NCBI GenBank assembly: GCA_022842325.1
Contig: JALHPU010000006.1
Span: 62,001 to 126,000, forward strand
Direction: 5' to 3'
Length of the DNA stretch: 64,000 bases
From: Sulfuritalea sp.
GTDB taxonomy: Bacteria; Pseudomonadota; Gammaproteobacteria; Burkholderiales; Rhodocyclaceae
Shown: positions 1-64,000 of the stretch, piece after piece
How the letters are laid out: each line of letters begins with the position of its first letter
Numbering within the stretch: position 1 is the stretch's first letter
Position numbers and translations under genes: made by a program
The notes under the pieces: model-generated
Databases searched by the model: none
Seen by the model: only the letters and a program-made list of their open reading frames with translations
Told to the model about the DNA's origin: nothing

Positions 1-478
1 GTTCGATGCCCTCGCTGCTGTGCCTGAGCAAGACACCGGCCACCTCGGCCATCCGGTCGAAACCCGCCACGGCATCGGCCTGGCGTCCGGCGCCGACCGC
101 CGTGAATATCTCCTGCTCGGCACTCAGCAGCCGCTCCAGTTCGCGCCGCTGGTCGTCGGTCAGGGGCAGCGCCGCCAGGCGCTGGCCGCTGTCGACGAAG
201 GCGCGGTGCAGCCGATCGTAACTTTCCCGCATCGCCGGATCCTTGATGACAAGGTACTGGCGTGCCGCGCGCTCGAGCAAGGACAGGTTTTCCTGCAGGG
301 CGCGGCTGGCCTGGGTAACCTGCACCGCCTGATACACGACCTGCTGGCTCTGGGCCGCCAGGCGCCGGATCGATACCGCGTTGCCGATCAGGCCTATCAG
401 CAGGGGCAGCGCGACCAGCGCAAAGCCGATCGAGAGCAGCTTGACGAAGGATCGCGGATAGCGGAACTTGAACTGCAT
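1..478 (-). CDS. Sensor histidine kinase, N-terminal part (truncated by window edge)
   Basis: The reading frame is open from an ATG at 478 to the window edge, giving 159 residues with no stop. It starts MQFKFRYPRSFVKLLSIGFA, a short cytoplasmic stretch followed by a hydrophobic segment (about residues 14-34), then a long helical, Gln/Arg/Leu-rich region. This is the layout of a membrane sensor kinase: first membrane helix plus helical periplasmic sensor. The opening resembles QseE/GlrK-type kinases of Rhodocyclales as I remember them. The HAMP, HisKA and ATPase domains would lie outside the window, so the kinase call rests on the N-terminus only. Confidence 0.6.
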   Translation of the reverse strand, partial: MQFKFRYPRSFVKLLSIGFALVALPLLIGLIGNAVSIRRLAAQSQQVVYQAVQVTQASRALQENLSLLERAARQYLVIKDPAMRESYDRLHRAFVDSGQRLAALPLTDDQRRELERLLSAEQEIFTAVGAGRQADAVAGFDRMAEVAGVLLRHSSEGIE

Positions 479-552
479 GGACGCCGGGTGCCTTGGAAAA
501 TGCGTGCATTCTAGGGCGCCCCCGTGGAAAAGAGAAAAGGCCGGCGCAAGCG

Positions 553-711
553 CTAGCCTTTGGCGACGCCCACTTCTACGCGATCCTTCGGCCCGTAGCT
601 TTCGTCGAGAATCAGACCGACCGACGCAAACGCTGCTCGCTTGTTGCCATCGACAAAAGGATGGTTCCGCGCCGTCCCGAAAGCATGGGCAAGCGCCGAC
701 TCAGCGACGTC
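553..711 (-). pseudogene. doc fragment fused to a diverged clpB 3'-end fragment
   Basis: Read on the minus strand, positions 711-616 encode a stretch ending RNHPFVDGNKRAAF, the Fic/Doc toxin core, without an in-frame start. The same frame then runs directly into LILDESYGPKDRVEVGVAKG and a TAG stop (615-553). That tail matches the C-terminus of the ClpB encoded at 9149-11731 ([20 protein letters not shown]) with several substitutions. In-frame stops upstream (about 800-830) and the lack of an antitoxin show decay. The rest of 479-971 holds only a possible promoter for the next gene and no other supportable feature. Confidence 0.65.
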
Positions 712-808
712 CGGAGGCCATACGTCGCTCCGCCGAGCAACCCGATGCCGGTCTCGCGGTCTGGCACGAGCGCACCTACGGTCGCTTTGCGGTCTTGTTT
801 AGTTTCAC

Positions 809-835
809 TTGACACCCTGACAAATGAGCTAGAAT
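809..835 (+). promoter_or_regulatory. Possible sigma-70 promoter for the FecR-domain gene
   Basis: TTGACA at 809-814 and TAGAAT at 830-835 resemble -35 and -10 hexamers. The 15-base spacing is shorter than the usual 16-18, so this is a weak call. It would give a leader of about 130 bases before the ATG at 972, in which I recognise no riboswitch. Confidence 0.35.
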
Positions 836-971
836 CCGCCGTACGACACCAGTATGAACTCCCGACCTCGCCTCGGAGATCTGTAGCGGAAAGAGGCGCG
901 GTGGGTGAAGGTTAAAGGCCAGGCGATCTTGCCTTGGCACCGGCCAAAATAGGACAAAGGGAAGATATCTC

Positions 972-2195
972 ATGCGCAGCCTACTCAAATCATTTCTCTC
1001 GTTGCTGCTTCTGTTTGCGTTGCCGCTCTCCAGCGCGATCGCCGCATCGGCCTACGTGCACGACCTCAAGGGCACGCTTACCGCAGCGGCCGGTGCCGGC
1101 GCGGCCAAGCCGCTCAAGATGGGCGATACCTTCGATGCGGGCGTCACGCTTGCCACCGGCAAGGACAGCACCGCCGTGGTCAAGTTCGAGGACGGCCAGG
1201 TCGTGACGCTGTCGCCGGATACGCGCTTCGCCGTACAGGAATACAACTACAACAAGAAGTCCGTGAAGGACAGCAACATGGTCTTTGCGCTGCTGCAGGG
1301 CGGCCTGCGCTTCGTTACCGGGGTGATCGGCGCCACCAACAACAACAAGTTCAAGCTGGCCGTGGGCACTGCGACCATCGGCGTGCGCGGCACCGACGGC
1401 TGGGCCAGCTACGTCGAAGGCGTAATCCTCGCCGCGGTAAATCAGGGCGCGCTCAGTTTCACCACGCCTGCCGGCACTCAAACGATCCCTGTGGCATCCA
1501 CGGCGCTTGTGGACACCCAAGGCCGGATTGCAGGAACACTCGTGGCGCCGACGGCGCAAATACGCGCCGCCGTTGCGGCGAACGCAGTGGTCCAGAGCAT
1601 TACCGCAAGTGCAGATACTGTTCGTTCGCAGGTCAATAACGTGACAATTCCAATCAACACGCCGGTGGTTGTCGCAGCGGCGGCGCAGGCGGCGCAGGTT
1701 GTCGCCACGGCGCGCGTAGCGCAGGCGCTGGCAGTGGCGGCGGCCAACAACGCCGCTGATGCGCCGCCAGGTCCGGCCAAGGTCGCAGCGGAAGCTGCGC
1801 TGCAGGCGGCCCGCGTGGCGGCCGCCCAGGCGACCGCGCTGGCGACGGCGGCGATAACCACCGCCCAGCAGGCGGCGGTCCAGGCCTTGAATGCCGCCGT
1901 ATCCGCTGGCGCTTCGCTGCCCACGGCGCCGCCCCCGACCCCGCAGGCAACCCCGCTGACTGCGGTCGTGCCTAGCCTTACAACGGCGCAGGTCCAGGCG
2001 CAGACTGCGCTGATTCAGACGAGCGTTGCGACGCAAACGACCAACCTGCAGACGACGCAGACAACGCTGGGCCTGCCGGTGACATCGACATCGACGATCC
2101 AGAATGCGGCGCCGTCGACTGATCCAGTTCCGCTCACGACGCCAACGCCGGCGGGCACTACCACCACCGTGGTCATTCCAACGAGCCCCAACTAG
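972..2195 (+). CDS. Exported FecR-domain protein with low-complexity C-terminal half
   Basis: A 407-residue protein with a clear signal peptide (MRSLLKSFLSLLLLFALPLS, cleavage near residue 25). Residues about 45-150 look like a FecR domain: a beta-rich segment with LATGKDSTAVVKFEDGQ and a final ATIGVRGTD motif. From about residue 190 the protein is almost only Ala, Thr, Val, Gln and Pro, a low-complexity surface or linker region. FecR domains occur both in sigma-regulator proteins and in stand-alone exported proteins. Here there is no inner-membrane helix and no ECF sigma gene beside it, so a secreted or surface role is more likely than signalling. Confidence 0.75.
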   Translation: MRSLLKSFLSLLLLFALPLSSAIAASAYVHDLKGTLTAAAGAGAAKPLKMGDTFDAGVTLATGKDSTAVVKFEDGQVVTLSPDTRFAVQEYNYNKKSVKDSNMVFALLQGGLRFVTGVIGATNNNKFKLAVGTATIGVRGTDGWASYVEGVILAAVNQGALSFTTPAGTQTIPVASTALVDTQGRIAGTLVAPTAQIRAAVAANAVVQSITASADTVRSQVNNVTIPINTPVVVAAAAQAAQVVATARVAQALAVAAANNAADAPPGPAKVAAEAALQAARVAAAQATALATAAITTAQQAAVQALNAAVSAGASLPTAPPPTPQATPLTAVVPSLTTAQVQAQTALIQTSVATQTTNLQTTQTTLGLPVTSTSTIQNAAPSTDPVPLTTPTPAGTTTTVVIPTSPN

Positions 2196-2213
2196 TGGCG
2201 ATCCGCTGAACTC

Positions 2214-2251
2214 GACAGCCTGCCGTTTGCGTTTCTATGCGGCAGGCTGTC
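2214..2251 (+). terminator. Stem-loop after the FecR-domain gene
   Basis: GACAGCCTGCCG (2214-2225) pairs perfectly with CGGCAGGCTGTC (2240-2251), a 12-bp stem with a 14-base loop, 19 bases after the stop codon. It is followed by GCTTTCCTCC rather than a clean T run, so termination may be partial. Confidence 0.6.
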
Positions 2252-2332
2252 GCTTTCCTCCCTGCCTCGCGATTTTCCTGGCGGGTGCACGGATGATCGA
2301 CAGGGGGTAACCCGGGTGCTACATTTTGCGCA

Positions 2333-3421
2333 ATGGAGCCCAGCCCCTTCAACCGCCGCGTCGCCTGGCTTGTCCTGCTGCAGTTCCTCAGCCTGCCATT
2401 GGCGGGCTACGCGCTGGGAATCGTCAGCGGCCAGCCCTGGCTGTGGAACCTGCTGACACCGTTCTGGGTGTTCCTGGTCTTCCCGCTGATCGACACCTGG
2501 GCCGGCCTCGATACGCGCAACCCTCCGCCGGGAGCCGACACCGCGCTCGGCGATGAACGTGCCTACCGCCTGATGCCGCTGGCCGCCCTGCCCGCCCACG
2601 CGCTGATGCTGCTCTGGGGCGCTCCCGCCGCCGTCGCGCTGGCCGGCGAAAGCCTGCTGGCCGCAGCGGGGCTGTGCCTGTCGGTCGGCATCGTCGGCGG
2701 GGCGATCGGCATCACCTACGCCCACGAACTGATCCACAAGCCGACGCGGCTCGAACGCAATGCCGGCGGCGTGTTGCTGGCGCTGGTCGCCTACGGCGGC
2801 TTCAAGGTCGAGCACGTGTTCGGCCACCATGTCGATGTCGCCACCCCGCGCGACACCTCGACGGCACGCCTGGGCCAGTCGGCCTACGCCTTCCTGCTGC
2901 GCGCGATGGTGGTAAATCCGCTGCGCGCCTGGCAGCTGGCAGGCGGACGCACGCGCGCACGCGGCCTGCCGGCCTGGCACTGGCGCAACGAGATGTACCT
3001 GTGGCACGGCCTGACGCTGCTGTTCGCGGCGGCGATGACCGCCTGGCTTGGGGTGCCGGGACTGGTTTTCTTCGTGCTGCAGGCGCTGGTCGCGATCACG
3101 CTGCTGGAACTGGTGAACTACATCGAGCACTACGGCCTGCTGCGCCGCCAGCGCGCGGACGGCAGCTTTGAGCGCGTGACGCCGCGCCACTCGTGGAACG
3201 ACAGCCACCGCCTGTCCAACCTCGCGCTGCTCAACCTGCAGCGCCATTCCGACCATCACGCCTTCGCCGCCAGGCGCTACCAGATCCTGCGTCACCACGA
3301 CGACGCGCCGCAGTTGCCGACCGGCTACGCCTCGCTGGTGCTGCTGGCGCTGCTGCCGCCGCTGTGGCGGCGCTTCATGGACCCGCGGGTGGCGGCGTGG
3401 AAGGCCGCCGAAGCGGGCTGA
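2333..3421 (+). CDS. alkB: Alkane 1-monooxygenase (AlkB-type membrane di-iron hydroxylase)
   Basis: Terminal hydroxylation of alkanes to 1-alkanols at the inner membrane, using electrons from rubredoxin. The 362-residue protein has several hydrophobic helices and all the histidine boxes of the family: HELIH (131-135), H161-xxx-H165-H166, the AlkB signature NYIEHYG (262-268) and HSDHH (305-309). It is slightly shorter than the usual ~400 residues. There is no rubredoxin or rubredoxin reductase gene next to it, so these must be encoded elsewhere. Its stop codon abuts the stop of the convergent doc gene (TGATCA). Confidence 0.88.
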   Translation: MEPSPFNRRVAWLVLLQFLSLPLAGYALGIVSGQPWLWNLLTPFWVFLVFPLIDTWAGLDTRNPPPGADTALGDERAYRLMPLAALPAHALMLLWGAPAAVALAGESLLAAAGLCLSVGIVGGAIGITYAHELIHKPTRLERNAGGVLLALVAYGGFKVEHVFGHHVDVATPRDTSTARLGQSAYAFLLRAMVVNPLRAWQLAGGRTRARGLPAWHWRNEMYLWHGLTLLFAAAMTAWLGVPGLVFFVLQALVAITLLELVNYIEHYGLLRRQRADGSFERVTPRHSWNDSHRLSNLALLNLQRHSDHHAFAARRYQILRHHDDAPQLPTGYASLVLLALLPPLWRRFMDPRVAAWKAAEAG

Positions 3422-3820
3422 TCAGGCCTTCGGCTGGCGCGGCTCGATGTGCCCGCGCAACCAGGCGGCGAATTCCTCTTCCTTGAGTTCGCCTGCGGCA
3501 AGAGCCAATACGACAAGCACGCATTCGGCATCGTCGACAATCAGGTCGAAGCCGTCCAGCGCGAGAAACAGTTCGGTCGCAATCAGCGCGGCGCGCTTGT
3601 TGCCGTCCACGAAAGGATGGTTGCGAACGATGCCGAACCCGTACGCGGCAGCGAGCGACGCGATATCGGGATCGCCATAGGCGGCTAGATTCTCGGGACG
3701 TGCCAGCGCAGAATCCAGCAAGCCCGCATCGCGAATGCCGGCCGCACCGCCATGCTCCGCCAATTGCTCATGGTGCGCAGCGATCACCACGCTGCGCATG
3801 ATCCACACCCAGTCACTCAC
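3422..3820 (-). CDS. doc: Doc-type toxin (Fic/Doc family)
   Basis: A 132-residue Fic/Doc protein. Doc toxins phosphorylate EF-Tu and stop translation. The catalytic motif HPFVDGNKR is complete at residues 68-76, preceded by the typical SALARPENLAAYGDPDIASLAAAYGFG region. Translation starts at GTG (3820-3818), overlapping the antitoxin stop codon in GTGA, so the two genes are translationally coupled with the antitoxin first, as expected for a type II pair. The partner is AbrB-like rather than the Phd more commonly paired with Doc. A decayed second doc copy lies at 616-711. Confidence 0.88.
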   Translation of the reverse strand: MSDWVWIMRSVVIAAHHEQLAEHGGAAGIRDAGLLDSALARPENLAAYGDPDIASLAAAYGFGIVRNHPFVDGNKRAALIATELFLALDGFDLIVDDAECVLVVLALAAGELKEEEFAAWLRGHIEPRQPKA

Positions 3821-4041
3821 TTCGCCAACTCACGCAGCGCCGCGCGGCGCTTTTTCATGATGCGCTGCGCTTCGGTCATTTGCTGCTCGAAGGCCGGGTC
3901 GTGGGGAGTCACGACATAACCATCCGGCGTCTCGGTGATAAAGATCGAATCACCTTTTTCCAGTTTGAGGTTGGCCAGCACTTCCTTGGGCAGGATGACG
4001 CCGACGGAATTGCCGATCTGGGTGTGTTTGAGGACGTGCAT
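3817..4041 (-). CDS. AbrB/MazE-type antitoxin
   Basis: A 74-residue protein starting MHVLKHTQIGNSVGVILPKE. The N-terminal 45 residues form a SpoVT/AbrB swapped-hairpin DNA-binding domain; the charged C-terminal tail (MTEAQRIMKKRRAALRELAK) is the likely toxin-binding part. The ATG at 4041 is chosen because the family motif begins there and a long inverted repeat ends just upstream. It overlaps doc by four bases and most likely represses its own operon together with Doc. Confidence 0.85.
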   Translation of the reverse strand: MHVLKHTQIGNSVGVILPKEVLANLKLEKGDSIFITETPDGYVVTPHDPAFEQQMTEAQRIMKKRRAALRELAK

Positions 4042-4049
4042 GGCGGGCT

Positions 4050-4084
4050 CCAGCGAAGTTATAACGGTTGTTATACTACGCTGG
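4050..4084. promoter_or_regulatory. Inverted-repeat operator/promoter of the toxin-antitoxin operon
   Basis: A 35-base imperfect palindrome: CCAGCG (4050-4055) pairs with CGCTGG (4079-4084), and inside it TATAAC (4060-4065) pairs with GTTATA (4070-4075) across GGTT. The AT-rich arms also contain -10-like hexamers for minus-strand transcription. It ends 9 bases before the antitoxin start codon, the usual place for autoregulation. Confidence 0.7.
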
Positions 4085-4097
4085 AGCCACGCCGCTT

Positions 4098-4237
4098 TCA
4101 AGCCTTCGTAAAGCTGAGCTGCCCCTTCGCCACGCCGACCTTGACGTGATCCTTCGGCCCGAAGCTGCCGTCGAGGATCAGCCGTGAGAGCGGGTTCTCG
4201 ATGCGCTCCTGGATCGCTCGCTTGAGCGGCCTCGCCG
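4098..4237 (-). pseudogene. Duplicated 3' end of clpB
   Basis: This minus-strand stretch encodes [20 protein letters not shown] and onward to [13 protein letters not shown]-stop, the last ~45 residues of ClpB. Over about 128 bases it is nearly identical to 9153-9280 of the intact clpB, with only two or three differences. There is no start codon or upstream clpB sequence: the homology stops right after the ankyrin gene's stop codon. Such a direct repeat of a gene's 3' end is what site-specific integration into that gene leaves behind. Confidence 0.85.
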
Positions 4238-4242
4238 CGCAC

Positions 4243-6000
4243 TCACTGCCGCATGCCCGGTACCGAGTGGAGCAGGCGCACCGCATCGCGCTTCAGCACA
4301 TAGCCGGCATTGACCCGCCCGCCGCGCGCGGCCAGCAGACGCGCGAGTTCCTTGTCACCGTTGTCCTGGGCCCACAGCAGCGGCGTGACGCCGCCCGCCT
4401 CCTCGGCATTGACGTCGGCGCCGCGGTCGAGCAGCGTCTTCGCCAGTTCGGCCTGCCGCCCCTCGACGGCGCGATGCAGGGGCGTCGAGCCGTTTCGCGC
4501 CGCCACGGCCACCGGCGCGCCGGCGGCAAGCAGCAGCGTCGCCAGTTCCGGGCGCTGGCTGGCGGCAAAATGCAGCGCCGTCGCCCCGTCGCGGTTGCGC
4601 GCCTGCACATCGGCCTTGTGTTCCAGCAGCAGGCGCATCGTGCGCGTGCCGGCCTCGATCAGGAAATTCTGGCTCGCACCATGGCGGCTGAGCTCCATCA
4701 GTGCGGTATTGCCCTCACTATCGGGCTCGGCGTTGGCCAGGTTGGGGTCGGCGCCGGCGGCAAGCAGCAGGGCCACGCCCTCGGCATCGATGCCCTGCGC
4801 CGCAGCCACCAGGGGCCGCAGGCCGAGCCGCGTCGGACGGTTAATGTCGATGCCGCGGGCGATGAAGCGCTTGAGCATGCGCCGGTCCGGCCTCTGCAGC
4901 AGCCAATGCACCAGGTTCTCCGGGGTCAGATCGCGCGCCAAGGCCTCGATGCGCACGCGCTCGGCGAGCATGGCCTCGAAGGACTTGCGCTCGGCGGGCG
5001 AGAGCTTCGCCAGCGCCTCGGCGCCGAACAGGCCGCGATCGAGCGTGGCCTCGGGGTAGGCGAGTTGCAGCACGCGGATCAGCTCGGCCACCGTGCGGCT
5101 GCGCGCGTCGCCCAGCGGCAGCGGGATGCGCAGCATCTCGGTCGAGCACAGCAGCCCGTCCTGCGGGATGTCCTCGATGCGCATCGAGAACTGCAGGCCC
5201 GGCTTGGGCGGCGTCTTGTCCTCGGCCAGCGCCGCGATCTCGATCAGCTTGCGCGCCACGGCGTTGAGCGCGGCATCCGACGGAAAGCGCACGATCTGCT
5301 CGGCCAAGCGCACTACTGAAATGCGCCCGTCGAGCGGCGCGCGGCGCAGCAACTCGAGCAAGGGCTTCTCGCCGGCGGAATACTGGCTGTCGGCCAGCCG
5401 CTTCGCCACGCGATGGCCGAAGGCCGGATGCAGCGTCGGCAGCAGGCGCGCCAGCTTTGGCTCAACGTCCGCCGCGCCGCGCTCCAGTTCCGCGCCGGCC
5501 GCCGCCACCAGCAGCGCGTCGCAGTCGATCCGCCCCGCCAGCAGCGCCACCAGCAGGGCATCGAACAGCTCCGGCGAGCGCAGCCGCCGCAGCATGACCA
5601 CCAGCCGCAATGCGACCTCCGGGTCGCCCGCCAGGTAGCGCAGCGCCAGCGCCTCCAGCTCCGGCGTCGACGCGCCCGAATACGAGCCGGCAAAGGCTGT
5701 CAGCAGGCCGATGTGGCGCATCTCGACCAGCAGCGGCACGGCCTCGGCCTGGCCCTGCATGCCGAGCCGATGCGTCAGCAGTGACGCTGCCTGGTAGCGC
5801 TTGAGCGAATCCGCTGTCTTGTTGCTCTCCGCCAGCGGCGGCGCGGCACGCAGCGTGGCGGCCTCCTCTACCGTCAGCGCCGGCGTCGATGACGCCAGCA
5901 CAAGCCATGGCAGCGCGACCAGCGCGCGAACTGCAGCCCCTGCGCGCCGAACGGCGTACTTGCCGCGGGAGATGATCAATGCGCGGATCCATCGGCGCAT
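4243..6000 (-). CDS. Exported ankyrin-repeat protein
   Basis: A 585-residue protein from the ATG at 6000, chosen because it opens a signal-like segment (MRRWIRALII ... VALPWLVLASSTPALT). The frame is open upstream to 6249, so a longer N-terminus is possible. The first ~380 residues are helical and Ala/Leu-rich without a domain I recognise. The C-terminal third carries ankyrin repeats, seen in TRLGLRPLVAAAQGIDAEGV, GNTALMELSRHGAS, DGATALHFAASQRPELATLL, GSTPLHRAVEGRQAELAKTL and GVTPLLWAQDNGDKELARLL. Ankyrin repeats mediate protein binding; in exported bacterial proteins they often belong to effectors or immunity proteins. No specific partner can be named. Confidence 0.75.
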   Translation of the reverse strand: MRRWIRALIISRGKYAVRRAGAAVRALVALPWLVLASSTPALTVEEAATLRAAPPLAESNKTADSLKRYQAASLLTHRLGMQGQAEAVPLLVEMRHIGLLTAFAGSYSGASTPELEALALRYLAGDPEVALRLVVMLRRLRSPELFDALLVALLAGRIDCDALLVAAAGAELERGAADVEPKLARLLPTLHPAFGHRVAKRLADSQYSAGEKPLLELLRRAPLDGRISVVRLAEQIVRFPSDAALNAVARKLIEIAALAEDKTPPKPGLQFSMRIEDIPQDGLLCSTEMLRIPLPLGDARSRTVAELIRVLQLAYPEATLDRGLFGAEALAKLSPAERKSFEAMLAERVRIEALARDLTPENLVHWLLQRPDRRMLKRFIARGIDINRPTRLGLRPLVAAAQGIDAEGVALLLAAGADPNLANAEPDSEGNTALMELSRHGASQNFLIEAGTRTMRLLLEHKADVQARNRDGATALHFAASQRPELATLLLAAGAPVAVAARNGSTPLHRAVEGRQAELAKTLLDRGADVNAEEAGGVTPLLWAQDNGDKELARLLAARGGRVNAGYVLKRDAVRLLHSVPGMRQ

Positions 6001-6130
6001 CCTGCCGTGAAGCCTGCCCGACATCAAGGCCGGCGGTGCATACCCTCCAAGGCTGCCGGCCGAAGCATGGATATATCCGACGCCGCGCGGCTTCGTCGCA
6101 CCGCCCCGGGGAAGTGCCGGGACGGGCATG

Positions 6131-6490
6131 TCAATTCCTGTTTGACCACTGTTGAACCGCCTGGGCAAGCCCGAGCAGAACGGCAATCCACACCAGATAG
6201 GCGAGAGCAATGCCCAGCGGCTTCGGCCAGGCGAACCATCCGGGGGCATTCATCAACCCCAATTCCCAAAGAACCGGGACGAACGGGCTGGCAAGCAGCA
6301 GGGCCGGAACCGCGAGGACCCAGAAAACAAACTCCCCGACCAGCTCGAATGCATCGGGAAAGAAAGACTTCACAGCCGAGGAAAGCCAGAGGCAGATCCC
6401 ATGCAGGGCCAGCGCTGCGGCGCAGAACCTGAGGCCGCGGACCAAACGCGGGGCCGATGGAACAAACGCTGCCGCAAGCTTCCTGCTCAT
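6131..6490 (-). CDS. Small membrane protein of unknown function
   Basis: A 119-residue protein with three probable membrane helices (about residues 20-37, 48-72 and 90-110) and no recognised motif. It is the last of three small membrane-protein genes (7074-6131) on the minus strand, just upstream of the ankyrin gene. Composition is ordinary for the window. Because paralogues or homologues cannot be searched here, only its topology is described. Confidence 0.55.
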   Translation of the reverse strand: MSRKLAAAFVPSAPRLVRGLRFCAAALALHGICLWLSSAVKSFFPDAFELVGEFVFWVLAVPALLLASPFVPVLWELGLMNAPGWFAWPKPLGIALAYLVWIAVLLGLAQAVQQWSNRN

Positions 6491-6520
6491 TGTGCTTCCT
6501 TCGCCTGGTCGGATGGTCGC

Positions 6521-6769
6521 TCAGGCGCCATCATCGCCGGCCGCATCGCGCCACCGCCGCATCAGCACGGCATAGAGCAGGCCCGTTACCGCGCCGCCCA
6601 ATACCACTACGCTCAGGCCAAGGGTCAGCGGCAAGTAAGCCTTGCCCCAAACGCACGCTTCGGACATCGGCACGCGGCAAGCGAGCGCGACATCCACGAA
6701 CGGGTAGCCGATGCCGACTGTCAAGCCGACACAGAAAGCGGTCAGGAAGGGGAAGCGACGACCATGCAT
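6521..6769 (-). CDS. Small membrane protein of unknown function
   Basis: An 82-residue protein from the ATG at 6769 (MHGRRFPFLTAFCVGLTVGI). Two probable membrane helices flank a short loop with two cysteines (ACRVPMSEAC) that could form a periplasmic disulfide; the C-terminus is charged (MRRWRDAAGDDGA). It follows the gene ending at 6784 by 14 bases, consistent with one transcript. No family recognised. Confidence 0.55.
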   Translation of the reverse strand: MHGRRFPFLTAFCVGLTVGIGYPFVDVALACRVPMSEACVWGKAYLPLTLGLSVVVLGGAVTGLLYAVLMRRWRDAAGDDGA

Positions 6770-6783
6770 CAGGAATTGCCCTC

Positions 6784-7074
6784 CTACCGATTGCCGGGGC
6801 CGCTTGAAGCGCCGGGATCGCGTCGGCGACGCGCGAACCAGGCCGCAAGCGCGGTAAATAGCCCAAGCCACGCCAGATAGATTACTCCCAATGCCACGGC
6901 GGCGATGACCCAGAAAGCGCGATCGGCATTCTCGGCGCCGGCGCGAAACAACACCTGCCCGACGGGCACGAAGCGATCGACATGGGGGCAGACCCAGGGC
7001 GTCAGCAAGGTCGCGGCGACGGCCAGCCACCAGCGCTGGGTGCGCATCCGGTCGGCGAAATATCGCCGAGTCAC
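6784..7074 (-). CDS. Small membrane protein of unknown function
   Basis: A 96-residue protein (MTRRYFADRMRTQRWWLAVA) with two hydrophobic helices (about residues 15-30 and 52-78) and an Arg-rich C-terminal tail (ARRRRDPGASSGPGNR). It shares general layout with its two downstream neighbours (two or three helices and basic ends), suggesting they act together. No conserved motif recognised. Confidence 0.55.
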   Translation of the reverse strand: MTRRYFADRMRTQRWWLAVAATLLTPWVCPHVDRFVPVGQVLFRAGAENADRAFWVIAAVALGVIYLAWLGLFTALAAWFARRRRDPGASSGPGNR

Positions 7075-7144
7075 GCGGCGTCACCGGCGACCGGGGCGCC
7101 AGAGCTCCGGCTCATGCCTGCAGTCATGATCGCCGGGCGTGCAC

Positions 7145-7855
7145 TCACCGCAGGTAGGGCTCGAAAAAGGCCTTCGGCGAGCCGCAGTTCTTCTCGACGA
7201 AGAGCCGGTCATTCATCAATACCTTCCCCAGCGCGCTGGGGACCCTCTTGTTGCGCAGGGCCGCATCGGCAAGGCTCGCTCGCCGTCGATTCCACTCCGC
7301 GCTCAGGCGGTCCACCGCCACCAGGAAGCGCGGAATCTTCTTCCAGAAACAAATATCCCTTTCGCTTGCCGACATTTCCGCATAAATAACGGCCCAATCA
7401 AGCGTATCGAGCATGTCCCTGTCGTTGGTGGCCCGCTTCATCCTGACCGTTTGATTGTCGTACTGCCACGTCGTCACTTCATCCAGGTTGGGAATGACCC
7501 TGAGGCTATTGGTCAAAATCAGCAGGACGTAGCCGGGCTTCAGCACGACCATCGTCGGGTTGCGGTAATTCGTGTTCAGGAAGAAAGGATGGGCCGCGAA
7601 TTCCTGTTTCGGAAAGTGGATTTCGCCAGAATGATCCGTCACCGCTTCGACGGCGAAGAGATTCGCCGACCTGCCGCCATGGCCCGTAACGGTGCCCTCG
7701 TGCGCGTTGGCCTGGAACAGGACATGGGCCCCTGCAATTGGGCTGCCATCCTCGGCATCCACCACCTTCATGCGCACCGACGGCATGGTGGCGGCGAATC
7801 CCGGAACGACAAGAAGGCAGAGCAGAACGCCGAAAACGAAAGACCGGTTAATCAT
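7145..7855 (-). CDS. Exported protein with an Ig-like / carboxypeptidase-regulatory-like domain
   Basis: A 236-residue protein starting at the ATG at 7855, which has GAGGGG eight bases upstream; the in-frame TTG further upstream is less likely. A signal peptide (MINRSFVFGVLLCLLVVPGFA) is followed by VRMKVVDAEDGSPIAGAHVLFQA, the opening of a carboxypeptidase-regulatory-like beta-sandwich used in surface and periplasmic proteins. The C-terminal half is not recognised. It sits 18 bases after the gene ending at 7873, so the two are probably co-expressed. Confidence 0.6.
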   Translation of the reverse strand: MINRSFVFGVLLCLLVVPGFAATMPSVRMKVVDAEDGSPIAGAHVLFQANAHEGTVTGHGGRSANLFAVEAVTDHSGEIHFPKQEFAAHPFFLNTNYRNPTMVVLKPGYVLLILTNSLRVIPNLDEVTTWQYDNQTVRMKRATNDRDMLDTLDWAVIYAEMSASERDICFWKKIPRFLVAVDRLSAEWNRRRASLADAALRNKRVPSALGKVLMNDRLFVEKNCGSPKAFFEPYLR

Positions 7856-7872
7856 GGTGCGATCCCCTCGAA

Positions 7873-8412
7873 TCAACGCATCGGGGCCACCCGCGGCGTG
7901 GTCTCGTCGCGCGGCGTACCCGTTGGCGGCAGCCCCGGCACCTTTGGCGGCGTGAGCCTCTTGAATCGGAGCATCGTGTCGGGGCAGGAACCGTCGCCTT
8001 CGTCAGCGCAGCGCAGCACCAGATCCTCGCCCACCATACGCCCGGAGAAACGCATGCGGCTGCGAGCCAATCCGCCATCGCCGTCTCCGCCGAGATCCGA
8101 GAGCGCGGGTCGCCTGGTGAAGAATGAACGCTCGCCGATTTCGAAACTGATGCCCGCATCAGGCGCCACGGAAAGCTTCCCGACCTCGACGACATAGTAG
8201 AAGAGGCCATGTTCGCCGGCGCGTTCCAGCCCGTTCATTACGCCGCGCCACTGCCCGGATGCGTCCAGCAGATCGAGAACCTCACCCTCCGTGTCAGGGG
8301 GCTGGAGGTACTGCCAGCGACCCGCAAGGGATGACGGCAGCTCCTGACCGCCGCACGGAAGATGATGGATGGCGGCAAGCGCGCCGATGGCGAGCACGTC
8401 GCGGAAGCTCAT
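7873..8412 (-). CDS. Exported protein of unknown function
   Basis: A 179-residue protein with a weak N-terminal signal (MSFRDVLAIGALAAIHHLPC) and a beta-rich body containing GRWQYLQPPDTEGEVLDLLD and MRFSGRMVGEDLVLRCADEG. That pattern of short strands resembles lipocalin-like exported proteins, but no family can be named. A Cys near the end of the signal (residue 20) raises the possibility of a lipoprotein without a convincing lipobox. The C-terminus is Pro-rich. It precedes the Ig-like protein gene by 17 bases. Confidence 0.55.
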   Translation of the reverse strand: MSFRDVLAIGALAAIHHLPCGGQELPSSLAGRWQYLQPPDTEGEVLDLLDASGQWRGVMNGLERAGEHGLFYYVVEVGKLSVAPDAGISFEIGERSFFTRRPALSDLGGDGDGGLARSRMRFSGRMVGEDLVLRCADEGDGSCPDTMLRFKRLTPPKVPGLPPTGTPRDETTPRVAPMR

Positions 8413-8502
8413 GGCGCCGCGGCCCGGGGTTGGGCACGAGCCGGCCGCGACGGCCGCCGAAGGCCGCCACAGCGGGACGGCTCGATCGAGGGATCCGGCC
8501 TT

Positions 8503-9021
8503 TCAGCAACCACAGGCGCCAAGCCCTTCATATCGCGCAGGCTGTCCCTTGCCTTGAGTGACGGTAACCGTGGCGCGGACATCAAAGTACTCGCAGGTTT
8601 CGGGCGGCTGCTTTGGGCAGGTGCTGGGTGCCGGACGATACGAAATCTCGACGGCGATGTCGTGCCCCTCATACGATTCCCGCCAACGGTCGCCCCGCGC
8701 GAAGCTGAATGACCGTGATGCCGGTCGTCTGGACCTGAGTTCGATCTCTCGCCCGTCGAGCATGAGCCGCAGAGGCGAGCCATCGGCAAGCCCGGCGTGA
8801 AGATGATAGCTGCCGGACGCGGCTTCGGCGGCGCACGTCGGCGCAGTGAGCCGAACCGAACAACCGCAGCCGATGCGCTCCTGCGCAAGACAAGCCAAAG
8901 CCACTGGCTGTTGTGCCCGGACCGGGTGCGAGGCAGCCAGCAGTGAGGCGCCGACAACTGCAATGATCAGCATCTGGCGCAGAGCGGGTATGCACATACA
9001 AAGTCCGATGCAAGACACCAT
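8503..9021 (-). CDS. Exported cysteine-rich protein of unknown function
   Basis: A 172-residue protein with an N-terminal hydrophobic segment and signal peptidase-like end (LLAASHPVRAQQ, cleavage near residue 36). The mature part has many cysteines, including CLAQERIGCGC, PTC, CPKQPPETC and a terminal GACGC, enough for several disulfides in the periplasm or outside the cell. No domain is recognised. It is the first gene of the minus-strand block 9021-4243, which sits between the intact clpB 3' end and its duplicated copy. Confidence 0.6.
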   Translation of the reverse strand: MVSCIGLCMCIPALRQMLIIAVVGASLLAASHPVRAQQPVALACLAQERIGCGCSVRLTAPTCAAEAASGSYHLHAGLADGSPLRLMLDGREIELRSRRPASRSFSFARGDRWRESYEGHDIAVEISYRPAPSTCPKQPPETCEYFDVRATVTVTQGKGQPARYEGLGACGC

Positions 9022-9148
9022 GACCGGCAGCCCTCCGGAGTCTGTATCAGTATAGCCACAGCGACTAGACCGAATCAGTCCTCGCGAGAATGGTACCGGG
9101 GCAGCCCGCCCGGGTTCGCCGGGTGCAGCGTGGCGAACCCTACCGAAC

Positions 9149-11731
<2,583 letters not shown>

Positions 11732-11764
11732 GGCGAATGCCTCAGAAAGATGTCATTGCGCACA

Positions 11765-11792
11765 ACATGGGGATTGCGGCGCGGATTTCAAT
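11765..11792 (-). promoter_or_regulatory. Sigma-32 (heat-shock) promoter of clpB
   Basis: On the minus strand, ATTGAAA (11792-11786) is followed after 13 bases by CCCCATGT (11772-11765). This matches the sigma-32 consensus CTTGAAA-N13-15-CCCCATNT closely. The expected start of transcription is about 25 bases before the clpB ATG at 11731, which is preceded by a GAGG ribosome-binding site. Confidence 0.85.
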
Positions 11793-11822
11793 CCTCGGCC
11801 GCCGAACTGGCGGGAAAATCGC

Positions 11823-12806
11823 CTAGCGCCGTCCCTGCTGACTCTGGAAGTACACCACCTTGCGCGCCCGCATGACTTCGCCCAGCGGGCGATGCGCCAT
11901 CAGTGCGCGCCAGGGATCGAAGGCGGCGGCCTCGATCGCCGCCGCGAGTTCCCGGCCTGCGGCGGAGTGCGGGTCCTGCAGCGGGATGCTCAGCACGCCG
12001 ACCGTGACATAGGGCGCGACATTCTCGGGCCAGTCCACCGAGGCATCCTCGATCGGCGTGCGCGCCTCGTCCACAAAAAATTGCAGCTGCAGCCTGAATT
12101 GCAGCGGTTCGTCCGCGAAGTGCCCGAGAAAATCCCCGGCCCAATCGCCGGCCGCGCCGGCCTTGGGCTGGTCGCTGGCCGGCAGCAGGCGCACCCGCAC
12201 CGCATAGGGGCCGCAGGCCAGCGGCGCCGCCGAATAAAAAGCCTCGGTGGCGAAGCCGGAAAACGGCCGCTTGAAGGTCTCGCCCAGGCGCTTCATCATG
12301 CCCAGCGCGCCGAAAAAGCCGTAGCGCGACACCAGGTAAGCCAGCAACGCGCCCGGCCCCCTGACCAGATTCTTGGCCAGTCCGACGAATTCGTCGGCAC
12401 CGGCGAAAGCGAACGCCGGATGGTTGATCAGCAGGAAATCCTGGCTGTCGGTGGGACCCGAGCCCAGCGCGCCCGGCCCATCCACACCGCGCACCTTGAT
12501 CGAAAAGCCGCGTACGTCGGGCTTGCGGTCGGACTGGCGATCGGGGCCGCCGTTGGACAGCCGCACCCAGGCATCATAGGTCCCGGCTTGGGCAAACAGA
12601 CCGTGCCGCGCATGGCCGGGCAGGCCGTCGAGTACCTCGAAGCGGCCGTGCAAGCCGAGTTGCGGCTTGCGGTGCAGGGCGCGGCCCTTGCCGTACTTCG
12701 CCGACTTCAGGGCCTGGATTTCCTTGAAATCGCGCGCATAGCCGGCATGGCGCTCGGCTTCGTCGGCGGCGATGCGCTCCTGCCAATCGGTACTGGGTTT
12801 GTTCAT
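11823..12806 (-). CDS. Catalase-like heme protein (small-subunit SrpA-like family)
   Basis: A 327-residue protein of the heme-dependent catalase-like superfamily, shorter than true catalases (~480+). Visible landmarks are a candidate distal His53 in [12 protein letters not shown], the core motif [25 protein letters not shown], and a C-terminal RARKVVY in which R315 and Y319 fit the R-x-x-x-Y proximal heme ligand. Short members include peroxidases with weak catalase activity. It has no typical signal peptide. A DUF1304 gene lies upstream on the same strand, separated by a REP-like hairpin. Confidence 0.75.
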
Positions 12807-12833
12807 GGCACCTTCCTGTCAATGGATCATGTC

Positions 12834-12860
12834 GGGCGGACTTCAGTCCGCCATCCACCC
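12834..12860. repeat. REP-like hairpin (same family as the 54661-54866 array)
   Basis: GGGCGGACTTCAGTCCGCC folds into an eight-base-pair hairpin and continues ATCCACCC. The 27 bases are identical to 54700-54726. It lies between the DUF1304 and catalase-like genes, both transcribed through it on the minus strand. Confidence 0.75.
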
Positions 12861-12869
12861 TGAATCCTG

Positions 12870-13229
12870 CTACACCACGAGCAATGCCAGCAGCCCCAGC
12901 AAGGCCGGGCCTGCCTGCAGGTACAGGATGCGTTTGCCGACCGTGAGCCCGCCATAGATCCCGGCGACGATGACACAGCCGAGGAAGAACATCTGGATAT
13001 GGATCCCGGCGGCGCCGGGGTAGCCCAGGCCCCAGAGCAGCCCGGCGGCGAGGAAGCCGTTGTAGAGGCCCTGATTGGCGGCCAGCACCCGCGAAACCTC
13101 GGCCTTCTCGGGCGTGTTGCCGAAGATCTTGAGGCCCTTTGGCGTGGTCCACAGGAACATTTCGAGGTAGAGGAAATACAAATGCTCCAGCGCCACCAGC
13201 AGCACCAGGACGATACCCAGGATCTTCAT
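12870..13229 (-). CDS. DUF1304 membrane protein
   Basis: A 119-residue inner-membrane protein with four predicted helices. The sequence follows the DUF1304 pattern: an N-terminal LVALEHLYFLYLEMFLW, then VLAANQGLYNGFLAAGLLWG and a final Gly/Leu-rich helix with LQAGPALLGL. Family function is unknown. The gene has its own start 105 bases from the plus-strand upstream region and may be cotranscribed with the downstream catalase-like gene (64 bases between them, containing a hairpin). Confidence 0.85.
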   Translation of the reverse strand: MKILGIVLVLLVALEHLYFLYLEMFLWTTPKGLKIFGNTPEKAEVSRVLAANQGLYNGFLAAGLLWGLGYPGAAGIHIQMFFLGCVIVAGIYGGLTVGKRILYLQAGPALLGLLALLVV

Positions 13230-13389
13230 GATTCATCCTTTCTTGCCTCAACAGACCGTGCGCAGTATGAGTCAGGCGCGGCGCCGGAACAACACCCGCG
13301 CCGCAAAAGCATGGTGTTGATCTGGGTCAGAGTCCCGTAAGCCATTGGTGTTATATTGTTTTTTTCAATGCAATCACAGGAGAATCACC

Positions 13390-13908
13390 ATGGCAGGCAA
13401 AACCGAACAATTCACCGAATTGCACCGCAAGAACATGGAAGCCGCCATGCGCCTGGCACAGCTTTCGATCGACAATTCGCAGCGCATCATGGCCCTGCAA
13501 TCCGAACTGGCCAAGGAAATGTTCCAGAGCGGCGTGGAAAACGCCAAGGCGATGACCGGCGCCCGCGATCCGCAGACCGCCCTGCAATTGCGCACTGAGT
13601 ACGCGCAGGAAACTACCCAGCGCATGGTCGCCGCCGCGCAGCAGATCGCCGAGATCAGCAACTCGGCACGTGCCGAATTCGCGCGCCTGGTCACCGAACA
13701 GCTCGCCTCCGGCAGCCAGGAAATGACCGAATCGCTGCAAACTTTCATGAAGAGCATGCCCGGCCAGACGCCGAACATGATGGAGTCGTTCCAGCAGGCA
13801 ATCGCCACCGCCAATCAGGCCTTCGAGCAGATCACCAAGGCCTCGACCGCCGCGATGAGCAGCGTCGGCGAGACGGTCAAGAAAGCCTCGACCGCCAAGC
13901 GCAAGTAA
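13390..13908 (+). CDS. phaP: Phasin (polyhydroxyalkanoate granule-associated protein)
   Basis: A 172-residue protein of the phasin family that coats PHA granules in the cytoplasm. It is almost entirely helical, with the family core FTELHRKNMEAAMRLAQLSI and VAAAQQIAEISNSARAEFAR, few aromatic residues, and a basic tail (VKKASTAKRK). The ATG at 13390 is used because AGGAG lies seven bases upstream and the extra N-terminal residues in the longer frame do not fit the family. An intrinsic terminator follows, so it is a single-gene unit. No PHA synthase gene is in the window. Confidence 0.9.
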   Translation: MAGKTEQFTELHRKNMEAAMRLAQLSIDNSQRIMALQSELAKEMFQSGVENAKAMTGARDPQTALQLRTEYAQETTQRMVAAAQQIAEISNSARAEFARLVTEQLASGSQEMTESLQTFMKSMPGQTPNMMESFQQAIATANQAFEQITKASTAAMSSVGETVKKASTAKRK

Positions 13909-13928
13909 GACGGAAAGTCGCCGCATGC

Positions 13929-13971
13929 AACGGCCGACCACGCAAGTGGTCGGCCGTTTGCTATTCTGTTT
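13929..13971 (+). terminator. Intrinsic terminator after phaP
   Basis: AACGGCCGACCAC pairs perfectly with GTGGTCGGCCGTT across a GCAA loop (13929-13958), followed by a T-rich stretch to 13971. It lies 21 bases after the phaP stop. Confidence 0.9.
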
Positions 13972-14000
13972 CCCGAAATCGACGAACGGGAGACGCGGCC

Positions 14001-14840
14001 ATGAAATCGGTACTTTTCGCGATCGCTGTAACCTGGGCCACGCTGGCCAACGCGCAAACCGACGTACTGATCGAATCCGCCCCTGCCCGTACCGATCCGG
14101 CGAGCAATTCGCCGGTGATGATGCGGGCGATCCTGGTCAAGCCGGCAAGCCCCGGCGACAGCGTCGTGCTGTACTTTCGCGGCGTGCCCGGCTACGCAAA
14201 GATACAGTCGCTGGCCGACAAGCGGCGCAACATGATCCAGTTCGCCCGGGCCATGGAAAGCGCGCTGCTGCCGGAAGGCATCGCCCTGGCGATCATGGAC
14301 TGCCCGACCGACCAGTGGGGAGAGTACGGCGTCGGTGCCACCGGCTACATGGCGACCAACTGCCTCGACGACTACCGCTCGTCGAAGACCCACGCCGACG
14401 ACGTGCGCGGCATCATCGCCAGGCTGAAGGAACACGGCTACACCAAGGTCTATCTGCTCGGCCACAGCATGGGCACCCTGAGTTCGCGCTGGCTGGCAAC
14501 GCAGCTCGGCAACGAGATCGCCGGCAGCATCCATTCCGCCGCCGTGAATGTGCCCAACATAAAAGGGCACTACAGCTCGGCGCGGAGCATTCCCTACGAC
14601 GCGATGCGGGCGCCGGTGCTGCATGTCCACAATGCAGCCGACGCCTGTCGCGGCACGCCTTACGACATGGTAAAGGGCTATGCCGGCAACAATCTGCTCA
14701 CCGTGCGCGGCGGCACGCTCGAGGGCAATCCCTGCGGCGGCGGCCACCTGCATTCCTACCAGGGCATCGAGGACATTGTGGCCAGGGCGATCGTGGCCTG
14801 GATCAAGACGGGGAAAACCGAGGGCACGATCGGCGGCTAG
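14001..14840 (+). CDS. Exported alpha/beta hydrolase
   Basis: A 279-residue protein with a signal peptide (MKSVLFAIAVTWATLANAQ, cleaved near residue 19). The nucleophile elbow GHSMG puts the catalytic Ser at 156; VLHVHNAADAC carries the likely acid and GGGHLHSYQG the likely His. It probably acts in the periplasm as an esterase-like enzyme; the substrate cannot be told from sequence. The gene stands alone after the phaP terminator and is convergent with moaE (12 bases between stops). Confidence 0.75.
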   Translation: MKSVLFAIAVTWATLANAQTDVLIESAPARTDPASNSPVMMRAILVKPASPGDSVVLYFRGVPGYAKIQSLADKRRNMIQFARAMESALLPEGIALAIMDCPTDQWGEYGVGATGYMATNCLDDYRSSKTHADDVRGIIARLKEHGYTKVYLLGHSMGTLSSRWLATQLGNEIAGSIHSAAVNVPNIKGHYSSARSIPYDAMRAPVLHVHNAADACRGTPYDMVKGYAGNNLLTVRGGTLEGNPCGGGHLHSYQGIEDIVARAIVAWIKTGKTEGTIGG

Positions 14841-14852
14841 CGAACGGGACGA

Positions 14853-15368
14853 CTATTCCCAGCGCCCCGCCGCGGCGTCGTCGCTTTCGCGGGCATCGAC
14901 CCAGCGCCCACCTTCCGGCGTTTCTTCCTTCTTCCAGAACGGCGCGCGCGTCTTCAGGTAGTCCATGATGAATTCGCAGGCGGCGAAGGCTTCGCCGCGA
15001 TGGGACGAGGCGACCGCGACGAAAACGATGCGGTCGCCGGGTAGCAGGCGGCCGACGCGGTGGATCACGCGCACGCCGTAAATGTCCCAGCGCCCGCGCG
15101 CCTCTTCGACGATGGCGTCGAGCGCCTTTTCGGTCATGCCGGGATAGTGTTCCAGGGTCATCGCCTGCACCGGCGCCGTGCCGCCAGCGCCGTCCGCAGG
15201 GGATACCGCCCCCGGCTGCGCCGGAGGCATAACTTCTGGGGCGGCGCTCTTGTCGGCCCGCACCAAGCCGACGAAGCTGGCTACGGCGCCGACATCCTCG
15301 CGCCCGGCCGACAGCGCGGCGATTTCGGCGCCGGCATCGAAATCGGCTTCCTGCACCGAAACACTCAT
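14853..15368 (-). CDS. moaE: Molybdopterin synthase catalytic subunit MoaE, with a loop insertion
   Basis: Transfers sulfur from MoaD thiocarboxylate to precursor Z to form molybdopterin. Family motifs are clear: GAVASFVGLVR, MTLEHYPGMTE, HRVGRLLPGD, and DYLKTRAPFWKKE with the catalytic lysines K139 and K146. At 171 residues it is about 20 longer than usual. The excess is a Pro/Ala/Gly-rich insertion (about residues 39-67) in the disordered loop after GLVRA, and it overlaps a diverged copy of the dispersed repeat. moaE is last in the molybdenum-cofactor operon and starts one base after the moaD stop. Confidence 0.95.
   Translation of the reverse strand: MSVSVQEADFDAGAEIAALSAGREDVGAVASFVGLVRADKSAAPEVMPPAQPGAVSPADGAGGTAPVQAMTLEHYPGMTEKALDAIVEEARGRWDIYGVRVIHRVGRLLPGDRIVFVAVASSHRGEAFAACEFIMDYLKTRAPFWKKEETPEGGRWVDARESDDAAAGRWE
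15174..15194. repeat. Weak match to the dispersed short repeat, inside moaE insertion
   Basis: CGCCGTGCCGCCAGCGCCGT resembles the element with three differences over 21 bases. It lies exactly at the end of the extra loop of MoaE. On its own this would be unconvincing in GC-rich DNA. Confidence 0.3.
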
Positions 15369-15369
15369 C

Positions 15370-15624
15370 TCAGCCTCCGGTCACCGGCGGAAAGAAGGCC
15401 ACTTCGTCACCGGACTTCACCGCGGCGTCGAGGCCGACCATCTGCTGGTTCACCGCGACGCGCAGATTCTTCGTCGTCGCCAGCGCCGTCCACGAATCGC
15501 CGCGTGCCGCGAGCTGATCGCGCAAGGCACCGACGGTAGCGACACCGGCCGGCAAGGCCAGCGACTCGGAACCCGTGCCCAGCGCCTCGCGCAGGCCGGC
15601 AAAGAAAAGCACTTTGACGTTCAT
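15370..15624 (-). CDS. moaD: Molybdopterin synthase sulfur carrier subunit MoaD
   Basis: A ubiquitin-fold protein of 84 residues with the essential C-terminal Gly-Gly (FFPPVTGG) that becomes a thiocarboxylate. The N-terminus MNVKVLFFAGLREALG and the segment VAVNQQMVGLDAAVKSGDEV are typical of the family. Length is normal. It lies between moeA (7 bases) and moaE (1 base) on the same transcript, so both molybdopterin synthase subunits are made together. Confidence 0.95.
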   Translation of the reverse strand: MNVKVLFFAGLREALGTGSESLALPAGVATVGALRDQLAARGDSWTALATTKNLRVAVNQQMVGLDAAVKSGDEVAFFPPVTGG

Positions 15625-15631
15625 GAATTAA

Positions 15632-16846
15632 CTATAGCAGCTCGGCAAACGGCAGGAAACGCACGCTGTCGCCGCGGGCAATCGCCTGCCCGGGCGGGTT
15701 GTCGATCAGTCCGTCGGCCCAGGTGCAGGAGGTCAGCACGCCCGAGCTCTGGTTGGCGAACAGTTCCAGCCCGCCGTCGGCATTGAAGCGGGCGCGCAGG
15801 AATTCGCGGCGCGGATCGCCCTTGCACTCGAAGTCGGCGCGCAGTTGCAGCGCACGCGGCCTCATGACCGAAGCACCCTGGGCCTTCAAAATGAAGGGCC
15901 GCACCAGCATGACGAAGGTGACGAAGCTCGACACCGGGTTGCCCGGCAGGCCGATGAAGGCCGCCGTGCCCTCGCCCGCCGGCCGCCGCACGCTGCCGAA
16001 CGCCAACGGCTTGCCCGGCTTGATCGCGATCTTCCACAGGTCCAGCGCGCCTTCCGCCTCGACCGCGGGCTTGACGTGATCTTCCTCGCCGACCGAGACC
16101 CCGCCGCTGGTCAGGATCAGGTCGTTGCCGGCTGCGGCGATACGCAGTGCGGCGCGCGTCGCGTCGCGCGAATCAGGCACGATGCCGAGATCGGCGACCT
16201 CGCAGCCGAGCCCTTCGAGCAGGGTGCGCAGCGTATAGCGATTCGAGTTGTAAATTCCGCCCGGCTTGAGCGGTTCGCCCGGCATCGCCAGTTCGTCGCC
16301 GGTCGAGAACAGCGCCACGCGCAGCTTGCGGAATACCGTGAGCTGCGCCGCGCCGACCGAGGCGGCGACGCCGACATGGGCCGCCGAAAGACGCGTGCCG
16401 GCCGCCAGCACCTCGGCGCCGGCGGCGATGTCCTCGCCGCGACGGCGGATCCACTCGCCGGGACGCGGCACGTGATTCACCGTCACCGCGTCGCCCTCGA
16501 GGCTGCACAACTCCTGCATCACCACGGCATCGGCGCCGTGCGGCAGCGGCGCCCCGGTGAAAATCCGCGCCGCGGTACCCGGCGCCAGCACATGGCCGAC
16601 GCTGCCGGCGGGGATGCGCTGCGCCACCACCAGGCGCGTGCCAGCCACCGGGACGTCGGCACAGCGCAGCGCATAGCCGTCCATCGAAGTGTTGTCCAGC
16701 GGCGGCACATCCAGCGTCGAGTGCAGGCCCTGTGCCAGGACCCGCCCCGCCGCCGCCTGGGTCGGCACGGCCTCGGTTTCACGCAACGGATTTGCGCCGG
16801 CCAACAGCCGCGCCAGCGCTTCTTCGAAATCGAGCATGGCGCGCAT
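15632..16846 (-). CDS. moeA: Molybdopterin molybdenumtransferase MoeA
   Basis: Inserts molybdate into adenylylated molybdopterin, the last step of Mo-cofactor assembly. The 404-residue protein begins MRAMLDFEEALARLLAGANP and carries the MoeA hallmarks PPLDNTSMDGYALR, IFTGAPLPHGADAVVMQE, VALFSTGDEL, GGIYNSNRY, TSGGVSVGEEDHVK and GLPGNPVS. The ATG at 16846 overlaps the mobB stop by one base (TGATG), which fixes the start. It supports the molybdoenzyme encoded at 26465-29131, among others. Confidence 0.96.
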   Translation of the reverse strand: MRAMLDFEEALARLLAGANPLRETEAVPTQAAAGRVLAQGLHSTLDVPPLDNTSMDGYALRCADVPVAGTRLVVAQRIPAGSVGHVLAPGTAARIFTGAPLPHGADAVVMQELCSLEGDAVTVNHVPRPGEWIRRRGEDIAAGAEVLAAGTRLSAAHVGVAASVGAAQLTVFRKLRVALFSTGDELAMPGEPLKPGGIYNSNRYTLRTLLEGLGCEVADLGIVPDSRDATRAALRIAAAGNDLILTSGGVSVGEEDHVKPAVEAEGALDLWKIAIKPGKPLAFGSVRRPAGEGTAAFIGLPGNPVSSFVTFVMLVRPFILKAQGASVMRPRALQLRADFECKGDPRREFLRARFNADGGLELFANQSSGVLTSCTWADGLIDNPPGQAIARGDSVRFLPFAELL

Positions 16847-17367
16847 CAGCGAAGCTCCATATGACGCAGAATGAAATCGGCTATCGCATCGCGATCGTTC
16901 AGATCGAGTATTGGCAAGCCGGTCGGCAACGCCGTCAGTGCGGCGACCGCAGCCGGCTCGTCGGTGGCCACGGCGACGATGGTTTCCACCCCGCTGCCGG
17001 CGATCAGTGGCTTGCCGACCGACGGCCGATGCACTTCCAGCTTCGGTATCGGCGTCTGCTTGAAGCCTTCCACCAGCACCAGGTCGCACTCGGAAAAGCG
17101 CGCGATCTGCTCGTCGAGCGAAGGTTCGGGCTCGCCGCGCAGTTCGTGCATCAGCACCCAGCGGTGGTCGGACACCAGCAGCACCTCGGAGCAGCCGGCC
17201 TCGCGCAGGCGGTAGGAATCCTTGCCCGGGTGGTCGATGTCGAAACGATGATGGGCGTGCTTGATCAGCGAAACACGCAGGCCGGCCGCCGTCAGCCGCG
17301 GGATCAAATCCTCCAGCAGCGTGGTCTTGCCGGAGCCGGAATAGCCGGCGAGGCCGAATACTTTCAT
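16846..17367 (-). CDS. mobB: Molybdopterin-guanine dinucleotide biosynthesis adapter MobB
   Basis: A 173-residue P-loop GTPase-like adapter that helps MobA form the guanine dinucleotide cofactor. The Walker A motif GYSGSGKTTL (residues 8-17) follows MKVFGLA; the family motifs LIKHAHHRFDIDHPGKDSYR and LVLVEGFK are present. The start overlaps the upstream gene by four bases (ATGA). DMSO-reductase-family enzymes such as the one at 26465-29131 use this cofactor form. No mobA is visible in the window. Confidence 0.95.
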   Translation of the reverse strand: MKVFGLAGYSGSGKTTLLEDLIPRLTAAGLRVSLIKHAHHRFDIDHPGKDSYRLREAGCSEVLLVSDHRWVLMHELRGEPEPSLDEQIARFSECDLVLVEGFKQTPIPKLEVHRPSVGKPLIAGSGVETIVAVATDEPAAVAALTALPTGLPILDLNDRDAIADFILRHMELR

Positions 17368-18677
17368 GCGTCTACTTTCAGCGACGGCACCGTCAGCACC
17401 GGCGCGAAGCCGCCGCCCGGCGTGCGGAAGTTGGTGGTCTGGCCCTGCCACAGCCTCGCCGCGATCAGTTGCACGTGCCCGGCATAGACATAGTTGCGCA
17501 GGTCGAGCTTGAGTTCCACCGGCGCCTCGCCGACTTTCAGCGTCCGCGAGGACGGCGGCACCAGCGCCTGGGCGATGTAGCTGCCGGCCAGCACCTCGTC
17601 GAACACCCGTTTGGTGATCTTGTCGCCGCGATAGGCGGCCTTCGAACCATAGCCCGCCGCCGGCTTGAAGAAGAGCTGCTTGCGCCGCGCCCAGAGGTCG
17701 TCGGCGTTCTGCGGCAACACCAGCTCGGTGCGCGGAATCTTGTTGGCCAGCGTGGTGCGGGTTTCCGCATCGACACCCCAGCTCGCCAGCAGCGCGTCGT
17801 CGCACAGCGCCACCAGGTTGCGCTTGTCGGCATACAGCGCATGGGCCTGCGGATGCGGCGTAACCAGCGCCGCGTCGGCCAGCCAGGCGGCGCGCAGCGC
17901 GGTATTGGCCGGCGCATCCAGGGCGAAGTCGGTGAGACGGTTGTACACCAGGTCGATGCGTGCATCGCCATGCCACAACGCACCGTCGCGAAACGCCAGC
18001 TCCTGCGGATCGCAGATCACGGCCGGGATCCCGGCCTGCTCGAACAGCCGCCGGAACAGCACGAACTCGGGATAGAGGTATTGCGTCTGCGGCGCGTCGT
18101 CGACGATCGCGATGCGCCCCACCGTATCGCCAGCGCCGACTCTTGTGGCAACTGCGGCCGCAAACGCCCGCCACTCGGCGCGGAACATTTCGAGGAACAG
18201 GTGCTCCGGCGTATCGCCGCCCAGATCGCCCGGCAGCAGCGCCTCGACGTCGTCGCAGCAGGCCTTCTGCGCGCGCGCCAGCAGGGCGTTGAGCAGGCCG
18301 CCGCCGGCATTGGTGTTGATCTCGATCAGTTGCGGACCAGTGCTGCCCAAGTGAAAGTCGTAGCCGAGGAACACGCCCGGCGCCGCACAGCGATGCTGCG
18401 CGCTCTCCGGCGCCCAGGCCAGCACATGCTCACGGTAGGCCGGCATGGCCACCACCCGCTCCACCGCGGCCACCAGGCGCGCCATGCGCTGTACGTGCTC
18501 GGCGCTGACGAAAGCCACCGAATCCGAAAACAGGTGCGGCCGCCCCGCCATCACCTCGTCGTGGAAACCCGGGCTGACGCGTTCCAGCTCGGCCTCCAGT
18601 CCCGCGTGGTCGAGCGAGATGCAATGGCAGCCGGCATTCAGCCGGTCGGCCAGTTCGATGCTGGAATGGCTAGTCAT
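17364..18677 (-). CDS. ATP-grasp-like protein of unknown function in the Mo-cofactor operon
   Basis: A 437-residue soluble protein. LGYDFHLGSTGPQLIEINTN and AGGGLLNALL look like substrate or metal-binding segments, and QLFFKPAAGYGSKAAYRGDK followed by LKLDLRNYVYAGHVQLIAAR fits the nucleotide-binding half of an ATP-grasp ligase, possibly in permuted order. The product is unknown. It overlaps mobB by four bases and the helicase gene by eight, so it belongs to the same transcript. A copy of the dispersed repeat lies inside it (encoding TRVGAGDTV) in a part that looks like a surface loop. Confidence 0.55.
   Translation of the reverse strand: MTSHSSIELADRLNAGCHCISLDHAGLEAELERVSPGFHDEVMAGRPHLFSDSVAFVSAEHVQRMARLVAAVERVVAMPAYREHVLAWAPESAQHRCAAPGVFLGYDFHLGSTGPQLIEINTNAGGGLLNALLARAQKACCDDVEALLPGDLGGDTPEHLFLEMFRAEWRAFAAAVATRVGAGDTVGRIAIVDDAPQTQYLYPEFVLFRRLFEQAGIPAVICDPQELAFRDGALWHGDARIDLVYNRLTDFALDAPANTALRAAWLADAALVTPHPQAHALYADKRNLVALCDDALLASWGVDAETRTTLANKIPRTELVLPQNADDLWARRKQLFFKPAAGYGSKAAYRGDKITKRVFDEVLAGSYIAQALVPPSSRTLKVGEAPVELKLDLRNYVYAGHVQLIAARLWQGQTTNFRTPGGGFAPVLTVPSLKVDA
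18122..18145. repeat. Dispersed short repeat, inside the ATP-grasp-like gene
   Basis: CCGTATCGCCAGCGCCGACT followed by CTTG, a full-length copy of the window's dispersed element. Read in the coding direction of the minus-strand gene it encodes TRVGAGDTV without breaking the frame. Confidence 0.65.
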
Positions 18678-20640
18678 GCCCCGATTCTACCGGCACGGGG
18701 ACAGCGAAGAAGGCTTCGACCTCGACCACGTCGCGCGTGCGCCGCATCGGCGGCAGCGAACGCCAGATCGCCTTGCCATAGGGCTTGCCGGTCAGGCGCG
18801 GGTCGCAGATCATCAGCACGCCGCGGTCGTCCTCGTCGCGGATCAGCCGCCCCGAGCCCTGCTTCATGTTGATCACGGCGCGCGGCAACTGGTATTCCAT
18901 GAACGGGTTGCGCCCCGCGGCGCGCAACTTGTCGATGCGTGCGGCGAGCACCGGGTCGTCGGGCGGCGCGAAGGGCAGCTTGTCGATCACCACCAGCGAC
19001 AGGGCCTCGCCGCGCACGTCGACGCCCTCCCAGAAGCTCTGGCTGGCGACCAGGATCGCATTGCCGAGGAAGCGGAAGCGCTCCAGCAGTTCCGTGCGCG
19101 AGCCCTCGCCCTGCATCAGCAGCGGCAGGTCGAGGCCCTCTGCGGCGAGCTTCTCCTGCAGAAGTTCGCGGATGCGGCGCATCGCACGCAAGGACGTGCA
19201 CAGCACGAAAGCGCGCCCGCCGGAAGCGCGGATCGCCGGCCAGGCGGCTTCCGCCACGGCCTCCTGATACATCGCGCTGTTGGGGTCGGGCATCCCGGTC
19301 GGCGAATACAACAGCGCGTTGCGCTCGTAATCGAAGGGACTGCCCCACACCGCGGTATCGGCGGCGGCCAGCCCGAGTTCGCCGCAGTAATGCGAAAAGT
19401 TCGTGCCCACCGCCAGCGTCGCCGACGTAAAAATCCAGGCGCGCGGATGGCCCTCCATCTGGCGCTGGAAAATCGGCGCGATGTCGAGCGGCGTCAGGTT
19501 CAGCGACATCGCCTGCGAGTAGACCTCGACCCATTTCACGACATCGTCACCGCCGGCGACTTCGGGGTCGGCGCTACCACCGCGCCAGCGCTTGAGCGCC
19601 GCCGCCAGCTCCTGGGTGCGCCGCAGGCAATTGGCCAGGCCTTCGCCGCGCTCGGCCTGGGTGTCGAGGTGGCGGCCGAGTTCGGCGATGGCATCGGCCA
19701 GGCGCTGCAGCGCCGTACCGAATTCCGCCTCGCTCTCGACCTTGGCCGCCGGCAGGCGCAGGTTCTCGCCCTTCACCGCCAGGCGCAGGTCGCGCGCGGC
19801 CTTGTCCAGCGCCTGCGCGGCATCCTGCAGCGCCGGGTAATCCTTCGCCGTAGCGATAGCCTCGTTGCGCGTGTCGCGCGCCAGCTCGATGATCTGGCTG
19901 GTCGACACGCTCTCGCCGAAGAACAGCCCCGCCACCTCGGGCAACTGGTGCGCCTCGTCGAAAATGATGGTGTTGCAGGCCGGCAGCAGTTCGCCCATGC
20001 CCTCGTCCTTCAACATCACGTCGGCGAAGAACAGGTGGTGATTGACCACCACCACGTCCGCCGTCAGCGCATCCTGGCGCGCGGCGAGGACGAAGCAGTC
20101 CTTGACGTTGGGGCACTCCTGGCCGAGGCAGTTCTCGCGCGTCGACGTCGCCTGCACCCAGGCCCCGGAATCCTCCGGCACGTCGATGCATTCGGCCTTG
20201 TCGCCGGTTCTGGTGCGCTCGGCGAAGCGGGCGATCTTGCGCAAGTGCGCCGCCTCCTCGCGCGACGCGAGCCGCCCGGCGCTCATGGCGCGTTCCAGAT
20301 GATAGGGGCAGACGTAGTTGGCGCGGCCCTTCAGCAGCGCGATCGACGCGCCGACTTTCAGCGCATCGCGCACCGTCGGCAGGTCACGATTGAACAGTTG
20401 GTCCTGCAGGGTCTTGGTGCCGGTCGAGACGATCACCTTGCCGCCCGAGAGCAGCGCCGGCACCAGGTAGGCGAAGGTCTTGCCGGTGCCGGTGCCGGCC
20501 TCGGTCACCAGCGCCAGGTTGCCGGCGATGGCCGCCGCGATGCGCTGCGCCATCTCCAACTGCTGCGGCCGTGGGCGAAAGCCTGGCACGGCGGCGGCGA
20601 GCGGCCCCTCGGGGGCGAAGATGCGGTCAAGATCGGACAT
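18670..20640 (-). CDS. DinG/YoaA-type ATP-dependent DNA helicase
   Basis: A 656-residue XPD-like superfamily 2 helicase with an iron-sulfur cluster. Walker A is EAGTGTGKT (47-55), the cluster ligands are C111, C171, C176 and C182, and the DEAH box is at 228-231. Later motifs include TSATL, LVVIDKLPFAPP and the final QGSGRLIRDEDDRG. The ATG at 20640 gives MSDLDRIFAPEGPLAAAVPG, the usual start of YoaA-type enzymes, which act on DNA damaged at replication forks. It is the first gene of the run through to moaE. Confidence 0.9.
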   Translation of the reverse strand: MSDLDRIFAPEGPLAAAVPGFRPRPQQLEMAQRIAAAIAGNLALVTEAGTGTGKTFAYLVPALLSGGKVIVSTGTKTLQDQLFNRDLPTVRDALKVGASIALLKGRANYVCPYHLERAMSAGRLASREEAAHLRKIARFAERTRTGDKAECIDVPEDSGAWVQATSTRENCLGQECPNVKDCFVLAARQDALTADVVVVNHHLFFADVMLKDEGMGELLPACNTIIFDEAHQLPEVAGLFFGESVSTSQIIELARDTRNEAIATAKDYPALQDAAQALDKAARDLRLAVKGENLRLPAAKVESEAEFGTALQRLADAIAELGRHLDTQAERGEGLANCLRRTQELAAALKRWRGGSADPEVAGGDDVVKWVEVYSQAMSLNLTPLDIAPIFQRQMEGHPRAWIFTSATLAVGTNFSHYCGELGLAAADTAVWGSPFDYERNALLYSPTGMPDPNSAMYQEAVAEAAWPAIRASGGRAFVLCTSLRAMRRIRELLQEKLAAEGLDLPLLMQGEGSRTELLERFRFLGNAILVASQSFWEGVDVRGEALSLVVIDKLPFAPPDDPVLAARIDKLRAAGRNPFMEYQLPRAVINMKQGSGRLIRDEDDRGVLMICDPRLTGKPYGKAIWRSLPPMRRTRDVVEVEAFFAVPVPVESGHD

Positions 20641-20682
20641 GGCGGGCGCGGCATGGTAGCACGCGGGAACAGCGCGGGAAGG

Positions 20683-20708
20683 CAAGAGTCGGCGCTGGCG
20701 ATACGGCG
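20683..20708. repeat. Dispersed short repeat, between dinG-like gene and DUF4160 gene
   Basis: CAAGAGTCGGCGCTGGCGAT followed by ACGGCG, in the region between two divergent start codons (20640 and 20767). Its position means it may overlap promoter sequence of one or both genes. Confidence 0.8.
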
Positions 20709-20766
20709 AATCCCGCTTCGCAAGGCTGTGCTCATGGCACCATCCCTCGCGGGTATCATATCGTCC

Positions 20767-21006
20767 ATGAGTCCAACGATTTTTCGCGAAGGCGGCTTCC
20801 GTTTCTACTTCTTTTCGCGGGAAGAATCGAGAGTGCACGTGCATGTTCAAGGTCAGAATGGCGAGGCAAAGTTCTGGCTTGAGCCGGTGGTTGAGCTAGC
20901 CCAGCATGCCGGACTTTCCCGACGCGAAATCAGTGAAGCAACCCGCTTGGTTCAGGAGCATGAAAATGACATCCGCAGCGCTTGGCGCCAGCACTTCCCA
21001 GGTTGA
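20767..21006 (+). CDS. DUF4160 protein (possible toxin-antitoxin component)
   Basis: A 79-residue protein from the ATG at 20767 (MSPTIFREGGFRFYFFSREE). The motif ESRVHVHVQGQNGEAKFWLE is the DUF4160 signature. These genes are usually paired with DUF2442 genes, as here, and such pairs are widely regarded as putative toxin-antitoxin modules, though the activity is not established to my knowledge. The downstream DUF2442 gene overlaps its end by 47 bases in another frame. Confidence 0.85.
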   Translation: MSPTIFREGGFRFYFFSREESRVHVHVQGQNGEAKFWLEPVVELAQHAGLSRREISEATRLVQEHENDIRSAWRQHFPG

Positions 21007-21235
21007 GGTAACCAATATTTCGCAGCACGGCTTCTGGCTATTGCTGGCAGATGAAGAACTGTTTCTGCCGTTCTCCGAATTTCCGTGGTTTCGGGATGTC
21101 GCAGTCGGCAAGATTCTGCACGTCGAACTCCCTTCCTCCAACCACCTCTACTGGCCCGATCTCGACGTCGATCTGGCCGTGGAGTCCATTCGTCATCCCG
21201 AACGGTTTCCGCTTGTCAGTCGAGTAAGCACTTAG
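20960..21235 (+). CDS. DUF2442 protein, partner of the DUF4160 protein
   Basis: A 91-residue protein from the ATG at 20960, chosen because CAGGAG lies just upstream and the longer frame adds only non-conserved residues. The core VEVTNISQHGFWLLLADEEL then FLPFSEFPWFRDVAVGKI matches DUF2442, with the typical LYWPDLDVDLAVESIRHPER end. It overlaps the DUF4160 gene by 47 bases, a strong sign of coupled expression. Confidence 0.85.
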   Translation: MKMTSAALGASTSQVEVTNISQHGFWLLLADEELFLPFSEFPWFRDVAVGKILHVELPSSNHLYWPDLDVDLAVESIRHPERFPLVSRVST

Positions 21236-21312
21236 GATTGGTCATCAAGCGAACCAGCGCGCGAAGTAATGCGCCGCTGACCAGTTAAGCCACATGGCCG
21301 GCGCGGTAAGGA

Positions 21313-21338
21313 CAAGAGTCGGCGCTGGCGGTACGGCG
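21313..21338. repeat. Dispersed short repeat, downstream of the DUF4160/DUF2442 pair
   Basis: CAAGAGTCGGCGCTGGCGGT followed by ACGGCG, same orientation as the copy at 20683-20708 with one change. The two copies flank the DUF4160/DUF2442 pair as direct repeats about 630 bases apart. Confidence 0.8.
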
Positions 21339-21627
21339 GTTAGTCGGCCTTGGACTAAACCGAAGCCGCCACCCAGCAAAACAGGGGCCAATGGCCGCTT
21401 TACACATAATTTCGGACACGCCCATCTGAGATTGACGAGGTCCAATTGACTGACTCGATTTTGGATTCTTCCGGAGATCGCTTGCTGCTCGTGACCCTTC
21501 CTGAATTTTTGCAGAAAATGATTTCAGGGCGGCCACAGGGTCCATGGGGATTTCCGCTGTGCTTGAGAAATGCAAGACCGCCTAGAGCATTCATCAGGGT
21601 GACTTCGGGGAAGATACCAAAAGCAAG

Positions 21628-21653
21628 CGGTACCTGCCTGGTGGCAGGTACCG
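21628..21653 (-). terminator. Stem-loop downstream of the aldehyde dehydrogenase gene
   Basis: CGGTACCTGCC (21628-21638) pairs perfectly with GGCAGGTACCG (21643-21653) across TGGT. On the minus strand it lies 10 bases after the stop at 21663 and is followed by CTTGCTTTTGG. Confidence 0.7.
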
Positions 21654-21662
21654 GTGTTGCGC

Positions 21663-23093
21663 TTATTTCTTTAAGCTGATCACCTGTGGCTGCGTCACCG
21701 CCTTGAGCCCGTCGACGCCGAACTCGACGCCGTAGCCGGAGCCCTTGATGCCGCCGAAAGGCACCATGGGGTGGATCATGCCATGCTGATTGATCCATAC
21801 CGTGCCGGCCTGGATACGACTGGCGACCGCCCTGGCGGCCTCGATGTCGGTGGACCAGACCGAGGCGCCCAGTCCGGCGCGCAGCCGGTTGGCGCTGGCG
21901 ATGGCGTCGTCCACGTTGCTGTACTTGATGATCGGCAGCACCGGGCCGAACTGTTCCTCATCCACCAGGCGGGCGCCGTCTTTCAGGCCCGTCACCAGGG
22001 TCAGCGGATAGAAATTGCCAGGACCGCTCGCGGCCTCACCGCCGCAAACGATGGTGCCGCCTTCGCGTTTTGCGCTGTCGACCAGCGAAACCACTTTGTC
22101 GTACTGCATGCGGTTCTGGATCGGACCCATGACCATGCCCTCATCCATGCCGTTGCCCATCGGCATCGCCTGGGCGAGATCCTTCAGTGCGGCGACGGTC
22201 TCGTCGTACAGCGACTCGTGCACATACAGCCGCTTGGCGGCCGCGCAGGTCTGTCCCATGTTGATGAAGGCGCCCCAGAACAGGCCCATCGCCATGGCTT
22301 TCGGGTCGGCGCCAGGCAGGACGATGGCGGCATCGTTGCCGCCCAGTTCCATGGTGGTCGGCACCATGTTGCGCGCGGCGGCTTCGGCGATCTTCTTGCC
22401 GGTGCTGGTCGAGCCGGTGAACATGATCTTGTCGATGCCCGGATCGCCGGTCAGCCAGGAGCCTACCTCGCCCGGTCCGCTGACGGTGTTGACCACGCCC
22501 GGCGGCAACAGCTCGCCGATCACCCGCACCAGTTCAAGGGTGCCGATAGTGGTGTATTCGGAGGGTTTGATGACCACGGTATTGCCGGCGCGGATCGAGG
22601 GAATCATCTGCCAGATGGCGATCAGCAGCGGCCAGTTCCAGGGCGCGATGGCGGCCACGACGCCAAAGGGCTGGCGATGCATTTCGTCACGACGGGTGTC
22701 GTCCTCGAACACCACGTCCACCGGCAAGTCGAGGCTTGCGGGCACCTGGGTCCACACCTCGCAGCCCCAGAGCTCGAAGCGGGCACCCGGCACCTGATCG
22801 GGGCCGACGCCGCCGAGCGGCTTGCCCTGTTCGCGCGTGACCCATTCGGCGAGGTAGGGCGCGTTTTGCTTGATTGCCTCGGCGAGCTTCAACATCAAGG
22901 CTTTGCGCTCGCCATCGGGGCGAGCGGCCCAGGCGGGTTGCGCTGCGCGGGCAGCGGCAATCGCCGACTTCACTTGCGCTGCGGTGGAAATCGGGGCCAG
23001 GCCAAGAACTTCGCCGGTCGCTGGATTGAAGGATTCGAAGGTCTTCTCCGAAGCGACGGGCTGACCATTGACGAAATTCAAGTAAGTCTTCAT
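21663..23093 (-). CDS. NAD(P)-dependent aldehyde dehydrogenase
   Basis: A 476-residue class 3-fold aldehyde dehydrogenase, oxidising an aldehyde to the carboxylate in the cytoplasm. Catalytic residues are in place: N153 in APWNWP, E249 in ELGGND and C283 in NMGQTCAAAKR; the cofactor loop FTGSTSTGK is normal. Length is typical. It is a single gene between a terminator hairpin and the divergent cytochrome/molybdoenzyme cluster. The substrate is not predictable, though an aldehyde from amine oxidation (genes at 29.3-32.7 kb) is a reasonable guess from context. Confidence 0.88.
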   Translation of the reverse strand: MKTYLNFVNGQPVASEKTFESFNPATGEVLGLAPISTAAQVKSAIAAARAAQPAWAARPDGERKALMLKLAEAIKQNAPYLAEWVTREQGKPLGGVGPDQVPGARFELWGCEVWTQVPASLDLPVDVVFEDDTRRDEMHRQPFGVVAAIAPWNWPLLIAIWQMIPSIRAGNTVVIKPSEYTTIGTLELVRVIGELLPPGVVNTVSGPGEVGSWLTGDPGIDKIMFTGSTSTGKKIAEAAARNMVPTTMELGGNDAAIVLPGADPKAMAMGLFWGAFINMGQTCAAAKRLYVHESLYDETVAALKDLAQAMPMGNGMDEGMVMGPIQNRMQYDKVVSLVDSAKREGGTIVCGGEAASGPGNFYPLTLVTGLKDGARLVDEEQFGPVLPIIKYSNVDDAIASANRLRAGLGASVWSTDIEAARAVASRIQAGTVWINQHGMIHPMVPFGGIKGSGYGVEFGVDGLKAVTQPQVISLKK

Positions 23094-23306
23094 GGCTGAT
23101 CTCCAAATATTGATGTTGTTAGGTGAACTCCGTGCCTTGGCCGCATCGCCTCCCCCGCCGGCCTTGTGGGCGCGTGGCTGGGGGACACAGGTGCGGCGAC
23201 CTTAACAACACTGGTCCGCCGGCGTTATCACAATTCGGCAATCTGCGGTGCCCGCACTTTTGCCGATTGTCGATGTTGCCTCCGGCGCATCTTTCGTAGC
23301 ATCGGT

Positions 23307-23322
23307 ATCCATCAAGATGGAT
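23307..23322. promoter_or_regulatory. Palindrome at the start of the cytochrome/idr cluster
   Basis: ATCCAT-CAAG-ATGGAT is a perfect 6-base inverted repeat that overlaps the ATG at 23321. It could be an operator or an mRNA hairpin that limits translation initiation. The rest of 23094-23306, between two divergent genes, shows no clear promoter to me. Confidence 0.35.
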
Positions 23323-23713
23323 GAAGAGGTGGCGCGTGTCCGGACTGCATGGGAACGGTACTTCGTGGCGCGGGCGCATCTGCCTGCTGCTCGCGCTTGC
23401 CGCTTTGGCTGGCGGCGCGGCGGCGGAGTCCGGCGGCCGCCTGCTGTACTACCTCAATTGCCTGGGTTGTCACCCGATGCCGGAGCAAGACCCCGGCGAT
23501 TTCGATGGCCAGGCGCGCTTCGTCGGGGCCTTCTATCAGACCGAGGCCGGCCGGCGCTTTTTTATTCGCCTGCCGGCGGCCGGTTCACCGTCCCTGAATG
23601 CCGCCGACGAGCGTCTGCTGCAGGAAGAGATATTTGCCTGGAAAGGTGCTTGCTTCGCGCTGACGGCGTCAACGCCCTTGATCAGGAACCGTCACGTCGG
23701 CGGGCGGTGGTGA
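23321..23713 (+). CDS. Small exported c-type cytochrome
   Basis: A 130-residue protein with a signal peptide (RICLLLALAALAGGAAA) and one heme-binding motif C47-L-G-C50-H51 in YYLNCLGCHPMP. The following residues (ARFVGAFYQTEAGRRFFIRL, then PSLNAADERLLQEEIFAWKG) resemble small cytochromes found beside quinoprotein dehydrogenases. No methionine occurs after residue 53, so the usual distal Met ligand is missing. Its stop overlaps the next start by one base (TGATG), so it is part of the cluster and probably passes electrons to or from the enzymes encoded downstream. Confidence 0.7.
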   Translation: MKRWRVSGLHGNGTSWRGRICLLLALAALAGGAAAESGGRLLYYLNCLGCHPMPEQDPGDFDGQARFVGAFYQTEAGRRFFIRLPAAGSPSLNAADERLLQEEIFAWKGACFALTASTPLIRNRHVGGRW

Positions 23714-25911
23714 TGCGCCGCGTGCTGCGGACTGCTCTCGTGACGGGTCTGCTCTGGCTCGGCATGGGTGCGGCCGTGGCCGCTGCGCTGGCACCGCTGC
23801 CGTCGCCGCCGAGCGTGAACCGGCCGCTGGCCGAACTGGGACGCCATCTGTTTTTCGACACCCGCCTGTCGGGCGACATGGGCCGCTCCTGCGCCAGTTG
23901 CCATATGCCAACTCAGGGGTGGGCCGACGGCAGGCCGCTTTCGCGCGCCTATCCGGGTAGCGACTACTTTCGCAATGCGCCGGGACTGATGAATGTGGCC
24001 TTGCGCCAGCGCCTGATGTGGGATGGTCGTCTTGATGGCACCGACTTGCCGACGGCGGTGCGCGACATGGTGACCGAGGCGCACTTCATGAACGCCGATG
24101 GCCGTTTGGTGCAGGAGCGGATTGTCCAGGTGCGCGAATATCGCCAGCTGTGGGACCAGGTCTGGGGCGTCGGCAGCGCGATCTACGGCCCGCAGCTGTT
24201 TGTCGCGGTCGGCGAATTCCTCAAGACGCTGAACTCGCACGGGGCGCCGATCGATGCCTATTTGCGCGGCGAAGTGCGGGCGCTGACGGCGGACGCACGC
24301 GCCGGCCTGGCCTTGTTCAGCGGCAAGGCAGGCTGCAGCCGCTGCCACGACGGCGCGCTGTTTTCCGACGGCAAGTTTCATCGCACCGGGGTGCCGGAAA
24401 ACCCGGCGGTGTGGAATGAACCCTTGCGCCTCATGACCGCGCTGCGGCACTTCGCGACCAATGGCATGCCCAACTACATGAATGCGCGCAGCGATCCCGG
24501 CGCCTATGCAATCAGCAAGGTGGAGGCGGATCGCGGGCGCTTCCTGACACCCTCGCTGCGCGAACTCGGCCACACCGCGCCGTATATGCACAACGGCGTG
24601 TTTGCCACCCTGGCCGAGGTGATCGAATTCTACGATCGCGGCGGCGGTGCCGATGGCGGGCTGCGGCCGCTGGCGCTTTCGGTAGCGGAAAAGCGCCAGC
24701 TGATCGGCTTTCTCGAGGCGCTGAGCGGCAAGCCGCCGGCAATCGCAATCCCAATCCCGTTCGAGTACCAGGTGCATGACCTGCATGCGCCGGTTGTCCC
24801 TCAAATCGCCGTATCGCCAGCGCCGACTCTTGCCGCCGCCGACGCCGCCGCGCCGGTGGCGCTGCCGCTGGCGCAGCTACCGCCGGTGCCGGTACCGGCC
24901 GACAATCCGCAGACGCCGGAAAAAGTCGAGCTCGGGCGCCTGCTTTTCTTCGATCCGCGGCTTTCCGGCGACGGCAGCACGCCGTGCTTTTCCTGTCACT
25001 TCCCGCAGCGCGGCTGGGGCGAGGGCGGCGCCAAGTCGCGCGGTTATCCGGGCACCTGGCATTGGCGCAACGCCTCGACCGTGATCAACGCGGCCCACTT
25101 CGGCAAACTCAACTGGGACGGCGCGGCGAACAGCCTCGAGCATCAGGCCGCCGGCGCGGCGGAGGGTACGGTGGCCGGCAATGGCGATCCGGCCATGATG
25201 GAAATGCGCCTGCGCCTGGTGCCCGACTATGTGGAACGCTTCCGTCGCGTCTTCGGCCTGCAATGGCCGCGCATGACGCAGGCCTATCAGGCACTCGCGG
25301 CGTTCCAGCGCAGCATCGTCAGCGATTCGCGCCAGGTGCCGCTGGATCGCCATCTCGCCGGCGATGAACAAGCGCTGAGCGCGGAGGCCCGGCGCGGTTA
25401 TCAGCTGTTCGCCGGCAAGGCCGGCTGCCAGCGCTGCCACAACGGCGCGCTAGTCTCGGATCAGCGCTTTCACGCCACCGGCGTGCCGGAGCCGCGCGGC
25501 GAAGGCATGACGCCCTTGCTGCGCATCACGCATCGCTGGCAAAACTACCAGCGCGGCGTGCCCGAGTCGAGCTTCCGCCATAGCGATGCCGATCTCGGCC
25601 TCTACTACGTCACCAAGCGGGTCGAGGACATCGGCAAGTTTCGCACCCCGTCCTTGCGCGAATTGCGCTACACGGCGCCCTATATGCACAACGGCGCCTT
25701 TGCGAGCCTGCGCGAAGTGGTGGATTTCTATGATCGCGGCGGCGGCGTCGCCGCCAACAAGCCGGCCTGGCTGCGGCCCCTGGGCCTGAGCGAGGCCGAG
25801 AAGCGCGACCTGGTCGTATTTCTTGACGCCATGAGCATGGACCAGCCCCTGCTCGTCGCCGTGCCCGCGCTGCCGAACTATTCCATGCCGAAAGGAGCGA
25901 CCAAACCATGA
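23713..25911 (+). CDS. Double di-heme cytochrome c peroxidase / MauG-like protein (fused IdrP1-IdrP2 type)
   Basis: A 732-residue periplasmic protein with signal peptide and two complete bacterial cytochrome c peroxidase modules in tandem. Module 1 (about 35-340) has hemes at C60/C63/H64 and C208/C211/H212 and the motif TPSLRELGHTAPYMHNG ending at 295. Module 2 (about 400-715) has C425/C428/H429, C572/C575/H576 and the same motif ending at 661. A Pro/Ala-rich linker (about 350-400) joins them and contains a dispersed repeat. Iodate reductase clusters encode two separate peroxidases (IdrP1, IdrP2), proposed to remove H2O2; here they are one chain. MauG, which finishes the TTQ cofactor of methylamine dehydrogenase, is in the same superfamily. 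It overlaps idrB by four bases. Confidence 0.82.
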   Translation: MRRVLRTALVTGLLWLGMGAAVAAALAPLPSPPSVNRPLAELGRHLFFDTRLSGDMGRSCASCHMPTQGWADGRPLSRAYPGSDYFRNAPGLMNVALRQRLMWDGRLDGTDLPTAVRDMVTEAHFMNADGRLVQERIVQVREYRQLWDQVWGVGSAIYGPQLFVAVGEFLKTLNSHGAPIDAYLRGEVRALTADARAGLALFSGKAGCSRCHDGALFSDGKFHRTGVPENPAVWNEPLRLMTALRHFATNGMPNYMNARSDPGAYAISKVEADRGRFLTPSLRELGHTAPYMHNGVFATLAEVIEFYDRGGGADGGLRPLALSVAEKRQLIGFLEALSGKPPAIAIPIPFEYQVHDLHAPVVPQIAVSPAPTLAAADAAAPVALPLAQLPPVPVPADNPQTPEKVELGRLLFFDPRLSGDGSTPCFSCHFPQRGWGEGGAKSRGYPGTWHWRNASTVINAAHFGKLNWDGAANSLEHQAAGAAEGTVAGNGDPAMMEMRLRLVPDYVERFRRVFGLQWPRMTQAYQALAAFQRSIVSDSRQVPLDRHLAGDEQALSAEARRGYQLFAGKAGCQRCHNGALVSDQRFHATGVPEPRGEGMTPLLRITHRWQNYQRGVPESSFRHSDADLGLYYVTKRVEDIGKFRTPSLRELRYTAPYMHNGAFASLREVVDFYDRGGGVAANKPAWLRPLGLSEAEKRDLVVFLDAMSMDQPLLVAVPALPNYSMPKGATKP
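24807..24832. repeat. Dispersed short repeat in the linker of the double peroxidase
   Basis: CGCCGTATCGCCAGCGCCGA followed by CTCTTG, a full copy. It lies in the linker between the two peroxidase modules and encodes AVSPAPTL, in frame. Confidence 0.75.
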
Positions 25912-26468
25912 GCGCCGAACCGATCCAGGGCCGAGGCTGCTCCTGCAGCGGCGGTGCCGGAATCAGCCGCCGCGACTTCCTGTTTGCCGGCGCACTGGCG
26001 CTGAGCTCGATTCCGCTCGCGGCGCTGGGCGCGGCCGCAGGGTTCGCGCCGGGAACCGTACTGCTGAAAGCGGCCTACGCCCGGCAACGCATTGCCAGCT
26101 TGTCGCAACTCGTCACAGGCATGCCGCTCTACTTCGACTATCCGCGCCCGGACCTGCCTAACCTGCTGGTCAAGCTCGGCACGGCGGCGGGTGGCGGACT
26201 GGGTGCGCAGCGCGACATCGTGGCCTTCAATCTGCGCTGTACGCACATGGGCGGCGATCTGTCGCGCGCCTTTCAGCCCGCGCAACAGGTGCTCGGGCCT
26301 TGCCCGCGCCATCTCACCAGCTTCGATCTGACGCGGCACGGGCTGGTGATCACCGGCAGCGCCACGGAAAGCCTGCCGCAGATCGAACTCGAACTCGATG
26401 GCGACACGATCTACGCGGTCGGCGTGATGGGGCTGGCCTACGGCGAGACAGGCACGGGGTCCGCATGA
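25908..26468 (+). CDS. idrB: Rieske iron-sulfur subunit, arsenite oxidase/iodate reductase family (IdrB-like)
   Basis: A 186-residue periplasmic [2Fe-2S] protein that would pass electrons to or from the molybdenum subunit. A twin-arginine signal is present (SRRDFLFAGALALSS, residues 20-34). The Rieske ligands are C111-T-H113 and C132-P-R-H135. The two extra cysteines that form a disulfide in some family members are Gly116 and Arg134 here. Two cysteines (C11, C13) precede the Tat motif. Start and stop overlap both neighbours in ATGA, so three genes are translated as one unit. Confidence 0.85.
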   Translation: MSAEPIQGRGCSCSGGAGISRRDFLFAGALALSSIPLAALGAAAGFAPGTVLLKAAYARQRIASLSQLVTGMPLYFDYPRPDLPNLLVKLGTAAGGGLGAQRDIVAFNLRCTHMGGDLSRAFQPAQQVLGPCPRHLTSFDLTRHGLVITGSATESLPQIELELDGDTIYAVGVMGLAYGETGTGSA

Positions 26469-29131
26469 GCGCACCACCGCTACCCCCGCGCGGCGCGGAT
26501 GTGCTGACGACGGCCTGCGACTATTGCGCCGTGGGCTGCGGCTACAAGGTGTACCGCTGGCCGGTCGATGCCGGCGGTGATCGCGGCAGCCCCGGAGCCG
26601 GAGAAAATGCGCTGGGCGTGGCGTTTCCGCATGATGGCGGCACTCACGGTTCGCTGCCCTGGGTTTCCTCGAGCCAGCACAACATCGTGCGCCACCAGGG
26701 GCGGCCGCACCACGTCGTCGTCATCGCCGATGCCGATACCCGCGTCGTCAATCCGCGCGGCAACCATTCGATGCGCGGCGGCACCCTGGCGCAGAAATGC
26801 TACAACCCGGACAACCGTACGCGCGAGCGCCTGACCACGCCGCTGCTGCGGGTCAACGGCACGCTGGTACCGGTGTCCTGGGATCTGGCGCTGGATGCGA
26901 TGGCCGATATTTCGGCCTACGTGCTGGCGAAATACGGCGAGCATGCCTGGGCCGTCAAGAGCAATTCCTACCAGTATTTCGAGAACACCTATGCCATCAC
27001 CAAACTGGCGCTGACCAGCGTCGGCACGCCGGCCTTCGCGCCGCACGACAAGTGTTCCAACACCAACGACGCCACCGGGCTGGACGACGCCGGGATCGAT
27101 TCCTTCTCGGCGTCGTTCGAGGACTGGGGCATGTGCGACACCCTGTTCATGTCCGGCGTCGATCCCTTCGAAACCAAGACCACCTTGTTCACCAGCTGGA
27201 TCATGGCTGGCGACAATCCGAAGAAGAAGCTGATCTTCGTCACGCCGCACAAGACCATGGGCGTGGCCTGGGGCATCAAGCAAGGCGGGCTGTGGCTGCC
27301 CATCATCCCCGGCACCGACACGATTCTGCACAACGCCCTGGCGCGCATCATCATCGAGCGCGGCTGGCAGGATCAGGAGTTCATCGACCGCTGGATCGCC
27401 AGCCGCTGGGAAACCGATTCCGGCTATGGTCGCGGCACGCGCAATACCGGCTGGCAGTGGCGCACCACCTGGGGCACCTGGCAAAGCGACTGGCCGGATT
27501 TCCGCAAGTTCATTCTCGGCCGCGACGAGCACCGGATCGAGAACGCGGCGCGCATCACCGGGCTTAGGGCCGAGGACATCGTGCGCTGCGCGGAACTGAT
27601 CGCCCGGCCGAATGCCGATGGCTCCCGAACCAAGACCTCGTTCATGCTCGAGAAGGGCAACTACTGGTCGAACAACTACATGAATACGGCGTCGCTGGCC
27701 GCGCTGGGGCTCATTTGTGGCGCCGGCAATCGTCCGGGGCGCGTGATTTCGCGCGGCGGCGGCCACCAGCGCGGCATGGTGAATGCCGGTGGCGCTTCGG
27801 GCTGGCTCAGTCCGGAGAAATATCCGGGCCGGCGCAAGAAAAGCCTGAATCTGGATCGCTGGCTGCAGGACGGACAGCTGCGCTTCGCCTGGGTCTTCGG
27901 CACCACCTGGATCGCAGCGATGACCGGTTCGCTGGAATTGCAGAAGGCCATCGAGCGGCAGACCAGCGCCAGTCCGCATCGGCCGCAGCGCGCCGAACGC
28001 AGCGCCATCGTCGCCGCCTGGCGCGCCCGCGTTGATGCCGGCGGCATGGTGCTGGTGGATTCCGACATCTACCCGGTGGAGCCGCTGGGAAGCCGCTTCG
28101 CCGATGTCGTGCTGCCTGCGGCGACCTGGGGCGAAGCGGATTTCACGCGCTGCAATTCCGAGCGCCGGCTGCGGCTGTATGCGCAGTTCTACGATCCGCC
28201 CGGGGACGCCAAACCCGACTGGTGGGCGGTGCAGCAGTTCGCCCGCCGCATGGGGTTTAGCGGCTACGAGTGGAAGAACCCGAACGACGTGTTCGAGGAG
28301 GCGGCGCGCTTCAGTCGCGGCGGCGTGCTGGATTATTTCCCGCTTGTCAGCCAGGCGCGGCAGCAGCGCGAACCGGCCCACGAGCTGTTGCGGCGCATGG
28401 GCACTACCGGCATCCAGACCCCGATCCGCATCGCCGACGGCGAACTGGTCGGAACCAAGCGCCTGCACGATCCGGACAACGACGCCGGTTTGATCGAGGG
28501 GCCGGAGGCGCGGCGCAGTTTTCTCAACGCCTTCAACACGCACACCGGCAAGGCGCTGCTGCTCAAATCGCCCTGGGATTTCCCCGGCTGGATCGAGTTT
28601 TACCGCGCCATCTCGCCGCGCCCGGAGAAAGGCGAAATCTGGGTCACCAACGGCCGGGTCGGCGATACCTGGCAATCCGGCTTCGACGACAGCCGCAAAC
28701 CCTACACGGCGGCGCGCGGTCCGCATCCCTGGCTGTTCGTGCATCCCGACGACGTGGCGGGGCAGAAGATCGAAAGCGGTGATCGCGTGCGCGTGGTGAA
28801 CGACACCGTGTACACCCAGACCGGGATGCCGCAAGGCGTGCTGGAGTCAGATCTCGGTTTCGATAGCCTGCTGGCGGGCGGCCATATCAAGGTGAGCGAG
28901 GGATGGTTCGAGGCCATCGCGATCGTCAGCGCAGACATCCGACCCGGCGTGGCCAAGGCCAATTTCAATTTTCCCGGCGCGCCGGCCAACGCGGTGTGCC
29001 ACGCCGTGCCCGACCCGGTGACCAACAACTACCGCTACAAGCTGGGCCGCGGCAGGCTGCTGCGCCTGGGCGAATCTGCCTTGAAGCAAGGATTTGCGGG
29101 CGGTTCGCTTAAGCCGCCTGGCCTGATCTGA
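26465..29131 (+). CDS. idrA: Molybdopterin oxidoreductase of the AioA/IdrA family, probable iodate reductase large subunit
   Basis: An 888-residue molybdenum enzyme of the DMSO reductase superfamily, arsenite-oxidase branch. The [3Fe-4S] ligands are C18-xx-C21-xxx-C25 in ACDYCAVGCGYKVY, with Ser102 (GNHSMRGG) replacing the fourth Cys, as in AioA. R430 and H434 (RGGGH) match two residues of the AioA active site. The stretch matching AioA His195 and Glu203 (NTNDATGLDDAGID, residues 199-212) has neither residue, which argues against arsenite as substrate. With the Rieske gene and peroxidase modules upstream, dissimilatory iodate reductase fits best. It has no signal peptide of its own and would be exported with IdrB by Tat. 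Confidence 0.78.
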   Translation: MSAPPLPPRGADVLTTACDYCAVGCGYKVYRWPVDAGGDRGSPGAGENALGVAFPHDGGTHGSLPWVSSSQHNIVRHQGRPHHVVVIADADTRVVNPRGNHSMRGGTLAQKCYNPDNRTRERLTTPLLRVNGTLVPVSWDLALDAMADISAYVLAKYGEHAWAVKSNSYQYFENTYAITKLALTSVGTPAFAPHDKCSNTNDATGLDDAGIDSFSASFEDWGMCDTLFMSGVDPFETKTTLFTSWIMAGDNPKKKLIFVTPHKTMGVAWGIKQGGLWLPIIPGTDTILHNALARIIIERGWQDQEFIDRWIASRWETDSGYGRGTRNTGWQWRTTWGTWQSDWPDFRKFILGRDEHRIENAARITGLRAEDIVRCAELIARPNADGSRTKTSFMLEKGNYWSNNYMNTASLAALGLICGAGNRPGRVISRGGGHQRGMVNAGGASGWLSPEKYPGRRKKSLNLDRWLQDGQLRFAWVFGTTWIAAMTGSLELQKAIERQTSASPHRPQRAERSAIVAAWRARVDAGGMVLVDSDIYPVEPLGSRFADVVLPAATWGEADFTRCNSERRLRLYAQFYDPPGDAKPDWWAVQQFARRMGFSGYEWKNPNDVFEEAARFSRGGVLDYFPLVSQARQQREPAHELLRRMGTTGIQTPIRIADGELVGTKRLHDPDNDAGLIEGPEARRSFLNAFNTHTGKALLLKSPWDFPGWIEFYRAISPRPEKGEIWVTNGRVGDTWQSGFDDSRKPYTAARGPHPWLFVHPDDVAGQKIESGDRVRVVNDTVYTQTGMPQGVLESDLGFDSLLAGGHIKVSEGWFEAIAIVSADIRPGVAKANFNFPGAPANAVCHAVPDPVTNNYRYKLGRGRLLRLGESALKQGFAGGSLKPPGLI

Positions 29132-29197
29132 CTCGGCTTGTGTTGCGATGCGGCACATAAGGCACTACCGACGGCAGGGCGAATAATTGCCGAATTT

Positions 29198-29217
29198 GGA
29201 TAACGTATCCCGTATAC
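29198..29217. promoter_or_regulatory. Palindromic AT-rich site upstream of the amine dehydrogenase genes
   Basis: GGATAACGTATCC (29198-29210) is a near-palindrome followed at once by GTATAC (29212-29217). It lies in the 168-base gap between idrA and the TTQ dehydrogenase genes, a likely place for a regulated promoter. I cannot assign -35 and -10 boxes with confidence. Confidence 0.3.
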
Positions 29218-29299
29218 AAAACCTAGTATCGATGCGGACACGAAGCAACGCGGATTGGCCGTCCGTCCGGGCGATTTTTCAGAATTGAGGAGTGTGACC

Positions 29300-30466
29300 A
29301 TGCCACCAAGGTCATTGGTTGCGATTGGGCTGGGCAGTATTTTTATCTGCGCCGCGGCGTTCGCCGGCAAGACTCCGGAGTTGCCGGTGGATCGCATCAC
29401 GGTTTCGAATTTGCGACCGGCAACCCCCTACCGGGTGTATCTCAACGACGCGGCGTTTCCGCACATCATCGACAGCAAGCTGCTCATCATCGACGGCGCC
29501 AGCCTCAAGCTGGAGGGCATGCTGGGCACGGCCTACGTCGCCCATACCGCGCTCTCGCCCGATCGCTCGGAGATCTACGCATCGACGACTTATTACGCGC
29601 GCCTGAACCGTGGCGAGCGCTTCGATCAAATTGACGTCTATGACGCCATCACCCTCAAGCTCAAGGCGGAGATCCCGCTGCCCGGAAAGCGCGCGCTGGC
29701 GCTGGCCTACAAGGGCCTGATTCGCAGCTCCGCCAACGGACGCTTCATCTTCGTGCAGAACGCCACGCCGGCAACCTCGGTCAGCGTGGTTGACCGCCAG
29801 GCCGGCAAGTTCGTCACCGAAGTGCCGACCCCCGGCTGCTGGGCGATCTACACGCCCGCCACGGTGTCGGATCGCTTCTCCTCGCTGTGCGGCGACGGCA
29901 CCATGCTCACCGTGATGCTCGACGAAAAGGGCAACGCCGTGGGGCGCAAGAAGAGTGCGCCATTCTTCGATCCCGACGACGATGCGCTGTTCATTTCGGG
30001 CGAGCAGTCCGGCGACCGCTTCTACTTCGCCTCGTTCAAGGGCCGTGTGCAGCCGGTCGACATCGGCGGCGATGTGGCAATGCCGGCGCCGGCCTGGCCG
30101 CTGGTGCCGGTAACGAGCAAGAAGAGCAGCTGGCGGCCGGGAGGCTACCAACTCATGGCGCTGCATGAAAAGAGCGGAACGCTGTTCGTCGGCATGCACA
30201 GGAAAGGCGGCGAAGGCAGCCACAAGAGTCCCGCCGACGAAATCTGGACCTTCGACCTCGCCACCGGCAAGCGCATTGCGCGCACCCCGGCACCGGGCAC
30301 CACGACGATGGCCGTGACCCAGGGCGACGCAGCGCGTTTGCTCGCCTTCGACGGCACCAAGGGCATGTTGAACGCCTTCCATGCAGCACCGAACAAAGGT
30401 CGCCTGGAGTTCATCGCCAGTGGCGGCCCGTTCGGTGAGACCCCAACCATGCTGGACACGCAGTAA
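29300..30466 (+). CDS. mauB: TTQ amine dehydrogenase large (heavy) subunit
   Basis: The periplasmic large subunit of a methylamine- or aromatic-amine-dehydrogenase. It has 388 residues, a signal peptide (LVAIGLGSIFICAAAFAGK) and the repeated beta-propeller strands of the family (SVVDRQAGKFVTEVPTPGCW, FYFASFKGRVQPVDIGGD, IWTFDLATGKRIARTPAPG). The ATG at 29300 has GAGGAG seven bases upstream. It binds the TTQ-containing light subunit and helps form the substrate channel. Methylamine and aromatic-amine types cannot be separated reliably by eye; aauB is the alternative name. The stop overlaps mauE by one base. Confidence 0.88.
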   Translation: MPPRSLVAIGLGSIFICAAAFAGKTPELPVDRITVSNLRPATPYRVYLNDAAFPHIIDSKLLIIDGASLKLEGMLGTAYVAHTALSPDRSEIYASTTYYARLNRGERFDQIDVYDAITLKLKAEIPLPGKRALALAYKGLIRSSANGRFIFVQNATPATSVSVVDRQAGKFVTEVPTPGCWAIYTPATVSDRFSSLCGDGTMLTVMLDEKGNAVGRKKSAPFFDPDDDALFISGEQSGDRFYFASFKGRVQPVDIGGDVAMPAPAWPLVPVTSKKSSWRPGGYQLMALHEKSGTLFVGMHRKGGEGSHKSPADEIWTFDLATGKRIARTPAPGTTTMAVTQGDAARLLAFDGTKGMLNAFHAAPNKGRLEFIASGGPFGETPTMLDTQ

Positions 30467-31026
30467 TGCCGCCCTTCATGAATGCCGATCCCGTACTGTC
30501 CCATGCCATGGGAGCGGCTCTGTCCGTGGTGTTCCTGACCGGTGCCTGGCAGAAGCTCAAGGAACATGAAGAGTTTGTCGCGGTGCTCGAAAACTATCGA
30601 TTGCTGCCTGCCGCGACACTGAATTCAATGGCCTGGCTGCTGCCGCTGGCCGAGGCGCTGGCCGGAGTGCTGCTGCTGATCGAGGCCACCCGACTGCCCG
30701 CGACCCTGCTGGCATTTGCCTTGATGTTGCTGGTGACGGCAGGGGTAGCCATCAACCTTTTGCGTGGCTATTCGGAAATCGATTGCGGCTGCGGCGGCTT
30801 TTCCGGCGGAGTGAGCGGCCAGGCAATCTCGTGGAGCCTCGTGGTGCGCAATCTGGTTTTGATCGCCGCAATTCCCTGGATCGCCGCCGACTCCGCGGCG
30901 CGCAATCTGGTCTGGATCGATTATCTGACAGTTGCCTGCACCACTCTGGCCTTGCTCGGCCTGTATGCCCTGGTCAGTCAGTTGCTGGCCACGCAACCGC
31001 GCCTTGGCGCCTTGAGGAATTCCTGA
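30466..31026 (+). CDS. mauE: MauE-type membrane protein for TTQ dehydrogenase maturation
   Basis: A 186-residue inner-membrane protein with four to five helices, of the MauE / DoxX-like family. It carries the conserved cysteine motif DCGCGG (C107, C109) on a loop. MauE and MauD are both required for correct folding and disulfide formation in the small subunit, in the periplasm. Gene order B-E-D-A is the same as in known mau and aau operons. Confidence 0.9.
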   Translation: MPPFMNADPVLSHAMGAALSVVFLTGAWQKLKEHEEFVAVLENYRLLPAATLNSMAWLLPLAEALAGVLLLIEATRLPATLLAFALMLLVTAGVAINLLRGYSEIDCGCGGFSGGVSGQAISWSLVVRNLVLIAAIPWIAADSAARNLVWIDYLTVACTTLALLGLYALVSQLLATQPRLGALRNS

Positions 31027-31027
31027 C

Positions 31028-31621
31028 ATGACCGATGCCCTTGTCGTTTCGAATGCTTTGCTTTGGGCGGTGGTGCTGGCGCTGCTGGTTGCCTTGTTGG
31101 CCCTTGCCCGTCAAATCGGCATCTTGTATGAACGCATTGCACCGATGGGGGCGCTGATGCTCGATAGCGGACCGAAAGTCGGTGAAGCCGCGCCGGCCTT
31201 CGAACTGGAATCGCTGACAGGCGCCAGGATTGCGGTGGGTGGCGCCGACCGCACGCGCAGCCAGTTGCTGTTCTTTCTTTCACCCACTTGCCCGGTCTGC
31301 AAAAAGTTGCTGCCCATTCTGCGCTCGACCCGGCAGAGCGAGCGTGGCTGGCTGGACGTCGTACTGGCGAGTGACGGCGATCGCGCCGAGCATCTGGCCT
31401 TCTATCAGAAGGCGAAACTTGCCGACTTTCCCTACCTGCTTTCGACTGAGCTGGGAATGGCGCTGAAGGTCGGCCGCCTGCCCTATGCCGTGCTGATTGG
31501 TGAGGACGGCCGGATTCGCGCCAAGGGACTGGTCAATTCGCGGGAACAGTTGGAAAGCCTATTCACCGCCAAGGAACTGGGTGTCGCATCGGTGCAGGAA
31601 TTCCTCGACCAGAGGGCTTGA
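31028..31621 (+). CDS. mauD: MauD thiol-disulfide protein for TTQ dehydrogenase maturation
   Basis: A 197-residue protein with an N-terminal membrane anchor (VVLALLVALLALARQIGILY) and a periplasmic thioredoxin-like domain. The redox motif is C88-P-V-C91 in SPTCPVCKK. It assists formation of the many disulfides of the light subunit. It starts one base after the mauE stop and precedes the light subunit gene by 37 bases. Confidence 0.92.
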   Translation: MTDALVVSNALLWAVVLALLVALLALARQIGILYERIAPMGALMLDSGPKVGEAAPAFELESLTGARIAVGGADRTRSQLLFFLSPTCPVCKKLLPILRSTRQSERGWLDVVLASDGDRAEHLAFYQKAKLADFPYLLSTELGMALKVGRLPYAVLIGEDGRIRAKGLVNSREQLESLFTAKELGVASVQEFLDQRA

Positions 31622-31658
31622 TGGCAAGCGCTCGATCACTATCCGGAGGGGGCATCAA

Positions 31659-32195
31659 GTGAAATGGTTCGACAGTTTCTTCGAACAGAAGACCCGTATG
31701 GCGGCCCGGTCGATTTCGCGTCGCAGTGCCTTGGCGCGGCTCGGCCGCATCATGATCGGAACGGCGCTGGTCTTGCCGATACTGCCGTTCGATCGTGTGG
31801 CGAAAGAGGTTCACGCCGCAAAAAAACCCGCCGACAAGCGCAATGACGACACGGCCTGCGAGTATTGGCGCTACTGCGCGCTCGACGGCTGGCTGTGCAC
31901 CTGCTGCGGCGGCACGATTTCGAGCTGCCCGCCAGGAACCGAAGTATCGAAAGTCACCTGGGTCGGCACTTGCCACAACCCGAACGACAGTCGGGACTAT
32001 CTGATCAGCTACAACGACTGCTGCGGGGCGACCAGTTGTGGGCGCTGCCTGTGCAATGGCAACGAAGGCGAACGGCCCGGCTATCGCATGGGCGTGCATA
32101 ACGACGTCAATTGGTGCATGGCCAACAGCAACAACAGTTATCACTGCACGGTCGCGGCGGTGGTCGGAACCGCCGAGTCGCCTCGGGCTCGGTGA
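31659..32195 (+). CDS. mauA: TTQ amine dehydrogenase light (small) subunit
   Basis: The catalytic subunit of 178 residues, started at GTG 31659, which has GGAGGGGG eight bases upstream. A Tat-like leader (SISRRSALARLGRIMIG) precedes the mature part. Trp101 and Trp152 are 51 residues apart, exactly the spacing of the two tryptophans (57 and 108 in Paracoccus) joined to form tryptophan tryptophylquinone. Asp120 matches the catalytic base and Asp76 the second conserved Asp. Fourteen cysteines provide the dense disulfide network. MauG-type activity is needed for TTQ in methylamine dehydrogenases; the only such protein here is the double peroxidase at 23713-25911. Confidence 0.95.
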   Translation: MKWFDSFFEQKTRMAARSISRRSALARLGRIMIGTALVLPILPFDRVAKEVHAAKKPADKRNDDTACEYWRYCALDGWLCTCCGGTISSCPPGTEVSKVTWVGTCHNPNDSRDYLISYNDCCGATSCGRCLCNGNEGERPGYRMGVHNDVNWCMANSNNSYHCTVAAVVGTAESPRAR

Positions 32196-32662
32196 TGTCG
32201 AAGCGGCTGCTCTTGCTGGCGACGGCGGTGGCACTTTGCAGCACCTCGATCTGCGCCCAGCCCCGTGACGTCGCGGGCGCCGAGCTCTTCGGCAAGCACT
32301 GCGTGGCTTGCCACCAGACCGATGGCGAAGGAATTCCCGGACTGGCGCCGCCGCTTGTCGGAGCCTTGAAGAAGATTGTCGAGGTCGACCTGGGGCGCAC
32401 ATATATCGCCCATGTCCTGGTCTCTGGCATGGCGGGGACGATCAAAACCCGTGTCGGCAAGTTCACCGGGGTCATGCCTTCCCAGGCGGCGCTTTCAGAT
32501 CATGAACTGGCGGCCATCGCCTCGTATGTGTTGTCCACATTCAACGAGAGTCAGGTAGCACTGAAGCCGGAAGGTTTTGCGGCACTTCGCAGCAAGGCGT
32601 TGCCGCCGGGCGAGGTTCGCAAACTGCGAGAGCAGGTCTTGGCGCAAATCGACGGGCAGTAG
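32195..32662 (+). CDS. Exported c-type cytochrome, probable electron acceptor of the amine dehydrogenase
   Basis: A 155-residue class I cytochrome c with signal peptide (LLLLATAVALCSTSICAQ). The heme motif is C36-V-A-C39-H40 and M94 in FTGVMPSQ is the likely distal ligand. It starts on the last base of the light-subunit stop (TGATG), so it is cotranslated with it. TTQ dehydrogenases usually pass electrons to amicyanin or azurin; no cupredoxin gene is present here, so this cytochrome is the obvious candidate. Confidence 0.85.
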   Translation: MSKRLLLLATAVALCSTSICAQPRDVAGAELFGKHCVACHQTDGEGIPGLAPPLVGALKKIVEVDLGRTYIAHVLVSGMAGTIKTRVGKFTGVMPSQAALSDHELAAIASYVLSTFNESQVALKPEGFAALRSKALPPGEVRKLREQVLAQIDGQ

Positions 32663-32738
32663 ATAGCGGTAGCTGGCAATCGCGGCGGCATGGCGCGGCG
32701 ACCCAATACGAAAAACCATACCTAGAGGAGTAATGGCA

Positions 32739-34124
32739 ATGAGGGAGAGCATGAAACTGATCGCAATGGCGGTGACCGCGATGCTTTGCGGAGCAAGTCT
32801 TGCGGCATCGCCCCAGGAGGCCGAGCGGCTCGGCAAGGACTTGACGCCCGTCGGCGCGGAAAAAGCCGGCAACAAGGACGGCTCCATACCCGCATGGCCG
32901 GGCCGTCAGGCGCAGGGTCCCGGCTGGAGTCACGGTCAGAATCGTGCTGCCGCATGGAAGGACAAGGGTGAAAAGCCCCTCTACTCGATCACCGCGGCCA
33001 ATGTCGACAAGTATGCCGACAAGCTGACTCCGGGGCAGATACAACTGATCAAGCAAACGCCGGGCTACCGCATGGACGTCTACCCGACGCATCGCAGCTG
33101 TGCGAACCCGGACTTCGTCGAGCAAAACACCAAGAAGAACGCTACCGCGGCGAAACTCGGCGCGGACGGCTGGAGTCTGAAGGAGGGCTTCATGCCGGGC
33201 ATTCCGTTCCCGATCCCGAAATCCGGGGCCGAGGCGATGTGGAACTACAAGATGAAGTACGCGGGCATCGGCTTTGAATGGGCGCGCAACTTCATCACCC
33301 TTTCGCCGCGCAAGGGCAGCAACGACTGGATTCAGGCCGGAGCCACCCAAACCTACTTCTTCCCGTGGGGCGCCAAGGGTTCTACCTCGCTGGCCGACCT
33401 GCCGCCTATCGAGTATTACACCTACTTCGCTTATGAAAGCCCGGTGGCACTGGCAGGCCAGGCCCTGGCCATTGCTTACTACACTGACAGGGTCGGCAGC
33501 GATACGTTCTACTATTTCCCGGGACAGCGCCGCGTCCGCCGCATGCCCTCGTATTCCTACGACGCGCCGCAGATCGGATTCGAAAACCAGTACACGCTCG
33601 ATGAACCGCGCATGTTCAACGGTACCATCGATCGCTTCGACTGGAAGCTGGTCGGCAAGAAGGAGATCTACGTCGGCTACAACTCCTTTGGCATCTACGA
33701 TCCCAAGGCCAAGTTCAGCGACGTAGTCAAACAGGATGGCATCGATCCCGCGGCGCGGCGCTATGAGCTGCACCGTGTCTGGGTGGTCGAAGCGACGGTC
33801 AAGGCCGGCGTGCGCCACGTGGTGCCGAAGCGCACCTTCTATCTCGACGAGGACAGCTGGGCAATCTCCGTGGCCGAGGATTTCGACGCCAACGGCAAGC
33901 TGTGGAAGCTGCGCGAGAGCTTCGTAATCCCCGTGTATGAGACTTCCAGTTGCGACAACCCGGCCTTCGTCCAGTACAACATGCTGGAAGGCGGACGCTT
34001 TGTCTTCGACCAGAGTCCGCTGGGCGCAGGAACCGACATGCGCTGGGTGGTCGAGTCGAAAGACGCGAAATTCAGGAAAGAGTTCTATTCGGCTGAAAAC
34101 CTGCGCGCCATCAGCGAGCGTTGA
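32739..34124 (+). CDS. DUF1329 exported protein
   Basis: A 461-residue periplasmic protein of the DUF1329 family. The signal peptide is MKLIAMAVTAMLCGASLAAS. Family-typical segments include KDLTPVGAEKAGNKDGSIPA, YSYDAPQIGFENQYTLDEPR and LYLDEDSW-like FYLDEDSWAISVAEDFDANG. The ATG at 32739 is chosen for its distance from AGGAG (8 bases); 32733 and 32751 are alternatives. DUF1329 proteins are nearly always encoded next to DUF1302 outer-membrane proteins and RND transporters, and structurally resemble lipoprotein carriers, suggesting lipid or hydrophobic-compound transport. Function here is inferred from that association. Confidence 0.85.
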   Translation: MRESMKLIAMAVTAMLCGASLAASPQEAERLGKDLTPVGAEKAGNKDGSIPAWPGRQAQGPGWSHGQNRAAAWKDKGEKPLYSITAANVDKYADKLTPGQIQLIKQTPGYRMDVYPTHRSCANPDFVEQNTKKNATAAKLGADGWSLKEGFMPGIPFPIPKSGAEAMWNYKMKYAGIGFEWARNFITLSPRKGSNDWIQAGATQTYFFPWGAKGSTSLADLPPIEYYTYFAYESPVALAGQALAIAYYTDRVGSDTFYYFPGQRRVRRMPSYSYDAPQIGFENQYTLDEPRMFNGTIDRFDWKLVGKKEIYVGYNSFGIYDPKAKFSDVVKQDGIDPAARRYELHRVWVVEATVKAGVRHVVPKRTFYLDEDSWAISVAEDFDANGKLWKLRESFVIPVYETSSCDNPAFVQYNMLEGGRFVFDQSPLGAGTDMRWVVESKDAKFRKEFYSAENLRAISER

Positions 34125-34146
34125 TTCTTTTGGGGAGAAAAAGAAC

Positions 34147-36015
34147 ATGAAAGCAAGGACAGCACGACTCGCATCCGCGATGTTTTTGGCAGGACTGTAT
34201 TCACTGGGCGCCCAGGCCTTCACCTTCGAGGGTGAGTCGGTCAAGGGTTCATTCGATTCGACCGTCACCTTCGGCTTCGGCAAGCGCCTGAAGAACCAGA
34301 GTTGCTCCCTGGTGGGCGATGTCACCGGACCTTGCGGCGCCAGCGCCGATTTCGCCGTCTGGTCCAATGGCGACGACGGCAACATGAACTACAACAAGGG
34401 CGATTTCTTTTCGACCTATCTAAAGGGCAACCACGAACTGCTGCTCAAGCTGCCGTCAGACGTCACCGTCATGGCGCGGGCGAACTGGATGCACGACTTC
34501 GCTGCCGACAAAACGCGCCGCACCGAACTGCTGGGGGATGCGAAACAGCAGATGACCTCGGATGTGAACCTGATGGATCTCTGGATCAGCAAGGAATTCA
34601 ATATCGGCGACCAGCGCGCGCGGGTGCGAGTCGGCAACCAGGTGGTGAGCTGGGGCGAGAGCCTGTTTGCGCCCGGCGGCATCAATTCCACCAATGCCAT
34701 GGACATCAACCGACTGTCCAGTCCAGGGATGCAGTTGAAGGAAGTGTTCCTGCCCGCCCCGATCATCAGCTTTGCCACGGGTCTCGGTCACGGTATGAAT
34801 TTCGAAGCCTACTACCAGACCAGCTGGAATCGCAGCAAATTGCCGGCGGTTGGGAGCTACTGGTCGGTTGCCGATTTTGCCGGCAAGGGCTCGCACAAGC
34901 AGCTCTATCTTGATTTTGGTGGCGGCCCCGGTGGTCTTTCCTGGCTTAACGGTATCGACGCGCCGACCTACGCGCGGATGAACGGTGTCGATCTGGCGAC
35001 GGCAGAAGCCGCTCTGGCAGGTTTCGCGTTTGCCGGCACCGGAGTATCCGCAACATCGTTTGCAGTGCCGCAGACTTCCGATCTGACGCCGAAGAATTCG
35101 GGGCAGTACGGCTTGTCGCTGCGCTGGACGCCGTCGGATACCGACCTCAATCTCGGCTTCTATTACATGAACTACCACGACAAGACGCCGAATGGCCGCT
35201 GGTGGAAGGATACCGGGCTGGCACCTTTCGGCACGGTCGAGAACGTGTTCCTGGAAAACCGGAAAATGTATGGCGTAAGCGTCAACACATCAATTGGCAA
35301 CTGGGCGATCGGCGCCGAGCTGTCCTACCGGCCAAAAGATGCCGTATCGCTCTCGGCCTGCACGCCGACGGGAACCGGCGGACCGGCACAGAACTTCATT
35401 CCGGCGACGGTCGGCCCGGGTGCTTATGACTGCGATGGCTGGATCGACATGAAGAAATACCAGACCCACATCACCGGCATCCTGGCGCTGACACCGGGCG
35501 ATCACGGCTGGTTCCTCGATGCCGTCGGCGCGCAGACCGGCACCTTCCTCGGCGAGTTCGTCTGGACGCACTACCCGGAAGCCGATCCCAACAAGATCTA
35601 TACGCGAACGGTCAACGGCACCGGCGGTCCGATAACGATCGATCAAGTGATCGCCGGGGGGCTGTACACCTGGCCCGCCAATGGCAACAAGACCACGGTC
35701 AAGGGTACCGGCACCAGGGACTCGTTTGGCTACATGTTCGATTTCAGTCTGGTCTACGACAGCACGCTGATCAGTGGCTGGCAGGTGATTCCCGGCATCT
35801 TCATGATGGGCGCCCTGAAGGGCGAAACACCCAATCTGGTGGCGTTCTGGCAGGAGGGTGCGAAATCGGCGAACTTCTATGTCAACTTCGTGCAGAACCC
35901 GGCGAAGTGGCAAGCCGGCGTCAACTACACCACTTTCTGGGGCGGCAAGTCCGAGTACCACCAGGTGCTCAAGGACAGGGACTTCGTCGGCGGCTACGTT
36001 TCGTACAACTTCTGA
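34147..36015 (+). CDS. DUF1302 outer-membrane beta-barrel protein
   Basis: A 622-residue protein with signal peptide (LASAMFLAGLYSLGAQA) and the pattern of a large outer-membrane barrel: alternating hydrophobic strands, RVRVGNQVVSWGES (a DUF1302 hallmark), and a C-terminal phenylalanine (GGYVSYNF) as required by the Bam machinery. It follows the DUF1329 gene by 22 bases and is closed by a strong terminator, so the two form a transcript. Probably a pore or acceptor for a hydrophobic compound moved together with the DUF1329 protein and the RND pump downstream. Confidence 0.87.
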   Translation: MKARTARLASAMFLAGLYSLGAQAFTFEGESVKGSFDSTVTFGFGKRLKNQSCSLVGDVTGPCGASADFAVWSNGDDGNMNYNKGDFFSTYLKGNHELLLKLPSDVTVMARANWMHDFAADKTRRTELLGDAKQQMTSDVNLMDLWISKEFNIGDQRARVRVGNQVVSWGESLFAPGGINSTNAMDINRLSSPGMQLKEVFLPAPIISFATGLGHGMNFEAYYQTSWNRSKLPAVGSYWSVADFAGKGSHKQLYLDFGGGPGGLSWLNGIDAPTYARMNGVDLATAEAALAGFAFAGTGVSATSFAVPQTSDLTPKNSGQYGLSLRWTPSDTDLNLGFYYMNYHDKTPNGRWWKDTGLAPFGTVENVFLENRKMYGVSVNTSIGNWAIGAELSYRPKDAVSLSACTPTGTGGPAQNFIPATVGPGAYDCDGWIDMKKYQTHITGILALTPGDHGWFLDAVGAQTGTFLGEFVWTHYPEADPNKIYTRTVNGTGGPITIDQVIAGGLYTWPANGNKTTVKGTGTRDSFGYMFDFSLVYDSTLISGWQVIPGIFMMGALKGETPNLVAFWQEGAKSANFYVNFVQNPAKWQAGVNYTTFWGGKSEYHQVLKDRDFVGGYVSYNF

Positions 36016-36029
36016 TCCGATCTCCGGTT

Positions 36030-36056
36030 CCGGCGGGCTTTGGCCCGCCGGTTTTC
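36030..36056 (+). terminator. Intrinsic terminator after the DUF1302 gene
   Basis: CCGGCGGGC (36030-36038) pairs with GCCCGCCGG (36043-36051) across TTTG, followed by TTTT. It begins 15 bases after the stop codon. Confidence 0.93.
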
Positions 36057-36117
36057 GTAAACCGCGTCGCAGAGGGGACCACCCGTCGATGATGAAACAC
36101 GCGAAGGGCGAATTGAA

Positions 36118-36148
36118 GGCCCGCCCCTCCCATCCTCCCCTCGCGGGG
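36118..36148. repeat. 31-base repeat, copy 1
   Basis: Starts GGCCCGCCCCTCCCATCCTC and ends CGCGGGG; identical over 31 bases to 40881-40911. Similarity continues for about 30 bases (GCTCGCTGCGCTCG shared). It lies between the DUF1302 terminator and the RND transporter gene. Confidence 0.85.
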
Positions 36149-36235
36149 CGGCTTCTAGTCAGCTCGCTGCGCTCGACTGTCACAAGTCGCTCCGAACGAG
36201 TTATTGCCCGTTAAACCTTTGCCCGCCACCCCCCA

Positions 36236-38632
36236 GTGCCAAAACTAATTCAAATCGACGACCTCGATCAGTTTCTTACGCGCCGTCTGAAGCAACTGGA
36301 ATCTTTCTGTTTCCGCTATCGCCTGCCTATCCTCGCGGTGCTCGCGGTATTTACGTTATTCATGGGCTACTTCGCGCTGCAGTTGCGCATGGATGCCGGA
36401 TTCGAAAAACAAATGCCCTCCGGGCACGAGTACACCGAAACCTTCAACAAGTATCGCGACGATGTACTGGGTGCCAATCGCCTCAATGTAGTGGTCAAGG
36501 CGCGCCAGGGATCGATCTGGACCAGGCAGGGGCTGACCCGCCTGTATGAGGTGACCCAGGCCGTCGCCTATCTGCCCAGCATCGACCGTCTCGGCGTGCA
36601 GTCCCTATGGACGCCGAACAGTTTCGTCAACGAGATCACCGAGGAAGGTTTTCGTGCCGACCCATTGATTTCGGGGACCATTACGCCGCCGCAACTTACA
36701 CCAGAGATCATCGCCGGCATACAGCGTGCGGCCAGCCAGGGCGGCTTCGTCGGCACGCTGGTATCGCACGACCAGCGCAGCGCGATGATCGTCGCCGAGA
36801 TCCAGGAATACGACAAGGACGGCAAGAAGGTTGATTACATCGCCTATAACCGCCTGCTCGAAGAGCAGATCCGCGCCAAGTTCGAGGACGGCGATTACGA
36901 AATCCAGATTATCGGCTTTGCCAAACAGATCGGCGATATCGCCGACGGCGCCTCCGCCGTCGTCGAATTCTGCGGCATCGCCTTGTTGCTGACGGCGCTC
37001 GCGGTGTATTGGTACAGCCACTCGATACGCTTCACCATCCTGCCCATCGTCTGTTCGCTGACTTCCCTGGTCTGGCAGTTCGGCGCCTTGCGCCTGCTGG
37101 GCTATGGGCTCGATCCGCTGGCGGTGCTGGTGCCTTTCCTGGTGTTTGCCATCGGCGTTTCGCATGGGGTGCAGCAGATCAACTTCATCGTACGCGAGCT
37201 TTCCCATGGCAAGACCAGCGAAGAAGCCGCACGCAACAGCTTCACCGGCTTGCTGATTCCGGGCACCCTGGCCCTGGTGACCGCCTTCGTTTCCTTCATC
37301 ACACTGATCCTGATTCCGATCCCGATGGTGCGCGAGCTGGCGATCACCGCCTCGCTGGGTGTCGGCTTCAAGATCATCACCAACCTGGTGATGCTGCCGA
37401 TCACGGCATCCATGTTCAACTTCACCAAGCAGTATGCCGACGAGGCGATGCTCAAGCGCGAGCAGCGCGCCGGCTGGCTGCGCGTCATCGCGCGAGTTGC
37501 GGAACCGCGCAATGCGCTGGTCGTGATTGGCATCACCACCGTGATCTTCGGCGTGGCTGTCTGGCAAAGTCATGACCGGGTGATCGGCACGCTGCAGCCC
37601 GGTGCACCCGAGCTGCGCGCCGACGCCCGCTTCAACCTCGATGCCGTGGCAATTGCTGAAAACTACGATGCGGGCCTCGATTGGCTGACCGTGATCTTCG
37701 AGGCCGCCCCCGACTCTTGCGGGAACGTCGCCCTCGGAGTCTTCCAGGACCGGTTCACATGGACCATGCAGAACGTCCCCGGTGTGCTCTCGGCGAATTC
37801 CTATGCAGGGCAGTTGCGGGTATTCAACGAAGGCTACAACGAGGGCAATCCGAAAATGAGCGTGGTGCCCATCGATCCGGGCAACTATTCCGCGCTCAGC
37901 GTCGAGATCGGCCGTAACCGCGGCTACATGAAGAAGGACTGCAGCATGACTGCGGTTCATCTGTTCCTCAGCGACCACAAGGCCAAGACCATCAACCGGG
38001 TGGTCGACGCGGTCAAGGCCTTCCGCGACAGCTATCGGCTGGATGGGGTGACGATACGCCTGGCCTCCGGCAATGCTGGCGTGCTGGCAGCGGTCAACGA
38101 CGAGGTGGAAAAGAGCGAGCTGCCGATGATGCTGTACGTGTATGCGGCAATCATTGTGCTGGTGGCGGTGGTGTATCGCGACTTCCGTGCCGTGATCGCC
38201 TGCTGTCTGCCTTTGACGGTGGGCACCTTCATCGGCTACTGGTTCATGAAGGAACTGCAAATCGGTTTGACCGTGGCGACGCTGCCGGTAATGGTGCTGG
38301 CGGTGGGCATCGGGGTCGACTATGCCTTCTATATCTATAACCGTTTACAGATGCACATGGCCCATGGCCAGCCCATCGTCAAAGCGCTGGAGCACTCGAT
38401 ACTCGAAGTCGGAACAGCGACCATATTTACCGCGGTGACCCTGGCGATCGGCGTGGCGACCTGGAGCTTCTCGGCACTCAAGTTCCAGGCCGACATGGGC
38501 AAGCTGCTGGCCTTCATGTTCATGGTCAACATGATCATGGCAATGACCGCCCTGCCGGCCCTGGCGGTCTGGCTGGAGCGACTTTTTCCGCGCCGCGGAC
38601 CCGTCCGCGCGCCGGGCATCCTGACGCATTGA
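36236..38632 (+). CDS. RND/MMPL-family transporter
   Basis: A 798-residue inner-membrane transporter with about 12 helices in the two-half RND plan: a first helix near residue 30-47, a periplasmic loop, a helix bundle (about 240-400), a second loop and a second bundle (about 620-790). The GTG at 36236 is the first possible start; no convincing Shine-Dalgarno is visible. MMPL-type pumps next to DUF1329/DUF1302/BNR genes are characteristic of steroid- and hydrocarbon-degrading proteobacteria and are thought to move hydrophobic substrates across the envelope. Confidence 0.87.
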   Translation: MPKLIQIDDLDQFLTRRLKQLESFCFRYRLPILAVLAVFTLFMGYFALQLRMDAGFEKQMPSGHEYTETFNKYRDDVLGANRLNVVVKARQGSIWTRQGLTRLYEVTQAVAYLPSIDRLGVQSLWTPNSFVNEITEEGFRADPLISGTITPPQLTPEIIAGIQRAASQGGFVGTLVSHDQRSAMIVAEIQEYDKDGKKVDYIAYNRLLEEQIRAKFEDGDYEIQIIGFAKQIGDIADGASAVVEFCGIALLLTALAVYWYSHSIRFTILPIVCSLTSLVWQFGALRLLGYGLDPLAVLVPFLVFAIGVSHGVQQINFIVRELSHGKTSEEAARNSFTGLLIPGTLALVTAFVSFITLILIPIPMVRELAITASLGVGFKIITNLVMLPITASMFNFTKQYADEAMLKREQRAGWLRVIARVAEPRNALVVIGITTVIFGVAVWQSHDRVIGTLQPGAPELRADARFNLDAVAIAENYDAGLDWLTVIFEAAPDSCGNVALGVFQDRFTWTMQNVPGVLSANSYAGQLRVFNEGYNEGNPKMSVVPIDPGNYSALSVEIGRNRGYMKKDCSMTAVHLFLSDHKAKTINRVVDAVKAFRDSYRLDGVTIRLASGNAGVLAAVNDEVEKSELPMMLYVYAAIIVLVAVVYRDFRAVIACCLPLTVGTFIGYWFMKELQIGLTVATLPVMVLAVGIGVDYAFYIYNRLQMHMAHGQPIVKALEHSILEVGTATIFTAVTLAIGVATWSFSALKFQADMGKLLAFMFMVNMIMAMTALPALAVWLERLFPRRGPVRAPGILTH

Positions 38633-38641
38633 GCCATCGAT

Positions 38642-39607
38642 ATGAATTCCAGACTTCTGCTTGCATTTAGCTTCCTGCTCGGCCTGCCGCTTGCTGTGCC
38701 TGCCGCAGCGCCAGGCGCTGCATTGACCACGCAAGCGGCTGTCGCCAGTTCGTATGCGGGCAAGGCGCCCGTGCTTGCCGCCGCTCGCGCCGGCAAGCGC
38801 GTCGTCTCGGTCGGCGACTATGGCACGGTGATGATCTCCGATGGCGGCGCGTTTCGCCAGGCGCGCGAAGTACCGGTGAATACCACGCTGACCGCGGTGA
38901 CTTTTGTCGACGAAAAGTTCGGCTGGGCGGTCGGCCATTGGGGCGCGATCCTGCACACCGAGGACGGCGGCGAGACCTGGACCCGGCAGCGCCTCGACAC
39001 AACGACGGATCGGCCCCTGTTCTCGGTGCATTTCATCGATCGCAACAACGGCGTTGCCGTCGGGCTCTGGTCGCTGTTGCTGACAACGCAGGACGGCGGC
39101 AAGAACTGGAACAGCGTGAGCCTGCCAAAGCCGCCCGACGGCGGCAGGGGCGACCGGAATCTGTTCAAGGTGTTCGGTAACCGGGGGGATGTTCTCTACA
39201 TCGCCGCCGAGCGCGGTACCGTACTGCGCTCCGCAGACCGCGGAGCGACCTGGACTTATCTGGATACGGGCTACAAGGGCTCATTGTGGACCGGCCTGGT
39301 GCTGCATGACGGCAGCCTGATAGTGGCCGGATTGCGCGGAACCGCATACCGCAGTAGTGATGGCGGAAAGTCCTGGAGCCAGGCGACCACCAATACCAAG
39401 AGTTCCATCACCGATCTGGTGGAGGCGGGGCTCACGCTGTGGGGCGTAGGGCTCGACGGCGTGACGCTGACCAGCACCGACGGCGGTATCAGTTTCGTTG
39501 CCAGGCAACGGGACGACAGGCTTGCACTTACGGCAGCGGCGGTCGCCGGCGATGGTTCGGTACTGACCTTCTCCAAGCGCGGATTGGTGGCTACCGAAGC
39601 GCGCTAG
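38642..39607 (+). CDS. Exported YCF48/BNR-repeat beta-propeller protein
   Basis: A 321-residue exported protein (signal LLLAFSFLLGLPLAVPAAA) made of repeated propeller blades with BNR-type Asp boxes: HTEDGGETW, TTQDGGKNW, RSADRGATW, RSSDGGKSW and TSTDGGISF. It resembles the YCF48/HCF136 family, whose plant members assist photosystem II assembly; bacterial ones accompany RND transporters as here. It starts nine bases after the transporter stop and is cotranscribed. Role: probably a periplasmic partner of the pump, by association only. Confidence 0.85.
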   Translation: MNSRLLLAFSFLLGLPLAVPAAAPGAALTTQAAVASSYAGKAPVLAAARAGKRVVSVGDYGTVMISDGGAFRQAREVPVNTTLTAVTFVDEKFGWAVGHWGAILHTEDGGETWTRQRLDTTTDRPLFSVHFIDRNNGVAVGLWSLLLTTQDGGKNWNSVSLPKPPDGGRGDRNLFKVFGNRGDVLYIAAERGTVLRSADRGATWTYLDTGYKGSLWTGLVLHDGSLIVAGLRGTAYRSSDGGKSWSQATTNTKSSITDLVEAGLTLWGVGLDGVTLTSTDGGISFVARQRDDRLALTAAAVAGDGSVLTFSKRGLVATEAR

Positions 39608-39636
39608 GCGCAAGCTGTAGCGCAGCGTCGCCGTGT

Positions 39637-39661
39637 CGCCGTGTCGCCAGCGCCGACTTTG
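39637..39661. repeat. Dispersed short repeat between two convergent genes
   Basis: CGCCGTGTCGCCAGCGCCGA followed by CTTTG, in the 56-base gap between the BNR-repeat gene and alanine dehydrogenase. It is preceded by a partial tandem duplication (GTGTCGCC twice). Confidence 0.8.
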
Positions 39662-39663
39662 TC

Positions 39664-40788
39664 CTAATCGATCGCTGCCAGCGCCTCCTCGGCTGGCACA
39701 TAGGGATGGCCGAGTTCCCGGGCCACGGCTTCGCAGGTAACGTTGCCGCCGCAGACGTTGAGTCCGTTGCGCAGATTGCCATCGCACACCATGGCCTGCC
39801 TGATGCCCTGGTTGGCGATCGTAAGGGCATGTTCCAGCGTAGCATTGGTCAGCGCCTGGGTCGATGTCCGGGCAACGCCGCCGGGCATGTTGGCGACGCA
39901 ATAGTGGATCACGCCATCGACCACATAGGTCGGCTCCTGGTGGGTGGTTGCATGCGATGTTTCGGCGCATCCGCCCTGATCGATCGCGACATCGACCAGC
40001 ACCGATCCCGGCTTCATCAAGCTGATCATTTCCCGCGTGACCAACTTCGGTGCCGCAGCCCCGGGAATCAACACCGCACCGATCACTGCGTCGGCACTGC
40101 GCATTTCGTCCTCGATGGCGTCATGAGTCGAGAACAGCGTCCGAATCCGCCCGCCGAAGTCGTTGTCGATCTCCCGCAGGCGCGCCAGCGAACGATCGAG
40201 GATGGTCACTTGCGCCCCCAGTCCCAGTGCCATGCGTGCAGCATGGATGCCGACCACGCCGCCGCCGATGACCGTCACATGGGCCGGGGCCACACCGGGA
40301 ACTCCACCCAGCAGTACCCCCGAACCGCCGGACGAAATTTCCAGCGCCTTGGCCGCGGCCTGGATCGACATGCGTCCGGCCACCTCGGACATCGGCGCCA
40401 GCAGCGGCAGTCCACCGCGCCCGTCGGTCACGGTTTCATAGGCGACGCAAATCGCCCCGCTGTCGATCAGGCCCTGCGTCTGCAGCGGGTCCGGTGCCAG
40501 ATGGAGGTAGGTGTAGAGAATTTGCCCGCGGCGCAACTGTCGGTATTCGACCGGCTGCGGCTCCTTGACCTTGATGATCATGTCGCAGCCGGCAAATATT
40601 TCCGCTGCCGTAGCGGCGATCTGCGCCCCGGCCGCGACATACTGCTCGGCGGTGAAACCGATGGCCTTGCCGGCATCGCCCTGCACCGTGACCTGATGTC
40701 CCCAGCGCACCAGCTCCCGGGCCCCCGCCGGGGTAAGCCCGACGCGGTATTCGTGAATCTTGATTTCCTTGGGCACCCCGATATGCAT
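39664..40788 (-). CDS. ald: Alanine dehydrogenase
   Basis: A 374-residue enzyme converting L-alanine and NAD+ to pyruvate, ammonia and NADH. The start [20 protein letters not shown] is the family N-terminus. K75 and H96 correspond to the pyruvate-binding Lys and His, and the NAD fold is marked by [20 protein letters not shown]. Start at 40788, preceded by GGGGGAAGG. In this cluster it likely regenerates pyruvate from the alanine produced by the aminotransferase at 42391-43758. Confidence 0.95.
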
Positions 40789-40880
40789 TGCAACCTTCCC
40801 CCGATCAACTCTCATGGCTTCGCTACGCCAACATGCATCTTGAAATCTCGCACCTTCGATGGGCCCCGAGCAGGTAAATA

Positions 40881-40911
40881 GGCCCGCCCCTCCCATCCTC
40901 CCCTCGCGGGG
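40881..40911. repeat. 31-base repeat, copy 2
   Basis: Identical over 31 bases to 36118-36148, same orientation, with continuing similarity to about 40940. It lies between the permease and alanine dehydrogenase genes, 4.7 kb from the first copy. Confidence 0.85.
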
Positions 40912-40978
40912 AGGCTACTGATCGGCTCGCTGCGCTCGTACCTGACACGGAGCGCTTGGTGAGGTATTTCACTTCAAC

Positions 40979-42367
40979 TCAATGATGCTTCGGCATCTCG
41001 CCGACCAAGGCCGGATTGGCCTCGAACAGGCCCTTGTTCATGAATAGCTTGACCCAAAGTGCGCCGATCACGACGATCAGCGCCAGCACCGTTCCCAGTG
41101 AGGTGAATATCGGTGCGACCAGTTCCGGTGCCGGCGCGCTGTTGGCGACCACGTAGCCGAGGCCGAGAATGGCGACAACCTGCGGCAGCGGGAACAGGGG
41201 CACGCGATACGGCCGCGGCGCATCGGGCATGCGCAGCCGCAAAACAATCAGGGCGAGGTGGGCAATCATGTAGGAGATCAGCCATGCACTCGCTGCGGCG
41301 ACGATCAGCGGCAGGATCTTGCCGACATCACCGCCTGACCATGCCACCCCGACCAGCGGCAGGCAGGCGACGAACAGCAGGGCCACCCAGGGCGTGTGGT
41401 AGCGGGCGCTCAGCCGCTTGAACACCGGAAATACCTGGCCGCTCATCGCCATGCCGTGCAGCATTTGCGGCAAGGCCCCGAGCACTGTGTTGACCAGGCT
41501 GGCGGTGGCGGTGATCGCGATGGCACCGAATACCAGCTTGGCTACCGGACCGAACACGGCGACGACATACTCGAGGTGCGGCGTGGCGGCGGTCGTCAAA
41601 GTTTCGCGGGACAGCAACAGACCCGCGCCGATGCAGAACAAGGCGTTGGCGATGGTCACCACCGTCAGGCCGATGAACATCGCGCGCGGGATGTCGCGTG
41701 CCGGATTCTCGGCGTCTTCCGCCAGGGGTGTAACGAATTCGGTGCCGATCAGGGAGTACAGCACCAGCGATACCACGCCGATCACCGTGACGTTTTCGGC
41801 CATAGCGGCCAGGCCGGTGCCGCTGGCCACGGCGGCCCCCGCATGGAAGCCGCCGGTGGCGGCGACGATGCCGGTCAAGGCGAGAAAAACCAGCATCGCG
41901 ACGGTGAGCAGGGTTTGCGTGCGCGCGAACACGTCGGTGCCTAGGTAGTTCAGGACTACCAGGACGGCGAGCAGCAATACCGCCCAGCCCATGGTCGGCA
42001 TCAACCCCGGCAGGAGTTGCGTCATTACGCTATCGACCAGCATTAGTTCGGCCGCCTGGCCGAACAGCGCCGGCACGACGTAGCCGGCAAATACGGCGAA
42101 GATGGCCGGAAAGTGTCCCAGCGAAGCCTCGCAATACGCGGAGAGGCCGCCGTGGCGGGGCATCATCAAGGCCAGTTCGGCGAAGGTGGCGGAGTTGCAC
42201 AGCATCAGCACGTAGGCGATGGCCATGGCGCCGAGAAATCCCCAGCCGGCGATTCCGGCGGCCTGGAGCAGCGAAACGATGGTGCTCTGGCCGACGATGA
42301 CGCCGATCGCGATGCAAAACAGCGAGAAGAATCCTATGCCTTTCTTCATGCCCGGCGGCTTGTCCAT
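40979..42367 (-). CDS. APC-family amino acid/amine permease
   Basis: A 462-residue inner-membrane transporter with about 12 helices. The first helix carries the APC pattern FSLFCIAIGVIVGQSTIVSL, and EFVTPLAEDAENPARDIPRA is the typical loop after helix 6. It is an amino acid or polyamine/organic-amine importer by family. It lies 23 bases after the aminotransferase gene in the same run, so it most likely imports the substrate of that pathway. Confidence 0.87.
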   Translation of the reverse strand: MDKPPGMKKGIGFFSLFCIAIGVIVGQSTIVSLLQAAGIAGWGFLGAMAIAYVLMLCNSATFAELALMMPRHGGLSAYCEASLGHFPAIFAVFAGYVVPALFGQAAELMLVDSVMTQLLPGLMPTMGWAVLLLAVLVVLNYLGTDVFARTQTLLTVAMLVFLALTGIVAATGGFHAGAAVASGTGLAAMAENVTVIGVVSLVLYSLIGTEFVTPLAEDAENPARDIPRAMFIGLTVVTIANALFCIGAGLLLSRETLTTAATPHLEYVVAVFGPVAKLVFGAIAITATASLVNTVLGALPQMLHGMAMSGQVFPVFKRLSARYHTPWVALLFVACLPLVGVAWSGGDVGKILPLIVAAASAWLISYMIAHLALIVLRLRMPDAPRPYRVPLFPLPQVVAILGLGYVVANSAPAPELVAPIFTSLGTVLALIVVIGALWVKLFMNKGLFEANPALVGEMPKHH

Positions 42368-42390
42368 GTCCCCTCCTTTTGCGGTCGGGA

Positions 42391-43758
42391 TCAGTTGCCC
42401 TCGACCTTGTTGAACGCCCGCTGCAGAATATCGCAGAGCAGATCGATCTGTTCTCGCGAGATGGTCAGCGCGGGCGACAGAATGATATTGGGTCCGGACA
42501 CCCGGACCATCGCCCCCATCTCATAGGCGGCGCGCGCGATGGCCATCGGCTCGCTTGCGCCGCGGGGAAAGCTGGCCTTGGTCGCCTTGTCCGAGACCAG
42601 CTCGAAGCAAGCCATCAAGCCGACGCCGCGCACATCGCCGACCAGGCGCGAGCCGGCCCCGATCTCACGCATGCGGCGCAACAGATGCTCGCCTTCGCGC
42701 GCCGCATTCCCCACCACATCCTCGCGCTCGAGTATGTCCAGCGTCGCCAGAGCGGCGGCGGCGGCCACCGGATGGGCGCTGTAGGTATAGCCATGGGTGA
42801 CCGCTCCCAATCCCGCATCACCGCCGTCGAAAACCTCCGCCACCTTGCCCGAAATGGCGGTCATGCCCAGTGGGATATAACCCGAAGAGAGGCCTTTTGC
42901 CAGGCACCACATATCGGCCTTGACGCCCCACATGCGGGTACCGAACATGTGGCCGGTGCGACCGAAGCCCGTCACCACTTCGTCGGCGATCAACAGCACC
43001 TCGTACTTGTCGCAGATTTCGCGTATGCGTGGCCAGTAATTGGCGGGCGGCACGATGACGCCGCCCGCGCCCTGCACCGGCTCGGCGATGAAGGCCGCCA
43101 CTGTATCGGGCCCCTGGAACACGATCTCGCGCTCCAACTGGCTGGCGCAGATTTCGCCCAGTTCCTGCGGGTCGTCGGTGTAGGGGTTACGGTAGAGCCA
43201 GGGCGAGTCGATATGAAAGCAGCCCGGCAGGAGCGGCTCGTAGGCGCGGCGGAAATTGGTGTTGCCATTCACGCTCATGCCGCCGAAATGCACGCCGTGG
43301 TAACCCTGGCGCAGCGCAATGTACTTGGTCCGGTCGCGCTGGCCGCGGATTTTCCAGTATTGACGCGCCAGCTTCAATGCGCCCTCGACGGCATCCGAGC
43401 CGCCATTGGAAAAGAAACTGGCGACCACGCCGTCTTCGCGCATGAGCTCGGCCATCCGCGTCGATAACTCGATGGCGCGCGGGTGGGTGGTGCCGCGAAA
43501 CACGTTGTAGAAGGCCAGTTCGTCGAGCTGAGCCACGATGGCGTCGCGAATCTCGGTACGTCCGAAGCCCAGATTGGCGCTCCACAGGCCGCCGACCCCG
43601 TCGACCATCTTGTGTCCGTCGATGTCCCAGATCCAGCTGCCTTCGCCGCGCGCGATGATGTCCGGCGGGGTTTCGCGCATGGCCTTCGGCTGCGCCATGG
43701 GATGCCAAAGATAGCGTGCGTTGTTGGCCTTGAGTTCTTCCTTGGTGAAACGCTTCAT
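42391..43758 (-). CDS. Class III omega-amine aminotransferase
   Basis: A 455-residue PLP enzyme of the class III family (omega-amino acid:pyruvate, putrescine, GABA and related aminotransferases). K288 in LAKGLSSGYIPLG binds PLP and D259 in LLIADEVVTGFGR pairs with its ring nitrogen. Start MKRFTKEELKANNARYLWHP, at 43758. The neighbouring alanine dehydrogenase suggests pyruvate is the amino acceptor, and the aldehyde dehydrogenase at 45858-47297 would oxidise the aldehyde product. The amine substrate is open. Confidence 0.88.
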   Translation of the reverse strand: MKRFTKEELKANNARYLWHPMAQPKAMRETPPDIIARGEGSWIWDIDGHKMVDGVGGLWSANLGFGRTEIRDAIVAQLDELAFYNVFRGTTHPRAIELSTRMAELMREDGVVASFFSNGGSDAVEGALKLARQYWKIRGQRDRTKYIALRQGYHGVHFGGMSVNGNTNFRRAYEPLLPGCFHIDSPWLYRNPYTDDPQELGEICASQLEREIVFQGPDTVAAFIAEPVQGAGGVIVPPANYWPRIREICDKYEVLLIADEVVTGFGRTGHMFGTRMWGVKADMWCLAKGLSSGYIPLGMTAISGKVAEVFDGGDAGLGAVTHGYTYSAHPVAAAAALATLDILEREDVVGNAAREGEHLLRRMREIGAGSRLVGDVRGVGLMACFELVSDKATKASFPRGASEPMAIARAAYEMGAMVRVSGPNIILSPALTISREQIDLLCDILQRAFNKVEGN

Positions 43759-44432
43759 CGCATGGCTCCGGGTGAGAGATCGAGACTTAGGCGCGCGGCA
43801 ATGGCGGCGCTGCAACCCGGCACGTCGCGTAGATCGAAATACTGGGTTTGCAGGCCTGCCGCCTGGGCGCCGGCGATGTTGCGAAACTGATCATCGACGA
43901 ACAGCAGCCGGGCCGCCGGCAGCTGCATGGCATCCACCGCGGCGCGATAGGCCGCGGCATCCGGCTTGAGGATCCCGCTGTAGCTGCCGTCGACGACGAC
44001 GGCGATGTCCGCCATGACGTCGAGCCGATCGAGAAAGGTCTGGCCGTAGAACAGCTCGAGTTCATTGGACAGGATGCCGACCTTGATTTCGGCGCGCGCG
44101 GCGGCGCACACCAGTGCGCGCATGTCGCTGCGAATCGCGGCATTGGGCTGGGTATGCCGCACCCGGCTGAGCAGGGCGTGCATGTCCCAGCCGGTCTCGC
44201 CGCAGGCGCGTCCGATTTCGTCGGCGCGCCGCGCCCAGTAGTCGCGTTCCGTGATCCGGTTGTCCTGCATGGCGCGCCAAAGCTCGTCGGTCGAGGGATC
44301 GAGCGGTCCCAGCCAGTCGAGGCTGTGCGCCGGCAGGCCAAGAATGGCTTCGGTATCGCGATGCTTTTCGAACAGGGAATAGGTCAGCACACTGCCAAAA
44401 TCCAGGAGCAAACCTTCGGGCTTGATCCTCAT
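43755..44432 (-). CDS. HAD-superfamily hydrolase
   Basis: A 225-residue haloacid-dehalogenase-like hydrolase. Motif I is LLLDFGSVLT, with nucleophile D11 but Gly in place of the second Asp, as in phosphatase-poor or dehalogenase-like members. Motif II is ILSNE, motif III is around LKPDAAAY, and motif IV LLFVDDQFRN. It overlaps both neighbours by four bases (ATGA each time), so it is translated together with the aminotransferase and Tm-1-like protein. Substrate unknown. Confidence 0.8.
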   Translation of the reverse strand: MRIKPEGLLLDFGSVLTYSLFEKHRDTEAILGLPAHSLDWLGPLDPSTDELWRAMQDNRITERDYWARRADEIGRACGETGWDMHALLSRVRHTQPNAAIRSDMRALVCAAARAEIKVGILSNELELFYGQTFLDRLDVMADIAVVVDGSYSGILKPDAAAYRAAVDAMQLPAARLLFVDDQFRNIAGAQAAGLQTQYFDLRDVPGCSAAIAARLSLDLSPGAMR

Positions 44433-45685
44433 GACACGACTGCCTGGCCGGCGCCGATCACGCCGCGCGCCACCCAATCGTCGAAGATCGCCAGCACCCC
44501 GGCAGAGAAGCCCTCGTCGTTGATATGCACATCAAGCTCGACGAGTTGCACCGGAGCCTTCACATGGGTCCGCAGCTCGTCGAGAAAGACGCTGTGGGCT
44601 TCCGGTGCATGCAGCGCCCGGTCGGGACGATCCCATTCCTGGACGCCCTTGAGCGGCAGCACCAGCGCCGTCGGCCCTGTCGCGTGCGCCAGCTTGTCGG
44701 CGATGTAGCGCGCCGTCGCGCAACGTTCGGGCGGCGTCGTCGCCACCGAAGCGATCAGGCGGTTGTGTGCGTGATAGGCCCGCTCCGTGTAGCGTTGGGG
44801 CAGCGGCTGCCAGGTCGGCAGGTCGATCATGTCGACCGCTCCGGGTGCGACGATCTGGGGCACGCCGGCGCGTCCGGCGGCCTCCAGGCGTCCGGCGCCG
44901 GAAGTGACGATGGAGCCGTTCACGTGGTTGCTGACCTCCTGCAGACTGAGATCGAGCACCGCGACAAAACGCCCTTGCGCCACCAGGGCTTCGAAGGCGC
45001 TGCCGCCCATGCCGGTCGTGTGAAAAACCGCGACCTCGTAGCCTCGGGCCTCCAGGGCCGGCTTGAGGGTGGTCATATAACTGAGGCAACTTTTGCCCAG
45101 CGAGGTCATGCCCACAATCGGCCGCTGATTGCGCGCCGGCACCGTCACGCTGCAGGCTCCGAGAACGGCGCCCGCAGCCTGGCTCAACATGGTCCGGCAG
45201 ATGCTGTTTAGGCCATAAAGTCCGCCGGCCCACAGGATCATCATCAGGTCCGGCGCGATCCGCTCGGGCGGAATCAAGTGCGAGAAAGACACCGTCGACA
45301 CCACCAGTTTCGGCACCCCGAGGGGCAGGGCGCTGGTAAGGTCGAGGGCGAGATCGGTTCCCATGGTGCCACCAAGTACGATCAACGCATGTACCGTGCC
45401 TTGATTATGGAGGTCTTTCGCCAGCGCTACGGCGCCGACCGCCATGCGCGTCATGGCCTGGTTTTCGTCGCCGAGCGTGGCGAGCTCTTCCAGCCTCACT
45501 CCGGCGGCTGCAGCAACTGTGGTATTGGGTATGTCAGCCACTAAGCCGGGTTCGCCCAAGACGCCGACATCCATGATCAGTCCGGCTCCGCCGATACGCA
45601 CGAGCTCTTCGCGCAGGTAGCGTACCTCGTCAGCCTTGGTATCGCAGGTGGCGACCAGGAGCACGGTCTTCAATTGTTTTGGCAT
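44429..45685 (-). CDS. Tm-1-like ATP-binding domain protein (UPF0261)
   Basis: A 418-residue protein of the UPF0261/Tm-1 N-terminal family, named after a plant virus-resistance protein; bacterial members are of unknown role, though they often sit in catabolic operons. Recognisable parts are LLVATCDTKADEVRYLREEL, ALIVLGGTMGTDLALDLTSA, VGMTSLGKSCLSYMTTLKPA, FHTTGMGGSAFEALVAQGRF and the C-terminal VELDVHINDEGFSAGVLAIF. Start at 45685. It is second in the amine-catabolism run. Confidence 0.88.
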   Translation of the reverse strand: MPKQLKTVLLVATCDTKADEVRYLREELVRIGGAGLIMDVGVLGEPGLVADIPNTTVAAAAGVRLEELATLGDENQAMTRMAVGAVALAKDLHNQGTVHALIVLGGTMGTDLALDLTSALPLGVPKLVVSTVSFSHLIPPERIAPDLMMILWAGGLYGLNSICRTMLSQAAGAVLGACSVTVPARNQRPIVGMTSLGKSCLSYMTTLKPALEARGYEVAVFHTTGMGGSAFEALVAQGRFVAVLDLSLQEVSNHVNGSIVTSGAGRLEAAGRAGVPQIVAPGAVDMIDLPTWQPLPQRYTERAYHAHNRLIASVATTPPERCATARYIADKLAHATGPTALVLPLKGVQEWDRPDRALHAPEAHSVFLDELRTHVKAPVQLVELDVHINDEGFSAGVLAIFDDWVARGVIGAGQAVVS

Positions 45686-45857
45686 GTTGGCCTTGTGTCC
45701 ACCGATTCGATCATCCCGACTCGGTCCATGGCGCCCGAACGACATGCCGGGCAGCGGTGCAAGCAAATCCGACTGTAGCCGGGAGCACCGTTTGCGGTTA
45801 TCGAAAACATGCAATTCGGCATTGCCCGCCGGGGGCAAGTAATGGCGCGATCTAGCA

Positions 45858-47297
45858 TCAAGCGGCGATGCTCACCAACTTCACCTCGGTGTAGGCGAGA
45901 AGGCCCTCCATGCCGCTTTCCTGGCCCATGCCGCTTTCCTTCCAGCCGCCAAACGGGGTTTCCGGTTGCGATACGCCAAAGTGATTGATACCGACCATGC
46001 CCGCTTCCAGTTCTTCGCTCAGGCGATGCGCAGTTGCCAGGTCGCGGGTGAACGCGTAGGCGCTCAAACCGACGGCAAGGCGGTTGGCCTCGGCCAGTGC
46101 CTCGTCGAGCGTGGAAAATGGTTGCAGCAGGGCGATCGGGCCGAAGGGTTCGACTTGCTGAACCCGGGCAGCCGCAGGAACGTGCTCGAGCACGGTGGGC
46201 GGGTAGAAATGTCCCTTGCCTGGCAATGCCTGCCCGCCGCAACAAAGCTTGCCACCCCTTGCCAGCGCGTCATCGACGAAGTTCTCCATTTCGCGCAGCC
46301 TGCGTCCGTGGATCAATGGCCCCATGTCGCTGCTTTGGTCGAGCCCGGAGCCGACCTTGAGCGACTCGGCATGGGTAACGAAGTGGTCACGAAATTCGGC
46401 ATAGCGGGATTCGTGGATATGGAAACGGATCGGCGACGCACAGACCTGTCCGGCATTGCGGAATTTTGCCGTCACCGCCAGCTTCGCCGCGCGTGCGATA
46501 TCGGCGTCGGCACAGACGATCACCGGCGCGTGGCCGCCAAGTTCCGCGGTGTAACGCTTCATGCCGCGCGCCGCCAGCTCGCCCAGCATCTTGCCGACGG
46601 CGACCGATCCGGTGAATGACGCCTTGCGGATCGGTTCAGAGGTGAGCAGCGCGGAGGAGATTTTCGCCGGCTCGCCGCACAGCATGTTGATGACGCCCGG
46701 TGGCAATCCTGCGTCATGAAATGCCTCGACAATCAGCATGCAGCTCGCCGGCGTTTCCTCGGCCGGCTTGATGATCACGCTGCATCCCGCCGCCAGTGCA
46801 CCGCCAAGCTTGCGGCTGGGAAGATTGACCGGAAAATTCCAGGGCGTGAATGCCGCCACCGGTCCCACCGGCTGGCGCATCACCGTCTGGCTCAAGACGT
46901 TCGTCTGGCGCGGCGGCACGGTGCGTCCATATAGGCGCTTACCTTCTTCCGCGAGAAAATCGATGATGTCGGCCGAAAGTTGCACTTCGCGCAGCGCTTC
47001 GGCCAAGGGCTTTCCCTGCTCCAGGGTGATCGCACGCGCAATGCGCGGTGCCCGTTCGCGCAACAGGCGTGTTGCTTGTGTAATCACCTGAAAGCGCTCA
47101 AACGCCGTACGTGAGCGCCACACCCGGTAGCCGCGCCCGGCGGCCGCCAGCGCCGCATCGATCTCCGCATCACCGGCCACGGGAAGTCGGCCCAGATCGC
47201 TGCCGTCGGCAGGATTTTCAACCCCGATGCTGCCGGAGCCGGTTTGTTCGAGCCACTGACCGTCGATATACAGCCTTAGTTTCGGGTAATCATCCAT
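45858..47297 (-). CDS. Aldehyde dehydrogenase, succinate-semialdehyde dehydrogenase-like
   Basis: A 479-residue NAD(P) aldehyde dehydrogenase closest by eye to the GabD group: MRQPVGPVAAFTPWNFPVNL with N154, AELGGHAPVIV with E252, and NAGQVCASPIRF with catalytic C286. Its likely role is to oxidise the aldehyde formed by the aminotransferase in the same run. It is the first gene, divergent from the AraC-type regulator, with 233 bases between their starts. Confidence 0.88.
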   Translation of the reverse strand: MDDYPKLRLYIDGQWLEQTGSGSIGVENPADGSDLGRLPVAGDAEIDAALAAAGRGYRVWRSRTAFERFQVITQATRLLRERAPRIARAITLEQGKPLAEALREVQLSADIIDFLAEEGKRLYGRTVPPRQTNVLSQTVMRQPVGPVAAFTPWNFPVNLPSRKLGGALAAGCSVIIKPAEETPASCMLIVEAFHDAGLPPGVINMLCGEPAKISSALLTSEPIRKASFTGSVAVGKMLGELAARGMKRYTAELGGHAPVIVCADADIARAAKLAVTAKFRNAGQVCASPIRFHIHESRYAEFRDHFVTHAESLKVGSGLDQSSDMGPLIHGRRLREMENFVDDALARGGKLCCGGQALPGKGHFYPPTVLEHVPAAARVQQVEPFGPIALLQPFSTLDEALAEANRLAVGLSAYAFTRDLATAHRLSEELEAGMVGINHFGVSQPETPFGGWKESGMGQESGMEGLLAYTEVKLVSIAA

Positions 47298-47313
47298 ATT
47301 GACTGTTCCTCAT

Positions 47314-47334
47314 CCGGAGCGGTCGCGGCTCCGG
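47314..47334. promoter_or_regulatory. Inverted repeat in the divergent promoter region
   Basis: CCGGAGC and GCTCCGG are separated by GGTCGCG, 17 bases before the aldehyde dehydrogenase start at 47297. It could be a hairpin in its leader or a regulator site. The rest of 47335-47530 shows no clear promoter. Confidence 0.35.
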
Positions 47335-47530
47335 TCTTTGTGGAAGACTTTAGTCGTGGCAGGTGCACAGCGTTATCTATCTTCAGCAATTCCGTGCTGG
47401 ATACGGACGGCGCCTGGCATGCAGCAAGAGCTCCGATCTTGGGTGCAGTGCAACTTGACCTCCATGGAGAAATGAATAACCATCCGCCGCTACAGTGATC
47501 GGCGCCAGATCGGTCCTGGTGGAGGAGTAC

Positions 47531-48514
47531 ATGACAACAGCTGAAATTGAGGCGACCCGAGCCTATCGGCGCGCCCGTGAATTGCTCGACTCGCAGGATC
47601 ACGCCGGAGAGCTAACAGGCTGGAACCAGAATTACGATCAGATTTCCCGCGGTGCTTTTCGCAGCCGGTTGGTGGAGATCGAGTTCGATAATTTCCACAT
47701 CTTCCAGGAAGATCTGTCGCAGGCCGTGTTTCAGACCGGCCAATGCTGCAAGGACACGGTCGCGCTTGGCGTATTCTCGGTGATGTCCGGCGAGGCGCGC
47801 TGGCATGGCGGTGCGGTGGGCATGGACGACGTGCTGTTTCTCGAAGGGCAAGGTGAATTGGTTCTCACCACGCCCAAGACGAGCTCCCTGATGTGTGTTG
47901 GGTTACCTACCAAGCAGCTCGAAAACTGGTGTGATGACATATCCGGCTCGACACGCGAGCGCGTGCGCCGTCTTTCCGCAACCCCACTGCGCGACCGTTC
48001 TGCGGCGGAAAATCTGCGGACCAGCTTGACCAGCTTGATTAGCGAACTGGTGAATCGCCCGGACGATGAATTACCTGTTGCGGTCGCCCGTCAGCTGCGC
48101 GATGAACTCGCAGTGCTGATCGTTAACCTGCTTTGCGACGAACACTGCAAGGAGGAAAGACGTGTAACCGGCAAGGCCAAAAAAGTGGTGCAGAGAGCCC
48201 GTGCCTATGCCCTCGACAGACGAGAAGAGCCACCAACCATGCTTGATGTCTGCAAGCACACTTATGTTTCGCTGCGCACCCTGCAAAACTGCTTTCAGGC
48301 GGTACTGGGGGAAAGCCCCGCCACTTACCTGAAAATGCTGCGTCTCAATGGCGCCAAACGCGATCTCATTAAGCGAGGCGATAGCGCCCGGGTAAGCGAT
48401 GTTGCCGCCGATTGGGGTTTTTGGCACTTGTCGCAGTTTTCATCCGATTACCGGCGCATGTTTGGGGAGTTGCCGTCGACAACTCGTACAGTGGGGACTG
48501 GCTGCCACGCTTAG
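47531..48514 (+). CDS. AraC-family transcriptional regulator
   Basis: A 327-residue regulator. The C-terminal ~100 residues have the double helix-turn-helix of the family: MLDVCKHTYVSLRTLQNCFQAVLGESPATYLKMLRLNGAK and VSDVAADWGFWHLSQFSSDYRRMFGELPS. The N-terminal half (SRLVEIEFDNFHIFQEDLSQ) is a ligand or dimer domain similar to that of EutR/FeaR-type activators. Start at 47531 with GGAGGAG upstream. Divergent from the amine-catabolism run, so it is the probable activator of that run in response to the amine or its aldehyde. Confidence 0.87.
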   Translation: MTTAEIEATRAYRRARELLDSQDHAGELTGWNQNYDQISRGAFRSRLVEIEFDNFHIFQEDLSQAVFQTGQCCKDTVALGVFSVMSGEARWHGGAVGMDDVLFLEGQGELVLTTPKTSSLMCVGLPTKQLENWCDDISGSTRERVRRLSATPLRDRSAAENLRTSLTSLISELVNRPDDELPVAVARQLRDELAVLIVNLLCDEHCKEERRVTGKAKKVVQRARAYALDRREEPPTMLDVCKHTYVSLRTLQNCFQAVLGESPATYLKMLRLNGAKRDLIKRGDSARVSDVAADWGFWHLSQFSSDYRRMFGELPSTTRTVGTGCHA

Positions 48515-49078
48515 CATGTGATACCGAAGCTAGAGTCATTTGGCAATTGGTCTTGCGTGAAAATGACATCGGCGGTGAACTTGTAGCGATCAATCAGTGC
48601 TCGGTACCCGTTGATGATCTTCGTCACTCGAAGGTCTCAGCGGAAGGTAACGGGATCGAGCCTTCACTTGGGCAGTTTGGAATCCGGCAGATGCTCGGCC
48701 AAGGACTAAACCGCTCCGCGGTAGGGGTATGCGATCTGCCTGAAGTGAAGTAAAGGGTATTGGTGCGCGACGACGGCAAGAGTGCCACTGTCGAAGCTGA
48801 GGCACTCCGCCCCGATTTGCAGCAAGCACATCACAAGCGTACCACCTGAAAGTCGGCGCTGGCGATACGGCAATTGTGGGAGTGCCGTGGTGGTGCCACC
48901 CCTTCCCCACCCCGGCCCTCCCCTTTGCCGGCCCGCGGTCTCGACACACCCGGGATTCCGCTTCGCGGCGGGCGAGCGGATTCCCCGGCAGGCAAGGCCT
49001 GGGGAGGGAGTGTTCCTGTGTTGCGCCTTCGCACGGAACCTTCAATGGCAGAATGTAATATTCACGGAGGGCCCGATC
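48515..49078. other. Gene-free stretch with one dispersed repeat
   Basis: No reading frame in this 564-base stretch has coding character or family resemblance. It contains the dispersed repeat at 48848-48871, followed by a C-rich segment (48897-48960). Long frames on either strand here have atypical composition and no plausible start. It may be the remnant of a lost gene. Confidence 0.5.
48848..48871. repeat. Dispersed short repeat upstream of the DUF1993 gene
   Basis: GAAAGTCGGCGCTGGCGATA followed by CGGC, same orientation as 20683-20708 and 21313-21338. Confidence 0.8.
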
Positions 49079-49585
49079 ATGACCATCTCGATGTACCAAG
49101 CCAGCGCACCGCGCCTGGCCAACATGCTGCGCAACCTCGACGCCATCCTCGCCAGGGCGCAGGCGCATGCGACGGCGAAGAAAATCGATCCGGCCGTTCT
49201 GTTGTCGGCCCGGCTGTTTCCCGACATGTTGCCGCTGGTGAAACAGGTTCAGATCGCCACCGACCACGCCAAGGGCTGCGTCGCCCGGCTGGCCGGCGTC
49301 GAGGTGCCCAAATTCGAGGATACGGAGCAGAGCTTCGATGATCTCCGGGCGCGCATCGGCAGGATCATCGCCTTCGTTGAATCGTTTTCCGCCGCACAGA
49401 TCGATGGTTCCGAGGAGCGGGATATCGCGCTCAAGGCGGGCGGACAGGAAATGAGCTTCAAGGGCCTGACCTACCTCCTCGGCTATGCCATGCCGAATTT
49501 CTATTTCCATCTGGTGACGGCCTACAACATCCTGCGTCACAACGGCGTGGAAATCGGCAAGCGCGATTACATCGGAACGCCGTAG
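49079..49585 (+). CDS. DUF1993 protein
   Basis: A 168-residue soluble protein of the DUF1993 family (MTISMYQASAPRLANMLRNL, DMLPLVKQVQIATDHAKGCV and the end FYFHLVTAYNILRHNGVEIG with HNGV). These helical-bundle proteins resemble DinB-type folds and have no established function. ATG at 49079 with GGAGGG upstream. It stands alone. Confidence 0.85.
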   Translation: MTISMYQASAPRLANMLRNLDAILARAQAHATAKKIDPAVLLSARLFPDMLPLVKQVQIATDHAKGCVARLAGVEVPKFEDTEQSFDDLRARIGRIIAFVESFSAAQIDGSEERDIALKAGGQEMSFKGLTYLLGYAMPNFYFHLVTAYNILRHNGVEIGKRDYIGTP

Positions 49586-49882
49586 CGGTTTCGATCAATG
49601 CGAACGCTGCGACCGCTTCCGCTCGCCCCGTGCCACCGCCGCCATCGCCCGGCTGAATGCGCGCAACTGGGCCGTCACTACCGATGGCTCTGACCGGTAG
49701 CGGCCTGCTGATCCTGCGCGAGCGGATCGGCAAGCGGACAAGCCGAGGAATCCCCGGTTCAGCGTTCCAGGCAACACCTCGCACCTGTCATTAATAACCA
49801 CACTACGAACAATGCGATTGGGGTAGAATCGCCGGCGCCGAATTCGAACGTATATGGTTTTCAAACCGAGGTAGCGACGGGC

Positions 49883-51187
49883 ATGAGCTGGGGAACAACA
49901 TCATTCGGCGCGACGTGTCCATACGCATTGCTGGGCCTGCCCACTACCGCGTCGGATCTGGAAATCAAGCGTGCCTATCGGCTAAGCCTCGATCGCCTGC
50001 GCGCCGCCGTGGGTAGTTCGGCCGGGGACGCGTCAATTGACCAACTCGACGCCGCGCGTTGGGCCTACCGGCTGCTGAGCGATTCCGAACAACGCCGGCG
50101 CTACGATGCAGAGCGCTTGGCCAGTGTCGCGGCAACCAAGTCCCCGGCAGTTGCTGCCACAACGAATGAGCATTCGGCAAGCTTCCATGGCAGCGGCAAG
50201 GTCTATGCCCGTATCTGGATCACCAATCTGCTGCTTTCGCTGCTGACGCTGGGCATCTACTCGGCGTGGGCCAAGGTGCGCCGGGAACAGTACTTCCATC
50301 GCCACCTGCGCATCGATGGTGTCGGCTTCGATTACCACGGCGATCCGCGCGCCATTTTGCGCGGACGGATACTCTTTGTCCTGATTCTGGCCGCCTATTC
50401 GCTGACCAGATACATGCCGCCCTTGCTTGCCACCTCTGTCACGCTGGGCGCGGTGCTGCTGTTTCCCTGGATGGTGGTGCGTTCGTTGCAGTTCCGCGCC
50501 GCGAACACCAGCTATCGCGGCCTGCGCTTTTCCTTTCGCGGACGTTATCGAGAAGCACTGGCGGCCTATCTCGGCTATGGCCTGCTGACCTTGCTCAGCT
50601 GCGGCCTCGCCCTGCCGTTGATGATGTGGCGGCAAAAACAATTCCTCATCGGCAATCTCGGCTACGGCGCCCGCAGTTTTGGCTTCCACGCCACGCGCCG
50701 CATGTTCTACAAGGCGCTCTGGCTGCCGACGCTGGCGCTTTTCGCACTGATCGCCGGCCCTGTTCTGGCGCTGATCTTCTTCGGCAAGTCCCTCATCTTC
50801 GTCGTCGGCGCGCTGCTTGCCTCGAAGATACTGGTTCCATGGCTGATCCTGGCCGTCCTCCTGGTCAACTTCCTGGTCTTGCCCTACGCGCGGATGGTCG
50901 CGCTCAACCTGGCATGGTCGAACACCCACCTCGACGGCGCGAGGTTGATCTGCCGGCTGCGCTTTTTCGGCTACGGCGCGACCCAGCTTTCCAACTGGCT
51001 GCTGATGGTCCTGAGCCTCGGCCTGTTCTGGCCGTGGGCGATGATCCGGAACATTCATTACCGGGCCAATCATTTCGCGGTCGATACCAGCGAATCGCTC
51101 GACGAGTTCATCGCCGGCCGCCAGGCCGGCGCCTCGGCCCTGGGCGGCGAAGCCGCCAGCGCGCTCGACATGGAAATCGGCCTGTGA
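49883..51187 (+). CDS. DUF898 (YjgN-like) membrane protein with degenerate J-like domain
   Basis: A 434-residue protein. Residues about 12-75 look like a J domain (CPYALLGLPTTASDLEIKRA, later WAYRLLSDSEQRRRYDAER), but the HPD motif needed to stimulate DnaK is absent. Residues about 95-405 form a DUF898/YjgN-type polytopic membrane domain with repeated WAKVRREQYF, MMWRQKQFLIGN and MIRNIHYRANHF motifs. The stop overlaps the next start (GTGA), so it is coupled to an M48 protease. YjgN proteins are of unknown function; pairing with an M48 protease is seen in other proteobacteria. Confidence 0.78.
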   Translation: MSWGTTSFGATCPYALLGLPTTASDLEIKRAYRLSLDRLRAAVGSSAGDASIDQLDAARWAYRLLSDSEQRRRYDAERLASVAATKSPAVAATTNEHSASFHGSGKVYARIWITNLLLSLLTLGIYSAWAKVRREQYFHRHLRIDGVGFDYHGDPRAILRGRILFVLILAAYSLTRYMPPLLATSVTLGAVLLFPWMVVRSLQFRAANTSYRGLRFSFRGRYREALAAYLGYGLLTLLSCGLALPLMMWRQKQFLIGNLGYGARSFGFHATRRMFYKALWLPTLALFALIAGPVLALIFFGKSLIFVVGALLASKILVPWLILAVLLVNFLVLPYARMVALNLAWSNTHLDGARLICRLRFFGYGATQLSNWLLMVLSLGLFWPWAMIRNIHYRANHFAVDTSESLDEFIAGRQAGASALGGEAASALDMEIGL

Positions 51188-52203
51188 AACTCGACGGCCA
51201 GTTCTTCGACGGCAAGACCTCGGTCAGACATCCTGTCGCCGTCGAGGTCGTCGGCGGCGAACTGGTCATCGTCGGCAAGGGCATCGAAGGCCGCACGCCG
51301 CTGGGACGGATCGATATCGGCGAATGCCTTGATGGCGGCGCCCTCACCCTGCGCCTGCCGGACGGTTCGAGTTGCGAGGTGGCCAACGGCAATGCCCTCG
51401 AGGCGATGATCGATGGCGCCGGGCGCCGGCCGCCGCTCATGGTGGTGCTCCAGCGCAATGCGATTTCGGCCGTGGCCGCGCTTGTGCTGCTGATCGGGCT
51501 GGTCGTGTCGGGCTACCGCTGGGGCCTGCCCTGGACCGCCGAACAACTGGCGCCACGGATTCCGCAGGCCGCGGTGTCCAAGCTGGGCGATCTCGTTTTG
51601 CGCTCGCTGGACCGTGAGGTGCTCAAGCCAAGCACCCTGAGCATCGAACGGCAGCGCGCCCTGCGGGCCGGAACGGATGCCCTCGCCGCCGCCCAGGCCC
51701 TGCCGGCGCACAAGCTGCTCTTTCGCGGCTCGCCGCAACTGGGCGCCAACGCGTTTGCCCTGCCCGGCGGCACCATCGTCGTGCTTGACCGGCTGGTCGC
51801 GCAGGCAAGCGACGAGCAGGTGATCGCCGTGATCGCCCACGAACTCGGCCACATCGCCCACCACCATCCGATGCGCCGGCTGATTCATGACGCCGTTATC
51901 TCGACCGCTGTTGCAGCCTACCTCGGCGACCTGTCCGCCGCGGTCGCCAGCGCCACCGCGCTGGTACTCAGCGCCTCCTATTCGCGTGACTACGAGTTGG
52001 AGGCCGACCGCTACGCGGCCGAACGGCTTGTCGCCACCGGCCGCGATCCGCTGGTTCTGGTCGCGCTGCTGGAAAAGCTCGACCGCAGAACCGGCGGCGC
52101 CAGCTTGATCTCGACCCATCCCGACCTCGCCGCGCGCACCGCCGCGCTGCGCCGCATCGGCGCCGACCGCCAGTCGGCGGTCACAGGCCCATCGACACAA
52201 TGA
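51184..52203 (+). CDS. M48-family membrane zinc metalloprotease
   Basis: A 339-residue protein begun at GTG 51184. After a soluble N-terminal domain (about 1-85) and one membrane helix (about 92-112) comes an M48 peptidase domain with H219-E220-L-G-H223 and the third ligand E273 in YELEADRYA. The catalytic part most likely faces the periplasm, as in related BepA/LoiP-type quality-control proteases. It overlaps both neighbours by four bases, so the DUF898 protein, protease and next membrane protein form one translation-coupled unit. Confidence 0.87.
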   Translation: MKLDGQFFDGKTSVRHPVAVEVVGGELVIVGKGIEGRTPLGRIDIGECLDGGALTLRLPDGSSCEVANGNALEAMIDGAGRRPPLMVVLQRNAISAVAALVLLIGLVVSGYRWGLPWTAEQLAPRIPQAAVSKLGDLVLRSLDREVLKPSTLSIERQRALRAGTDALAAAQALPAHKLLFRGSPQLGANAFALPGGTIVVLDRLVAQASDEQVIAVIAHELGHIAHHHPMRRLIHDAVISTAVAAYLGDLSAAVASATALVLSASYSRDYELEADRYAAERLVATGRDPLVLVALLEKLDRRTGGASLISTHPDLAARTAALRRIGADRQSAVTGPSTQ

Positions 52204-53378
52204 ACGACATCGCCCATCCTGCTCCTGCGTTGCAATCCAGGCCCCTCACCCGGCCGTTCTCGGGCCTGCTGCTGTGTCTGGTGGGGATTGCCGCGGTTAT
52301 CGGCGGCCGCTGGCACATCGCGCCCGGCTTGCCGGCGCTGGCCGGTTCCATCGCCGGCTATGCCGGCCTGGTGGTGCTGCTGACCTCGCTCGCCGACCGC
52401 TTCGACTTGCGCCCCTCCGGTGCCTACGGCGATTTCGGCCGCTATTTTTTTGGCTTCGGCACGGCAATGGCCGCCTTCGCCGTCGGGCTCGCCGCCACCA
52501 GGGCGCACTATCCGCAAGACCTTCTGGTGGGCTGGAAAGCGATTCCGATTGCCGCGCTCACCACGATCGTGATCGCCGTGGTTTTTTTTGCCGCGAAGCG
52601 CACTGCGGGAGCGCCAGCGACGGCGACGGAAGTCGAGCCCAAAGCCGCAGTACCCCCGGCCGCGGGTGCGATCGCTTCGACTTCATCCCGTCAGCGATCC
52701 AAGGGGCTGATCGCGCTGGTCCTGTTGGCCGCCGCCGGCTACCTGATCAGCCAGCGCTGGAACGAGCACCGAAGCGGCGTGGAACAGGAAGCGCGCCTCG
52801 ACGAAACGGAGCGTGCCAAGGCGCCGCCGTGGAACTGGAGCATCGACGATTTCGCGGCCGGCACGCCGGCCAACGAACTGCGCCAGCGATTGACCCGCGC
52901 CGGCTACGTCGTCTATTGCCCCCGTACCATGATTTCCGAAAGCAAGATCGCCGCCGACAACAAGGCCAACTGCTGGACCAATCTCAAGACGGCCCACGGC
53001 ATACCAGCGCGCGTCGCTTCATTCTGGTTCGACGATCATGGACTGACGTCACATCTCATCCGCTTCGAATCCGGGCAATGGCAAGCCGTGATGCGCCATC
53101 TCGACAGCACGGGGCGCCGCCTCGACGCCGACTTCGGCCGTTCCGGCCCGTTCGGCACGCCGGTCATCGGCTGGCGTTATGAAAACGGCCTGGTCATGTC
53201 TGCCGACAGCGAAGCCAAGGAAGACATCACGGTACTGTGGACCTCGCGCCTCACTTACCTGCGCAGCGAGTGCGCGGAGCGCCAGAAAGCCCTGACCAAA
53301 GGCCAGCGCAGGCCGCAGCAAGCCTTCGAGACCTGGTGGCCCGGCAGCGAATGCGGTGCCATAGGCCAGCAGCCTTGA
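52200..53378 (+). CDS. Membrane protein of unknown function in the DUF898/M48 operon
   Basis: A 392-residue protein with four helices in the first 130 residues, a Pro/Ala linker, another helix (about 165-180) and a C-terminal soluble domain of about 190 residues (from PPWNWSIDDFAAGTPANELR) with five cysteines. No family recognised. Starts in ATGA overlap with the protease gene. As last gene of the three-gene operon it is probably a partner or substrate handler for the protease. Confidence 0.65.
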   Translation: MNDIAHPAPALQSRPLTRPFSGLLLCLVGIAAVIGGRWHIAPGLPALAGSIAGYAGLVVLLTSLADRFDLRPSGAYGDFGRYFFGFGTAMAAFAVGLAATRAHYPQDLLVGWKAIPIAALTTIVIAVVFFAAKRTAGAPATATEVEPKAAVPPAAGAIASTSSRQRSKGLIALVLLAAAGYLISQRWNEHRSGVEQEARLDETERAKAPPWNWSIDDFAAGTPANELRQRLTRAGYVVYCPRTMISESKIAADNKANCWTNLKTAHGIPARVASFWFDDHGLTSHLIRFESGQWQAVMRHLDSTGRRLDADFGRSGPFGTPVIGWRYENGLVMSADSEAKEDITVLWTSRLTYLRSECAERQKALTKGQRRPQQAFETWWPGSECGAIGQQP

Positions 53379-53434
53379 TCCGACCATGAAGGCGCGGGGC
53401 GCCGGCGGGACGCCGATTGCGCAGCGGCAGGTGT

Positions 53435-54631
53435 TCAGCCAGGCGCAGGCTTCGCGGCCGGTGCCTGAAAGCGCAGCGCCAGCCACGCCAGCAGCACGCC
53501 GGCCGCCAGCCAGGCGAGGCCGGGTAGCCAGACCAGCAGCGCACTGACGGCCGGGTCCCGGTTCAGCTGCGCGGCCACCAGCCCCATGCGCGTAAAGGTG
53601 GCGATCGCCAGCAGGGCGAACAGGCCGCCGGTGGCCGCACCTTCGCGCCCGACATGACCGATGGCAATCGCCGCCGTCATCGCGCTCATCAGCACCGCCG
53701 CCCAGGCGCCGCCGGCGAGCAACTGCAGTGCCAGCAGCAGCTCCAGCGAAGGCGCGGCGGCGGCCAGCGACGAGGCCAGCGCACCGAGCACGGCGCCCGC
53801 GGCCATGACGACGGTGCCGCCGAAGCGTTCGTTGGCGCGGCAGGCGGGAAAGATCAGCAGGTTGAAGCCGATCCAGAACACCGGCATCAAATAGTCCAGC
53901 TCCGCGGGCTTGGCAAAGCGCAGGTAGAGCGGCGCCGAGTTCAGCGCGAAATGCGCCTGAAAGCCCAGGCCAAGCAGGGCCATGGCGCCGAAGAAGAGCA
54001 CGACGCCTGCGCCTACGGGCTTATTCACTGCGGCCTCGGGTTCCTGTGCAACCGCTGCCGCGCCGGCGAGATGTTTCTCGGCCCAGAGCATGGCGCTGAC
54101 GGCGACCACCAGTGCGATCGAGGACAGCGCAAAGGGCAGCCGCGGATCGACGCCGCGCAGGCTCACCGTCAGGTAGGGCGCGCCGGCGCCGGCGATGCCC
54201 ATGCCCAGCAGCGTCAGGGTCGATACCCAGGGCAGCTTCGGCGCCGGCACGTATTTGCCCAGCAGCGCCATGGGCGGCGCGCGCAGGGCCGACGAGGTTA
54301 CGGCCCAGATGGCGATCAGCGTCAGGAACAGCAGCGGCGAGCCCGATGGCGCGGCCAGCGGCAGCAGCAGGAAGGCGACGCAGGACACCGCAGTCAAAAT
54401 CACCAGCAGCCGGCCGAGCCGGCCCAGCACACGCTGCACGCGGTCGGCGGCGACGCCCATCGAGAAATCCATCAGCGTGAAAATGGCCTGGTCGGCCATC
54501 AGGATCCAGATCACCCACTTCTTCTCGATGCCGGCCTGCGCCGCCAGCTGCGGCAGGAAAATGACATACACCGTCCAGCAGGTGACGAAGAGGAACTGGA
54601 CTAAAGCGAAGTAAATGCCGACGCGCGTCAT
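53435..54631 (-). CDS. Major facilitator superfamily transporter
   Basis: A 398-residue inner-membrane protein with 12 helices and no signal peptide. The loop between helices 2 and 3 has MGVAADRVQRVLGRLGRLLV, the MFS motif A region in degenerate form. No substrate signature is visible. It is convergent with the DUF898/M48 operon and upstream of the REP-like array, on the same strand as the following lipid genes but separated from them by that array. Confidence 0.8.
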   Translation of the reverse strand: MTRVGIYFALVQFLFVTCWTVYVIFLPQLAAQAGIEKKWVIWILMADQAIFTLMDFSMGVAADRVQRVLGRLGRLLVILTAVSCVAFLLLPLAAPSGSPLLFLTLIAIWAVTSSALRAPPMALLGKYVPAPKLPWVSTLTLLGMGIAGAGAPYLTVSLRGVDPRLPFALSSIALVVAVSAMLWAEKHLAGAAAVAQEPEAAVNKPVGAGVVLFFGAMALLGLGFQAHFALNSAPLYLRFAKPAELDYLMPVFWIGFNLLIFPACRANERFGGTVVMAAGAVLGALASSLAAAAPSLELLLALQLLAGGAWAAVLMSAMTAAIAIGHVGREGAATGGLFALLAIATFTRMGLVAAQLNRDPAVSALLVWLPGLAWLAAGVLLAWLALRFQAPAAKPAPG

Positions 54632-54660
54632 GAGCTATCTCCCGCAGTGTGTAGCCAACC

Positions 54661-54866
54661 GTAGGGCGGACCGCAGGGCGGACCGTAGGGCGGAACGTAG
54701 GGCGGACTTCAGTCCGCCATCCACCCCTGGCCGACTGAAGTCGGCCCTACACCCACAGCCACCTTTGGCCGACTGAAGTCGGCCCTACACCCACATCCAC
54801 CTTTGGCCGACCGAAGTCGGCCCTACAAGCCATCCGCCTTTGGCCGACTGAAGCCGGAGATTAACC
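54661..54866. repeat. Array of REP-like hairpins
   Basis: Four tandem 12-base units of the form GTAGGGCGGAMC (54661-54708) lead into a GGCGGACTTCAGTCCGCC hairpin. Then come three and a half units of about 41 bases, each with the hairpin GGCCGACTGAAGTCGGCC (or a one-base variant), CCTACA and CCACCTTT. The first hairpin continues into 27 bases identical to 12834-12860. It fills the gap between the MFS and hydrolase genes and could act as a transcription or mRNA-stability boundary. Confidence 0.9.
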
Positions 54867-54876
54867 GAAGCCGCCC

Positions 54877-55779
54877 TCAGGCGGCTGCCTGCTTCAGGGT
54901 GCCATTCCGGTCGCAATGCTCGGCGATGGCCTGCGCCAGGCGCGGCATCAGGGCCTCGGGAAAGTCGTGGCCCATGCCCTCGATCACCTGCAGCTTTGCG
55001 CCCGGAATGTTCTGCGCCGTATCGCGGCCGGCGGCCAGCGGCACCAGCGGATCATCGGCGCCGTGGAGCACCAGGGTCGGCGCGGATATCGTGCGCAGCA
55101 ACTGGCGCCGGTCGCCCGAGGCGATGATGGCCAGCAGCTGGCGCGCGGTGCCGGCCGGCTCGTAGGCGCGGCGCACGCTGTGGCCGATGCGGCTGCGCAG
55201 CTCTTCGCGGCTGGACGGATAGCCGGGACTGCCGATCACGCCGAACATTTCGACCAGGTGCTCGATCACCGAGTCGGGATTCTTCGGATCGGCGGGCCGG
55301 CTCAACAATACCTTGCGCGCCGGCTTGGTCGGCTTCGAGACCTTGCGGTTGCCCGACGAGGACATGATCGAGGTCAGGCTCAGCACGCGCTGCGGAAATT
55401 TCGCCGCCAGCACCTGGGCGATCATGCCGCCCATCGAGGCGCCGACGATATGCGCACGGCCTATGCCGAGTCGGTCCATGAGGCCGACCGCGTCGCCGGC
55501 CATGTCCTCCAGCGTATAGGGCGTGCGTACCGGCAGGCCCAGCGCCGAGGCGGCCATGGCCAGCAGCAGGTTGGCGCGCTTCTTTCCCGGCGCGCGGCCC
55601 GAGAGGCCGCAATCGCGGTTGTCGAAGCGGATCACGCGGTAGCCGCGCGCCACCAGCGCCTGGCAGAAGGTATCGGGCCAGGCCATCAGCTGCATGCCAA
55701 GGCCCATGATCAGCACGATGGCCGGGTGGGCCGGATTGCCCAGCGACTCGTATTCGATGTGCAGCGGTGCGGCACCCAT
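54877..55779 (-). CDS. Alpha/beta hydrolase
   Basis: A 300-residue cytoplasmic hydrolase, start MGAAPLHIEYESLGNPAHPA at 55779. Catalytic triad candidates are S115 in VGASMGGM, D in LHGADDPLVP and H in GMGHDFP. FDNRDCGLSGRA after the first strands is typical of esterase-like members that act on small esters or lactones. It lies two bases after the WS/DGAT gene stop on the same strand, so a lipid ester substrate is plausible. Confidence 0.83.
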   Translation of the reverse strand: MGAAPLHIEYESLGNPAHPAIVLIMGLGMQLMAWPDTFCQALVARGYRVIRFDNRDCGLSGRAPGKKRANLLLAMAASALGLPVRTPYTLEDMAGDAVGLMDRLGIGRAHIVGASMGGMIAQVLAAKFPQRVLSLTSIMSSSGNRKVSKPTKPARKVLLSRPADPKNPDSVIEHLVEMFGVIGSPGYPSSREELRSRIGHSVRRAYEPAGTARQLLAIIASGDRRQLLRTISAPTLVLHGADDPLVPLAAGRDTAQNIPGAKLQVIEGMGHDFPEALMPRLAQAIAEHCDRNGTLKQAAA

Positions 55780-55781
55780 GC

Positions 55782-57332
55782 TCAGTGCACCGTGCTGCGG
55801 GCAGCAGCCTTGCGCCGCGGTGGCGGCGCTACCGACGCTACAGCGGTGACGGCCGCTTTGGCCTTGGGCCGCGGCGGCTTGGCGGCGCTTGCCCGCGGCT
55901 TGCGGCGCGGCGCGGGACGCAACAGCGCGAGGTATTGCTTGAAGCTCGCGCGCAGGCACTGGGCGAACACCTCGGGGTCGGGCAACTGCTCGTAGCAGGC
56001 GGTGAAGGAAATCACGATCATGCCGCTGTAGCTGGTGACCGAGAACACCAGGCCCATGCCGTCGGAGATCGGCATGATGGCCGAGACGTAGGTCAGGCGC
56101 GCGCCCTGCAGGTAGAGCGGCACGCTCGGCCCGGGCACGTTGGCGATGGCGCAGTTGGCCAGCGGCGCCCAGTTGCCGAGCAGGGCCGAGGCCGAGCGCA
56201 GCATCTTGCTGGTGGCGGCGATCGCGGCCGAGGGCGCGTGTTCGGCCAGCTCGATCAGCTCGCGCGCGCTGACGGCCTGCGCCATGACTTCCGACGACGA
56301 GCTGGTGGCCTGGATCGCCACCAGGCGCTCGACCGGATCGGCGATGTCGGTGCCGAGCCCGATGCGGACCCAGGAAAAGCGCGCCTCACCGCCCGCCTCG
56401 CCGCGTTCGCCGGGGCCGCGCACGGCAATCGGCGCCGCCGCGACCAGGCTGTCCTCGGGCAGCTCGCCCTGCAGGTCGAGGTAGCGGCGCAGGCCGCCGG
56501 CGCACACCGCCAGCACCACGTCATTGACCGTGGCGCCGGGCGCGAGGCCGCGAATCGCCTTGAAATCCTTCAGCGCAAAGCGCCGCGTCTCGAACACGCG
56601 ATGCGGCGAGACCTCGGTGTTGAAGCGCGTCATCGGAAACTCGTAGGGACGGCCGAGGAATTCGCCGGCAAAGGTGGTCGCCGCGGACTTCAGCGTGGCC
56701 CAGCTGCGCGTCAGGGGCTGCGCCATGCGCAGCGGAAAGGTGGCGACGTTGAACCCGGCACGCACCAGCAGGCCGAGGTTGCCCGGCGCCGACTCGGGGA
56801 ACCAGGGCGCGGGCGGCGCCGGCGGCGGCGAATCGGGCGAGAGGTCGTGCAGCAGCGTGGTGATCTCGTTGCCGCGGGCGACGTCGATCGCGGCATGGTG
56901 GATTTTGAGCAGCACGGCGAAGCTGCCGACCGGCAGGTCGAGGAAGCTGTCCAGCCCTTCGATCACGTACATCTCCCACAGCGGACGCTGCAGGTCGAGC
57001 GGACGGGCGTGGATGCGCGCGGCCTGGATGCAGAACTGGCGCCAGTCGCCGGGCTTGGGCAGGGCGATGTGGCGCACGTGGTATTCGATGTCGAAGTTCT
57101 CGTCCTCGATCCAGTACGGGTAGTCGAGGTCGAGCGGCACGCGGCGGATCTTCTGGCGAAAGATCGCCAACTGGCCCAGCCGGCTTTCGACGTGCGCCAG
57201 GATCTGCTTGAAGCGCAGCATGCCGCCGGGCGCCGTGGACTGGTCGTAGATGTGCAGCAGCGTGACGTTCGAGTTGGCGTGGGCGCTGTCGGAATAGATG
57301 TAGGCGGCGTCGTGTTCGCTGAGTTGTCGCAT
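55782..57332 (-). CDS. Wax ester synthase/diacylglycerol acyltransferase-family protein, altered active site, basic tail
   Basis: A 516-residue WS/DGAT-family protein, which esterifies fatty alcohols or diacylglycerol with acyl-CoA. The catalytic motif HHxxxDG is H145-H-A-A-I-D150-V151: the His and Asp are present but Gly is replaced by Val. The family motif NVPGP is intact. The last ~50 residues (ending RRKAAARSTVH) are rich in Lys, Arg, Pro and Ala, an unusual histone-like tail. It is part of the run 59764-54877 on the minus strand, transcribed from the promoter near 59830. Confidence 0.82.
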   Translation of the reverse strand: MRQLSEHDAAYIYSDSAHANSNVTLLHIYDQSTAPGGMLRFKQILAHVESRLGQLAIFRQKIRRVPLDLDYPYWIEDENFDIEYHVRHIALPKPGDWRQFCIQAARIHARPLDLQRPLWEMYVIEGLDSFLDLPVGSFAVLLKIHHAAIDVARGNEITTLLHDLSPDSPPPAPPAPWFPESAPGNLGLLVRAGFNVATFPLRMAQPLTRSWATLKSAATTFAGEFLGRPYEFPMTRFNTEVSPHRVFETRRFALKDFKAIRGLAPGATVNDVVLAVCAGGLRRYLDLQGELPEDSLVAAAPIAVRGPGERGEAGGEARFSWVRIGLGTDIADPVERLVAIQATSSSSEVMAQAVSARELIELAEHAPSAAIAATSKMLRSASALLGNWAPLANCAIANVPGPSVPLYLQGARLTYVSAIMPISDGMGLVFSVTSYSGMIVISFTACYEQLPDPEVFAQCLRASFKQYLALLRPAPRRKPRASAAKPPRPKAKAAVTAVASVAPPPRRKAAARSTVH

Positions 57333-57352
57333 GCGGGGCTTTCGAAGGTGAT

Positions 57353-58210
57353 TCAGACAGCGGGTGATTGTGCGTCATGGTGCAGCTTGTCCGGCGCGGC
57401 GCCGGAGCTCAGGCGCCAGACGCGGCCGAGCAGGCCCTGCGGCCGGAACGGCTGCCAGGCGCCTTCCGGCTGCGCCAGGCGGTCGGCGACGATGGCCAGC
57501 ACGATGCCGTTGAAGCCGAGGCCGAGATGGCTGCCGGGCACCCGGATGTTCTCGTGGAAGGCCGGGTCGCCGTCGATGGTGGCTTCCTGCGGCGGCACCA
57601 CGCCGTCGCCCAGCGAATACAGGCAGCTGGTGGGGATGGCCAGCCGGCGCTGCTCGCGCAGGGTCTTGGCGCGCGGCTGCATGACATGCGCGGCGGCGCC
57701 GAGGCGATGCGAGACCAGCCGGTAGAGCGCCTTGATCGCGGTCGGCGACTGGCTGCCGGCGGCATCGACGCTGACCGGGCTGCCCAGGGTGATGATCGAA
57801 CGCACGCAATCGAGCGTGCTTTCGGCGCCGTAGAGCGAGAACACGCCGCCCAGGCTCCAGCCGACCAGGCTGACCTTGCGCCCCGTGATGTGGTGCAGGT
57901 AGCGGATCTTTTGCGGCAATGCGCTGGCGTGCTTGCTGCGGAAACCCAGGTTGCGCCCGAGGCCCCAGGTGTGCACCGCGTAACCCTTGCGCTGCAGGAA
58001 CAGCTTGAGGACGATCAGCGATTTTTCGTCGGCGAGGAAACCCGGCAGCAGCAGCACCGGATGGCCGTCGCCCTGAGGCGCCTGCAGCAGCAGCGGCAGC
58101 GAAGCCGGCAGCAGCGCCATTTCGAGCAGCGCGCGCGGTTCCAGCAGCGAGTTCAGCGCGCGCGGCTTGCCGACGTGGGCATGGCGGACAACGGAACGAC
58201 GAAGGGGCAT
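57353..58210 (-). CDS. Alpha/beta hydrolase, lipase-like
   Basis: A 285-residue protein. VLLLPGFLADEKSLIVLKLF and the nucleophile elbow GWSLGG (S119) place it among lipase/esterase-type alpha/beta hydrolases with a lipid-binding N-terminus; GSHLGLGFNG carries the likely His. The N-terminal 45 residues are hydrophobic and could bind membrane or lipid droplet. It is placed between two WS/DGAT genes, 12 bases after the first and 20 before the second, suggesting a role in storage-lipid turnover. Confidence 0.8.
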   Translation of the reverse strand: MPLRRSVVRHAHVGKPRALNSLLEPRALLEMALLPASLPLLLQAPQGDGHPVLLLPGFLADEKSLIVLKLFLQRKGYAVHTWGLGRNLGFRSKHASALPQKIRYLHHITGRKVSLVGWSLGGVFSLYGAESTLDCVRSIITLGSPVSVDAAGSQSPTAIKALYRLVSHRLGAAAHVMQPRAKTLREQRRLAIPTSCLYSLGDGVVPPQEATIDGDPAFHENIRVPGSHLGLGFNGIVLAIVADRLAQPEGAWQPFRPQGLLGRVWRLSSGAAPDKLHHDAQSPAV

Positions 58211-58222
58211 GAGTGGCTCCGG

Positions 58223-59764
58223 CTAGCTCGCGGCCACGGCGGACCGTGCGCGGGTTGGGCGTTTGACATTGGTTCGGCTCGCGGCGCGCTTCGGCGCGGC
58301 GCGGCGGCGTGTCGCCAGCGCCGACTCCTGCATCTCGGCCAGGGCGGCGAGGAAATCATCCGCCAGTTCGCGCGCGTCGGGTACGGCATTCTTCGCCACG
58401 ACGAAGCCGAGGAACAGCGTGCCGGCGTAGTTCATCAAAGTGATATTGAGCCCGACGCCGTGCTCGACGATGGACAGCGGCCAGTAGCCGCTCATGCGCA
58501 AGCCGTCGACGTACAGCGGCACCGGCGGGCCGGGCACGTTGGACACCAGCACGTTGGCCAGCACCGGCAGGCGGTCGACCACGCTGCTGCGGCCATACAG
58601 CGAAGCCAGTGCGCCGAGCAGCCAGGGCACGCCGATCAGCGGAAAGTCGGTCGGTATCACCGACCTGGCGCTGCGCGCGACCGCCTTGGTGGCGCCGGCC
58701 GAATCGCGGATCGCGCACAGGCGCTTCTGCGGATCGGCGACATTGCTGGCCAGGCTGACCAGGCTCAGCGTGGCCTGGGTGCGCATCTCCGTATTGCCCT
58801 GCTCGCGCAGCGAGATCGGCATCGCCGCGATCAGCGACTTGCGCGGCAGCGATGCATTGCGCTTGAGGTAGCGCCGCAGCGCGCCGCTGCACAGCGCGAG
58901 GACTACGTCGTTGACGGTGGCATCAAAGGCCGTGGCGATGGCCTTGAGCTCGGCACGCGGCACGGCGGCGGTGGCAAAGCCGCGCCCCGGCGTGATGGCG
59001 ACATTCAGCGCGGTGCGCGGGCCGAAGGCGATGCTGCGTTTCAGTTCGCTCAAATCCACTGCGCCCTGCGCCTTGCCGGCGGAGCTGCGGACCGAATTCC
59101 CCACGATCGCGGCCAGCGTGCGTACCGCACCCGGCAGCTCGCGGACAAACTTGACGTACTGCGCGGCATCGTGGCGAAACGCCGCGGCGGCCAGCGCCAG
59201 TGTGCCCGGCGGGTCGCCGGGCGCAGCAGCGGACTTGCGCGCCGGCTTCGGCCGCACAGCGGGTTCCGGCGCGGTGTCGAACAGGGCGCCGGCCAGCGCC
59301 ACCCCGGCCTGGCCGTCGAGCATGGCGTGGTGGATCTTGAAGTAGTAGGCCTGCTCGCCGCTGGCCAGGCCCTCCAGCACATACAGCATCCACAGGGGCC
59401 GCGCGCGGTCGAGCAGTTCGGCATGGAGCTCGGCGACCACCGCTTCGAGCTGCGCCCAGGTGCCGGGCGCCGGCAGCGACACGCGGCGGATGTGCCAGTC
59501 GAGATTGACCTCGCCCTGCAGCCAGACCGGATTCGCCAGCTGCAGCGGCAGGCCCGCGAGGCGGCGGCGCAGCACCGGCACCATGCGGGTTTTCATCATG
59601 CGCCGCACGGCGGCATGAAAATCGCGCCGGTAGCCGGCCGGCGCCGCAAACAGGTGCAGCGAGCCGACATGCATCGGCGTCGCGGCGGTCTCCAGATTGA
59701 GGAAAGCGCCATCGACACCGCTCAGGATTTCCATCCCGGAATCGTCTGGCCTGGTCCCGCTCAT
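58223..59764 (-). CDS. Wax ester synthase/diacylglycerol acyltransferase
   Basis: A 513-residue WS/DGAT enzyme with the complete motif H145-H-A-M-L-D150-G151 and the later NVPGPPVPLYVDG motif. The start at 59764 has GGGGGAAAGC upstream; 59776 is an alternative. Like its paralogue at 55782-57332 it ends in a basic tail (SALATRRRAAPKRAASRTNV then ending RARSAVAAS), part of which is encoded by a copy of the dispersed repeat. First gene of the run after a divergent regulator. Confidence 0.9.
   Translation of the reverse strand: MSGTRPDDSGMEILSGVDGAFLNLETAATPMHVGSLHLFAAPAGYRRDFHAAVRRMMKTRMVPVLRRRLAGLPLQLANPVWLQGEVNLDWHIRRVSLPAPGTWAQLEAVVAELHAELLDRARPLWMLYVLEGLASGEQAYYFKIHHAMLDGQAGVALAGALFDTAPEPAVRPKPARKSAAAPGDPPGTLALAAAAFRHDAAQYVKFVRELPGAVRTLAAIVGNSVRSSAGKAQGAVDLSELKRSIAFGPRTALNVAITPGRGFATAAVPRAELKAIATAFDATVNDVVLALCSGALRRYLKRNASLPRKSLIAAMPISLREQGNTEMRTQATLSLVSLASNVADPQKRLCAIRDSAGATKAVARSARSVIPTDFPLIGVPWLLGALASLYGRSSVVDRLPVLANVLVSNVPGPPVPLYVDGLRMSGYWPLSIVEHGVGLNITLMNYAGTLFLGFVVAKNAVPDARELADDFLAALAEMQESALATRRRAAPKRAASRTNVKRPTRARSAVAAS
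58305..58330. repeat. Dispersed short repeat encoding part of the WS/DGAT tail
   Basis: CGGCGTGTCGCCAGCGCCGA followed by CTCCTG. Read on the minus strand it encodes QESALATRR, the junction between the acyltransferase domain and its basic tail. Confidence 0.7.
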
Positions 59765-59828
59765 GCTTTCCCCCATCGAAAATGTCAGTTTCCACCCTGG
59801 GACGGCCAAAAACAAATCCATACCGCCT

Positions 59829-59858
59829 AGTATAATTTTTTGTACTGCCCAGTATAAT
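59829..59858. promoter_or_regulatory. Divergent promoter/operator between WS/DGAT and tetR genes
   Basis: AGTATAAT occurs at 59829-59836 and again at 59851-59858, with TGTACTGCCC between; TACT-GCCC-AGTA is a small palindrome. Read outward in both directions there are TATAAT/TATACT -10-like boxes. This fits overlapping divergent promoters controlled by the adjacent TetR protein. Confidence 0.5.
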
Positions 59859-59908
59859 GCGCTTCCTTCCTCCGCGCGCCTGCCGCTCCCTTGCCACTCC
59901 CTTCGCCC

Positions 59909-60601
59909 ATGCCCGCCACGCGCAGCGCCATTCGAGCATCCGCAGCCGCCGCCTCGGCCAGCCCCAAGCCGGCCGAGACCCGGGCTTGCCTCGACAAGCG
60001 CGAGCGCATCCTGGCGGTGGCCGAAGACCTGTTCTACCGCAACGGTTTCGCCGGCACCACGATGGACATGATCTGCGCCGAACTCGGCGTGACCAAGCCC
60101 TTCGTCTATTACTATTTCCGCGACAAGCACGAGATCGTCGAGACCCTGGCCTGGCGCGCGTCGGTGGCCTGCCTGAGCACCATGAAGTTCGCCGCCGACG
60201 ATCCGCGGCCGGCCCACCTCAAGCTGGCCGAGGGCCTGCAGCGCTGGGTCGCGGCCTGCGTCACGCACTTTCGCGCCAGCGCGCTGGCCTTCCGCGTCAC
60301 CGCTTCGCTGCGTCCGGAATTCCGCGCCAAGTTGCGCCAGCTGGCGAATGACTTCTACGCCGATCTCGGCGCGCTGATGGAGGAAGGGCGGCGCCAGGGC
60401 AAGCTCTCCTTCGAGGACACGACGGTCACCACGATGGCCATGGGCGGCGCCGTCGGTTTCATGTACACCTGGTATCGCCCCGAAGGCCGCCTCGCACCCG
60501 ACGAACTGGTCGCCCGTCTGACCGCCACGCTTTGCAAGATGATCGGCCTGCGCCCGCCCGCAACACGAAAACACACTCACCCACGGAGGACCCTCGAATG
60601 A
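59909..60601 (+). CDS. TetR-family transcriptional regulator
   Basis: A 230-residue repressor. The DNA-binding domain is clear: KRERILAVAEDLFYRNGFAG, then MICAELGVTKPFVYYYFRDK with its helix-turn-helix. The C-terminal ligand domain has a conserved-length helical bundle. ATG at 59909 is used because earlier start options lack a ribosome site. It overlaps the SDR gene (ATGA) and is divergent from the WS/DGAT run. It probably controls both directions in response to a lipid-related ligand, as TetR regulators of acyl metabolism do. Confidence 0.87.
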   Translation: MPATRSAIRASAAAASASPKPAETRACLDKRERILAVAEDLFYRNGFAGTTMDMICAELGVTKPFVYYYFRDKHEIVETLAWRASVACLSTMKFAADDPRPAHLKLAEGLQRWVAACVTHFRASALAFRVTASLRPEFRAKLRQLANDFYADLGALMEEGRRQGKLSFEDTTVTTMAMGGAVGFMYTWYRPEGRLAPDELVARLTATLCKMIGLRPPATRKHTHPRRTLE

Positions 60602-61437
60602 AACAATTCCGCGACCGCACCGCGGTCATCACCGGCGCCGCCAGCGGCATTGGCCTCGAACTGGCGCGCCGCGCCGCCGCCGAAGGCATGAACCTGGTGC
60701 TGGCCGACATCGAGGCCGCCAAGCTCGACGCTGCCGCCGCCAGCCTCGGCCTCGATGCCAAGCGCATCCTGGCACGGTGCACCGACGTCAGCCGCGAGGA
60801 CGAAATCGCCGCGCTGGCCGATGCCGCCTTCGCCCGCTTCGGCGGCGTGCATCTGCTGTGCAACAACGCCGGCGTCGGCCTCACCCGCGTCGCTTGGGAG
60901 CTGACCACGGCCGACTGGAACTGGGTGCTCGGCGTCGACCTGTGGAGCGTGATCCACGGCGTGCAGCATTTCGTGCCGCGCATGCTGAAGCAGGAAGAAG
61001 GCGGCCACGTGGTGAATACCTCCTCGGTCGCCGGCCTGCTGTCCACACCCGGCATGGCGGCCTACAACGTCGCCAAGCACGGCGTGGTGACGCTGTCGGA
61101 AACGCTCTACGGCGAACTGCTGGCGGCCAAGGCCAGGGTCGGCGTCTCACTGCTGTGCCCGGCCTGGGTGCCGACGGCGATCCACGAATCGGCGCGCAAC
61201 CGGCAGGAGCGCTTCGGCGAGGTCAAGCCGGCCGCGGGCCTCTCGGCAAGCTACGAGCAGCGCATGGCGAGCGCCGTCAAGTCGGGCCGGCTCACCGCCG
61301 CCGACATGGCCAACGAAGTGTTCGCGGCCGTGAGCGAAGACCGCTTCTACGTGATCCCCCATCGCAAGATCAACAATGCCATCCAGTTGCGCATGGACGA
61401 CATCATGCAGCTGCGCAATCCCACACAACTCGGCTAA
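60598..61437 (+). CDS. Short-chain dehydrogenase/reductase
   Basis: A 279-residue classical SDR. The cofactor motif is TGAASGIG (12-19), the structural motif NNAG (89-92), and the catalytic Ser143, Tyr156 and Lys160 (YNVAK) are present. It likely oxidises or reduces a hydroxy/keto group in lipid or steroid metabolism, by context only. Start overlaps the tetR stop by four bases; the quinone-type oxidoreductase follows after 27 bases. Confidence 0.88.
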   Translation: MKQFRDRTAVITGAASGIGLELARRAAAEGMNLVLADIEAAKLDAAAASLGLDAKRILARCTDVSREDEIAALADAAFARFGGVHLLCNNAGVGLTRVAWELTTADWNWVLGVDLWSVIHGVQHFVPRMLKQEEGGHVVNTSSVAGLLSTPGMAAYNVAKHGVVTLSETLYGELLAAKARVGVSLLCPAWVPTAIHESARNRQERFGEVKPAAGLSASYEQRMASAVKSGRLTAADMANEVFAAVSEDRFYVIPHRKINNAIQLRMDDIMQLRNPTQLG

Positions 61438-61464
61438 ACCAAAAACTACAAAAGGACGTCCCCA

Positions 61465-62445
61465 ATGAAAGCACTCGTTTGCGAAGCCTATGGTCCGATA
61501 GCCAATCTGGTGGTCAAGGACATCCCCTCCCCCGTGCCCGGCCCGAAACAGGTTCTGATCGACGTCAAAGCCGCGGCGGTGAACTTTCCCGATGCGCTGA
61601 TGGTGCAGGGCCTCTACCAGGTCAAGCCGCCGCTGCCCTTCACGCCGGGTGCCGAGATCGCCGGCATCGTCAAGGCGGTCGGCGCCGAGGTGAAGCACCA
61701 CAAGGTCGGCGACCGCGTCATCGCGCTGTGCAGCACCGGCGGCTTCGCCGAGGAATGCCTGGCCGACATGGCGCGCACCATGCCGCTCGCGGCCGGCATG
61801 GATTTCGACACCGGCGCGGCGCTGGTACTGACCTACTGCACCTCGCTGCATGCGCTGAAGGATTGCGGCCACATGCAGCCCGGCGAAACCCTGGTGGTGC
61901 TCGGTGCCGCCGGCGGCGTCGGCATTTCGGCGATCGAGATCGGCAAGGCCATGGGCGCGCGCGTGATCGCCGCCGCATCCTCCGACGACAAGCTGGAACT
62001 GTGCCGCAAAGTCGGCGCTGACGAGACGGTGAATTACAGCACCGAGAACCTCAAGGACCGCATCAATGAGCTCACCGGTGGCAAGGGCGCCGACCTGGTC
62101 TATGACCCGGTCGGCGGACCCTACACCGAGCCGGCGGTGCGCGCCCTGGCCTGGCGCGGACGCCTCTTGATCATCGGCTTCGCCGCCGGCGAAATCCCGA
62201 AGATCCCGCTCAACCTGGCGCTGCTCAAGGAGCGCTCGCTGGTCGGTGTATATTGGGGCGACTCGACCCGCCACGATCCCGCCGGCCACCTCGCCAACCT
62301 GCACCAGCTTCACGAATGGTTCGCCGCCGGCAAGATCCGTCCCGTCGTCAGCGAGAGTTTCCCGCTCGCTGCGGCAGGCGATGCCATCGCAAGGATTGCC
62401 AACCGCCAGGTCAAGGGCAAAATCGTCGTCATTCCAACCGCCTAA
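61465..62445 (+). CDS. Zinc-free MDR NADPH:quinone oxidoreductase-like protein
   Basis: A 326-residue medium-chain dehydrogenase/reductase without the structural or catalytic zinc cysteines. The substrate-domain motif VNFPDALMVQGLYQVKPPLP and the nucleotide-binding GAAGGVGISAIEIGKAMGAR are typical of quinone reductase / enoyl reductase-like members. AGGACG upstream supports the ATG at 61465. It is likely cotranscribed with the SDR and probably with the aldehyde dehydrogenase downstream, past an intergenic repeat. Confidence 0.87.
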   Translation: MKALVCEAYGPIANLVVKDIPSPVPGPKQVLIDVKAAAVNFPDALMVQGLYQVKPPLPFTPGAEIAGIVKAVGAEVKHHKVGDRVIALCSTGGFAEECLADMARTMPLAAGMDFDTGAALVLTYCTSLHALKDCGHMQPGETLVVLGAAGGVGISAIEIGKAMGARVIAAASSDDKLELCRKVGADETVNYSTENLKDRINELTGGKGADLVYDPVGGPYTEPAVRALAWRGRLLIIGFAAGEIPKIPLNLALLKERSLVGVYWGDSTRHDPAGHLANLHQLHEWFAAGKIRPVVSESFPLAAAGDAIARIANRQVKGKIVVIPTA

Positions 62446-62466
62446 CGAATACCGAGTCACCTCCAG

Positions 62467-62536
62467 CCGTCATTCCGGCGAATGCCGGAATCCAGTGCCC
62501 TCAGAGACCTGGACCCCGGCGTCCGCCGGGGTGACG
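62467..62536. repeat. Paired-hairpin intergenic repeat
   Basis: Two hairpins, ATTCCGGCGAATGCCGGAAT (62472-62491) and CCCCGGCGTCCGCCGGGG (62514-62531), bounded by GTCATTCC and GGGGTGACG. This arrangement, with the outer ends complementary, is a small mobile repeat type common between proteobacterial genes. One copy only in this window. Confidence 0.8.
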
Positions 62537-62571
62537 AACAATCAGTCATCCACTTGATCACAAGGAACAGC

Positions 62572-64000
62572 ATGGAACAGCGCACACAGTTTTACATCGA
62601 CGGACTATGGGTAGCCCCGGCCGGCAGCGGCAGCATCGAAGTCTTCTCGCCCACCGACGGCGCCCTGCTGGCGACCGTGCCGCAAGGCAATGCGGCCGAT
62701 GCCGATAAGGCGGTGATGGCGGCGCGGCGTGCCTTCGACGCCTGGAGCGTGACCCCGGCCGCCGAGCGCGCCGCGTACCTGAAGAAAATCCAGGAGGGCC
62801 TCAAGGCCCGCACTGACGAGATTGCCAAGGCCATCACGCTGGAAATGGGCATGCCCTACAAGTTCTCGCAGCGCATCCAGGTCGGCTCGCCGACCGCCAG
62901 CTTCGGCATGTACTCGAAAATGCTGGCCGACTTCCCCTTCGAGGAGAGGGTCGGCAATTCGAAAGTGGTGCGCGAGGCGGTTGGCGTGGTGGTCGCCATC
63001 ACGCCCTGGAACTATCCGCTGCACCAGATCGCCGCCAAGGTCGCCGCCGCGCTGGCCGCCGGCTGCACCGTGGTGCTGAAGCCCTCGGAAGTCGCGCCGC
63101 TGAATGCCTTCCTGCTGGCCGAGATCATCCATGCCGCCGGCGTGCCGGCCGGCGTGTTCAACCTCGTCACCGGTTACGGGCCGGCGATCGGCGAGGCACT
63201 GGTGACGCACCGGGAAGTCGACATGGTCTCCTTCACCGGCTCCACGCGCGCCGGTACCCGCGTCTCGGAACTCGCCTCGGCCACGGTCAAGCGCGTGGCG
63301 CTGGAACTCGGCGGCAAGTCGGCCGCGATCATCCTCGACGACGCCGACTTCAATGTGGCCGTGAAGGGCGTGGTCGGCAACTGCTACCTCAACTCGGGCC
63401 AGACCTGCACCGCCCACACCCGCATGCTGGTGCCGGCCGCGCGCTATGCCGAAGCCGCCAGGCTCGCCGTCGAGGCGGCCCAGGCCTACCGCGTCGGCGA
63501 CCCCATGGCCGAGGGCGTCACGCTCGGCCCGCTGGCCTCGAAGATGCAGCAGGACCGCGTGCGCGAGTACATCGCCAAGGGCATCGCCGAAGGCTGCGAA
63601 CTGCTGACCGGCGGCGGCGACCTGCCCGAGGGCGTGAATGCCAGCGGCTATTACGTGAAGCCGACCATCTTCGGCAAGGTCAAGCCCGACGCCACCATCG
63701 CCCAGGAGGAAATCTTCGGCCCGGTGCTTTCGATCATCAGCTACAGCGACGAGGACGATGCCGTGCGCATCGCCAACAACACGGTCTACGGCCTCGCCGG
63801 CGGCGTCTGGTCGGGCAGCGACGAACACGCGGAAAAGGTCGCGCGTCGCGTCCGCACCGGTCAGGTCGAGATCAACGGCGGCACCTTCAACCTCTACGCG
63901 CCCTTCGGCGGCTACAAGCAGTCCGGCAACGGCCGCGAACTGGGCAAATACGGCCTCGAAGACTTCCTCGAATACAAGGCCATGCAGTTCAAACCGGCGC
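62572..64000 (+). CDS. Aldehyde dehydrogenase (truncated at window edge)
   Basis: The first 476 residues of an NAD(P) aldehyde dehydrogenase, probably only a residue or two short of complete. Catalytic N147 (TPWNYP), E245 (ELGGKS) and C279 ([10 protein letters not shown]) are present, with the normal FTGSTRAG loop. ATG at 62572 with AAGGAA upstream. It follows the SDR and oxidoreductase genes and would complete alcohol to aldehyde to acid oxidation in that cluster. Confidence 0.88.

Follow-up and report, generated by a model that had tools for sequence, protein, structure and literature searches.

What kind of redox system is encoded where genes of an iodate-reductase type adjoin an operon for aromatic-amine oxidation, and what might a single protein with four haem-binding motifs do in it? 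The question is raised by a locus in a 64-kb stretch of a Sulfuritalea sp. genome (hereafter the window), which a sequence-only reading had presented as an iodate reductase (idr) cluster with its two peroxidases fused in one chain that joins the steps of H2O2 removal. The gene order and coordinates given there for the four genes, the second to fifth features below, are correct: a cytochrome c, a tetraheme chain, a Rieske protein and a molybdoenzyme follow each other on the plus strand with overlaps of 1, 4 and 4 bases at the junctions, which gives them the look of one transcript. The first ATG of an aromatic-amine dehydrogenase (aau) operon lies about 170 bases downstream (gene starts are those of a simple in-house gene caller). 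The features are:

21663..23093, minus strand: aldehyde dehydrogenase, 476 residues, divergent neighbour (PF00171, 464 bits)
23321..23713, plus strand: small mono-haem c-type cytochrome, 130 residues, one CxxCH, first operon gene (alignment with homologues)
23713..25911, plus strand: fused IdrP2-IdrP1 tetraheme chain, 732 residues (PF03150 twice; module tree)
25908..26468, plus strand: IdrB-type Rieske subunit (TIGR02694, 99.3 bits, cut-off 95.65)
26465..29131, plus strand: IdrA-type molybdopterin catalytic subunit, 888 residues, CxxCxxxC iron-sulphur motif (TIGR02693, 391 bits, cut-off 359.05)
29300..30466, plus strand: amine dehydrogenase heavy chain, aauB-like (PF06433, 137.5 bits, in a search on 29255-30466)
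30466..31026, plus strand: MauE/AauE-like membrane protein (PF07291, 95.6 bits)
31028..31621, plus strand: MauD/AauD-like thioredoxin-fold accessory protein (TIGR02661, 211.6 bits, cut-off 188.6)
31659..32195, plus strand: TTQ-type amine dehydrogenase light chain, aauA-like (PF02975, 179.2 bits)
32195..32662, plus strand: mono-haem cytochrome c of the aau operon (PF00034, 43.6 bits)
32733..34124, plus strand: DUF1329 protein of the aau operon (PF07044, 428 bits)
34147..36015, plus strand: DUF1302 protein of the aau operon (PF06980, 443 bits)
36362..38632, plus strand: MMPL-type transporter, beside aau in several other genomes too (PF03176)
38642..39607, plus strand: YCF48/BNR repeat protein, beside aau in several other genomes too (PF14870)

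The genome encodes a second, canonical idr cluster (G000:C3 = L007) with separate peroxidase proteins of 362 and 378 residues. The small cytochrome at the head of the window operon found no match in Pfam or NCBIfam profile searches; it is a marker gene of the 10-member clade described below, with homologues aligned from 8 clade loci. Relatives of the aldehyde dehydrogenase, 82% identical, adjoin idr-like genes in L080 and L084 and lie about 9 kb from them in L101. A promoter scan of the window returned 0 sites against 0.8 expected by chance and a terminator scan an uninformative 8 against 4.6, while Rfam and tRNA scans of the 64 kb gave no matches. For comparison, we used the best 80 of the 477 relatives in an alignment headed by the window protein, and the resulting counts are hence not population frequencies; with the window, L007, L135 and L136 these make up 84 loci, of which 63 yielded two haem modules, 8 yielded one and 13 none, many of them lying at contig ends.

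The catalytic subunit could in principle belong to an arsenite oxidase: AioAB is of the same superfamily, and both NCBIfam arsenite-oxidase models pass for the window proteins. However, in a tree of 84 IdrA rows and 3 AioA rows the window protein falls into a 10-row clade (SH-aLRT 100) inside the betaproteobacterial IdrA, next to a canonical group that contains the Denitromonas iodatirespirans IdrA, whereas the three AioA rows form the outgroup on a branch of support 100. A concatenated tree of 32 of 33 chosen loci (L074 was left out, its N module being unassigned by the rule used) again grouped 9 of the 10 clade rows with support 100/100; unlike composition is flagged in several clade rows of both trees. 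The arsenite-site residues of AioA are not all present in the window protein, which lacks the segment HNRPAYNSE of the three AioA rows and keeps the R and H of RxGGH. The di-haem partners are a further difference from AioAB. On its tree position and residues, an AioAB identity is rejected. By its sequence, the operon is of the iodate-reductase type, as had been proposed: the catalytic subunit is in the IdrA clade, the adjacent IdrB has a twin-arginine leader (SRRDFLFAG) and the ligand motifs CTHMG...CPRH, both read by eye, and IdrP1- and IdrP2-type di-haem proteins adjoin it, both in one chain. The canonical idrP2-P1-B-A clusters (Denitromonas iodatirespirans IR-12, L074; an Azonexus plasmid, L135; and L007 of the same genome) have the same four components in the same order, a Rieske protein with a Tat leader and, as in the window (by eye), an IdrA without one; their IdrA is 66-67% identical to that of the window. 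Unlike them, the window has fused peroxidases, an extra cytochrome c in front, an aau island and membership of the separate 10-member clade.

Is the fusion real? The gene at 23713-25911 encodes one chain with exactly four CxxCH motifs and two CCP_MauG stretches (PF03150), arranged as an N module (about 24-345), a Pro/Ala-rich linker (about 346-386) and a C module (about 387-726); by eye, a hydrophobic leader is seen at the N terminus only, and the second module begins without one. Di-haem family models match it with E-values of 1e-72 and 6e-116, so that a chance match is not an issue. In a module tree the N half falls into the idrP2 clade and the C half into the idrP1 clade, with clade supports of 99 and 98. 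An AlphaFold2 model (pLDDT 85.3, pTM 0.83) retrieved the CcP/MauG fold with Z 35.3/31.6 over the C module; the structure-based alignments cover residues 384-726 in most rows and take in 55 of 70 chains, that of the window plus 54 of the 69 from the loci.

That the single chain arose from a stop codon lost in assembly, or marks a decaying gene, is conceivable because canonical peroxidase genes often have gaps of just 10 bases or so between them (by the same in-house gene caller), and one error could join them; the linker is also poorly conserved. Against this, the fused gene recurs, with no stop between the modules, in a separate Sulfuritalea metagenome-assembled genome (L096), where its product is 93% identical to that of the window; this makes an assembly slip unlikely, and the chains of L055 (68%) and L095 (65%) are likewise fused. 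Most differences between the window and L096 are at third codon positions in the two modules (37 of 62 and 46 of 64), and a 6-base indel in the linker keeps the frame. Taken by itself, the linker would be no proof of coding: 9 of the 12 codons altered there are non-synonymous changes, and a second frame is open as well. We regard an artefact as extremely improbable and, contradicted as it is by separate assemblies, reject it. Thus, the true fusion of the two IdrP peroxidases in the window is confirmed at the sequence level.

Fused double peroxidases, that of the window included, occur in 7 of the 63 loci in which both modules could be read (drawn from the best 80 of 477 relatives plus four added loci), in three lineages: besides the four betaproteobacterial cases, L099 and L117/L127, which are non-beta, represent independent fusions. 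A single fusion event that would group all four fused betaproteobacterial rows in one clade is rejected by an AU test (p 0.012; several rows are of unlike composition), implying either one fusion with a later split or two fusions. No plasmid record was found at 60% identity to the fused chain, and in the two idr-type matches examined from plasmid searches with the fused chain and with IdrA, L135 (Azonexus) and L136 (Vibrio), the peroxidase genes are separate. The portions of the idr literature available to us contain no description of a fused IdrP architecture; as far as these portions go, the suggestion of a new architecture holds, and the locus is a variant of the known Idr cluster type.

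The proposed function of the fusion fares differently. In none of the 134 Idr modules aligned from the best 80 of 477 relatives and the four added loci (65 N-type and 69 C-type modules) does the distal Pro or the distal Glu of CcP/MauG stand at its place, which renders a role in H2O2 removal doubtful and leaves the idea of a covalent double peroxidase for this purpose unsupported. The distal Gln is missing from 63 of the 65 N-type modules and is present in the window only in the C module. Conversely, a MauG-type Tyr ligand is found in 126 of the 134 modules, including both of the window; we take this Tyr, aligned with MauG/MbnH-like rows, to be the ligand of the C-terminal haem as in MauG. The chain shares its fold (Z 35) with the bacterial di-haem cytochrome c peroxidases CcpA/MacA, but differs in having Tyr for the Met ligand and in lacking the distal Pro and Glu in both modules; it is probably not a classical CcP. 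With MauG/MbnH it has in common the fold, the inter-haem Trp of the MauG-type references and the Tyr at the C-haem ligand position, while differing in its four haems per chain, its vacant distal Pro/Glu places and its molybdoenzyme partner. Two published idr papers themselves call the role of the IdrP proteins unclear. Because the distal residues are gone, assays on a single purified protein would put the H2O2 hypothesis to a direct test. In the split members of the clade the Tyr ligand has become Phe in the C module (5 of 5) and His in the N module (3 of 5), suggesting that their function may be drifting.

We then considered the genomic context. Among solved structures the light chain is nearest to the aromatic amine dehydrogenase 2i0r (E 6e-52), with methylamine dehydrogenase chains ranking behind, and its score against the methylamine-type TIGR02659 (178.6 bits) is under the 196.85 cut-off. 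The Trp of WVGTCHNP and that of DVNWCMAN, which presumably form the TTQ, are both aligned. Among the best 80 relatives and the added loci, aau genes are on the contig of 9 of the 10 clade members (window, L096, L077, L103, L129, L101, L080, L084 and L055), with differing gene orders, as against AauA/B in 0 of 71 fetched flanks of other idr loci. At the genome level, aauA is found in the window and 8 of the 9 other clade genomes versus 6 of 32 other idr genomes (Fisher p = 9e-5), a count that covers the window and 42 of the 80 scan loci. These loci come from 41 genomes, 9 inside the clade and 32 outside it, and the non-beta fused L099, L117 and L127 are among the 32. The exception is L095, the first branch of the clade, which is fused and has no aauA match in its genome; the fusion and the amine linkage are therefore separable. 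The cluster is part of an aromatic-amine catabolic island rather than a stand-alone iodate island. Of the sequence-only reading, the Idr type and the fusion are upheld and the peroxidase role is left unsupported; the aau context and the canonical copy had been left out of it.

This linkage bears on the possibility that the locus is a plain Idr paralogue, a second iodate reductase placed beside aau by history, such as a shared horizontal transfer, with no functional tie to amines. The available portion of PMC8692401 reports Idr clusters as mobile islands with poorly conserved surroundings, and the window IdrA keeps 218 of the 223 positions conserved in canonical IdrA (two truncated canonical rows left out), both of which suit such a paralogue. 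Against it, the linkage is kept in 9 of 10 members despite the varied gene orders, mostly in genomes with a single IdrA match. Of the 9 clade genomes other than that of the window, 7 have a single match, one has two partial matches on two contigs, and that of L095 has a canonical copy besides the clade copy. We consider a plain paralogue unlikely, if worth keeping in mind.

Alternatively, the clade could have moved from iodate to a compound of amine catabolism, by reduction of an N-oxide or oxidised amine or by oxidation/hydroxylation, the haem chain carrying the electrons. The island is shared with aldehyde dehydrogenase, aminotransferase, permease and AraC-type regulator genes, and the split members combine a longer branch with the ligand change. 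However, only W752 to G passes as a fixed clade difference from canonical IdrA (thresholds 90% in the clade and 95% in the others), and mismatches at conserved sites are 1-2% in fused and 5-6% in split rows, where canonical rows average 1.1% and reach 14% at most. A new substrate thus appears improbable.

The MauG likeness raises yet another prospect, namely that the tetraheme chain is a maturase that forms the tryptophan tryptophylquinone (TTQ) cofactor in the amine dehydrogenase encoded alongside, IdrAB supplying or removing the oxidant. The best NCBIfam match of the chain is TIGR03791 (TTQ_mauG), both modules have the Tyr ligand, a TTQ substrate is encoded next door, and no MauG-family gene was seen in 20 aau-type regions, that of the L080 genome (L171) stopping just before the IdrP genes. 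On the other hand, the TIGR03791 score (386.7 bits) is under the 443.85 cut-off even with two modules adding up, MauG's distal Pro and Glu are not found at their places, the aau-adjoining split members have all lost the C-module Tyr, and 26 of the 32 other idr genomes lack aauA. Other aau genomes also manage without idr-like genes: these were found in 1 of 20 aau-type regions examined in the bacterial order (the L080 genome) and in none of the other 19, from a survey of 20 of 31 listed places (the window's own among the 31) in which several regions are under 20 kb and at least two (L188, L189) are by identity more like methylamine dehydrogenase. Amine oxidation hence does not depend on an Idr-type module. 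Moreover, a CcP/MauG-family match turns up in 18 of 19 aau-type genomes searched (of 22), although in the window genome and in G279 some of these matches are the IdrP chains. A maturase role is, in our estimate, quite improbable. The other aau operons of the order share the aauB-E-D-A arrangement, and several also the cytochrome, DUF1329, DUF1302, MMPL and YCF48-like genes; the idr-like genes set the window apart from 19 of the 20 regions examined.

The sequence shows that the locus encodes an IdrA-clade catalytic subunit, a Rieske protein, a four-haem chain built from the two IdrP proteins and a small cytochrome c, adjoining a TTQ amine-dehydrogenase operon. We tentatively favour, at somewhat short of even confidence, an Idr-type periplasmic reductase operon of a distinct betaproteobacterial lineage that was recruited as an electron outlet for amine oxidation. 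The amine dehydrogenase would oxidise aromatic amines in the periplasm and pass electrons to the small c-type cytochromes; from these, or from the bc1 pool, they would reach the tetraheme chain and IdrB and then IdrA, which would reduce iodate or an oxidant of similar chemistry. The fused chain may fix a 1:1 pairing of haem modules that are found with IdrA in active bands of published strains, and could act as an electron-delivery unit that also handles reactive intermediates (HIO/H2O2). A fusion fits the suggestion, in the accessible part of PMC10149662, that the Idr proteins form a complex. Iodate respiration proper would fall to the canonical idr cluster found elsewhere in this genome, although its presence makes redundancy possible. 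Also counting against this reading are L095 with its fusion and no aauA match, the many aau operons that have no idr-like genes, and the ligand changes of the split members.

A bolder proposition, possible but doubtful, is that the whole "iodate reductase" branch, instead of being a free-standing system of iodate respiration, is dedicated to TTQ-dependent amine oxidation as its periplasmic electron outlet or as a module that handles oxidants, with fused haem partners, and that Idr "peroxidases" are generally MauG-like proteins without the CcP distal site, the accepted role in H2O2 detoxification being wrong. The fusion is natural evidence for two IdrP proteins working as one unit. If there is indeed an amine-linked Idr branch, part of the current iodate-reductase calls would be wrong, or iodate reduction would have a new electron donor.

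Four consecutive genes at window positions 23321-29131, overlapping by 1, 4 and 4 bases, encode the following proteins:

First gene: a cytochrome c of 130 residues
Second gene (23713-25911, + strand): a tetraheme protein of 732 residues
Third gene: a Rieske protein
Fourth gene: a molybdoenzyme of 888 residues

The Rieske protein and the molybdoenzyme pass the NCBIfam arsenite-oxidase small- and large-subunit models, respectively. The sequence-only reading had assigned the cluster to the iodate-reductase type, and a phylogeny built from 84 IdrA-type and three AioA proteins bears this out: the window molybdoenzyme groups within betaproteobacterial IdrA, in a 10-member clade with a support of 100, near the canonical group containing Denitromonas iodatirespirans. 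It retains 218 of the 223 positions conserved in canonical IdrA, and a single position, W752 to G, qualifies as a fixed difference of the clade versus the 74 other rows. When compared with the three AioA proteins, the segment around the His of the arsenite site differs in the window protein, while the RxGGH segment is retained. Molybdenum-cofactor genes (ThiS/MoaD-like, moeA and mobB) are found about 6 kb ahead of the operon (15370-17364).

The same genome harbors a second, canonical copy:

G000:C3:203000-222900 (locus L007, 5472-10985), - strand: idr cluster with separate peroxidase-like genes

Its IdrA is 67% identical to that of the window and is accompanied by IdrB and by a pair of separately encoded di-haem proteins (362 and 378 residues), whose genes are 12 bases apart. 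Therefore, the locus in the window is a paralogous copy that has a single gene in place of these two. Judged from translations, the neighbours of the C3 cluster resemble a sensor kinase and a sigma-54-type regulator, as annotated alongside the idr cluster of an Azonexus plasmid; an RND-type efflux pump-like gene, likewise judged from its translation, is also found beside it. Duplicate IdrA-type matches were further seen in Roseovarius azorensis (L086), with two inside one 22-kb stretch, and in genome G095, on contigs C1 and C6, one being cut at the contig end. Another idr-type cluster (L104) lies on a contig whose label is that of a euryarchaeal MAG, which could reflect true transfer or mis-binning.

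The 732-residue chain contains two CCP_MauG stretches (Pfam), and its top NCBIfam models, TTQ_mauG (386.7 bits) and MbnH-family (353.8 bits), score under their cut-offs of 443.85 and 362.85. That it unites two peroxidase-like proteins, as proposed earlier, is affirmed by a tree comprising 134 Idr modules plus seven reference di-haem proteins: the N halves of all seven fused chains group in one of the two IdrP clades (99), and their C halves in the other (98). The idr order given in PMC10989891 is idrP2-P1-B-A; therefore, the N half is equivalent to IdrP2, and IdrP1 is the counterpart of the C half. Fused chains occur in 7 of the 63 loci with two readable modules (loci mostly from the best 80 of 477 relatives), the search for other tandem fusions having recovered six beyond the window:

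L096: Sulfuritalea MAG
L055 and L095: betaproteobacterial MAGs
L099, 7192-9378: Rokubacteria MAG, an independent fusion, with the modules in separate frames in its relative L105
L117, 6797-9385, and L127, 2899-5469: Planctomycetes, pentaheme chains with an extra N-terminal mono-haem cytochrome domain before the two IdrP modules

As these chains occupy three separate places in the tree, the fusion has recurred. Among 399 sampled genomes of the order, six had matches at E 1e-80, with a stop-free full-length match only in the window genome and G327, the contig places of the latter fitting the genome of L095 (G587); none of the 13 further positive genomes of the class sample had such a match. Eight other genomes of the family have an IdrA-type gene: the two peroxidase-like genes are separate in six and unreadable, at contig ends, in two. 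Within the betaproteobacterial clade the four fused rows do not form a clade (AU p 0.012), pointing to either one fusion with a later split or two fusions. In all five measurable split members of this clade the two genes overlap by 4 bases, a spacing that recurs at two of the other measured loci (L091 and L108), among which the commonest gap is about 10 bases; this is compatible with a later split, though no proof of it. The fusion also agrees with the finding of several Idr proteins together in active bands, which the authors took to indicate that a complex is formed (PMC10149662).

Haem-site residues were counted in an alignment of 134 Idr modules (65 N-type and 69 C-type) drawn from 71 loci. 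The position of the Met in three CcP-like references is occupied by Tyr in 62/65 N-type and 64/69 C-type modules (126/134 overall), as in the MauG- and MbnH-like references; the remainder have His (3 N-type) or Phe (5 C-type), and every one of them comes from a split member of the clade that includes the window. The inter-haem Trp is retained in 63/65 and 68/69 modules, respectively, and the distal Gln in 2/65 and 68/69. Neither the distal Pro nor the distal Glu was found at its place in any of the 65 N-type or 69 C-type modules, even allowing ±1 alignment column. A Glu two to five columns earlier (63/65 N-type, 28/69 C-type) could substitute for the latter, and in two MbnH-like references their own Glu is displaced by one column; hence, this check concerns position, not activity. 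The fused chain was modelled structurally (pLDDT 85.3, pTM 0.83), and its C module matches both CcP (Z 35.3, rmsd 2.0, 301 residues) and MauG (Z 31.6, rmsd 1.9, 292 residues). Judged by these residues, IdrP proteins appear to be of the MauG type and not of the CcP type. H2O2 reduction, proposed for IdrP1/P2 (PMC10149662 and PMC8692401) and implied in the earlier suggestion that the fusion keeps the H2O2-removal steps together, finds no support in a CcP-type site.

About 170 bases downstream of the molybdoenzyme gene starts an amine dehydrogenase operon with the order heavy chain, MauE-like, MauD, light chain, cytochrome c, DUF1329, DUF1302, MMPL transporter and YCF48-like. The nearest relative of its light chain is aromatic amine dehydrogenase (2i0r, E 6e-52), with methylamine dehydrogenase behind. 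Further along are:

39664-47297: alanine dehydrogenase and look-alikes of permease, class-III aminotransferase, HAD-like, UPF0261 and ALDH proteins, mostly judged from translations
47531-48514: AraC-type gene, judged from translation

A similar gene set adjoins the idr-like genes of L055, as does the greater part of it in L101. Aromatic amine dehydrogenase (aau) genes share a contig with the idr-like genes in 9 of the 10 clade members, arranged as follows:

Window and L096: directly adjoining
L077, L103 and L129: idrA and aauB separated by an AraC-type regulator gene
L101: immediately upstream
L080 and L084: at a distance of about 12 kb
L055: at a distance of about 20 kb, the intervening stretch encoding permease, HAD-like (by eye), UPF0261, aminotransferase and ALDH proteins

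In the genome of the tenth member, L095, no aauA match was found. Per genome, aauA is present in 9/10 of the clade versus 6/32 other idr genomes (Fisher p 9e-5), and neither AauA nor AauB was found in the fetched flanks of the 71 other idr loci among the best 80 of 477 relatives (for 34 of these loci, the flank spanned 19 kb or more). The converse association fails, with idr-like genes in only 1 of 20 aau-type regions examined in the order. These 20 regions (L170-L189; L171 ends directly ahead of IdrP genes) showed no mauG-like gene, so a maturase for this amine dehydrogenase is apparently not encoded within the aau operon. A separate genome, G400 (99% complete), has an aau-type light chain (C12:461608-462138, 53% identity) and yielded no MauG-family match at E 1e-10.

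According to PMC8692401, idrABP1P2 are kept in all idrA-clade neighbourhoods, and their surroundings are poorly conserved. In the accessible texts on iodate reductase, idrP1, aromatic amine dehydrogenase and MauG/tetraheme proteins, we found no description of an IdrP fusion or of a link between iodate reductase and amine dehydrogenase. The words 'fused' and 'fus' do not occur in the main texts of PMC8692401, PMC10989891, PMC10149662, PMC11445184 and PMC10746228, nor 'amine' or 'amine dehydrogenase' in the four of these that were searched for it.

Taken together, the observed parts list, gene order, phylogeny and linkage are best read as an Idr-type reductase having been taken into the service of amine catabolism. 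From these we infer each electron-transfer step and the substrate: electrons from an amine would enter the TTQ dehydrogenase, pass to the small cytochromes c and on to the tetraheme chain/IdrB, and reach IdrA, which may then reduce iodate or a similar oxidant.
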